Origin: a virus
Direction: 5' to 3' (one strand)
IMG/VR virus record: IMGVR_UViG_3300031963_000542
Coordinates: 1 to 33,822 of that record
DNA: 33,822 nt
The position numbers and the translations under genes were made by a program. Below the pieces are notes generated by a model. That model was not told the DNA's origin, searched no databases, and saw only the letters and a list, made by a program, of their open reading frames with translations. Positions 1-33,822 of this stretch are shown here, piece after piece. Each line of letters starts with the position of its first letter. Position 1 is the stretch's first letter.

Positions 1-77
1 CAATCGCGCACTTTTTCTATGTTCACCCTTTTTCTGGTGTAGCCTAGAAACCAAGAAAACAAAGGGAGAAACCTACT

Positions 78-527
78 TTGCCCAACCCAGCCAAGCCACT
101 TGAGCAGAAGCGACTGCTCGGAAACCCAGGACACCAGACTTTGCCCAAGGAAGGCGAGCTTGCTGCCATCCCGCCAGCCAAGCGCTCACCCGTAAGGCCA
201 CTCGGTCTGCACGGCGGTCAGCTCTGGGATGATGTTTTTAAGTACGGTGTGCCTTGGATTGGTGCGGTAGATGTCCACTTGCTTCAGATGACCTGCGAGC
301 AACTAGATCGCCGAGATGTCATTGAGAGTCGGTTGGTTGAGGAATACGACTGGCATTTGCTAAAACAGCTAAATGACATAGAAGCCCTAATTGCTGGCAA
401 CCTAGGCAAACTCGGTTTCTCACCCGAAGCCCGTACCAGACTCGGTTTGGCAGAAGTCAAGCGAGAAAGCAAGCTAGAAGAACTATTTGCTAGAAGGGCA
501 AAGCGTGAGCTTGAAAAAGGTAAGTAG
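78..527 (+). CDS. terS: Terminase small subunit (putative)
   Basis: 149-aa protein, largely charged and helical, opening with a proline/lysine-rich segment containing LLGNPGHQ. That opening is typical of P27-type small terminases of siphoviruses. The subunit recognises phage DNA and hands it to the large subunit for packaging. The start is TTG, supported by a purine-rich AAAGGGAGA at 61-69. The gene overlaps the large terminase start by about 23 bp, which suggests translational coupling. The first 77 bases of the window hold no gene and only this leader. Identity rests on position directly before terL plus the N-terminal signature; the family is divergent, so the assignment is probable rather than certain. 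Confidence 0.75.
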   Translation: MPNPAKPLEQKRLLGNPGHQTLPKEGELAAIPPAKRSPVRPLGLHGGQLWDDVFKYGVPWIGAVDVHLLQMTCEQLDRRDVIESRLVEEYDWHLLKQLNDIEALIAGNLGKLGFSPEARTRLGLAEVKRESKLEELFARRAKRELEKGK

Positions 528-2040
528 TTGGCCCCCTGCCTGGCTTACTCCTATAGCTGACGAGATGATTCAGTCAGGCGAGGGCGATGATGTCATTGAC
601 TTTGCTGAGGCGTTCGGCATCATTACAAAAGACTCAATTGCTGGCAGGGCAGGAAGTCCGATGGACCTGCGCGACTGGCAAGCCGAGCTACTCCGCCATT
701 TGTTCGCCCACGATGACAAAGGCTTGAAGAACAGAGTCAGTCTTGTAGGCATGCCGAGAAAGAACGGCAAGTCGAGCCTCATGTCGGTTGTCGCTGCTTA
801 TGGTCTTGTTGGCTCCACCATCCGAGGCGCTGAAGTTTACTCATGTGCTGCCGACAAGGATCAGGCTCGGTTGGTGTTTGCCGATACCAAGAAACTCATT
901 GAGGCAAGCGAGCTGTCTGAGATGTGCAAGCTCTACCGAGATGCGATTGAGGTTCCAGAGACAGGTTCGGTTTATCGTGTGCTGTCAGCCGAAGCTTACT
1001 CAAAAGAGGGGCTTAGTCCAACAATGGTCATCTTCGATGAGCTGCATGCCCAGCCAAACCGAGAGCTGTTCGATGTTATGGCACTTGCTCAGGGTGCGCG
1101 AGGCAATCTAGCAACACTCATTGCGATTACAACTGCTGGTGTCAAGTCTGACAGCTCAGGTCAAGATTCCATTGCCTACAACCTTTACCAGTACGGGCAG
1201 AAGGTAGCAAGAGGCGAAGTAGATGACCCAACCTTCTTTATGGCTTGGTGGGAAGCTCCACAAGAGTTTGACCACACCCACCCGAAGACTTGGGAACTAG
1301 CTAATCCTGGCTTTGATGACATCTGCGCCAAAAGCGACTTTGAGTCAGCCGTGCTTAGAACACCAGAGTCTGAGTTCAGACGCAAGCGCATAAACAACTG
1401 GGTTTCCAGCAAGGATGCGTGGTTGCCAGCAGGATCGTGGGACCAGTTGGCTGTTCCAAGCGATTACACCGAGGATGACGAGTTCATCATTGGCTTTGAC
1501 GGTTCTTGGTCTAATGACTCAACTGCTGTGGTTGGAGTTCGGTTGCCAAGACACGAAAACGATAAGCCTCACCTCTTTATGATTCAGACTTGGGAGAAGC
1601 AACCCGAAGATGACGCAAGCTGGCGAGTGCCAACGCTTGAAGTAGAAGATGTCATCATTCAGTTCTGCACTAAGTACAGGAATGTCCGAGAAGTAGTGTT
1701 TGACCCGCCAAGGTGGACTAAGACGATGGTGATGCTTGAGGAGATGGGTTTTCCAGTTGTAGGCTTCCCAACTTTCTCGGCTGCCCGTATTGTTCCTGCC
1801 TGTCAAATCTTCTATGACGCTGTGACCGAGCAAACTATTACGCATGACGGCAATCCTGTTCTTACAAGGCACTTAGATAACGCTGTAGTAAAATCAGACA
1901 GGTATGGCAGAAGGATTACAAAAGAGTCGGCTGGAAGTCCCAGAAAGATAGACGCAGCGATTGCTGCCGTCATCGCCCTAGATAGGTGCATAAACAGCAC
2001 TAAACTAGAAGATGAACTATCTCCGCAATTCTTCATTTAG
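505..2040 (+). CDS. terL: Terminase large subunit
   Basis: About 511 aa if started at GTG 505. An upstream in-frame TTG at 487 exists, but AGAAGGG at 492-498 sits six bases before the GTG and decides the start. The N-terminal ATPase carries a Walker A-like PRKNGKSS near residues 84-91 and a Walker B segment MVIFDELH near residue 175. The C-terminal nuclease-like half begins with FDGSWSNDSTAVVGV, an RNase H-fold acidic strand. The enzyme translocates DNA into proheads with ATP and cuts it. Length and motif order match HK97/Terminase_1-type proteins. It follows the small subunit and precedes the portal, the canonical packaging order. Confidence 0.95.
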   Translation: MSLKKVSSWPPAWLTPIADEMIQSGEGDDVIDFAEAFGIITKDSIAGRAGSPMDLRDWQAELLRHLFAHDDKGLKNRVSLVGMPRKNGKSSLMSVVAAYGLVGSTIRGAEVYSCAADKDQARLVFADTKKLIEASELSEMCKLYRDAIEVPETGSVYRVLSAEAYSKEGLSPTMVIFDELHAQPNRELFDVMALAQGARGNLATLIAITTAGVKSDSSGQDSIAYNLYQYGQKVARGEVDDPTFFMAWWEAPQEFDHTHPKTWELANPGFDDICAKSDFESAVLRTPESEFRRKRINNWVSSKDAWLPAGSWDQLAVPSDYTEDDEFIIGFDGSWSNDSTAVVGVRLPRHENDKPHLFMIQTWEKQPEDDASWRVPTLEVEDVIIQFCTKYRNVREVVFDPPRWTKTMVMLEEMGFPVVGFPTFSAARIVPACQIFYDAVTEQTITHDGNPVLTRHLDNAVVKSDRYGRRITKESAGSPRKIDAAIAAVIALDRCINSTKLEDELSPQFFI

Positions 2041-2047
2041 GTTGGTA

Positions 2048-2182
2048 ATGACAGCGACAATTCTCCAAGCACTAGGGATCTTGACGATTGCCGCAGGTGC
2101 GGGTTTACTTTTTCCACCAGCAGGTGTGATTATTTTAGGTGTCGGCTTACTTGCTTTTGGCATAGCCGTTGAGCGAGGTTAG
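2048..2182 (+). CDS. Tiny two-segment membrane protein
   Basis: 44-aa ORF fitting exactly between terL and the portal gene. The product is almost entirely hydrophobic: one segment after MTATILQALG, a PPAG turn, then a second segment ending in AVERG, which suggests a helical hairpin in the membrane. TAGGTTGG just upstream is a weak ribosome-binding site, and the stop is two bases before the portal ATG. Tiny membrane proteins often sit in such gaps in phages and are commonly missed. Function unknown; a holin-like role is possible but the location is not with the lysis genes. Confidence 0.6.
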   Translation: MTATILQALGILTIAAGAGLLFPPAGVIILGVGLLAFGIAVERG

Positions 2183-2184
2183 TA

Positions 2185-3519
2185 ATGCTAGGCAATTTCT
2201 TTGAGACCAGAAATGTAAGCTTCCAGTCAATCTGGGGTTCAGGCGAAGTTTGGCAGCTAGATACTTCTGCTGGTCAGATGATGAACACCCAGAAGTCGCT
2301 GGAGATTTCAGCTTTCTTCTCAGCAGTCAGTCTTATCTCTGACACAATTTCAACTTTGCCTATTGAGGCGCATGTTCACTCAGGACTCAACAGGATTCCA
2401 CTTGACCCACAGCCAGCTTGGGTAAACCAGCCAGATGTAGACATGACTCGCCAAGGTCACTACCAGCAGGTTCTTATCTCTCTCTTGATGCACGGCAACT
2501 CTTACACACGCATCTTCCGTGACAACAGAGGCGAAGTTGTAAACCTAATGGCGCTTGACCCAGAAAGAATGAAGGTCACTCGGTCAGCAGTTGGTCGCAA
2601 GCTTTACGAATACGAAGATGACAAGAACCTGATGACTGCCGACCAGATTATTCACATCACAGATTTGGTATTGCCAGGCAAACTTGTCGGAACAAGCCGA
2701 GTAGAGAAGCTTCGTGAAGCACTTGGACTAAACCTTGCACTACAGCAGTACGCTGCAAGATTCTTCGGTGCTGGTGCATCAGCTCAGGGCGTTATCGAGT
2801 TTCCTGGCAACCTAACACCAGAACAAGCAAAGAACCTAGCTGATGGCTTTGACTCACGCCACAAGAACAACTCACGCAGAGCGCACCGCACTGGTGTTCT
2901 TTCAGGTGGAGCTAAGTTTGTTTCGACTCAAGTAGATCCAGAGAAGTCTCAGGCACTTGACTCACGGAAGTTCGGTGTAGAAGAAATCGCTCGTATCTTC
3001 AACATCCCGCTACACATGCTCGGTGTTCCTGACACAGCAAGCTACGCCTCGGTTGAGCAGAACGCAATTCAGTTCGTGACCCACACACTTCGCCCATACG
3101 CCGAGAAGATTGAGTGGGCTTACTCACGCCTACTGCCACCAAATGCTTACATCAAGTTCAACTTTGGTGCTTTGCTTCGTGGAGACTTAGAGTCAAGATT
3201 CAACGCTTACTCGATTGCATCTCAGGCTGGCTTCTTGTCCATAAACGACATCCATGCCCTAGAAGACATGCAGCCTGTTGAGAACGGGGAAATCTACCGT
3301 GTCCCACTAGCGAACATAAACCTTCCTGACGCAAAGCTTGTTGGCGAGCAGATGATGTACGACATCGTTTCCAAGCTTGTACAAGCTGGATACCAGCCTG
3401 ATGACATCTTGTCTACATTCGGTTTGCCAGCCATCCCTCACTCTGGAGTGCCTAGCGTTCAGTTACAGCCTGTTGCTCAGATTGACCCGAACGCACCAAC
3501 TACCGTTTACGAGGAATAA
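2185..3519 (+). CDS. Portal protein, HK97 family
   Basis: 444 aa. The portal dodecamer forms the DNA channel at one capsid vertex. Segments typical of the HK97/phage_portal family are visible: AVSLISDTISTLPIEAHVH near residues 47-65, HGNSYTRIFRDNRGEV near residue 100, and the EEIARIFNIPLHMLG block near residue 270 followed by SYASVEQNAIQFVTHTLRPYAEKIEWAYSRLL across several lines of the family signature. Length is normal. The gene abuts the next one (the stop is followed directly by ATG), consistent with one late structural operon. Confidence 0.95.
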   Translation: MLGNFFETRNVSFQSIWGSGEVWQLDTSAGQMMNTQKSLEISAFFSAVSLISDTISTLPIEAHVHSGLNRIPLDPQPAWVNQPDVDMTRQGHYQQVLISLLMHGNSYTRIFRDNRGEVVNLMALDPERMKVTRSAVGRKLYEYEDDKNLMTADQIIHITDLVLPGKLVGTSRVEKLREALGLNLALQQYAARFFGAGASAQGVIEFPGNLTPEQAKNLADGFDSRHKNNSRRAHRTGVLSGGAKFVSTQVDPEKSQALDSRKFGVEEIARIFNIPLHMLGVPDTASYASVEQNAIQFVTHTLRPYAEKIEWAYSRLLPPNAYIKFNFGALLRGDLESRFNAYSIASQAGFLSINDIHALEDMQPVENGEIYRVPLANINLPDAKLVGEQMMYDIVSKLVQAGYQPDDILSTFGLPAIPHSGVPSVQLQPVAQIDPNAPTTVYEE

Positions 3520-3786
3520 ATGGCAGTAATCACTTACGGCTACGACTTGGTTGCAAATGTTAGAACTCTCGTAGTCCCAGCAAGCACATCAGTACAAAAA
3601 GTTTGCATACATAATCACGAACATAACCAAAACCACGAAATCTACATTGGTAACTCAGGAGTGACTTTGGCTAATGGTATGCACGCAGTTGCTACTGCTA
3701 CTGGAGAAGTACAGCTTTTACCTGGCGATGATCTTTATGCAATTTCTAATCAAGCATGTAATCTAAGAATTTTGGTGGTCAGATGA
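3520..3786 (+). CDS. Small putative structural protein
   Basis: 88 aa, predicted mostly beta, with a His/Asn-rich patch (HNHEHNQNHE) near residues 31-40 and a following pattern of short strands (IYIGNSGVTLANGM ... LLPGDDLYAIS). Such patterns occur in small phage decoration or head/tail-tip proteins. The His-rich patch could bind metal; this is inference. The start ATG immediately follows the portal stop, and the end overlaps the next gene by four bases. Not recognised as a named family. Confidence 0.7.
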   Translation: MAVITYGYDLVANVRTLVVPASTSVQKVCIHNHEHNQNHEIYIGNSGVTLANGMHAVATATGEVQLLPGDDLYAISNQACNLRILVVR

Positions 3787-4126
3787 TAAATCCAGCAACA
3801 TACAACATAACCGCGTATCAGGGTGCAACTTACGACCTGAACATGACTTGGGCAATCGGCGGAACAGCCGTGAACCTTACTGGCTATACCGCTGCTATGC
3901 AAGTAAAAGAAAACGCAAGCTCTACTGCTTCGGTTCTTAGCCTGACTAACGGTAGCGGAATTACACTCGGCGGTACTGCTGGCACTATTGCTATTGCAGT
4001 TTCAGCAAGCACAATGGGATCTGCAACACCTGGCAACTATGTCTACGACTTAGAACTGAACTCAGGTGGACAGGTGACTCGACTTATTCAGGGTGGCTTT
4101 GCTATCCAAGCTGAGGTCACTAAGTA

Positions 4127-4127
<1 letters not shown>
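3783..4127 (+). CDS. BppU-N-terminal-like structural protein
   Basis: 114 aa. The order of elements ([11 protein letters not shown], then [15 protein letters not shown], then [19 protein letters not shown]) resembles the beta-sandwich domain seen at the N terminus of BppU-type baseplate/fibre proteins and in small proteins encoded before phage fibres. It overlaps both neighbours by 1-4 bases and directly precedes a collagen-like fibre gene. I infer that it anchors or decorates that fibre. The match is by eye to a short pattern, so function is tentative. Confidence 0.65.
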
Positions 4128-4950
<823 letters not shown>

Positions 4951-4951
<1 letters not shown>

Positions 4952-6978
4952 TGCCGTACTACATCACAGATAAGTCAAACGAATGTTCAGGCTGGGCGGT
5001 TGTAAAAGAAGATGGCGAAGTTCTAGGTTGCCACGAGAACAAGCAGTCAGCTATTGACCAGGCTGTAGCTGTGAGCCTTGCTGAAGACACAGAGTTTGGT
5101 GGCGAGAGAGCTGCGGTTGGGCTTCTTGCTTCAGGTGACTGGGTGTCATGGGAGCCAAACGACTCTAAGATTCTTGCTCAGGTAGTTGTTGTTGAGGATC
5201 AGTACGCTGTTGTTCGTATCTTTGAGTATGAGTACGGAGTATTCAGTCCGACTGACAAACTAATGGTCATAAATGTTTTCAGCATTGAGAAGATTCAGCG
5301 ACCAGAGCGAGTTGCTGTTGAAGAAGAAGAACTAGATTCGGTTGCAGACATGGGCGATGAGGCTATGCCTGACGAGGAGTTTATGACTCGTGCTTTGCCA
5401 GATGAGCTAGAGGTTGGGGATTTTGTTTCTTGGCGTGCTTCAGGTGGCAGAGCCAGAGGTCGCATCACTCGCATTGTCAGAGATGGTGAGCTAACCGCGC
5501 CAGAAAGCGACTTCACAATCAGCGGGACTCCCGATGATCCAGCCGCAATGATTCGCATTTACGAGCAATCCGCAGACGGCTGGAGAGACACTCCAGTGCT
5601 TGTTGTACACAGATTTACTACGCTTACAAAGATTGACGAGCTTCGGTCAGAGCAGAGAGACTTGCCTGAGAATTACAGACCAGCTTTAGCAGAAGATGTG
5701 CCAGAAGGCCGTGCCTGTGGAAACTGCTTCTTCTTCAATGAGGAAAGACAGAACGAAGACGGCACTAAAGCATGGTGCGAGAAGTGGGAAGACTTTGTAG
5801 ACGGTGGCTATTACTGCAACGCTTGGCAACCAGACGAGGAAGCTCGCGCTATAAACCAGAAGGCCCCTGCTTACATGAGAGCTGCTGCTCGCCGTGGACT
5901 AGAGCTATACGAAGAAGGATTCGGTGGAGCTGGACTTACGCAAAAGACAATTCGTGAAGCACGCTTGATGGCACAAGGTCAGGTATCTGATGACAAGTGG
6001 GTACGGCTTGGCGCATGGATAGCCCGACACATGCCAGACCTTGACGCACCAAAGAACTCCAACAGAAATGACCCTGAGTATCCAGGACCAGGATTGGTAG
6101 CTCACTTGCTTTGGGGATCAGGACCAACTAAAAGAGCTGCTGAGCGTGCAATGAACTACGCTAACGGCGTTGTTGCTAGAATTGAAGCACAGGAAAGAAC
6201 TATGACTGACACTACTGAAAAGCTAAACCGTTGGGCGGATGTAGCTCGCGCAATCCAGAAAAAGATTGACGGCGAGCCAAACAGCAAACAGCCAGAAATC
6301 CGAACTACTAACACACAGTTTGAGATTCGGTCAGAAGATGATGGCATGACCTTTACTGGTTACGCATCTGTGTTCAATAGCTCCTCAGAAGACCTAGGCG
6401 GTTTCCGTGAGTTTGTTGCTCCTGGAGCTTTTAAGCGCTCGCTACAGTCTCGCAACGAAATCAAGCTTCTCTGGAACCACGACACCAACGAGCCGCTTGC
6501 TTCGGTTCGCGGTGGAAGCCTAGAGCTTACCGAAGACCGATACGGACTAAAGGTAAAAGCCAGACTACCTAAGACAACCCGTGGGCGCGATGTTGCAGAG
6601 CTTCTGCGTTCAAAAGTAATTGACTCTATGAGCTTTGGTTTCAATGTCATCAAAGACACTTGGTCCGAGAATGGTTCGGTTAGAACCTTAGAGTCGGTTA
6701 GACTGCACGAAGTAAGTATCGTGACCTTCCCCGCTTATTCAGCTACTACTGCTACTGTTAGGTCTATGCAACCTACTATTGACGCAGACGAACTTGCCAA
6801 CGCGCTTCTAAAGCTAGAGTCAGGTGAAGACTTAGACGAGAAGTCGGCTTCTTTGATTACAGATGTCGTTGGCAAACTAAGACAGCAGCCTGAAGCTAAG
6901 GTTGAAGCTGGCGATAACGGTCTTGCTCTGCTAGACCTAAAAAAGAAACAACTTGACCTGCTATTGAAAAGGATCTAA
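4951..6978 (+). CDS. Multidomain prohead protease
   Basis: 675 aa, against roughly 200-260 for a normal HK97 protease. Residues 1-50 form a small domain (ECSGWAVVKEDGEVLGCHE). Residues about 60-116 and 152-230 are two related SH3/Tudor-like segments (SGDWVSW... and VGDFVSW..., each ending in a V.F/TTL.KI strand), the second resembling DUF2945. Residues 255-290 hold four cysteines (CGNC, WCEKW, YYCNAW), a possible metal or Fe-S site. Residues 300-412 are a helical domain. Residues 455-605 are the HK97/S78 protease, with His510 (WNHD), Ser561 (SMSFGF) and LHEVSIV. It processes capsid scaffold regions during head maturation. ATG 6202 after AGGAAAG could start a stand-alone 258-aa protease. Confidence 0.9.
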
Positions 6979-7152
6979 ATGGCTACCAAACAAGAAATCA
7001 AAGACGCTATCCTAAAGGCGGCTGGAAACCCATCAGTAGGCGTTATTGCTGAGATGGCAGACGAGTTTGCCGATGCTGTAGTTGCCCTAGAAGAAAAGTC
7101 TTCGACACCTGCTAAAGAAGTCAGGGTTGTCGAACCTAAAGAAATCAGGTAA
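6979..7152 (+). CDS. Small acidic protein after protease
   Basis: 57 aa, starting at an ATG directly after the protease stop with AAAAGGAT upstream. It is helical and acidic (EMADEFADAVVALEEK), ending in a Lys/Glu-mixed tail. The sequence is not of a family I recognise. By position, between protease and capsid, it could be a small scaffold or assembly peptide; this is inference only. A terminator follows within 15 bases, marking it as the last gene of the unit. Confidence 0.65.
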   Translation: MATKQEIKDAILKAAGNPSVGVIAEMADEFADAVVALEEKSSTPAKEVRVVEPKEIR

Positions 7153-7164
7153 ACTGATTTCCTG

Positions 7165-7206
7165 CCCTCACCGAGTATTCCCTTCCTCGGTGGGGGCCTT
7201 TTCTTT
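7165..7206 (+). terminator. Intrinsic terminator before capsid gene
   Basis: Inverted repeat CCTCACCGAG / CTCGGTGGGG (one mismatch) around a ten-base loop, followed by a T-rich tract. It ends the terminase-protease transcription unit, so the capsid gene is probably transcribed mostly from its own promoter. Confidence 0.75.
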
Positions 7207-7243
7207 TACCGTGTTTTTTCCAACTAATAGACTTGTCATAGCA

Positions 7244-7286
7244 GTTGAGTGTTAGCACCGCTGTATCTGTTGAGTGTTAGCACCGC
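7244..7286 (+). promoter_or_regulatory. 18-bp direct repeat upstream of capsid gene
   Basis: Two perfect copies of GTTGAGTGTTAGCACCGC at 7244-7261 and 7269-7286, 25 bp apart start to start. They lie between the terminator and the capsid SD (AAGGAG near 7313). Likely binding sites for a regulator or a duplicated promoter element (TTGAGT resembles a -35). Function is inferred from position and exact duplication. Confidence 0.6.
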
Positions 7287-7322
7287 AGGAATCCCCTACC
7301 AACAACTATTCAAGGAGACTAA

Positions 7323-8507
7323 ATGTCTGAATTTGTAAAGTCTCAGGTAGAAGTTCGCAACAACTTGATTGCTCAGGCACGCGAGGTCCTAGACCTAGCT
7401 ACCGCCGAGAGCCGCGGACTATCTTCTGAGGAAAGCGAAAAGATTGCTCGCATTGAGGCTGACATTGACCAGCGCGATGCAGCGATTGACACCGCACGCA
7501 AGCTAACCGAGCGCGAGAACCGTGCTTACGAAGCTGCTGCAACACTAAACACAACCGTTGAGGAAAGCCGTAAGTCAGAGTCTGACATTCTGCGCTCAAT
7601 CGCTATGGGAGAAATCCGTGGCGGACACGAGTTCAAGTCTGAGAAGCGTACCCTAACTTCTTCTGACAACACTGTTCCAAAGAGCTTCTACGACCAGGTA
7701 TTCCAGATCGCAAGACTGGCTGGTCCAATGCTTGACCTTGGACAGGTTATCAACACAACTACTGGTGAGTCACTAACCATCCCAACCCTAACTGCTCGCT
7801 CAACCGCGACCATCAAGGGACAGGGTGTACAAATCTCTGACTCTGACCCAACATTCAGCTCAATCGTTTTGGGTGCTTTCAAGTACAGCTTCCTAGTACC
7901 TGTGGCTAACGAACTACTAAACGATGCAGGTTTCGACCTATCAGCGCTTATCGCTGAGCAGGCTGGAAACTCAATTGGTTTCGCAGTAAACACTGGTCTA
8001 ACCACTGGAACTGGAACTGTTGAGCCTACTGGTGTTATGACCGCTGCTTCTTCTGCTGTAACTGGCGGAACTGGAGTATCTGGTGCGCCAACATACGAGA
8101 ACATCGTGGACTTGGTTTACGCACTAGATGGACAGGCACGCTTGCTTCCTGGTGTTGGATTCATCACCGCAAAGTCTGGTCTTGCTGCACTTCGCAAGAT
8201 CAAGGATGGCGATGGTCGCTACATCTGGACTGAAGGCGGAAACGCTGCTCAGAACCAGCCAGCAACCCTACTTGGCTACCCAGTATATGAAAATCCTGCT
8301 GTAAGTGCATTAGGCACAGCGGCATTCAGCCTAGGCTACGGACACATGCCGTCATACAAAATTAGAACCGCAGGCGGTATCCAAGTGGCACAGTCATCCG
8401 ACTTCGCGTTCGACAAGGATGTAACTACATTCCGTGTCACCATGCGCGTAGACGGAAACCTAACCCACGCTTCACATGTCGTGAAGTTCAAGGGTGGCGC
8501 AAGCTAA
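7323..8507 (+). CDS. Major capsid protein, HK97 fold
   Basis: 394 aa. A charged helical N-terminal region (about residues 1-100, EVRNNLIAQAREVL ... ARKLTEREN) is the delta/scaffold domain normally cut off by the prohead protease. The body follows, with SFYDQVFQIARLAGPMLDLGQVI and SFLVPVANELLNDAGFDL, typical of the HK97/phage_capsid family. Start is ATG with AAGGAG six to ten bases upstream. It stands alone between two terminators with its own upstream repeat element, consistent with high independent expression of the most abundant virion protein. Confidence 0.95.
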   Translation: MSEFVKSQVEVRNNLIAQAREVLDLATAESRGLSSEESEKIARIEADIDQRDAAIDTARKLTERENRAYEAAATLNTTVEESRKSESDILRSIAMGEIRGGHEFKSEKRTLTSSDNTVPKSFYDQVFQIARLAGPMLDLGQVINTTTGESLTIPTLTARSTATIKGQGVQISDSDPTFSSIVLGAFKYSFLVPVANELLNDAGFDLSALIAEQAGNSIGFAVNTGLTTGTGTVEPTGVMTAASSAVTGGTGVSGAPTYENIVDLVYALDGQARLLPGVGFITAKSGLAALRKIKDGDGRYIWTEGGNAAQNQPATLLGYPVYENPAVSALGTAAFSLGYGHMPSYKIRTAGGIQVAQSSDFAFDKDVTTFRVTMRVDGNLTHASHVVKFKGGAS

Positions 8508-8524
8508 ACCCTAGCTAAAAAGCT

Positions 8525-8566
8525 GAAAGACCCCAAGCGTGTAGGTTCGCTTGGGGTCTTTCTTTT
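8525..8566 (+). terminator. Strong terminator after capsid gene
   Basis: Perfect 15-bp stem GAAAGACCCCAAGCG / CGCTTGGGGTCTTTC at 8525-8539 and 8548-8562 with an eight-base loop, followed by a T-run. It separates capsid transcription from the sugar cassette. Confidence 0.9.
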
Positions 8567-8597
8567 GCTATGCTGGGAACAAAGAAAGGCAACCTAC

Positions 8598-9773
8598 ATG
8601 TCGAAAATAAAAGGGACTGTTTCCGTATTCTCAAATTCACCTGGACAACCTACAGGCTACGGCATTGCTACTGAAGCACTTATACAAAGACTAAAAAGAG
8701 ACGGAGCAGATGTGGCTGCCATCTCTAACTACGGAAACGAAGGGATCAAGACTCAGTTTGCTACTGAGTATGGTGATGTTCCTGTTTATCCCCGTGGCTC
8801 GGATGTTTACTCAAATGATGGCGCTATCTTGGGTCACAAGCACTGGCGAGCGCTAAACAAAAAGCAACCTGATCTGCTAATCACGCTTTACGATGTGTGG
8901 GTGTTTCAGGGCAAGGCTTGGGATGGATTGAATGTAGCGTCTTGGACACCGATTGACCACAGCCCAGTTCCACCAGGCGTAGCCAAGTGGAGTGCAAAAG
9001 AAAATGTCACGCCTCTTGCAATGTCAAAATTCGGTCAGAAAGAGCTGCAAGCTAAGGGCATAGATTCCATTTACATTCCGCACTCTATAGATACCAAGGT
9101 TTTCAATCGCAGAGAAAAGATTGCAGGTCAGTCAATCGAAGATTACATGGGCTTTGGCAAGGACCGCTTTGTAGTCGGTATGAACGCGGCTAATAAGTCT
9201 GGCGGTATTATCCACCGCAAAGCCTTTGGTGAAAACCTTATGGCGTTTTCTATCTTTGTCAAAAAGCACCCAGACGCAATTCTTTACATTCACACAGACC
9301 CAGTTAGCGGTCACGGCTGGAACCTGATGGCCCTTGGTGAGATTCTAGGTATTCCAAAGGACAACATGGCTTTTGTAGATCCTGTCAGCTACCGATTTGG
9401 TATCAGCCAAGAAGACCTAGCTGGAATCTATAGTGCTTGGGATGTAATGCTTGCCACAAGCTATGGAGAGGGATTTGGTATTCCAACAGTTGAGGCTCAA
9501 GCCTGTGGCGTGCCAGTAATCGTGTCTGATTTTGCTGCTTCGGCTGAGTTAGTTGGCGAAGGATGGACTATTGGCGGTCAGCCTTTGTACGACAACTCTC
9601 AAGGCTCATTTTTCACAATACCTTCGGTTCCACTAATTGTGCAGGCATTAGAAGAAGCCTACGAAAGAGGAAAAGGAAAATCCGACAAGGCTATTGAGTT
9701 TGCTAAACAATACGACCACGATGTCGTGTGGGATAAGTATTGGACACCAGCACTAAAGAAGCTACTCAAGTGA
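8598..9773 (+). CDS. Glycosyltransferase, GT4-like (GT-B fold)
   Basis: 391 aa from ATG 8598, chosen because AAAGAAAGG lies just upstream; an in-frame upstream extension (8565) runs back into the terminator and is unlikely. The C-terminal Rossmann half has the diagnostic EGFGIPTVE (EX7E) followed by AQACGVPVIVSDFAASAELVG, the nucleotide-sugar site of GT4 retaining enzymes. The N-terminal half starts SVFSNSPGQPTGYGIATEAL. It probably transfers a sugar onto virion protein, DNA or cell envelope. It is the first of three sugar genes inserted between capsid and head-tail connector, overlapping the next by four bases. Confidence 0.9.
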   Translation: MSKIKGTVSVFSNSPGQPTGYGIATEALIQRLKRDGADVAAISNYGNEGIKTQFATEYGDVPVYPRGSDVYSNDGAILGHKHWRALNKKQPDLLITLYDVWVFQGKAWDGLNVASWTPIDHSPVPPGVAKWSAKENVTPLAMSKFGQKELQAKGIDSIYIPHSIDTKVFNRREKIAGQSIEDYMGFGKDRFVVGMNAANKSGGIIHRKAFGENLMAFSIFVKKHPDAILYIHTDPVSGHGWNLMALGEILGIPKDNMAFVDPVSYRFGISQEDLAGIYSAWDVMLATSYGEGFGIPTVEAQACGVPVIVSDFAASAELVGEGWTIGGQPLYDNSQGSFFTIPSVPLIVQALEEAYERGKGKSDKAIEFAKQYDHDVVWDKYWTPALKKLLK

Positions 9774-10417
9774 TTCCAGTCTTAGGCTTCTGTACCCTAA
9801 GCCGTTTTGACTTAGCGGAACGCCTGATGCTTTCTATTGACTATCCAGTTGAGCATTTGGTCGTTATTGACAACTCAGGCACGCAAAACTGGATGCCACC
9901 GCGAGTAGCCATGGCTAAGAATCAGTGGAACATCCAAGTACCACACGGACTCGGTTTAGTTGGCGCTTGGAACCTAATTGTCAAGACCACGCCACTTGCT
10001 CCTTACTGGGTACTTGTAAATGATGACGCTTGGTTTGAGCCAGGCGCACTAGCCAAGATTGCGGAACAAGCTGACCCAAACACGCTTTCTTTTCCAGACA
10101 TCGTGCCAGATTGGTCATGTATCGTGCTTGGAGAGCGCGTGGTAGAGAAGGTAGGGCTTTATGACGAGCGTTTTTACCCGCTTTACTTTGATGACAACGA
10201 TTATGAGCGCCGCATTGACAAAAAAGGCATTGAAATCAAGCGAATTGAAGCCAAAGTACATCATCAGAACAGCTCAACTATCAAAAGTGGCTTTGAAAGC
10301 CAAAATTCGGTCAGTTTTAGGGCAAATCAGGCACTTTTAGACCAAAAAGTCGCTGAAAATGACTATTCAGAGGGTAATTGGAGCCTAAAAGTAAGAAGAA
10401 GCAACTCGTGGGAGTAG
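9770..10417 (+). CDS. Glycosyltransferase, GT2-like (GT-A fold)
   Basis: About 215 aa from GTG 9770, which overlaps the previous stop (GTGA) and so is a coupled start; a TTG at 9740 is an alternative adding ten residues. N-terminal strand VLGFCTLSRFDLAERLMLSI and VIDNSGTQ match the GT-A nucleotide fold. VLVNDDAWFEPGAL carries the acidic metal-binding motif (NDD) and YPLYFDDNDYERRI a second acidic cluster. Acts with the neighbouring GT4 and cytidylyltransferase-like genes in making or attaching a glycan. The acceptor is not evident. Confidence 0.85.
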   Translation: MIPVLGFCTLSRFDLAERLMLSIDYPVEHLVVIDNSGTQNWMPPRVAMAKNQWNIQVPHGLGLVGAWNLIVKTTPLAPYWVLVNDDAWFEPGALAKIAEQADPNTLSFPDIVPDWSCIVLGERVVEKVGLYDERFYPLYFDDNDYERRIDKKGIEIKRIEAKVHHQNSSTIKSGFESQNSVSFRANQALLDQKVAENDYSEGNWSLKVRRSNSWE

Positions 10418-10833
10418 TGTACTCGGGCGGCACCTTTGATCTGATGCATGCGGGGCACGCTAACTTTCTAAGAAGATGCGCTGAGCTTGGCGATAGGGTT
10501 GTGATTGCCCTAAACACCGATGAGTTCATTGAGGAATACAAGGGCAAGCCACCAGTTATCAGTTATGCAGACCGTAGAGATGTTTTATTGGCTTGTCGTT
10601 ATGTAGATGAAGTTATCCCAAACATTGGTGGTCCAGACAGCCGTATAACTATTGAGACAGTCATGCCCGACCTAATTGTGATTGGCTCAGACTGGGCTAG
10701 GCGTGATTACTATACACAGATGGCTTTTGACCAGGACTGGCTAGACGAAAGAGGCATAGGGCTTTGTTACATTCCATACACACAAGGAATCAGCTCTACA
10801 GCCATCAAGGAGCGTATGCTGTTTAGGCGATAG
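10378..10833 (+). CDS. Cytidylyltransferase-like nucleotidyltransferase
   Basis: About 151 aa from TTG 10378, or 141 aa from GTG 10408, which has AAGAAG at a better distance; the start is unresolved. GGTFDLMHAGHANFLRRC carries the HxGH nucleotide-binding motif, and ISSTAIKER is the second conserved motif of the glycerol-3-phosphate/RfaE-type cytidylyltransferase family. It activates a small phosphate substrate (for example a sugar- or polyol-phosphate) with CTP or ATP. It overlaps the GT2 gene by 40 bases and ends the cassette. It most likely supplies an activated donor to the two transferases. Confidence 0.88.
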   Translation: MEPKSKKKQLVGVVYSGGTFDLMHAGHANFLRRCAELGDRVVIALNTDEFIEEYKGKPPVISYADRRDVLLACRYVDEVIPNIGGPDSRITIETVMPDLIVIGSDWARRDYYTQMAFDQDWLDERGIGLCYIPYTQGISSTAIKERMLFRR

Positions 10834-10862
10834 ACTAGACCTAGATTTAGCAAAGGAACCCA

Positions 10863-11462
10863 ATGGCAATTACAAATGGTTACGCCACACTTTCAGAAAC
10901 CAAGGCCGCGCTAAGAATTACAGATTCCGTAGACGATAGCCTGCTAGAAATGGCTATTGAGTCAGCTTCTCGATTGATTGACGGCTATACCTACAGATAC
11001 TTCTACAACGCAGGAACCGCAACCAGGGACTTTGTTGCCTCAGATTCTTACCTGACAATCATTGACGATTTGATTAGCCTTTCTGAGCTAAAGACAACTG
11101 ACGAAATCGGTAGTGAGTATGTAACTTGGGGGTCGGCAGATTACCAGCTACGCCCAGTAAACGGAAAGCAAGATGGACTAAATGTTCCATACACAAGCAT
11201 CCTTTCTACTGATGACTTGTTGTTCAACATACTTGGTGAGCAAGCTCTCGTTCGTGTGACTGGCGTGTGGGGTTGGTCAGCAGTTCCAATCGCAGTCAAG
11301 CAAGCCACAATCATTCAGTCCTCAAGAATCTACAAGCGCCTGGACTCACCTCTTGGTGTGGCTGGCTTTGGTGATCTCGGTGCTATCCGTGTTGGTCGTG
11401 CGCTTGACCCAGATGTAGAGCAGTTAGTAATGCCTTACCGCATTATGAGGACCTTCAGCTAA
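10863..11462 (+). CDS. Head-tail connector (gp6-like)
   Basis: 199 aa. The N-terminal helices (TLSETKAALRITDSVDDSLLEMAIESASRLIDGYTYRYF) match the gp6/gp15-type connector that sits beneath the portal. The middle is beta-rich, and the C-terminal helix includes VKQATIIQSSRIYKRLDSPLGVAGF, also common in this family. Start ATG follows AAAGGAA at short distance. Adjacent gene overlap of one base starts the head-tail completion operon. Confidence 0.85.
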   Translation: MAITNGYATLSETKAALRITDSVDDSLLEMAIESASRLIDGYTYRYFYNAGTATRDFVASDSYLTIIDDLISLSELKTTDEIGSEYVTWGSADYQLRPVNGKQDGLNVPYTSILSTDDLLFNILGEQALVRVTGVWGWSAVPIAVKQATIIQSSRIYKRLDSPLGVAGFGDLGAIRVGRALDPDVEQLVMPYRIMRTFS

Positions 11463-11866
11463 TGGCATCTATCTCAGACATCCGAGCTGGGATTGCAACC
11501 AACCTTGCAACCATTACTGGTCTTCGGACATCCGCAGAGATTCCAGACAACCCCAACCCGCCAATAGCTATCGTGTCTTTGGATTCGGTCAATTATGACA
11601 GGGCTTATGCCAAGGGGCTAGTAGAGTACAACTTTACGGTCACGGTGATTGTGGGTCGTTCAGCCGAGCGTATTGCTCAAAGAGCGCTAGACACTTACAT
11701 TTCAACAGGGGCAAACTCTATCAAAAATGCGATAGAGTTAGACAAGAGCCTTGGCGGTAAAGCCTACGATTGCCGAGTAGCTTCATTGAACTCGATTGGT
11801 TCAATTCAACTAAATGACAACACATACCTGGCTGCTGACTTCACGGTCACAGTCTTAGCAAACTAG
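11462..11866 (+). CDS. Tail completion/terminator-like protein
   Basis: 134 aa. Begins with helices (ISDIRAGIATNLATITGLRTSAEIPDN), then strands with FTVTVIVGRSAERIAQRALDTYI and FTVTVLAN at the C terminus. This alpha/beta arrangement and the position between connector and major tail protein fit a tail-terminator or gpU-like protein that caps the tail tube. Exact subfamily not established from motifs. Confidence 0.7.
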   Translation: MASISDIRAGIATNLATITGLRTSAEIPDNPNPPIAIVSLDSVNYDRAYAKGLVEYNFTVTVIVGRSAERIAQRALDTYISTGANSIKNAIELDKSLGGKAYDCRVASLNSIGSIQLNDNTYLAADFTVTVLAN

Positions 11867-11877
11867 GAGAAATACAC

Positions 11878-12291
11878 ATGCCAAAGTTTTACGCTGCGGA
11901 TTACAAAATTACCGTAGGAACCGCAAACCTCAGCACTTCAGTAAACTCAGTAACCCTTGACATCACAGCAGACGAAGTAGAGACAACCGCTTTCGGTTCT
12001 TCTTACCGCACTCGCATTGGTGGCCTAAAGGATGCTTCAGTATCCCTTGACTTCATGCAGGACTTTGGTGCAGGAGCCGTAGACGCACTACTGTTCCCAC
12101 TATTGGGATCTACAGTTGCAGTCAAGATTGCACCTACCTCTGGAACCGTTACTGCCACAAATCCGCAGTACGAGTTCAACGCGCTTGTAACCCAGTACTC
12201 GCCTTACGCTGGCGCAGTGGGCGATCTGGCTACACTTTCAGTTTCATGGCCTGTAGACGGCGCAGTAACTAGAGCCACAGCCGCAGCCTAA
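11878..12291 (+). CDS. Major tail protein
   Basis: 137 aa, beta-rich. KFYAADYKITVGTANLSTSVNSVTLDITADEVETTAFGS and the later PQYEFNALVTQYSPYAGAVGDLATLSVSWPVDG match small tail-tube proteins of siphoviruses (a hexameric ring subunit). Clear SD (AGGAG) before ATG 11878. Located just before the chaperone pair and tape measure, the standard order. Confidence 0.88.
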   Translation: MPKFYAADYKITVGTANLSTSVNSVTLDITADEVETTAFGSSYRTRIGGLKDASVSLDFMQDFGAGAVDALLFPLLGSTVAVKIAPTSGTVTATNPQYEFNALVTQYSPYAGAVGDLATLSVSWPVDGAVTRATAAA

Positions 12292-12308
12292 TCCGCTAGG
12301 ATAAAAGA

Positions 12309-12563
12309 ATGAGACTAAACCTACAAGTTGCTTACTCTGCTAAACCAGATGAGCTAAAAGAAGTCATTTGCAATCCGTCTGACATGGTAAAGCTTGAAAC
12401 TAAGTTTGACATGTCAATAGCCAGTCTTGAAAACAACATCAAGATTACTCACTTGCTTTTCCTAGCTTGGGCAAGCGAGTCCCGCACTAAAGCAACTACT
12501 TTGTCGTTTGAGGAGTGGGTGGACACCGTTGAAAGTGTCAGCCCGTCTGAACAAAAAAAATAG
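12309..12563 (+). CDS. Tail assembly chaperone, short form (G-like)
   Basis: 84 aa, helical and acidic C-terminally (WVDTVESVSPSEQKK), ending at TAG 12561. It is the short product of a frameshifted pair analogous to lambda gpG. Such proteins coat the tape measure during tail assembly and leave the mature tail. The last codons (AAA AAA) form part of an A8 tract at 12553-12560. Upstream GGATAAAAG is a plausible SD. Confidence 0.85.
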   Translation: MRLNLQVAYSAKPDELKEVICNPSDMVKLETKFDMSIASLENNIKITHLLFLAWASESRTKATTLSFEEWVDTVESVSPSEQKK

Positions 12564-12721
12564 TTGGGCTTGGTGACAGTTCAGCTCATTGGTATCTTGC
12601 CACATTAGCTGTCGAGACAGGCATTAGTCCCAGAGAGCTTATGAAGCTCGATGATCGGATGCTCTGGACCATTGGTCGCTATCTAGTATGGCGAGCTACG
12701 CACCAAGCACCTAAGCGCTGA
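12309..12721 (+). CDS. Tail assembly chaperone, frameshift product (GT-like)
   Basis: Reading the A AAA AAA heptamer at 12554-12560 and slipping back one base opens a second frame from 12560 to TGA 12719-12721. It gives 53 more residues (IVGLGDSSAHWYLATLAVETG then ISPRELMKLDDRMLWTIGRY) and a total of about 137 aa. The added part reads as real protein and matches the usual second chaperone half in actinophages. Position before the tape measure fits. The slip is inferred from sequence; transcriptional slippage on A8 is an alternative mechanism. Confidence 0.85.
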
Positions 12722-12722
12722 G

Positions 12723-12752
12723 AAGAAGCACCCTTCGGGGTGCTTCTTTTTT
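12723..12752 (+). terminator. UUCG-loop terminator after chaperones
   Basis: An 11-bp stem AAGAAGCACCC-type arm with a classic C(UUCG)G tetraloop (12733-12738), then a T6 run. It begins two bases after the frameshift-product stop, tailoring expression between the tail tube and tape-measure units. Confidence 0.9.
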
Positions 12753-12785
12753 GTTCGGTAGACTTGAGTGAGATAGGCGGACTAA

Positions 12786-13451
12786 ATGGCATTGAAACTT
12801 TACAGCGGCACTAATAGTGCTATAAAAGTCTATGCTTCAGACTGGCGACTTTTTGTCAAAGAACTCAAAAGCATTGATCCACAGCAAATCAAAGAATTGC
12901 AGAAACGCTGGAAACAGATTTCAGAACCAGCCGTAAAGAGCGTCAAAGACGAATTGGGAGATCTTGGAGAAGCAGGCCCTATGAGGGGTATGCGTCATGG
13001 TGGTCGTACTGGTTGGGGAACTAATTATGGAAAAGTCGGAAGTGCTGTAAGCGGGGCAAAACGAAAAAGATACGACAATGTTTCTTCCTCACAATTACAA
13101 AAAAATAAAAAGGGTGCAACAGGAATTGCAAGAGTTAGGGTTTATTCTGCTGGTGTAGTTCTTGCGGATGTGGCTAGAAGGCATGGCTCAAGAGCGACTA
13201 CAAGGATGTATAAAATTAGAGAGTTTGGTGGCCCTGAAATTATGAGAAGCCACGCAATTCGACCTATGGCTGTACAAGAGTTTTTGCATAACCTAGGCAG
13301 TGTTGTCAAACCTAGCAAGCATAAAAAGTCAAGAAATGTTTACCCTGGTTTTGATAAGTCCTTGCCAGAAGTAAGCGCCCAAGCTAAAAAAGCTATTGAC
13401 GAAACTATTAGATTTGTTGAACAGAACATTGACAGGAATAACCGCCCATGA
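12786..13451 (+). CDS. Basic putative minor tail protein
   Basis: 221 aa, strongly basic, with Gly/Arg stretches in the middle (MRGMRHGGRTGWGTNYGKVGS) and a C-terminal motif KSRNVYPGFDKSLP. Proteins of this shape precede the tape measure in several actinophages and are annotated as minor tail or gp10-like components. Base use is more A/T-rich (AAA, TAT, ATT codons) than neighbours, suggesting recent acquisition or exchange. It overlaps the tape-measure ATG by four bases. Function uncertain. Confidence 0.7.
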   Translation: MALKLYSGTNSAIKVYASDWRLFVKELKSIDPQQIKELQKRWKQISEPAVKSVKDELGDLGEAGPMRGMRHGGRTGWGTNYGKVGSAVSGAKRKRYDNVSSSQLQKNKKGATGIARVRVYSAGVVLADVARRHGSRATTRMYKIREFGGPEIMRSHAIRPMAVQEFLHNLGSVVKPSKHKKSRNVYPGFDKSLPEVSAQAKKAIDETIRFVEQNIDRNNRP

Positions 13452-15751
13452 GCAATATGTTTTTGAATATCGTCAGCACCTTCAAGGGTACTGGCGTATC
13501 AGCCGCCACTAAAGAGCTAGGACAGTTCGGTAGGGCAACTGCAGGGCTTGGCGGGACTTTAGGTAAAGTCGGTGCTGCTATCGCCTCATTTGGCTTAGCT
13601 GCTAAGGGTGTTCAATTTACAAAACAGTCCATTGACTCTGCTCGTGACCTAGAACGAAACCTTTTTTCAGTCAAGACAGTCTTTGATGACTTTGCCCCAG
13701 CGATTGAAAAGTTTACTCTCAATTCTGCAAACATGGGTCTTAGCCAAAAAGACGCAGCCAAGGCTTCGGTCTTTCTAGGATCTGTTCTAAAGCAGTCTGG
13801 CTTTGCTATGGATGATGTCACCATGCAAACACAAAAGCTTGTAAACCTTGGTGCTGACCTTTCTGCCACATATGGCTACGATGTCCAAGAAGCCTTGCTT
13901 GGTATGACCGCCCTATTCCGCGGTGAGTATGACCCAATCGAGAAGTTCGGTGTTGCTATGAAGCAATCCGAAATCAATTCGGAACTTGCTGCTAGAGGTC
14001 AAGACAAACTTCAAGGTGCTGCCAGGCGTAATGCCGAACAGATAATTCGGTTGGAGCTTCTTTACCAGCGTGCTGCTGATGCTATAGGTGCTTTCAAGGC
14101 TCAATCTGGCAACTTGTATGTAGAGCAAAAGAAGCTCACGGCACAATTTGAAAACATGAAAGCCACAGTTGGCGCACAGCTTCTACCTGCCATTGGTGAT
14201 TTGGTTCAAGCTCTAAAGCCACTTGTAGAGGAGCTAACTCCAAGACTTGTGCAAGTTGTTTCTGATGCTAAACCAGCTCTTGAAACTTTGACTCAGCTAC
14301 TAAAAGACATCGGAGATCAAAGCACAACTACGGGTGCAACAGTAGGCTTCCTTGCCGATAGTTTTGGAGCTGCCTTTAGCTTGCTGTCTAATAACTTTGG
14401 AGTTTTACTACAGCTAAGTGCGTTATTAGCTACTGTGACATTGGCTCTAAAGGGATTTGCAATAGCTTCTGCTTTTGTGGCAGCAAACCCAATCGCCACT
14501 ATCGTTCTTGTTACTGGAGCAGCTTTTCTTTTGGCAGCAGATTCGGCTAGAAGACTTACCGATAACACAAACCTAGCTGGAGCATCGCTCAAAGCTTTCA
14601 ATGGGATAGGCGATAAAACAGCCAAAACTGGCGTTTTCATGGGCGGTAAGTTTGGCAAATTAGCTCTCAATTTTACCGAGGCTTCTGAGGAAGCAAAAAG
14701 ACTCAGCAGAGAAGTAGCTAATGCTGATAAAGCCAAATTAGACAATCTAAAGCAGCAAATTTACGGAATCCAGATTTCGGCTGGAGAAGCTGCAAATGAA
14801 CTTCGCAGAATGGCTGAGCAGGCTGGCGTAAAAATTGGTAAAGATGGCAAGGCTGTTACTGAGACTGCTACTACCGAAGCAACTACTGGTGGGGCATCTA
14901 AATCTCTAACAGGACTTCCCGCCCTAATCGCAGAAGCAAAAAAAGATGCCAGAGTTGCAAAAAAAGAAACCAGGCTTATTGCTGGCGGTTTATCACAAGC
15001 AGTAGCAGAGTGGGTTACAAGCAGCTCAACACCAATCAAAACAGCAAACCAAGCACTAAAGGGCCTAGAAAAGAACCAAACTAAGACTGTCAAACGGCTT
15101 ACTAATCTTTACAACGGATCGGCTGCTGGTCAGCAAGCTGCGGCTCAGGCGGCAGCAGAAGCTTCTCAGGCAGCAGCTCAGGCGGCTGCGGAATTTGCAC
15201 GCGTTCAGGCAGAAGCAGCGGCAGCAGAAGCGGCAGCACTAGCTGAGCGCGAGCGTGTCTACAACTCCTTCTTAGATTCGGTCAAAAACACTTTTGCTGG
15301 AATCAAGAACGCAATACTTGGAGCCTTTGACATTACAGGATTGGGTAGCTCTACAAATTCCATCCTTCGGAACATGGAAAAAATGTTAGTCAAGCTTCGC
15401 TCTTTCTCAGCCAGCGTCAAGCAACTAGCAACTATGGGTCTTGACCCAGCGCTTCTACAGCAGATTATTAGTATGGGTCCGATGGCTGGGGCAACATTAG
15501 CCTCAAGGCTTGTCCAGGGCGGAGCAGGCGCTCTATCAGCTATCAATGCAGGCTTTGGAGAGTTTGGTTCTCTTGCTGGCGAAATAGCTACAACAGGCAC
15601 AGAATCCTTGTTCAACAGAGAATCTCAAAAAACCCAATTTACAATCAATGTAAGCGGTGGAGTCGGCTCTGGAGCAACAATCGGTAAAGCCATCGTAGAT
15701 GCTATCAAGGACTACGAGCGCACCTCTGGTGCTGTCTGGCAGGGCGCGTAA
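13448..15751 (+). CDS. Tape measure protein
   Basis: 767 aa. Begins with FLNIVSTFKGTGVSAATKELGQFGRA, then long alpha-helical regions, hydrophobic stretches near residues 317-362, an Ala-rich coiled-coil (QQAAAQAAAEASQAAAQAA) near residues 560-600, and a Gly-rich end. It spans the tail lumen and sets tail length. With the usual rule of thumb of about 0.15 nm per residue it predicts a tail near 115 nm (inference). Largest gene of the window, in the expected place after the chaperones. Confidence 0.95.
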   Translation: MSNMFLNIVSTFKGTGVSAATKELGQFGRATAGLGGTLGKVGAAIASFGLAAKGVQFTKQSIDSARDLERNLFSVKTVFDDFAPAIEKFTLNSANMGLSQKDAAKASVFLGSVLKQSGFAMDDVTMQTQKLVNLGADLSATYGYDVQEALLGMTALFRGEYDPIEKFGVAMKQSEINSELAARGQDKLQGAARRNAEQIIRLELLYQRAADAIGAFKAQSGNLYVEQKKLTAQFENMKATVGAQLLPAIGDLVQALKPLVEELTPRLVQVVSDAKPALETLTQLLKDIGDQSTTTGATVGFLADSFGAAFSLLSNNFGVLLQLSALLATVTLALKGFAIASAFVAANPIATIVLVTGAAFLLAADSARRLTDNTNLAGASLKAFNGIGDKTAKTGVFMGGKFGKLALNFTEASEEAKRLSREVANADKAKLDNLKQQIYGIQISAGEAANELRRMAEQAGVKIGKDGKAVTETATTEATTGGASKSLTGLPALIAEAKKDARVAKKETRLIAGGLSQAVAEWVTSSSTPIKTANQALKGLEKNQTKTVKRLTNLYNGSAAGQQAAAQAAAEASQAAAQAAAEFARVQAEAAAAEAAALAERERVYNSFLDSVKNTFAGIKNAILGAFDITGLGSSTNSILRNMEKMLVKLRSFSASVKQLATMGLDPALLQQIISMGPMAGATLASRLVQGGAGALSAINAGFGEFGSLAGEIATTGTESLFNRESQKTQFTINVSGGVGSGATIGKAIVDAIKDYERTSGAVWQGA

Positions 15752-16998
15752 TGCCAGCTCCCGCAGTAAAGGTAGAGCTTGGTGTAAATCAAGGTCAGAG
15801 CGACCCACTTGGCTTCAAACTAGATGATGTTATTAGAGGTGTACTTGATAACACGGGATACACACTAAGTGGCGAGCGTTATGTAGACATTACAAGTCGG
15901 CTAGTAACAGCTCAGGTTCGCCGCGGTAAGTCTCAAGCCCTAGATCGCATTGACGCTGGTGTACTTTCCATCACACTAGATAACTCAGACAGAGAGTTTG
16001 ACCCGCTATACGAGAATGGTCCATACTACGGTCAGCTTGTCCCAAGGCGTTCAATTCGAGTAAGCAGTAACGAACTTCCCGTGTTCATTGGGTTTATTGA
16101 CGATTTTGACATTCAGTACGAACCAGGAGTGCAGTCTGTTGTACGCATAGATGTATCGGATGCCCTTTCGGTTCTTACCAACGCAGGTCTAGAAGAATTT
16201 ACCCCTGATTCCGAGCTATCGGGCGCACGCATAAATACTGTCCTTGACCTACCAGAAGTAGACTGGCCTGCTGATTTGCGAGACATAGATGCAGGAAACT
16301 CACTGATGCTAGATACCGATGTCGCAGAAGGAACAGCAGCTCTCACCTACCTACAGCTAGTAGCTAACTCAGAGTTCGGTACTTTATTCTTGTCCAAAGA
16401 CGGCAAGATTACTTTTAGGGAAAGAAACGCTGTCCCAAACATCCCTGACCTAGTGTTCTCAGACGAAGTGGTCGCAGGCGCTTACACAGGTATTCAGTTT
16501 GCGGATGTAAACATAGTCTATGGATCAGAAAATCTTTACAACAGAATTATCCTAGGCAACGCAGACATTTTTCCTGAAGAAGCCTTTGCTGAAGACGCTG
16601 ATTCACAAGCTCTTTATGGCCCAAGAACGCTAAGTCAAACAGGACTTTTGATTCAGGAACCTGAGCAGCTTCAGTTCCTAGCTGACTTCTTCCTAGCTCG
16701 CTACAAGGAGCCACAGTACCGTTTTGAGACTGTCACAGTGGTCTTAGACACCCTAAGCACAGTAAACCAAAACAAAGTGCTGGATTTAGAAATTGGTGAA
16801 ATCGTGCAAGTTAGGTTTGAGCCTTCGGACATTCCGCCAGCCATTGAGCAATACTGCCGAATCATCGGAATAAACCACGACTGGACCCCAGGTAGCAAGA
16901 ACATCAGCTTTAGCCTAGAGCGCCTTGACTTTGCCCTCTTTATCCTAGATGATGCTGTTTTGGGTCAGCTAGACAATGACCGTCTTTCTTACGGGTAG
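15751..16998 (+). CDS. Minor tail / baseplate hub-like protein
   Basis: 415 aa, beta-rich. The segment RRGKSQALDRIDAGVLSITLDNSDREFDPLYENGPYYGQL followed by VPRRSIRVS and FIGFIDDFDIQYEPG is characteristic of the large minor tail (tail tip/hub) proteins of actinobacterial siphoviruses. It overlaps the tape-measure stop by one base. Likely part of the tail tip that contacts the host or the tape-measure end. Exact role (distal tail versus hub) not resolved. Confidence 0.82.
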   Translation: MPAPAVKVELGVNQGQSDPLGFKLDDVIRGVLDNTGYTLSGERYVDITSRLVTAQVRRGKSQALDRIDAGVLSITLDNSDREFDPLYENGPYYGQLVPRRSIRVSSNELPVFIGFIDDFDIQYEPGVQSVVRIDVSDALSVLTNAGLEEFTPDSELSGARINTVLDLPEVDWPADLRDIDAGNSLMLDTDVAEGTAALTYLQLVANSEFGTLFLSKDGKITFRERNAVPNIPDLVFSDEVVAGAYTGIQFADVNIVYGSENLYNRIILGNADIFPEEAFAEDADSQALYGPRTLSQTGLLIQEPEQLQFLADFFLARYKEPQYRFETVTVVLDTLSTVNQNKVLDLEIGEIVQVRFEPSDIPPAIEQYCRIIGINHDWTPGSKNISFSLERLDFALFILDDAVLGQLDNDRLSYG

Positions 16999-17026
16999 TA
17001 AACTAATCTAAGAACAAAGGAACCCA

Positions 17027-17416
17027 ATGCCAAGAAAAACCTTTACCGCTGGTGAAGTCCTAGCAGCCACTGATGTAAACCTATATCTCAGCAACGAGAC
17101 CACACTTACCGTGTCTACCGCTACTACTTACACAGTTGCAGCCTCTGACCGCTACAAGATTTTAGAGTTCGACTCTGGATCAGCAGTCACAGTGACCATT
17201 GGAACTGCAACAGCTTTCCAGGCTGGCGAGCGAGTGGACATTCTTATGGATGGTGCTGGAACTGTCACAATCACCAGAGATGGCACAGCCGTTAGCCTTG
17301 CAGGTCGAGGAACCGCTGGAACCGCTTACAAAATTGCCCAACGGTATGACGCAGTTTCTGTTATCTGTGTTGGCACAAACGCCTACAGAATCATAGGTAA
17401 TGCGAGCGCAGTCTAA
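17027..17416 (+). CDS. Small tail tip/fibre protein
   Basis: 129 aa starting RKTFTAGEVLAATDVNLYL, an opening shared by many small siphovirus tail proteins (the K.F..GEVL.A.DVN.YL pattern). The rest is beta-rich with TVTIGTATAFQAGERVDILMDGAGTVTITRDGTAV, resembling fibre shaft or receptor-facing domains. SD is AAAGGAA before CCCAATG, the same leader form as the connector gene. One-base overlap with the next gene indicates a fibre operon. Confidence 0.75.
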   Translation: MPRKTFTAGEVLAATDVNLYLSNETTLTVSTATTYTVAASDRYKILEFDSGSAVTVTIGTATAFQAGERVDILMDGAGTVTITRDGTAVSLAGRGTAGTAYKIAQRYDAVSVICVGTNAYRIIGNASAV

Positions 17417-18291
17417 TGGCGCTTTCAGCATTAGGTATTTATTCAGCAGCGGGTGTAATCGCTGAGTTTGCTCTTGACGCTCTTGTAATCGCTGGCGGTG
17501 GTGGCGGTCAAAATTCAACTGGTGATTACTCCTACAATGGTGGTGGCGGTGGTGGTGCTGGTGGTTATCGAGCCTTTACTGGGATAACAATAACACCAGC
17601 AACAAATTATTCCGTAACTGTTGGCGCAGGTGGAGCAGCTGGAAGTTCTAGCGGTGGTAATTCAATTTTTATCGCAAACACTAGCGCTGGTGGCGGTCTA
17701 GGTGGATTAACTCTTGCGACTGGTGCCTCGGGTGGTTCAGGCGGTGGTGGAGCACGGAACGGTTCTCCTGGGTCTGGAAACACTCCAAGTACATCACCAA
17801 GTCAAGGTAATAATGGTGGGTCTACTGCGAACGGTTTTTACGGCGGTGCTGGTGGTGGTGGTGGAGCTTCTGCCGTTGGTGGCAACTCTACTGGTGACAC
17901 TTTTACTGGTGGTTCTGGTGGCGCTGGCACATCTTCATCTATTACTGGCACAGCTATAACTCGTGCGGGTGGCGGTGGTGGCGGTTCTTTCAATAGGAGC
18001 AGTGGCGGTGCTGGTGGCGGTGGTAATGGTGCAGGTGGTACCTCATCAGTTGATTATATCGCTGCGACTGCTGGCACAGTAAACACTGGTGGTGGTGGTG
18101 GTGGTGGTTATACAAATCCATCGTATGGGGCAGCAGCAGCAGCAAACGGCGGTTCTGGTGTGGTAATTCTTAGATACCCAGCAGCAAACACAATCACAAT
18201 CGGCGCAGGTCTAACTGGCACAACCGCAACAGACGGTGCCTTCAAGGTGACAACACTTACCCTCGGAACAGGAAATGTGAGTTTCGCATAA
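17416..18291 (+). CDS. Glycine-rich tail fibre protein
   Basis: 291 aa, with GGGGG and GGGGGGAGG stretches between residues about 30 and 250, alternating with Ser/Thr/Asn turns, and ending GGSGVVILRYP plus a 35-aa beta tail. The pattern (VIAGGGGG ... YSVTVGAGGAAG ... GVVILRYP) is typical of phage Gly-rich receptor-binding/fibre domains, where polyglycine-II-like packing can expose variable loops. A likely host-range determinant; inference from composition and location. Confidence 0.82.
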   Translation: MALSALGIYSAAGVIAEFALDALVIAGGGGGQNSTGDYSYNGGGGGGAGGYRAFTGITITPATNYSVTVGAGGAAGSSSGGNSIFIANTSAGGGLGGLTLATGASGGSGGGGARNGSPGSGNTPSTSPSQGNNGGSTANGFYGGAGGGGGASAVGGNSTGDTFTGGSGGAGTSSSITGTAITRAGGGGGGSFNRSSGGAGGGGNGAGGTSSVDYIAATAGTVNTGGGGGGGYTNPSYGAAAAANGGSGVVILRYPAANTITIGAGLTGTTATDGAFKVTTLTLGTGNVSFA

Positions 18292-18653
18292 TGGCACACT
18301 ACGCTTTTTTAGATGAGAACAACATTGTGACTGAAGTCATAACTGGAATTGACGAAACCGAACTAATTGAAGGTCTTGATACTGAAACTTGGTATGGTAA
18401 CTTTCGAGGACAGGTTTGTAAAAGAACAAGCTATAACGGAAACTACCGCAAAAACTACGCAGGTCTGGGCTTTACATTTGACGCTGCGCTTGACGCTTTT
18501 ATTCCACCTAAGCCATTCCCTAGCTGGCAACTTATCGAAAAAACCTGCCAATGGGAAGCACCAACTCCACGCCCAACAGACGGCTTTACCTACATTTGGA
18601 ACGAAGCCGAACTAGCTTGGGAGCTGGCAGACTTCTCGGAGTCTGAAGAATAA
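18291..18653 (+). CDS. Aquatic-phage tail/structural protein (MAHYAF type)
   Basis: 120 aa. MAHYAFLDENNIVTEVITGID, then CKRTSYNGNYRKNYAGLGFTFD, then FIPPKPFPSW and a final W-rich acidic part (YIWNEAELAWEL). This arrangement matches a small protein family I associate with marine and freshwater phages, where it is encoded with fibres or neck proteins. It overlaps the fibre gene by one base. Exact position in the virion unknown. The family resemblance is recalled, not searched. Confidence 0.75.
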   Translation: MAHYAFLDENNIVTEVITGIDETELIEGLDTETWYGNFRGQVCKRTSYNGNYRKNYAGLGFTFDAALDAFIPPKPFPSWQLIEKTCQWEAPTPRPTDGFTYIWNEAELAWELADFSESEE

Positions 18654-18898
18654 TGGCTGAGGAAACAACTGGGGTACGCATTACCCAGCAAGCAATTTAC
18701 GCCAAGCAACTTGAGCATGGGGAAACCCTTGTCAAGATTCTTGAGAAGCTGGACCACTTAGACGAGGTTCCTGCTCGCTTGAGAGAGGTAGAGCTGACAC
18801 TTGCTCGCCTGGCTTGGATTGAAAAGATTGCTTACACAGGTTTAGCTGCTTCTGTTGTATCTCTTATCGGCCTAATTATTGGAGTTGTAAACAGATGA
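18653..18898 (+). CDS. Coiled-coil membrane protein, holin-like
   Basis: 81 aa. Residues about 10-57 form an amphipathic coiled coil (LVKILEKLDHLDEVPARLREVEL) and the C-terminal 20 residues form one transmembrane helix (YTGLAASVVSLIGLIIGVV) ending in NR. This topology resembles XhlA-type holin partners. It lies directly upstream of the peptidase and overlaps it by four bases, consistent with the lysis cassette. Could alternatively anchor a tail-associated complex. Confidence 0.7.
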   Translation: MAEETTGVRITQQAIYAKQLEHGETLVKILEKLDHLDEVPARLREVELTLARLAWIEKIAYTGLAASVVSLIGLIIGVVNR

Positions 18899-19512
18899 AA
18901 TCTAAACCTCAGATGCCCCTAGATGGCAAGTTTGGCAAGGACTGGAAAGTCACTAGCCCGTTCGGTTGGAGAATCCATCCTATTGAGAAGTACAAGAAGC
19001 ACCACAACGGTGTAGATCTATGGGGGCCAAAGACAAAGATTTGGAACGAAGCCTGGCACGATGGCAAGGTCATCGCTGCTGGCACATCAAAGCTAAAGAA
19101 CCCAGACGGCTCACTCGGTGGCGTTGGCTACTATGTAGACCTAAGAGTTATCATTGACGGTGAGGCTTATGTCACACGCTACGCTCACATGGTTGAAGGT
19201 TCCCTAACTGTAGTGAAGGGCGAAAAGGTCAAGGCTGGAACTCGGTTGGGCATCATGGGCAACACAGGTGCTTCGGCTGGCAGACACCTACACTTTGAGA
19301 TTTGCAAGGGTCGCGTTCACCGCTGGACATCAGACGGCAAGGGCTTTGTAGATCCGCTCAAGTTTGTCAAGGCAACTATCGCCAAGTGGGAGCTAAACGC
19401 TGAAGTAAACCTAGCCACCCCAGACACAGGTGAAGTCCTACCTGCCCCAGTTCACGAACCAGAGCCAAAAGCTCCTAAGCCCCAAAAGGTGAAACTCAAA
19501 CTTGCTAAATAG
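18895..19512 (+). CDS. Endolysin, M23 metallopeptidase
   Basis: 205 aa. HHNGVDLW near residue 40 gives the HxxxD zinc ligands, and GRHLHFEI near residue 138 gives HxH. YAHM and GNTGASAG motifs complete a LytM/M23 fold that cleaves peptide cross-bridges in peptidoglycan. No signal peptide; the C-terminal 50 residues are Pro/Lys-rich (PEPKAPKPQKVKLK). It lies between membrane proteins in the lysis region. A tail-associated cell-wall-penetration role is a possible alternative. Confidence 0.88.
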   Translation: MKSKPQMPLDGKFGKDWKVTSPFGWRIHPIEKYKKHHNGVDLWGPKTKIWNEAWHDGKVIAAGTSKLKNPDGSLGGVGYYVDLRVIIDGEAYVTRYAHMVEGSLTVVKGEKVKAGTRLGIMGNTGASAGRHLHFEICKGRVHRWTSDGKGFVDPLKFVKATIAKWELNAEVNLATPDTGEVLPAPVHEPEPKAPKPQKVKLKLAK

Positions 19513-20356
19513 ATTAGCTAAGAACAAAAGCCTACGACTTATGTTTGTGGGCTTTTTTCTTTTTTTCATGGCTTGGCAACCTAGCCCTGCCTACTCAGCT
19601 CAATCGAGCGCCTCAATAACCTGCCAAGACACGAATGGCAATTTACAAACATTTCAGGTTGGATGGAACAATGAAAACGACTACTTTTTGGACAAGGGAA
19701 ACATTGCTCAGCATTTTTGCGAAGGTGGGTATGCTGGCGGCTTCGCCACTTTTGTTAGTGTTGCTGGTTGGGATGGCGGGGAGCTGGATAGCTCTTTGCT
19801 TTACCATCCTGGTTACAATCACGCTCCCGCTCCTACTCCTACTCCTATGCCTGAACCTAGTCCTGTGGATCAAACAACGGATACAACAGTAAGGACAGAA
19901 GATGTCGAACGCACAGAAGATGTTGCTCGCACTGAGGAAGTTGTCAGAGAGCCTGAGCCAGTGGCTACGGTGGCTCCCGTAGAGCCTGCCCCTGAGCCAC
20001 AGCCCGAACCTACACCTGAACCGACCCCAGAACCTACGCCAGAACCAGAACCTACTCCAGAACGCCCTGAGAAGCCCGTAGAGACTCCGAAGCCCGTAGA
20101 AAGCCCGACACCCACCCCTGAACCTTCTGACCCTTCTACGCCGATTACAGAGCCAGAAATTCCATCCGAACCTGCTCCAGAATTGGTAGAAGAAACAATC
20201 AGCATCGAACTAGCGTTAGAAGCGGTTGGTAAACTTGTAGACAACCTACGCTCAATCGGGTCGGACCTAACTCCAGAAGTACGAGAGCAGGCACAGCAAG
20301 TAATTGTTGCGTCTGTAATCGTCACCCAGGTCGCATTAGCAGGTAGGAAACCTTGA
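19502..20356 (+). CDS. Secreted Pro/Glu-rich wall-spanning protein
   Basis: 284 aa from TTG 19502, overlapping the peptidase stop by 11 bases. MLNRLAKNKSLR, then the hydrophobic LMFVGFFLFFMAW and PSPAYSA-Q form a good signal peptide; ATG 19541 is an alternative start lacking the basic part. A small domain with two Cys (residues 39 and 69) is followed by a long extended region (about residues 108-225) of EPTPEPTPEP-type repeats, then a helical C terminus (ELALEAVGKLVDNL ... VIVASVIVTQVALAG). Probably exported and extended across the wall, perhaps aiding lysis. Not a recognised family. Confidence 0.75.
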   Translation: MLNRLAKNKSLRLMFVGFFLFFMAWQPSPAYSAQSSASITCQDTNGNLQTFQVGWNNENDYFLDKGNIAQHFCEGGYAGGFATFVSVAGWDGGELDSSLLYHPGYNHAPAPTPTPMPEPSPVDQTTDTTVRTEDVERTEDVARTEEVVREPEPVATVAPVEPAPEPQPEPTPEPTPEPTPEPEPTPERPEKPVETPKPVESPTPTPEPSDPSTPITEPEIPSEPAPELVEETISIELALEAVGKLVDNLRSIGSDLTPEVREQAQQVIVASVIVTQVALAGRKP

Positions 20357-20511
20357 AGTTCATCAAAGACCAACTAGATCAAGCTTGGACAATTCTTGGC
20401 TTGGGTATCGCCTGGGTCGTACTTGAAGGCACGGCTAAAGACTTTGTTGGTTGGGCCATCCTCATCACCATTGCTATTTGGGCAGCAACTTACCCTCTAA
20501 GGAAAGACTAA
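20353..20511 (+). CDS. Small two-helix membrane protein, holin candidate
   Basis: 52 aa from TTG 20353, which overlaps the previous stop (TTGA) and has AGGAAA six bases upstream. Two hydrophobic helices (AWTILGLGIAWVVLEG and FVGWAILITIAIWAA) with short charged ends (MKFIKDQLDQ and PLRKD) are typical of small phage holins. Followed three bases later by another membrane gene. Holin function inferred from topology and cassette position. Confidence 0.65.
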   Translation: MKFIKDQLDQAWTILGLGIAWVVLEGTAKDFVGWAILITIAIWAATYPLRKD

Positions 20512-20513
20512 TT

Positions 20514-20756
20514 ATGTGGTTAGACATCGCACGCAGAACACTAGCTGTAATCATTCTTAAGGTCACAGGAATCTTTGTCGGTGGTTCGGTTATCGGACTT
20601 GAAGTTATGCAGGCTGTAGCCATGGCTGCTTTTGCTGGGATCATAGATGTCGCTCAGGAGCTTTCACGAGCTTACCTGTCAGACGGCGAACTTGACCCAG
20701 AAGAAATAAACAAGACCTTCGGCAAGATTGGCAGCAAAGAAGTAAAGAAGGACTAA
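20514..20756 (+). CDS. Membrane protein, second holin candidate
   Basis: 80 aa from ATG 20514, chosen because AAGGAAAG lies just upstream. A reading extended upstream to 20451 would overlap the previous gene. One long hydrophobic stretch (ITVIILKVTGIFVGGSVIGLEV-type, residues 9-31) continues into an Ala-rich helix, with an acidic C terminus whose SDGELDPEEINKTF is EF-hand-like. Such small proteins end lysis cassettes in actinophages. It converges on the whiB gene, the two stops overlapping by about four bases. Confidence 0.7.
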   Translation: MWLDIARRTLAVIILKVTGIFVGGSVIGLEVMQAVAMAAFAGIIDVAQELSRAYLSDGELDPEEINKTFGKIGSKEVKKD

Positions 20757-21025
20757 CTTCTTCTTCTCTCGCTATCTGTAGTTCCGCCCCAGATTCCGTG
20801 CATACCCGCTGACACGGCATAGTCAAGACATCTAATCTTTACTGGGCATACCGAGCAAATAGCCTTAGCCTCATTAGCGACCAGTTTTCGGTCATGGGGG
20901 CTACCCACAAGATCATCTGGAAAAAACAGATTTGGGTCTACGGCACACCCCACTCCGCCTGGCACATCCCTAATAGCTTCTTGAAGCTCGATGTATTTGC
21001 GTTCTAATTGTCGGTGGCTAAGCAT
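20753..21025 (-). CDS. whiB: WhiB-family Fe-S transcription regulator
   Basis: 90 aa, the only minus-strand gene I accept. Four cysteines C27, C57, C60 and C66 bind a [4Fe-4S] cluster, and GIWGG at 77-81 is the family turn, followed by a short basic tail (SERRRS). WhiB proteins occur only in actinobacteria and their phages and act with the sigma factor on promoters. It lies at the junction of lysis and early genes. No SD precedes the start, and a candidate promoter places transcription at or next to the ATG, so it may be leaderless. It may regulate host or phage early genes. Confidence 0.93.
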   Translation of the reverse strand: MLSHRQLERKYIELQEAIRDVPGGVGCAVDPNLFFPDDLVGSPHDRKLVANEAKAICSVCPVKIRCLDYAVSAGMHGIWGGTTDSERRRS

Positions 21026-21028
21026 AGG

Positions 21029-21057
21029 TTTACATTACAGAAAAAACCCGCTAATGT
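21029..21057 (+). promoter_or_regulatory. Candidate early promoter
   Basis: TTTACA (21029-21034) and TAATGT (21052-21057) with a 17-bp spacer, a good sigma-70/SigA-type match, upstream of the early/DNA operon. It overlaps the divergent whiB promoter almost completely. Confidence 0.6.
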
Positions 21058-21061
21058 GAAA
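21034..21061 (-). promoter_or_regulatory. Candidate whiB promoter
   Basis: On the minus strand TTTCAC (21061-21056) and TGTAAT (21039-21034) are 16 bp apart. Initiation about seven bases on would fall near 21027, only a couple of bases before the whiB ATG at 21025, predicting a leaderless or nearly leaderless mRNA. Tentative. Confidence 0.45.
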
Positions 21062-21086
21062 TCCCACACCGAGTAGATGTGGGATT
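21060..21086 (+). promoter_or_regulatory. Inverted repeat in early leader
   Basis: Perfect 9-bp arms AATCCCACA and TGTGGGATT with a nine-base centre, just at and after the predicted early start. No T-run follows, so it is more likely an operator or a leader hairpin than a terminator. Confidence 0.55.
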
Positions 21087-21113
21087 CACGCCAAATGAAA
21101 GAGAGGGAAACAC

Positions 21114-22004
21114 TTGGCCTTATCAAAGCTACCAAGCGTAATAAACGAGATACAGGATGCCGTACTCCTAGGAGACTTCGAGAACGGCTCTCCAGAGTGG
21201 CATGAGCTACGAAACGAACCTGGTGCTATCGGCGGTTCGGACATTGCCGCCATCGCAGGTTTGTCACAATGGGAAAGCGCCTACACAAAATGGGCAAAAA
21301 AGACAAAACAAATTCCAGACAGCATTGAGCCATCTATGTCAATGCGACTCGGAACAAAACTAGAAACACCAATCGCAGAAATCTTTGCCGAAGAACATCC
21401 TGAGCTGGAACTTTACACAACAGGAACTTGGGCAAACAAAGAAGAACCTTGGATGCGTGCAAACCCTGACGCAATTTACGCAGACTCAACTGGTGAGTTT
21501 GGAATCCTAGAAGTCAAATTCTCACGCGACTACTGGACAGCCGTGCCTCAGTCTTACCGCGCTCAAGTTCTTTGGTACATGCGAGTATTCGGTTTGAAGC
21601 AAGCAAAACTTGTTGCGCTCGCAGGATCTAGTTATCAAGAGTTTGACATTGAGTGGGACCAGTTTGAAGCTGACGCTTTGTTTGCTGCTGCCATTCGGTT
21701 CCGCAACCATGTTGTTCAGGAGAGAGCGCCTGAGTGGGATGGCTCAACTTCAACACTTGAGACAGTCAAAAAACTAAACCCAAACATCGCAGAAGGCGAA
21801 GTAGACCTAGACGATTTAGGTATGCACTACTTCAACAAACTTGATGAGTTCGAGCGTGTTGAAAAGGAATTGACCGAGCTAAAGAGTAGAGTCCTATCTG
21901 CTATGAACGGCAACAAGAGGGGCTTGATTTACGGAGAACACCGAATTAGCCTCAGAGCTAGGGGTGCGGGATTGCCGTACCTACACCACGAGAAAGGGAA
22001 ATAA
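21114..22004 (+). CDS. YqaJ-type recombination exonuclease
   Basis: 296 aa from TTG 21114, six bases after GAGAGGG. The lambda-exonuclease/YqaJ nuclease fold is marked by EWHELRNEPGAIGGSDIAAI (residues 28-47), RLGTKLETPIAE with Glu84, MRANPDAIY with Asp119 and ILEVKF with E133/K135, the metal-binding core. It degrades one strand of duplex DNA from ends, leaving ssDNA for annealing. First gene of the early operon and directly followed by an annealing-protein candidate, the usual two-gene recombination module. Confidence 0.9.
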   Translation: MALSKLPSVINEIQDAVLLGDFENGSPEWHELRNEPGAIGGSDIAAIAGLSQWESAYTKWAKKTKQIPDSIEPSMSMRLGTKLETPIAEIFAEEHPELELYTTGTWANKEEPWMRANPDAIYADSTGEFGILEVKFSRDYWTAVPQSYRAQVLWYMRVFGLKQAKLVALAGSSYQEFDIEWDQFEADALFAAAIRFRNHVVQERAPEWDGSTSTLETVKKLNPNIAEGEVDLDDLGMHYFNKLDEFERVEKELTELKSRVLSAMNGNKRGLIYGEHRISLRARGAGLPYLHHEKGK

Positions 22005-22553
22005 ATGGCACACTTCAATCTCAATGAATACCAGACAGTACAAGAACGCATAGATTTATTTTGGAAAAAGTTTCCTGCGGGTCGGTTCAAGCTGGACATC
22101 GTAAGCCAGTCAGACACACAAGTCATCATCAGGGCTTCGGTTTGGACTGACAAGGCTGACAAGCACCCAACCACTGTGGACTTCGCTGAGGAGCGAATAG
22201 GCACTTCGCCTGTAAACAAGATAAGCCATGTCGAGAACTGTGCTACATCAGCTCTCGGTAGAGCGATTAGTGCTTTAGGTGGAGAGTTCAGCCCAAAAGG
22301 TAAACGACCATCCCGTGAGGAGATGGCAAAGGTAGAGCGCTCTAAGCAACCAGTTGCACAGCTAAAGGATTGGCTCGTAATGGCTCAGTCAATGGGCGAT
22401 GACCTTGACGGTCTTAGACTGTTATACAGCGAAGCCAAAACTGCCAACGCTCCAAAAGAAACCCTAGATAGGATTGCCGAAATTGCCAATGGATCATCTG
22501 GATATGAACATCCTGATAGCAAGCCTGCGGGAAGTGCAGGAGTGTCTGAATGA
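22005..22553 (+). CDS. Putative ssDNA annealing/recombination protein
   Basis: 182 aa starting immediately after the exonuclease stop. Central HVENCATSALGRAISALGGEF resembles the ETSA.GRALAALG element found in Erf-like and related phage annealing proteins; the N-terminal half is mixed alpha/beta and the C terminus is helical and low-complexity. Expected to pair complementary ssDNA produced by the exonuclease. Assignment rests on that motif and on the neighbour; it could be another ssDNA-binding protein. Confidence 0.65.
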   Translation: MAHFNLNEYQTVQERIDLFWKKFPAGRFKLDIVSQSDTQVIIRASVWTDKADKHPTTVDFAEERIGTSPVNKISHVENCATSALGRAISALGGEFSPKGKRPSREEMAKVERSKQPVAQLKDWLVMAQSMGDDLDGLRLLYSEAKTANAPKETLDRIAEIANGSSGYEHPDSKPAGSAGVSE

Positions 22554-22704
22554 GCAATGGGCTAGGGGCAACTACCCCGATGTGGACAAAATGTGGCAAT
22601 TACAAAGAGAAAAGTCAGAGAGGCTGAGAAATGGAGATTATTTCACCGACACACATCATCCAGGAGCTTCAGAGACTAACAGCGGAGATGGACAAGGGCA
22701 GTAA
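22504..22704 (+). CDS. Small helical protein of unknown function
   Basis: 66 aa from ATG 22504, starting inside the 3' end of the previous gene and running into the next. ASLREVQECLNEQWARGNYPDVDKMWQLQREKSERLRNGDYF reads as plausible helical protein, but the C terminus is low-complexity. Heavy overlap on both sides (about 50 and 74 bases) reduces confidence. Not recognised. Confidence 0.5.
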   Translation: MNILIASLREVQECLNEQWARGNYPDVDKMWQLQREKSERLRNGDYFTDTHHPGASETNSGDGQGQ

Positions 22705-22969
22705 CGCCCTCTATGACGCTGAGTGCAAAATGGCAGATGCTGAGGCTGCTTACGACAAAGCTGTCTCTCTTGCGTTCATAAACAACCAAGGAACCGTGGC
22801 TGACAGGCAGGCTGTGGCTAAGTTGCAGTCAGTAGATCAAAAGCTACAAGCTGACCTAGCCAGAGCTGAGTTCAATAGAGTCAAAACCAAGATGAAAACC
22901 CTGTCAGACCAGGCAACAATGATGGCTGTAATGTCCAAAAATGTTGAGCTTCAGTGGCGGACACCCTAG
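22631..22969 (+). CDS. Coiled-coil early protein
   Basis: 112 aa, ATG after GAGAGG. Nearly all helix: QELQRLTAEMDKGSNALYDAECKMADAEAAYDKAVS and later QKLQADLARAEFNRVKTKMKTLSDQATMM. This two-helix coiled-coil layout is common for small early actinophage proteins between recombination and replication genes. No catalytic motif; function unknown. Confidence 0.75.
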   Translation: MEIISPTHIIQELQRLTAEMDKGSNALYDAECKMADAEAAYDKAVSLAFINNQGTVADRQAVAKLQSVDQKLQADLARAEFNRVKTKMKTLSDQATMMAVMSKNVELQWRTP

Positions 22970-22985
22970 CTGGTAGCCTTGAAAG

Positions 22986-23204
22986 GTGATTGCTGAAAGC
23001 TGCTCATGTGGGGCAAAGTTCAAAACTGACGATGCCAAGGCGATAGCCCTAGTCAGAGAATGGCGTAGGAAACACAACTGTCAGGAAGCTGCATCCGAAA
23101 CACGAGACTATGAAATTAGCTCGACTATCGGTTTTTCGGCTGATTACACTGGCACAGGACTAGACCTACCTGCAAAGAAATACGACCCTTGGGAAGATGA
23201 ATAG
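22986..23204 (+). CDS. Small Cys-containing protein
   Basis: 72 aa from GTG 22986 (MIAESCSCGAKFKTDDAKAIALVREWRRKHNC). The CSCG and HNC pair may form a one-zinc site similar to short zinc-ribbon proteins in actinophage early operons. The C terminus is acidic (YDPWEDE). SD is weak and the start is uncertain. It overlaps the next gene by eight bases. Confidence 0.65.
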   Translation: MIAESCSCGAKFKTDDAKAIALVREWRRKHNCQEAASETRDYEISSTIGFSADYTGTGLDLPAKKYDPWEDE

Positions 23205-23538
23205 CAAAGAGTTTCAAAAATACATTAGACGCGATGAAGGAATTTGTTGTCATTGTGGAACTGATGACGATACACTCGTGCCACAACACAGACTAGGAAG
23301 GGGAATGGGCGGATCTAAAGAACGGGATGTTCCATCAAACATCATCGTAATTTGCTCATTAGCAAACGGACAGCTAGAGTCAAATGCAACCTTCGCTCAG
23401 ATGGGTAGAGATTTCGGTTGGAAGCTGACACAAGGACAGGACCCGAAGAAGGTTCCTGTTTGGTTGGCAGACGGCTGGTTTTTGTTAGACGATGAGTTTG
23501 GAAAGAAAAGAGTAAACCCGCATAAAGAAGCGGACTAG
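23197..23538 (+). CDS. HNH-like endonuclease-fold protein
   Basis: 113 aa. GICCHCGTDDDTLVPQHRLGRGMGGSKERDVPSNIIVIC contains a CxxC, the conserved His of QHR, and the Asn/Ile helix (SNIIVICSLANGQLE) of the small HNH fold seen in actinophage early genes. The second zinc Cys pair is incomplete, so it may bind DNA or metal without cutting. Located just before the replication initiator. Confidence 0.7.
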   Translation: MNSKEFQKYIRRDEGICCHCGTDDDTLVPQHRLGRGMGGSKERDVPSNIIVICSLANGQLESNATFAQMGRDFGWKLTQGQDPKKVPVWLADGWFLLDDEFGKKRVNPHKEAD

Positions 23539-23555
23539 AAAGAGGGAAAAGAGAG

Positions 23556-24194
23556 ATGAGCATTGAGGCAGTTGCTACTGTTCTAAATCACAGTAGGGCC
23601 ACAGGGCGTGCAAAGCTTGTGCTAATTGGCATTGCCAATCACTTAGGGGACCAGGGAGCTTGGCCCAGCATCAGCACCTTGGCACGCTACGCAAATGCTT
23701 CAGAGCGTTCGGTCAAGCGGGACATTCAAGAGCTTATGGAGCTGGGTGAGCTGCGTGTGGACCTTCAATCTGCTCCGATGAATAGCCAATACAAAACCAA
23801 CCTTTACTGGATCACAATTCAGTCAGGGGTGACAGGTGAGGTAAGCAGGGGTGACAGCTCAGGTAAATCAGGGGTGACACCTGTTGGCACGCAAAACATC
23901 AATATTAACCATAAAGAACCAAAGAGATACGCAACAAAAATTCCAGATGACTTTTGGCCTACAAAAGAGCTTTTAGATTGGCAGGGTGAACACTTCCCAG
24001 AAGTAGATTGGAAACTTGAGACGCACAAGTTTATTGACTACTGGAACTCGGTCAGCGGGAGCAAAGGCAACAAGACGGATTGGCAAGCCACCTGGCGCAA
24101 CTGGATACGAAACAACAAGAAGCCAAAGCGAGCCAGCCGAGAAGAAGAAAACAAGAAAGCAATGAGGGAGTTTCTAAAAAATGCAAAAGACTGA
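23556..24194 (+). CDS. Replication initiator, helix-turn-helix type
   Basis: 212 aa from ATG 23556 after AGAGGGAAAAGAGAG. The first 70 residues are a winged helix-turn-helix (AWPSISTLARYANASERSVKRDIQELMELGELRVD). A low-complexity linker (residues 90-115) is followed by a basic C-terminal domain (FIDYWNSVSG ... WQATWRNWIRNNKKPKR) typical of lambda-O/DnaD-like phage initiators. The linker DNA carries three iterons, so the origin is probably inside the gene, as in lambda O. The following gene is a helicase-loader candidate, overlapping by 14 bases. Confidence 0.85.
   Translation: MSIEAVATVLNHSRATGRAKLVLIGIANHLGDQGAWPSISTLARYANASERSVKRDIQELMELGELRVDLQSAPMNSQYKTNLYWITIQSGVTGEVSRGDSSGKSGVTPVGTQNININHKEPKRYATKIPDDFWPTKELLDWQGEHFPEVDWKLETHKFIDYWNSVSGSKGNKTDWQATWRNWIRNNKKPKRASREEENKKAMREFLKNAKD
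23824..23879 (+). repeat. Three iterons in the initiator gene (putative origin)
   Basis: Direct copies of CAGGGGTGACA start at 23824, 23846 and 23869, with similarity extending to about 20 bp (CAGGGGTGACAGsTsAGGTAA). The 22-23 bp period is about two helical turns. They are followed by an A/T-rich stretch (around 23893-23946), the layout expected for initiator binding plus unwinding. Confidence 0.75.
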
Positions 24195-24546
24195 GACAGC
24201 AGAACTAATCGAGTTTCTAAGCCTTGTAGACGGGCGCAAAATCTCTGGCGAAAAGATTATGGCTTGGCACGAAGTCCTAGGCTTCTTGGACTACCCTGTG
24301 GCTAAACAGGCGGTCATTGAAGCTCAGCGAGATGCGGCAATTCAGTACATCGAGCCAAAGCACATCTTGGGCAAGGCAAAGTCAATTCAAGAGAAAGCAA
24401 AAGCCGAGGCTGTCAGAGCTGAGCAGTTGAAGCAAAAGCCTCTGACATTCGGTTCAAGGATGCCAAAATGTCAGCACGGCATAGGACTATTGCTATGTGA
24501 TCCGTGTTGCAAAACAGCAGCTCAACAAGCTGGCTTGGTAAAGTAG
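24181..24546 (+). CDS. Putative helicase loader / replisome protein
   Basis: 121 aa. KIMAWHEVLGFLDYPVAKQAVIEAQRDAAIQYIEPKHIL matches a helical domain commonly found directly after phage replication initiators in actinobacteria, and the end holds a CxH...CDPC zinc-like cluster (residues 97-109). By analogy with lambda P it may load the host DnaB helicase. Evidence is context plus weak pattern; not confirmed. Overlaps the initiator by 14 bases. Confidence 0.6.
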   Translation: MQKTETAELIEFLSLVDGRKISGEKIMAWHEVLGFLDYPVAKQAVIEAQRDAAIQYIEPKHILGKAKSIQEKAKAEAVRAEQLKQKPLTFGSRMPKCQHGIGLLLCDPCCKTAAQQAGLVK

Positions 24547-24550
24547 GTGG

Positions 24551-24829
24551 GTGGATGAGAACAAAGCTATCTGTTCGCGTTGCGGTTCAACTTGGACTGT
24601 CAATGCTCAGAAGCGCGAGCGCACCGACCTTCGGTGTTTCTCCTGCCGTATGCGAAAATCTTTGGTCATCAAGTACGGTAGCCAGAAGTGCGTCACTTGG
24701 CAGGGTGAGTTTGACCGTGAGACGCTAACCGTTCCAATGTACGAAGGACACCCAGTATTGCCAGGATTACGCAGGTGTGGTCACATAGACTGCGTAAATG
24801 CTGAGCATGTTATCCAAGCGGATGACTAA
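24551..24829 (+). CDS. Zinc-binding HNH-related protein
   Basis: 92 aa from GTG 24551. Two CxxC pairs (CSRCG near residue 8, CFSC near residue 29) precede W.GEFDRETLTVP and CGHIDCVNAEHV, the pattern of a zinc-finger/HNH family frequent in actinophages. It likely binds nucleic acid. A related C-terminal motif recurs in the 28635-28850 protein (CSNPSCVRPDHV). SD is weak (GTAGGTG). Confidence 0.65.
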   Translation: MDENKAICSRCGSTWTVNAQKRERTDLRCFSCRMRKSLVIKYGSQKCVTWQGEFDRETLTVPMYEGHPVLPGLRRCGHIDCVNAEHVIQADD

Positions 24830-24855
24830 AATAGAAGAAAGAAAGAGAGGCTGAG

Positions 24856-25164
24856 ATGGCTACCATCGAAGTAAAAGGGAAAATCGGCAGGATTTTCTAC
24901 GAGAACAAGGGTCTTGAGGTTATCGAGACTTACACCACCAAAGCTGGCAAAGAAGTAAACGCTTACTACACCGTTTGGCTAAACACCCCTGGCACTTTTA
25001 GTGTTGGCGATGAAGTCAAGGTAAGAGGGCTTTACGGACACGAGATCTCCGAGTGGGACAACGAGGGCGAAACCAAGCGTAAGGTAAAGGTTTCGGTAAA
25101 CAATCCTCTAGTCACAACGACTTCAGAAGGCTTTGCCCCGACACACGGAGACACACCCTTTTGA
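24856..25164 (+). CDS. SSB-like protein (OB-fold)
   Basis: 102 aa. Five-strand beta pattern (IEVKGKIGRIFYENKGLEVIETYTT ... AYYTVWLNTPG ... GDEVKVRGLYG ... KRKVKVSV) fits an OB fold. The C terminus DTPF resembles the conserved acidic SSB tip (DxPF) that recruits partner proteins. Expected to cover ssDNA during replication and recombination. Only the tip and fold pattern are seen; exact family not confirmed. Start ATG follows GAGAGG. Confidence 0.65.
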   Translation: MATIEVKGKIGRIFYENKGLEVIETYTTKAGKEVNAYYTVWLNTPGTFSVGDEVKVRGLYGHEISEWDNEGETKRKVKVSVNNPLVTTTSEGFAPTHGDTPF

Positions 25165-25322
25165 GAATCATCCAATGGCTTCTCCCGTCATCTACTGGAC
25201 TACTTTTGCTAAACCTATCTAAGACAGCAGAAGGATTCTGGAATGTGGCGGGAGTCGCTGTTGGAGTTTTTTACATCTGGGCTGGCCTCAGTGCCGCCTG
25301 GATGATTTATGTCAGAAACTGA
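25161..25322 (+). CDS. Small membrane protein
   Basis: 53 aa from TTG 25161 overlapping the previous stop (TTGA). Two hydrophobic stretches (PSSTGLLLLNLS, and VAGVAVGVFYIWAGLSAAWMIYV) with a short charged linker. Its end overlaps the resolvase start by 14 bases, so it is likely translated in the same operon. Function unknown. Confidence 0.6.
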   Translation: MRIIQWLLPSSTGLLLLNLSKTAEGFWNVAGVAVGVFYIWAGLSAAWMIYVRN

Positions 25323-25725
25323 ATTTACAATCTCGGTAGTCGGAGACCCTGCCTCTCAGGGATCACACGCCATTATGAACGGGCGAATCGTTCAGGTCAA
25401 TTCCAAAAAGCACAAGGCTTGGCGCTCAGCTATTGTCAGTGCCTGTATAGACAACCTGCCTGAAGGCTGGGAGCCACTAGATGAGCCAGTAGAGCTAATC
25501 GTCAATTTCTACATGTTGAAGCCAGCGTCAGTCAAACGCTCATTGCCTGCCGTAGCCCCCGACTTAGACAAGCTGATTCGGTCAGTCGGAGACGCTCTAG
25601 CCATAGCTGGCGTTTATGCAGATGACTCTCGCATAGTCCGCATAAGCGCTCGCAAGCTGTATGCCACAGGCATAGAACCAGGCGCAACAATCTCGGTAAA
25701 AACTATGCGACACGCCGAAGAATAA
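25309..25725 (+). CDS. rusA: RusA-type Holliday junction resolvase
   Basis: 138 aa. The acidic signature APDLDKLIRSVGDAL (D85, D87, K88, D95) and GVYADDSRIV (D105/D106) is the RusA metal-binding core. N-terminal VVGDPASQGSHAI and the strand IVNFYMLKP fit the dimeric fold. The enzyme cuts four-way junctions during phage recombination and before packaging. Last gene before an intergenic promoter region. Confidence 0.9.
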   Translation: MSETEFTISVVGDPASQGSHAIMNGRIVQVNSKKHKAWRSAIVSACIDNLPEGWEPLDEPVELIVNFYMLKPASVKRSLPAVAPDLDKLIRSVGDALAIAGVYADDSRIVRISARKLYATGIEPGATISVKTMRHAEE

Positions 25726-25739
25726 AAATACCTAAATCT

Positions 25740-25800
25740 TGCTTTTTCTCTAAATTTTTGCTAATTTCAATTTGTTAGCTAAATAGCTGACATAACGAAA
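25740..25800 (+). promoter_or_regulatory. A/T-rich promoter/operator region
   Basis: Between the resolvase and the small-gene array. TTGCTT (around 25739) and TAATTT (around 25762), 17 bp apart, form a candidate promoter. GTTAGCT AAAT AGCTGAC (25774-25791) is a nearly perfect inverted repeat placed near the predicted start, a likely operator. SD GAGGG follows before ATG 25809. Confidence 0.5.
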
Positions 25801-25808
25801 GAGGGAAC

Positions 25809-26051
25809 ATGCCAACAAATTCACCAATGCAGATTGAGTTCGATTCGAGCGACTACAACCCACACCAGTACAACCACGGGGTTGCACAAGCCGAAGGAAT
25901 CACAATCGGCAGAAGCCTAATGAAAGAGGAAGTGTTGCGACTGATAAATGCCGCATACCCGACTCCGACTAAGGCCACCAAGATTATTACTGACTTGATT
26001 GAGGGGATTCAAATTGAGACGGATTCTGTCCTTTCTTTATCCAGCAGATAA
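25809..26051 (+). CDS. Small early protein, YxxG family member 1
   Basis: 80 aa. YNHGVAQAEGITIGRSLMKEEVLRLINAAYPT carries the (Y/F)-x-x-G...G...L/I motif found in four following small genes. The N terminus is acidic and Asn-rich; the C terminus is helical. First gene after the promoter region. Function unknown. Overlaps the next start by 38 bases. Confidence 0.65.
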   Translation: MPTNSPMQIEFDSSDYNPHQYNHGVAQAEGITIGRSLMKEEVLRLINAAYPTPTKATKIITDLIEGIQIETDSVLSLSSR

Positions 26052-26208
26052 ATTGACTGCCTACAACCAGGGCAGGCGCGATGAGCAAATGGCCGTTGAA
26101 TCACTGATTGAGGCGTTTCGGCTTAGCAGATGGCTAGACATCGCAACATGCAACATTATTCTTGACCACTTGAATCACATAGATCGCAGACCGAAGGGAA
26201 AACTATGA
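26014..26208 (+). CDS. Small early protein, YxxG family member 2
   Basis: 64 aa from TTG 26014, chosen because GAGGGG (26001-26006) sits seven bases upstream; TTG 25999 would be too close to that SD. Contains TAYNQGRRDEQMAVESLIEAF, again a YxxG followed by an amphipathic helix. Basic N terminus (MRRILSFLYPADK). Function unknown. Confidence 0.6.
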   Translation: MRRILSFLYPADKLTAYNQGRRDEQMAVESLIEAFRLSRWLDIATCNIILDHLNHIDRRPKGKL

Positions 26209-26414
26209 GTGACCTACAAGACATCATCGTAAACAGCTCCATCAAGGCTTTCAAGAACGGCTATCACTTTGGCAAGACCGAAGAACTAAACCGTGTAGTC
26301 GGCTTGCTACAACAGCACGAACAGGAAACCAAATGCGATTGCGAAGGATGCAACTCCTGGACTAATGCCTTTGAGTTCATCATCAAAGAAATAAAGGGTG
26401 AGGTCAATGGCTGA
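26205..26414 (+). CDS. Small early protein, YxxG family member 3
   Basis: 69 aa with KNGYHFGKTEELNRVVGLLQQHE, then CDCEGC (a possible metal cluster) and an acidic helical end. Four-base overlap with the previous stop (ATGA). Part of the tandem small-gene run. Confidence 0.65.
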   Translation: MSDLQDIIVNSSIKAFKNGYHFGKTEELNRVVGLLQQHEQETKCDCEGCNSWTNAFEFIIKEIKGEVNG

Positions 26415-26583
26415 CAGTCAATACACCAGCGGGTTTGAGGCAGGCAAAGACTATGCCCGTAAACAAATCCTTGATTACATTCAGCAACATTTGGAAGAAG
26501 AAGTAGACATTACTTCGGAAGACATCGCAAGTGAGATTGAATACCTACAGCGTCAAGAGATAAGGGAGAAAAACAATGGATGA
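26407..26583 (+). CDS. Small early protein, YxxG family member 4
   Basis: 58 aa from ATG 26407 (GGGTGAGG upstream; a longer in-frame reading starts at 26398). YTSGFEAGKDYARKQILDYIQQHLEEE shows the family motif most clearly. Acidic helical protein, end overlaps the next start by eight bases. Confidence 0.65.
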   Translation: MADSQYTSGFEAGKDYARKQILDYIQQHLEEEVDITSEDIASEIEYLQRQEIREKNNG

Positions 26584-26728
26584 GGACTTTACGACAGAAA
26601 CAAAGCTTGACCTTCTCAGCATTGAGCTAGATGCACTAGCCAACGAGATTCAGGCGATTGAAGATGGCTTGATTGCCATACAGAAGAAATACGGAAGGGA
26701 AAACGATGAGGCTGTTCAATCCAACTGA
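26576..26728 (+). CDS. Small acidic helical protein
   Basis: 50 aa from ATG 26576 after AAGGGAG. Composition is a single acidic helix (LDLLSIELDALANEIQAIEDGLIAIQKKYG). Overlaps neighbours by 8 and 23 bases. Function unknown; lacks the YxxG motif. Confidence 0.6.
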   Translation: MDEDFTTETKLDLLSIELDALANEIQAIEDGLIAIQKKYGRENDEAVQSN

Positions 26729-26900
26729 GACTGACCAAAAGGCCAAAGCCTACGCAAAAGGCTACGAGCGCGGCTCAAAAGAAATGTCAGAACATCTGCG
26801 GGAAATGATTATCTACAACTTGCTCAACGATGCCGTGCTTAGTACCTGTATGGGTACAGAGACTATGGAGAAGATTGTCCAGATTGTCGAGGAATCCTAA
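26706..26900 (+). CDS. Small early protein, YxxG family member 5
   Basis: 64 aa from ATG 26706, chosen for GGAAGGG just upstream rather than the upstream in-frame start at 26673. AKAYAKGYERGSKEMSEHLREMIIYNLL repeats the family motif. Its stop overlaps the next start (TAATG). Confidence 0.65.
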   Translation: MRLFNPTETDQKAKAYAKGYERGSKEMSEHLREMIIYNLLNDAVLSTCMGTETMEKIVQIVEES

Positions 26901-27025
26901 TGGGTAAGCATGTAGGAGTCAGAAGAAGAACGACAGTCTTTGAGTACCGCTACTACTACCGCCGAGTCATGGCTGCGTGGATCAGGATTAGAAGACTAAT
27001 CAAAGCCAGGCTAAATCATGGATGA
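26900..27025 (+). CDS. Tiny very basic protein
   Basis: 41 aa, Arg/Tyr-rich (GVRRRTTVFEYRYYYRRVMAAWIRIRRLIKARL), from ATG 26900 overlapping the previous stop, with GAGGAA upstream. High positive charge suggests nucleic acid or membrane contact; no family recognised. The next start lies within its last codons. Confidence 0.6.
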   Translation: MGKHVGVRRRTTVFEYRYYYRRVMAAWIRIRRLIKARLNHG

Positions 27026-27209
27026 GCTAGAAAAAGCACTGAAACTGCTAGATGACAAGAATCTAGTCTGGTCTCAGGATTTCGACACGATTCGGTTAGA
27101 ATTGTCTCAGCTAATGCGAAAGGCTGCCGAAGTGCGATACCGTGAACTTGAAGCTGAACTTGACAGCTTAGCTAAGGGAATAACAAATGAAAGGGAAAAC
27201 AATGCTTGA
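27018..27209 (+). CDS. Small acidic coiled-coil protein
   Basis: 63 aa, amphipathic (LEKALKLLDDKNLVWSQDFDTIRLELSQLMRKAAEVRYRELEAELDSL). No catalytic residues. Part of the tiny-gene array; overlaps the next start by eight bases. Confidence 0.65.
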   Translation: MDELEKALKLLDDKNLVWSQDFDTIRLELSQLMRKAAEVRYRELEAELDSLAKGITNERENNA

Positions 27210-27423
27210 AGGGCTAACACCACCAAAGAAAATTCCAGCGTGCAAGGTTCGAGCCTTGATGGAATCACTGGATGACAAAGATAAAGTTTCACTCAAGGCA
27301 GCTCTGGACAATCCTGACTGGGGACATCAGGGGCTTGCTCTTGAACTAAACAAGCGCGGACTGTTTATCAGCGAACACCCAATCAGGAAACACCGAATCG
27401 GAAGATGCAGTTGCCATGCTTGA
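27202..27423 (+). CDS. HTH-like small DNA-binding protein
   Basis: 73 aa from ATG 27202, preferred over 27187 because AAAGGG (27191-27196) is the SD. CKVRALMESLDDKDKVSLKAALDNPDWGHQGLALELNKRGLFISEHPIRKHRIGRCSCHA resembles, over several short lines, actinophage proteins with a helix-turn-helix and a final RHR.G.CSC motif. Directly precedes and overlaps the phosphoesterase by eight bases, a pairing I recall from other actinophages. Likely a DNA-binding partner. Confidence 0.65.
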   Translation: MLEGLTPPKKIPACKVRALMESLDDKDKVSLKAALDNPDWGHQGLALELNKRGLFISEHPIRKHRIGRCSCHA

Positions 27424-28570
27424 AAACTTAGAGCCAACCCCTAAGATTACGGCCCCTAGGGATTGGCGGCCTGCGGTGGAATTTGATGGCATGAACGGAC
27501 TTGCCACCACACCACCGACCACTGGCAACCAGCCAGACTTCACTCAGTTTCTTATTGACCAAGGCTTTGACCCTGAGAGAGTAGAGATCTACGGTCCTGT
27601 AAGAACATCACGCTGGCAACAGCGCGAGGGTGGGGACTGGCTGGTTAGCTGGCGGTTCAACTTTCGGTTGAAGGCAGAGCTAGAGTTTGACCTACCGACA
27701 CTTTATGCTCAGGCAAAAAAGACAAAGTTGCCAGCCGTAAAAGAAACAAAGCAAGGCAAAGCACTTGTCATTATTCCAGCAGACTTTCAAGTAGGCAAGA
27801 CAGGCTCTCGAGGAAACACTCAAGACCTAATCGCCAGAGTCTTTGCAAGCTACAAGCGCATCGAGCAGAAGCTAAAGAAGGGTGGCTACGAAAAAGTTGT
27901 CATCCTTGATGCAGGAGACATGATTGAGTCAGTCTCCAACTCAGCTCAGTTCGCCCAGCTAGATTCAAACGACCTTAGCCCAATGCAACAGGTGGACATG
28001 GCTGCTGCCCTGCTATGGGATTTGGTCAAGCTGGCTCATAAGTACGCACCAGTAACCTATGCTTCGGTTGCTTCCAATCATTGTCAGTGGCGCTTCAACG
28101 GACAGACTGTTGGCAAGCCAGGGCAAGATGACTGGGGCATCGTTATCCTGCAACAGCTCCGCAGACTAAGTAGCGAGCTTGGGATGAATGTCACTTATCT
28201 AATTCCTGACCCTTACGATGAGTCACTGGCTTTTGATGTATTTGATGACCAGTTCCATGTCATCGGCTTAGCTCACGGACATCAGGCAAAACGACCTAAT
28301 GGCATGGAAGGCTGGCTACAGAAGCAAGGGTTCTCCAATGCCCCTATTGCTGCCTGGACTACATTTGTCAGCGGTCATTTCCATCATCTTCGGATAGAGG
28401 AACTTGGTCAGTCTCACAACGGCGGATCACGCTACTGGATTCAGGCAAGCACTATGGACAACGGATCTGATTGGTTCAGGCTTCAGTCGGGAACTGACAG
28501 CGCAACTGGGATAGTTTGTTTTGAGCTGGAGCGACAGGTTCACTTCCAAGGCACGGTATGGAAACTGTAA
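27416..28570 (+). CDS. Calcineurin-like metallophosphoesterase
   Basis: 384 aa. N-terminal about 110 residues are specific to this type; the catalytic part has PADFQVGKTG (122-131), LDAGDMIE (164-171) with D165/D168, SNHCQW (220-225) in place of GNHD, AHGHQ (286-290) and SGHFHH (319-324), the metal ligands of the fold. It could cleave phosphodiesters in DNA, nucleotides or another phosphorylated target; the substrate is not evident. It sits in the DNA module right after an HTH-like partner. Confidence 0.82.
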   Translation: MLENLEPTPKITAPRDWRPAVEFDGMNGLATTPPTTGNQPDFTQFLIDQGFDPERVEIYGPVRTSRWQQREGGDWLVSWRFNFRLKAELEFDLPTLYAQAKKTKLPAVKETKQGKALVIIPADFQVGKTGSRGNTQDLIARVFASYKRIEQKLKKGGYEKVVILDAGDMIESVSNSAQFAQLDSNDLSPMQQVDMAAALLWDLVKLAHKYAPVTYASVASNHCQWRFNGQTVGKPGQDDWGIVILQQLRRLSSELGMNVTYLIPDPYDESLAFDVFDDQFHVIGLAHGHQAKRPNGMEGWLQKQGFSNAPIAAWTTFVSGHFHHLRIEELGQSHNGGSRYWIQASTMDNGSDWFRLQSGTDSATGIVCFELERQVHFQGTVWKL

Positions 28571-28683
28571 TTGACCAGCACACTCAGGGCTTCTTAGATG
28601 CTTTGAGACGGATAGATGCAAGGAAAAGGGAACAATGCGAGAAGCAACAAGAAACCGAAGAAACTACTGCTGGAACGAAATAG
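28558..28683 (+). CDS. Tiny charged protein
   Basis: 41 aa (METVIDQHTQGFLDALRRID...), with AAGG six bases upstream of the ATG. Starts in the last codons of the phosphoesterase. Rich in Glu/Lys/Gln; overlaps the HNH-like gene in another frame by about 49 bases, so one of the two could be spurious. Confidence 0.4.
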   Translation: METVIDQHTQGFLDALRRIDARKREQCEKQQETEETTAGTK

Positions 28684-28850
28684 ATGCAGAAAAAACTTTG
28701 GGTGCCAGGACTTGCAGTAATCCCTCTTGCGTTCGGCCTGATCATGTCATTCCTGCTATTGAGATGGAGTGGTGGGACATCAGCTATCGAACAGGCAAAA
28801 AGCTTACGCATCAAGAAACCTACGAAAAGATAGTGAGTGAATCATGGTAG
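28635..28850 (+). CDS. Short HNH/zinc-finger-like protein
   Basis: 71 aa from ATG 28635 with strong AAGGG upstream. TCSNPSCVRPDHVIPAIEMEW resembles the C-terminal CGHxxCVxxxHV motif of the 24551-24829 protein, so it may be a shortened relative that keeps the zinc/His part. Another ORF (28684-28833) encodes a membrane-like protein in a different frame over the same DNA. This frame has the better SD and motif. Confidence 0.6.
   Translation: MREATRNRRNYCWNEIDAEKTLGARTCSNPSCVRPDHVIPAIEMEWWDISYRTGKKLTHQETYEKIVSESW
28684..28833 (+). CDS. Overlapping membrane-protein ORF (uncertain)
   Basis: 49 aa starting at ATG directly after the 28681-28683 stop. One hydrophobic helix (WVPGLAVIPLAFGLIMSFLLL) and a basic tail (LRIKKPTKR). 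Entirely nested in another frame of the 28635-28850 gene. SD is weak. Either a genuine nested gene or a by-product of the other frame's composition. Confidence 0.3.
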   Translation: MQKKLWVPGLAVIPLAFGLIMSFLLLRWSGGTSAIEQAKSLRIKKPTKR

Positions 28851-28960
28851 CGATTCTTTTGATTTGCCCTAATGGACACATGCTTGAAATGATTATTGGA
28901 CCCAAAAGCTCCTTGCCTTCGGTCTGCCTAACCTGCAACACACCTTTTGGAAAGAAGTAA
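28844..28960 (+). CDS. Tiny zinc-ribbon protein
   Basis: 38 aa, with CPNGHM (residues 8-13) and CLTC (28-31), a four-ligand zinc-ribbon layout. ATG 28844 overlaps the previous stop, and its own stop overlaps the methyltransferase ATG. Function unknown; may assist nucleic acid recognition. Confidence 0.6.
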   Translation: MVAILLICPNGHMLEMIIGPKSSLPSVCLTCNTPFGKK

Positions 28961-29446
28961 TGCCAAGTCTAGGAAACGAAACAACGGTCTCGGCTACCGA
29001 TGTATGGCTAACTCCGCCGCACATTCTTGAAGCTCTTGGACCGTTTGACTTAGATCCATGCTCATCTGAGGACAGACCATGGGACACAGCTAAGACTCAC
29101 TACACAATCAAAGACGATGGACTAAGCCAAGCTTGGTTTGGTCGTGTTTGGTGCAACCCACCTTACGGACCTAAGATGTCTCCGTTTTTGGAGAAGCTTG
29201 CCACCCACCCAGGGGGGGGGGGTGGCTTTAGTGTTCGCTAGGACAGAGACGAGAGCTTTCTTTGATCATGTCTGGGATAAAGCCACTGGGATTTTGTTTC
29301 TAAAGGGAAGGCTCAAGTTTCACAAGCCTGATGGCGAGATAGGCGGCACAGCAGGAAGTCCGTCAGTTTTGATTGCTTACGGAGATGCAGAGGCAGAAGT
29401 GCTGAAGAACTGCAAGCTAAACGGAAAGTACATAAGAATAAACTAA
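28960..29446 (+). pseudogene. Adenine DNA methyltransferase split at poly-G
   Basis: As read, the ORF stops at 29241 after 93 aa. Removing one G from the 11-G run at 29212-29222 joins it to the frame ending at 29446 and gives a 161-aa protein. Residues 29-34 (FDLDPC) and 66-70 (NPPYG) are the SAM-site and catalytic motifs of phage N6-adenine methyltransferases (Dam-like); the restored C terminus has ALVFARTETRAFFDHVW and FHKPDG. The fit around the tract (PGGGVALVF) is natural. Either the gene is phase-variable, frameshifted in vivo, or the homopolymer length is a sequencing error. It would protect phage DNA from restriction or regulate it. Confidence 0.8.
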
Positions 29447-29619
29447 TGCCAACCTACGAATACCAATGCCAGTGTGGGGACACAACCACAATCGTTCGGT
29501 CAATCACATCAGAGGAAAACAAACCTATCTGCGCTAAATGTGCCGTTGAGATGACAAGAATTTACGATAAACCCGCCATAGAGTTCAAGGGGGGCGGTTG
29601 GGCTGGGAAAGAGTCTTAG
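29446..29619 (+). CDS. FmdB-type zinc-ribbon protein
   Basis: 57 aa beginning MPTYEYQCQCGDTTT, the usual FmdB opening, then a second CAKC pair and IEFKGGGWAG near the end, also typical. Binds one zinc; role in phages unknown. ATG overlaps the methyltransferase stop. Confidence 0.75.
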   Translation: MPTYEYQCQCGDTTTIVRSITSEENKPICAKCAVEMTRIYDKPAIEFKGGGWAGKES

Positions 29620-29685
29620 AAAAACAAGGGGGGCCTTTTCTACAGGGAAACTTTCCAGAAAAAACAAAAACAACGGGGGGCCGTC

Positions 29686-30015
29686 ATGTACGCAAAACCC
29701 TGCCTAGATTGTGGAAGGCTGACCAAAGGCGGATCACGCTGTGAGACTCACCAGAAAATGATTGAGCAAAGGCTAGAAGCCAAGCGTGCCGAGAGAAAAA
29801 GAGAAACAGGACAGTACGCAGGAGACTACAGAAAGCGTGCCAAACAGGTCCGAGACTCAGCCCTTTACTGCCACCTATGCAACGAAGGCATGAGAATAGA
29901 TGACCCATTCCAAGCTGACCACTTGATACCAGGAGACCCTAACAGTCCACTAGCACCAGCTCACAGATCATGCAATGCACGCCGAGGGAACAAGCCGCTT
30001 GCCACCACCGACTGA
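29686..30015 (+). CDS. HNH endonuclease
   Basis: 109 aa. N-terminal CLDCGRLTKGGSRCETH zinc part, then LYCHLCNEG, and the catalytic QADHLIPGDPNSPLAPAHRSCNARRG, a complete HNH motif with the CxxC pairs. Siphoviral HNH proteins near the terminase assist DNA cleavage in packaging; if the molecule is circular or terminally joined, this gene lies upstream of terS. GGGGGG precedes the start in place of a classic SD. Confidence 0.88.
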   Translation: MYAKPCLDCGRLTKGGSRCETHQKMIEQRLEAKRAERKRETGQYAGDYRKRAKQVRDSALYCHLCNEGMRIDDPFQADHLIPGDPNSPLAPAHRSCNARRGNKPLATTD

Positions 30016-30062
30016 CAACAACAAGCCAAGGCAACACGGCTGACAAATAAAAACCAACAAAG

Positions 30063-30178
30063 ATTCGGTCAAAATTCGGTTGAGATTCGGTTGAAAAGTT
30101 GTTAGATTCGGTCCGATATTCGGTCAGGATTCGGTTGGAAAAATTCTGAGATTCGGTCAGATTCGGTAAATATTCGGT
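30063..30178 (+). repeat. Helically phased ATTCGGT array
   Basis: Nine exact ATTCGGT copies start at 30063, 30074, 30085, 30106, 30118, 30129, 30151, 30161 and 30172. Steps are 10-12 bases or twice that, so sites face the same side of the helix; one missing step (around 30143) holds a degenerate ATTCTGA. The full unit is close to GATTCGGTTGA, same orientation throughout. Non-coding. The layout suggests cooperative binding by a small protein, as in partition sites, origins or packaging sites. Confidence 0.85.
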
Positions 30179-30207
30179 TGGAAATTTTCTCAGACAGGGC
30201 CAAAAAG

Positions 30208-30274
30208 CTTCTCGAACACTTGTTTCGAAAATTTGTTCGAAACACTTGTTCGAAACACTTGTTCGAAGGCTTGC
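30208..30274 (+). repeat. 13-bp TTCGAAACACTTG array
   Basis: Five head-to-tail units with CGAA at 30213, 30226, 30238, 30251 and 30264 (12-13 bp period). Two central units are exact TTCGAAACACTTG. TTCGAA is itself palindromic. The array follows the ATTCGGT array after about 30 bases. Confidence 0.8.
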
Positions 30275-30676
30275 GGATCTGAAACCGCCCCGCCCTAGGC
30301 TTGCCGCCCTGATTGAGACACCGAACCCGCCGCCGCGAGACTGACCGACACCGCGCAACCGACAGACACGGGCAACAGCTAAAGCAAAAGAGCAACCCCG
30401 CCGAAATAGACAAACGCGCCCGAAGGCATAAAGACACCCCGCGAGACGGACAGACACCGACAACGGGCAAAGGCGGCAGGGCGTACACAATAAAGAGGTA
30501 AGAGCGCCCCGAAACAGGGCCAGACACCGAAACGGGCCAGACAGGGCAAAAAAAGCCAAAAACGACTTTATAACAATTTGATAACGACACGCAGAAAAAC
30601 GGAAAAAAACGCAAAAAAAGATAAAAAACTGCTATCTTTGACCTATCGCCCGAAAGGGCCTTAGGAAAGGGAAAAA
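30275..30676 (+). other. Non-coding A/C-rich spacer and leader
   Basis: No convincing gene. The plus strand is A/C-rich with recurring GACAGACAC/CAGACACCG words (around 30360, 30445 and 30520). A basic 62-aa ORF (30313-30501) lacks an SD and a family. From about 30560 the DNA is A-rich, with a small GCCC-GAAA-GGGC hairpin at 30648-30659 (GNRA loop) just before the SD of the next gene; TTGACC near 30638 may be a -35. Together with the two arrays this forms a 660-bp intergenic region. Confidence 0.6.
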
Positions 30677-30832
30677 ATGACCAAGTTTATCCTAAACATG
30701 GTATTTCTGTTTGGCGCTTTGTTGGTTTGTTGGAACTTACAAGACAACGGACAAAACACCGCGGCGGCCTTGCTTTTGGTTGTCTCGCTTGCTTTGGCTT
30801 TTGTTCTACAAATCGAAGAAGGCAAAAAATGA
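30677..30832 (+). CDS. Small membrane protein of the islet
   Basis: 51 aa from ATG 30677 after GGAAAGGGAAAAA. Two hydrophobic segments (ILNMVFLFGALLVCW and AAALLLVVSLALAFVLQI) separated by an Asn/Gln linker. First gene after the repeat arrays; overlaps the next start (ATGA). Confidence 0.65.
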   Translation: MTKFILNMVFLFGALLVCWNLQDNGQNTAAALLLVVSLALAFVLQIEEGKK

Positions 30833-31005
30833 TTACTTGTGATATGGCGGGATGCTTTGATATGGCAGAATATACCGCCGAATTTGACGAAGACGAAGAA
30901 ACAAACCAAGAACAAATTTTCAGCATATGCGAAAGTTGCGCGCAGTATTGGCGCGAACACAAAGAAGAAACACCGCTAATAACAGCATGGAAAGGGACAA
31001 AATGA
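30829..31005 (+). CDS. Small Cys-rich acidic protein
   Basis: 58 aa from ATG 30829, with GAAGAAGG upstream. C4, C9, C36 and C39 (CDMAGC and CESC) form a likely zinc site around an acidic helix (EFDEDEETNQEQ). Overlaps the next start (ATGA). Function unknown. Confidence 0.65.
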   Translation: MITCDMAGCFDMAEYTAEFDEDEETNQEQIFSICESCAQYWREHKEETPLITAWKGTK

Positions 31006-31607
31006 CAATTCTAGAAATTTTGGAAAGAGCAACGCCGCCAACATATGAAACAACACTAAGCAACGGAAAGCGCCTAGCCTTATGGCCTGAAATGGGACAG
31101 GTAGACCTTGAAGATATCCTAGGCGACCTTATCGGGGTACAAACTTTGTCAATAGACAGGTTTCTCAGCGAGATCCAGACAAACGACAAACACCGCGACC
31201 CTATTGCGGAAATCATAGAAAGACACGGCGGACAGACAACAGAAACAGAAACCGCAATATCTAAACACCTAGACCGCGCAGGGATGAATTACCAATTTGT
31301 TAGCTTGAGAGGCTACAGCCAAGGCGATTGGGCCGAGGTTGTAATCTACGCAGAAAGCGAAACAGTCGGAAACTTAAACGGCGCGGCGGATGAGTTAAGG
31401 GCATGGTTTAGGGGCGACATATTCACCCTATGTCTGGAAGACCTAAAAACCTACACAGCGCCAGACGGCGAAAGTTTAGCGCGCTGGGAAGTTGAAGACG
31501 CATTAGGCGGCATGGTTATATCCGAAAGCTACGGATTGAAAAACAGAGATATTGACTGGGACACGCTCGCCCTAGACGCTTTTGGCCTAGACATTACCAA
31601 AAACTAA
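31002..31607 (+). CDS. Acidic accessory protein with GYSQGD motif
   Basis: 201 aa from ATG 31002, preferred for AAAGGGA upstream and the ATGA overlap; an upstream in-frame extension would run through the previous gene. Mid-protein FVSLRGYSQGDWAEVVIYAE resembles a motif I recall from uncharacterised plasmid and phage accessory proteins. Strongly acidic, mixed alpha/beta. No catalytic signature. Candidate anti-defence or DNA-mimic partner by context only. Confidence 0.65.
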   Translation: MTILEILERATPPTYETTLSNGKRLALWPEMGQVDLEDILGDLIGVQTLSIDRFLSEIQTNDKHRDPIAEIIERHGGQTTETETAISKHLDRAGMNYQFVSLRGYSQGDWAEVVIYAESETVGNLNGAADELRAWFRGDIFTLCLEDLKTYTAPDGESLARWEVEDALGGMVISESYGLKNRDIDWDTLALDAFGLDITKN

Positions 31608-31631
31608 CAACAAAAAAACGAAAGGGAAAAA

Positions 31632-32054
31632 ATGACAGTACAACAAGAAACGCAAATAGTCGCTTGGAACGGCGAGACATACAGGGGCGCGGGTGATTGG
31701 TACGACAAATTCACAACAGACCCCGAATTCACGGAATACACGGAAAGCCTAGACCCAGACCAAATTCTTAGACTGGCGCTTTTCGCGTATAACGGCGCAT
31801 GGGGCCTAGTTCCTGAAGACATGGCGGCCTTTATTGGACAAGAAGAAGAAAGCTACCGAGGCGAGGCAGAAAGCGCCGCGGAATTCACCCGCGAGATCAT
31901 CGAAGAAATGGGCTACATTACCGCAGATATGCCTAGCTGGGTTGTTATTGATTACCAAGCAACATGGGACAGCGCGCTTAGGTTTGACTTTTTTGAGTAT
32001 CAAGTTATAGACATAGATGGAAATTACCGCCAATTTTTTTGGTGGAATAACTAA
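31632..32054 (+). CDS. ArdA-like antirestriction protein
   Basis: 140 aa, very acidic. The region EESYRGEAESAAEFTREIIEEMGYI plus MPSWVVIDYQATWDSALRFDFF and the final GNYRQFFW parallels the C-terminal part of ArdA proteins (ESY.G.y.s..dFa.e...e.g ... yID...a..l). ArdA mimics B-form DNA by its negative charge and blocks type I restriction enzymes. The usual N-terminal domain seems short or absent, so identity is tentative. The A-rich leader before it is repeated at other islet genes. Confidence 0.6.
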   Translation: MTVQQETQIVAWNGETYRGAGDWYDKFTTDPEFTEYTESLDPDQILRLALFAYNGAWGLVPEDMAAFIGQEEESYRGEAESAAEFTREIIEEMGYITADMPSWVVIDYQATWDSALRFDFFEYQVIDIDGNYRQFFWWNN

Positions 32055-32078
32055 CAAACAAAAAACGAAAGGGAAAAA

Positions 32079-32435
32079 ATGGGAAACCGTAGCAACATAG
32101 TTATTAGAGAAACAGCAACACAGACAGACAACTGCCTTATTCTTTATTCACACTGGGGCGGGGATGACAACCTAACCGCTGTTAGAAATGTAATGGCAAA
32201 AACCGACAGGGTTGGGGATAGCTACCTAGCCGCCCAGATATTTCACGAATTCACAAAGCTAGGCGGCTATGAAGGAAATTTAGGTTATGGGTTATGGGTT
32301 GGAAGTGTTGAAGAAATAGACGAAGACGACAACCCCGCCATATTCTTAGACATAGACACAGGCGCGGCAACTTACCAAGGCGCGACCTACACGCTACAGG
32401 GGCGACACCTTGTAAGAGAAACCGCAACACTCTAA
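32079..32435 (+). CDS. Accessory protein, SHWGG type
   Basis: 118 aa. MGNRSNIVIRETATQTDNCLILYSHWGGDD, with a later GYGLWVGSVEEIDEDDNPAIFLDID, resembles a small family seen in actinophages and plasmids whose function I do not know. Acidic. ATG 32079 is preceded by the same A-rich CGAAAGGGAAAAA leader as the ArdA-like gene. Confidence 0.65.
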   Translation: MGNRSNIVIRETATQTDNCLILYSHWGGDDNLTAVRNVMAKTDRVGDSYLAAQIFHEFTKLGGYEGNLGYGLWVGSVEEIDEDDNPAIFLDIDTGAATYQGATYTLQGRHLVRETATL

Positions 32436-32454
32436 AAAAACAGGAAAGGGAAAA

Positions 32455-32817
32455 ATGAACAACACAATAAGGCAATTACGCCTAAGCGACATTGACGCGC
32501 TAAAGACGCTACTAGAAAAGATATGGGCGTTAGGGGATAAAGACGAAATGAGCATTAAGCACATAGGCCACGGATTAGCGGCCTTAGCAACTTATGGGAC
32601 ATGGAAAGCGGCGCTAGATTACGAACTGCCAGATATGGACATGACAGAAAGGCAACTCGAAAGACTTAGCGAATACTGGCAACAGGTGAAAGAGTTTCTA
32701 TATGGTGTTAGCCGTGATGAGCTTATGAGCGTGTTTCAATATCTGCCTATCGCTGTTTATGGCGCTGTTTACTTAGAGAGCCACGCGGACTACTACAGAG
32801 AGGGCGGGACAAAGTGA
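32455..32817 (+). CDS. Helical accessory protein
   Basis: 120 aa, helical (IDALKTLLEKIWALGDKDEMSI ... ERQLERLSEYWQQVKEFLYG), no known motif. SD is GGAAAGGG just before ATG 32455. Overlaps the next gene by four bases (GTGA). Confidence 0.65.
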   Translation: MNNTIRQLRLSDIDALKTLLEKIWALGDKDEMSIKHIGHGLAALATYGTWKAALDYELPDMDMTERQLERLSEYWQQVKEFLYGVSRDELMSVFQYLPIAVYGAVYLESHADYYREGGTK

Positions 32818-33008
32818 GAGAGTGGAGAATACAGCGCCCCGCGCGTATTTGGGTAGAGGCAACAGTCAAAGCGGACACGCTAGAAGACGCGTTAGAGATA
32901 GCAGATAAAGAGATATCTAACGGCGACTTTATAGAGGTAGACGAAAGCTGGGAAGTTAACTGGGATGAATTCTGGGCCAAGGATGACAAAGGAGAAACTT
33001 TTGGCTAA
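32814..33008 (+). CDS. Small acidic accessory protein
   Basis: 64 aa from GTG 32814. MREWRIQRPARIWVEATVKADTLEDALEIADKEI resembles, by pattern, small phage/plasmid proteins of unknown role; the C-terminal half is acidic and Trp-rich (ESWEVNWDEFWAKDD). Overlaps the previous stop and the next start. Confidence 0.65.
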   Translation: MREWRIQRPARIWVEATVKADTLEDALEIADKEISNGDFIEVDESWEVNWDEFWAKDDKGETFG

Positions 33009-33282
33009 CGCAAACAGAACCCGCTCAATACTAGCCGCGCAGAAAGTTAGGCGGGTAGACGACCCTAAAGCGATTGAACAGGCGCTAAAGCTAACGCCTG
33101 AACAGCGCCGCGAAATGTTCGCCCCGAAAGCCGCAACAGCGGCCCCGCAACACTTACAAGGCAACGATTGGGTGAGAGCTTGGCGAACTGTTGAAAAGAT
33201 AACCTACGGCCTAACAGCCTTTAGCGCGCTAATCTTTGGCGGCCTGATAGTTGGCGAGAGTAAGAAAAGCGTCAAGCAATAA
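33001..33282 (+). CDS. C-terminally membrane-anchored accessory protein
   Basis: 93 aa from TTG 33001, chosen because AAAGGAG (32988-32994) is six bases upstream; ATG 32965 is an alternative. Basic N-terminal half, then a transmembrane helix (YGLTAFSALIFGGLIVG) and a short basic tail (ESKKSVKQ). Last gene of the islet before a terminator. Confidence 0.6.
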   Translation: MANANRTRSILAAQKVRRVDDPKAIEQALKLTPEQRREMFAPKAATAAPQHLQGNDWVRAWRTVEKITYGLTAFSALIFGGLIVGESKKSVKQ

Positions 33283-33301
33283 ACACACACGCAACACAGC
33301 G

Positions 33302-33330
33302 AACCCCTAGGCCTAACCGCTTAGGGGTTT
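33302..33330 (+). terminator. Terminator at end of islet
   Basis: AACCCCTA (33302-33309) and TAGGGGTT (33322-33329) pair over a 12-base loop, with a short T-run after. Ends the islet transcript. Confidence 0.65.
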
Positions 33331-33822
33331 AGCTTTGTCTGCTGATCTGCCCCCTGCCCCCCTATGCCCGACACACAGACAACAGAAGACAAACAAACAA
33401 AGACAACACAGGGCGGCCCCCTGCCCTATGCCCTGCCCCTGCCATGCCTAGCTAACAAAGCAACAAAGAAAGACAAAGACGAAACCCCGCAGGCATTAGA
33501 TAGACAGGGGAGACCCTGCCAAGGATAGAGAGAGCAACGGGCCACGCCTGCCCCCTGCCCCTGCCCTGCCACGCCTAGCCAATCAAACACTAGAGACAGG
33601 CAACAACAAACAACCCGCTTAGATACAGGCCAGACAAGGCTCTTATCTGTTAGCCTTGTGCGCCTTGTAGAGACTACGAACAACGCAACAGGCAAATCAC
33701 TATCCTGCCAAAATACGGCCCCGCTACGCCCTGCCTAAGCCCTATAAGGCTAGGCTACGGCCCTACCCCCCGCGTAGCCCCTAGGGTGGGGTATTTTCTG
33801 ACACGCCCACACGCTCCGAGAC
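33331..33822. other. C-rich non-coding right end
   Basis: About 490 bases with no supported gene. The plus strand is unusually rich in C/A, with recurring CTGCCCC and CCATGCCTAG/CCACGCCTAG words around 33340-33590. Near the end GGCTACG (about 33753) and CGTAGCC (about 33772) can pair around a 13-base loop, and CCCTAGGG lies beyond. It may be a chromosome end, packaging or transfer-like site, but nothing here is diagnostic. Confidence 0.5.

Follow-up and report, generated by a model that had tools for sequence, protein, structure and literature searches.

To our knowledge, dispersed motifs confined to one strand are rare in phage genomes. Nick sites are the best-known one-strand class, and their function has resisted explanation for decades. 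ParR-type partition sites consist of direct repeats of about 11 bp. Phage tf carries 14 nick sites, TACTRTGMC, on one strand (PMC3517423), and nick motifs have been described in 61 related phages (PMC11780129). The stoperators described in the literature are asymmetric and dispersed, point in the direction of transcription and are inactive when reversed (PMC9283540, PMC6550527). In some lambdoid phages, Chi sites are concentrated around packaging sites (PMC3784561).

Here, we describe a tandem array that is the dense end of a short motif placed on one DNA strand along a phage genome. Its separate parts resemble known kinds. The combination of a coding-embedded one-strand motif, a tandem array and an all-or-none link to a gene islet was not found in a literature search of incomplete coverage.

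Results

The window, that is, the whole stretch of DNA analysed (33,822 b), is an entire IMG/VR virus record. Its first base is the exact start of many independent contigs of relatives, and contigs spanning the joint carry about 12 extra nt (ACCCCGCCCCGC) between its last and first base. It follows that the window represents a whole linear genome bounded by cos ends (Table 1). With the exception of whiB, the genes run rightward: terminase, portal, protease, capsid, tail, a YqaJ exonuclease, an annealing-type protein, an O-like initiator, RusA, a Mre11-type exonuclease and HNH, then the islet. Glycosyltransferase and nucleotidyltransferase-like genes lie between the capsid and tail genes (8565-10833), and a collagen-like Gly-X-Y repeat protein is encoded among the late genes (4127-4951). 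The best match in genome collections was within a Microbacteriaceae MAG, and the nearest isolate, Pontimonas phage phiPsal1, which is described as lytic, has a Microbacteriaceae host. Thus, the host is likely a member of the Microbacteriaceae.

Table 1. Features of the phage genome and their positions in the window.
Feature	Position	Strand	Remarks
Left cos end	1..77	.	Many independent contigs begin at base 1
Dispersed TTCGGT sites outside the array (44)	966..29500	+	None from the array to the right end
Dispersed TTCGGT, part 1	966, 1538, 2764, 2971, 3418, 3929, 4171, 4285, 5337, 5642, 5920, 6326, 6501, 6675, 9030	+	
Dispersed TTCGGT, part 2	9623, 10306, 11584, 11992, 12754, 13526, 13765, 13946, 14046, 15277, 16167, 16375, 18961, 20585, 20887	+	
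Dispersed TTCGGT, part 3	21588, 21694, 22136, 23413, 23708, 24448, 24630, 25092, 25577, 27091, 27663, 28063, 28918, 29495	+	
Major capsid gene	7323..8507	+	Unenriched in motif
HNH endonuclease gene	29686..30015	+	Last gene of the long rightward set; abuts cos in islet-less relatives
Array of nine ATTCGGT	30063..30178	+	Consensus unit GATTCGGTYR, period ~11 bp
Second repeat array	30212..30267	.	Overlapping LexA/SOS-box-like palindromes (TCGAACACTTGT-TTCGAA and repeats), 13-bp period
Phased A-tracts	30589..30628	+	10 bp phasing, upstream of the first islet gene
Accessory islet	30677..33282	+	Variable genes between the array and the right cos end
ArdA-like anti-restriction gene	31632-32054		Islet member
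Right cos end	33700..33822	.	~12 nt (ACCCCGCCCCGC) of spanning contigs absent between window end and start

The array lies in non-coding DNA between the end of the HNH gene (30015) and the start of the first islet gene (30677). Exact copies of ATTCGGT start at 30063, 30074, 30085, 30106, 30118, 30129, 30151, 30161 and 30172 on the plus strand, with spacings of 11, 11, 21, 12, 11, 22, 10 and 11 bp. These data bear out an earlier, sequence-only reading, which had described nine identical 7-mers in one orientation, nearly all at steps of 10-12 bases or twice that, in a non-coding region; the measured steps were 10-12 or 21-22 bp throughout. That reading had also suggested looking for the spacing in related phages, and the ~11-bp period held over 31 homologous arrays, in which 83 of 175 steps were exactly 11 bp. 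The best period was 11.2 bp rather than 10.5, and the strict placement on one face of the helix that this reading implied is therefore only approximate. Abutting 11-bp footprints fit the array better. The array can also be read as three ~43-bp higher-order units, and is kept downstream of HNH in about 30 relatives. Cooperative or polar protein binding at this site is plausible, as had been proposed, but the functions named for it were not supported, as described below.

The array is not merely a local element. In the whole window, ATTCGGT occurred 25 times versus 2.4 in shuffles (maximum 7, 100 shuffles); the 16 copies outside the array, 14 of them on the same strand, had been missed earlier. 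Among all hexamers in the coding strand, TTCGGT showed the largest excess, with 41 occurrences versus 7.6 expected from synonymous-codon shuffles. By strand, the coding sequences contained 41 plus-strand sites versus 9 of the complement, which is at expectation (~7.7 for each in shuffles). The dispersed sites, 41 of 44 of which are inside annotated genes, occupy all three codon phases, so they do not reflect an amino-acid or codon effect. Codon bias as an artefactual cause of the excess was ruled out by these phases together with the synonymous shuffles. In relatives, ~425 roughly independent dispersed sites had the flanks of the array unit, with G/A before and Y then R after the core; the consensus GATTCGGTYR is common to dispersed sites and array. 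The dispersed sites were conserved between relatives above permuted hexamers, with some turnover. No regular spacing of the dispersed sites was found, and no convincing helical partner sites around single sites. The minus-strand whiB genes, which bear on whether polarity follows transcription or the genome, carried 3 sites versus 1.1 expected in genome orientation and 1 versus 0.55 in gene orientation.

We compared related phages with and without an islet between HNH and cos. Those with the islet have the array at the HNH-cos junction and genome-wide enrichment of the motif. In the genes of 17 array/islet-bearing sequences, TTCGGTY occurred 228 times versus 33.3 expected (complement, 31 versus 27), as compared with 27 versus 28.4 in 20 islet-less relatives; these totals count related genomes as separate, kinship being ignored. 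At least a dozen islet-less relatives share this early gene order and lack an array, the cos region and terS coming immediately after HNH. Consistent with this contrast, phiPsal1, which is islet-less and was added after these counts, had 7 sites versus 5.5 expected. TTCGGT ranked first among hexamers in nearly all array-bearing genomes tested and was unenriched in array-less relatives.

The order of HNH, array and pre-cos islet was found in the window's clade, G003, G005, G026, G019, G004, G327, L375 and L378, although in G004 and G327 the array is inside the islet rather than directly after HNH. The arrays of these relatives consist of the motif or its TTTGGTT variant, and in the AT-richer sister lineages L378 and L376 array and dispersed sites shift jointly towards TTTGGTY. 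In G004, G327, L375 and L378, a hairpin/terminator comes after the array, with a new promoter region beyond it. L107/L108 were weakly enriched (8 versus 3.1), with a degenerate mini-array and an islet present, and L399 has a TTTGGTT array yet little dispersed enrichment. Overall, given the clean contrast between islet-bearing and islet-less relatives, the islet, the array and the one-strand motif thus occur together or not at all. This co-occurrence strongly supports the suggestion that the array is tied to the islet it directly precedes.

The islets themselves are spared: in 107 kb, they contained 6 plus-strand sites versus 6.5 expected from composition. An apparent flip of polarity inside the islet proved to be mostly composition (94 minus-strand sites versus 59 expected). 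The capsid gene is likewise spared, with 7 sites in 18.4 kb (16 homologues) versus 2.5-2.8 per kb in the flanking genes, perhaps because codon choice is constrained in a highly expressed gene. The last islet gene (32965-33282) encodes 105 aa with a C-terminal hydrophobic segment; it is kept in the window's clade and G003/G005/G026, and not in G019, G004 or G327.

Directly to the right of the ATTCGGT array stand further repeats, TCGAACACTTGTTCGA, with overlapping TTCGAA palindromes. This stretch folds very stably (z -6.2) and has strong hairpin potential. The sequence TCGAACANNTGTTCGA, which occurs about once per small Microbacteriaceae genome, matches the LexA box of the inferred host family. 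Genes downstream of it in Microbacteriaceae include a LysM protein and DUF6504-like proteins (named by eye), surroundings that we take to be SOS-type neighbourhoods. On this basis, the phage repeats at 30212-30267 are best interpreted as putative LexA boxes preceding the islet. No window gene contains TTCGAA (0 versus 7.3 expected), a sequence that some host-like genomes avoid too. The A-tracts may represent bent DNA or an UP-like element.

We also sought a reader of the motif, and found none. In no case did the presence of a gene coincide with that of the motif in every positive lineage. The families of a helical protein at 27018 (two helices, AlphaFold) and of an FmdB zinc ribbon seemed perfectly associated with the motif in a first, narrower search; both turned up in motif-negative phages when the search was widened, and they were rejected as specific readers. 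No islet gene is common to all array-bearing lineages, so an islet protein as common binder is unproven. The proteins scanned included none recognisable as the product of a repressor, integrase or lysogeny gene (repressor by Pfam/PHROGs). In candidate-host Microbacteriaceae chromosomes, TTCGGT was not enriched (74 versus about 79 expected), and the extended motif was rare in 148 Actinomycetes genomes. The lack of enrichment in host-like chromosomes speaks against host Chi or KOPS, although a reader could still be host-encoded.

Discussion

We tentatively propose, with less than even confidence, that genome-wide one-strand GATTCGGTYR sites, carried only with the islet, act by roadblock or silencing, and that the array is their dense element at the boundary. 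By analogy with mycobacteriophage stoperators, an orientation-sensitive binding or roadblock site is the best available mechanism. One orientation-sensitive protein, phage- or host-encoded, would bind the sites. Single sites would act as polar roadblocks or silencing sites against rightward transcription of the main gene set, which the array would halt strongly at the junction. The islet, separately promoted (with LexA boxes in the window's clade), would be insulated and independently expressed as its own domain. In support of a roadblock, the array closes the rightward gene set and, in four lineages, is followed by the hairpin/terminator and promoter region noted above. Against it, nearly all sites are intragenic whereas most stoperators occupy short intergenic gaps, the scanned proteins yielded no repressor, integrase or lysogeny gene, and the closest isolate is described as lytic.

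It is possible, if doubtful, that these phages carry an undescribed polar genome-marking system. Gain of the islet would then have been accompanied by the one-strand motif elsewhere, with islet and capsid gene exempt, and the array would serve either as a boundary or to load a reader (translocase, nickase, silencer or RNA binder) unlike known families.

Among described systems, nick motifs are the main rival: they suit the dispersed sites at least as well as stoperators do, but not the array. TTCGGTY would mark programmed one-strand interruptions in virion DNA, and the array would be a nick cluster at the islet boundary. Known nick motifs are short, asymmetric, one-strand, mostly in coding sequence and phage-family-specific; the dispersed sites look alike, forming a family-specific one-strand motif across the genome. 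However, the known cases have ~9-14 sites without a tandem array, and nicking at nine sites 11 bp apart would remove one strand along about 110 nt. No gene could be singled out as a nickase, and HNH also occurs in motif-negative relatives. We regard this explanation as unlikely.

We give similarly little credence to an RNA-level element, in which UUCGGUY in rightward transcripts would be the target of a protein or RNA, with the array as a 3'-UTR binding platform of the main transcript. The sites follow the coding strand, the array is upstream of terminator hairpins in several lineages, its RNA is predicted to be unstructured (z +0.9) and the capsid gene, presumably the most expressed, is spared. 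By contrast, no RNA-binding partner was found, and footprints of a DNA-binding protein would also account for the 11-bp tandem period and the deep conservation. Two-step entry of the genome is quite improbable. The islet end would enter first (cf. T5 first-step-transfer DNA), the array would be the stop or handover, and the dispersed sites would pull in or protect the rest. The islet is at one cos end and has an upstream region of its own as well as an ArdA-like gene, and the motif exists only with the islet and is absent from it; however, we know of no precedent for genome-wide sites in such a role.

Chi-like sites, controlling an exonuclease that enters from the right end and favouring recombination, are very improbable. 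The sites are polar, dispersed, densest 3.65 kb from the cos end and oriented against a right-entering enzyme, and Chi is likewise concentrated near the packaging sites of some lambdoid phages (PMC3784561). Nevertheless, the motif is unenriched in the chromosomes of the candidate hosts, its extended form is rare in Actinomycetes, and the same recombination genes occur in motif-negative relatives.

Host-Chi, origin and packaging readings are disfavoured by the tests made, the latter two having been suggested for the array earlier. The O-like initiator gene contains its own iterons, GGGGTGAC (23824-23879, ~22-bp period), which are the probable replication origin; they are conserved in several relatives, and in others the initiator module is swapped. 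ACCGAA iterons with an 11-bp period, encoding KPNQNRTET-like linker peptides, occur in the initiator genes of many unrelated phages (L206, L214, L294-L333), and most of the comparable 11-bp TTCGGT arrays in unrelated phages are likewise iterons within initiator genes. Direct repeats in non-coding DNA and these 11-bp iterons notwithstanding, it is highly improbable that the array is a set of origin iterons or a TerS site: the motif is unchanged across at least three unrelated initiator types, the genome ends, proposed earlier as a check for packaging starts near the array, map to cos at the window ends, at a distance of 3.65 kb, and relatives that lack the array have homologous terminases that do without it. 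Equally hard to credit is a centromere-like partition site for an extrachromosomal form, which the 11-bp direct repeats resemble: no ParM/ParR pair was visible, as noted earlier, no ParM, ParA or TubZ gene was found among the proteins scanned, and partition leaves the genome-wide one-strand motif unexplained.

Among phages that are otherwise syntenic, the motif is gained or lacking as a whole together with one gene module. This constitutes a natural experiment on the purpose of such motifs, in phages of likely Microbacteriaceae hosts, abundant in fresh water. What looks like a local repeat array can be just the most conspicuous part of a code that extends along the genome.

Parts of the locus can be set beside known systems. 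ParR/parC-type centromeres share the direct repeats of ~11 bp; unlike them, the array occurs in a phage with genome-wide copies and without a recognised partition gene. Chi sites share polarity, shortness, genome-wide enrichment and density near a genome end; they differ in that the phage motif is unenriched in candidate hosts and forms a tandem array. The second array resembles actinobacterial LexA/SOS boxes (TCGAAC-N4-GTTCGA in the third box of relatives) but comprises several overlapping boxes, and would be a candidate for regulation by LexA. The nick motifs of tf/Rembedalsseter, phiKMV-like phages and T5 are, like the motif described here, short, asymmetric, on one strand, embedded in coding sequence and limited to one phage group; the present motif, a candidate for nicking, has more sites, a dense 11-bp array and the islet link. 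Finally, the stoperators of Cluster A mycobacteriophages (L5, TipsytheTRex) are asymmetric, dispersed, in one orientation relative to transcription and phage-specific, as are the sites here (41 versus 9 in coding sequences), with similar numbers per genome (20-30 versus 44) and motif drift between relatives in both. By contrast, the phage motif has a shorter core and is mostly intragenic, in all frames (41/44 in genes), rather than mostly in short intergenic or promoter regions; no repressor was found among the proteins scanned, and the motif has a tandem array at a boundary and a link to an islet.
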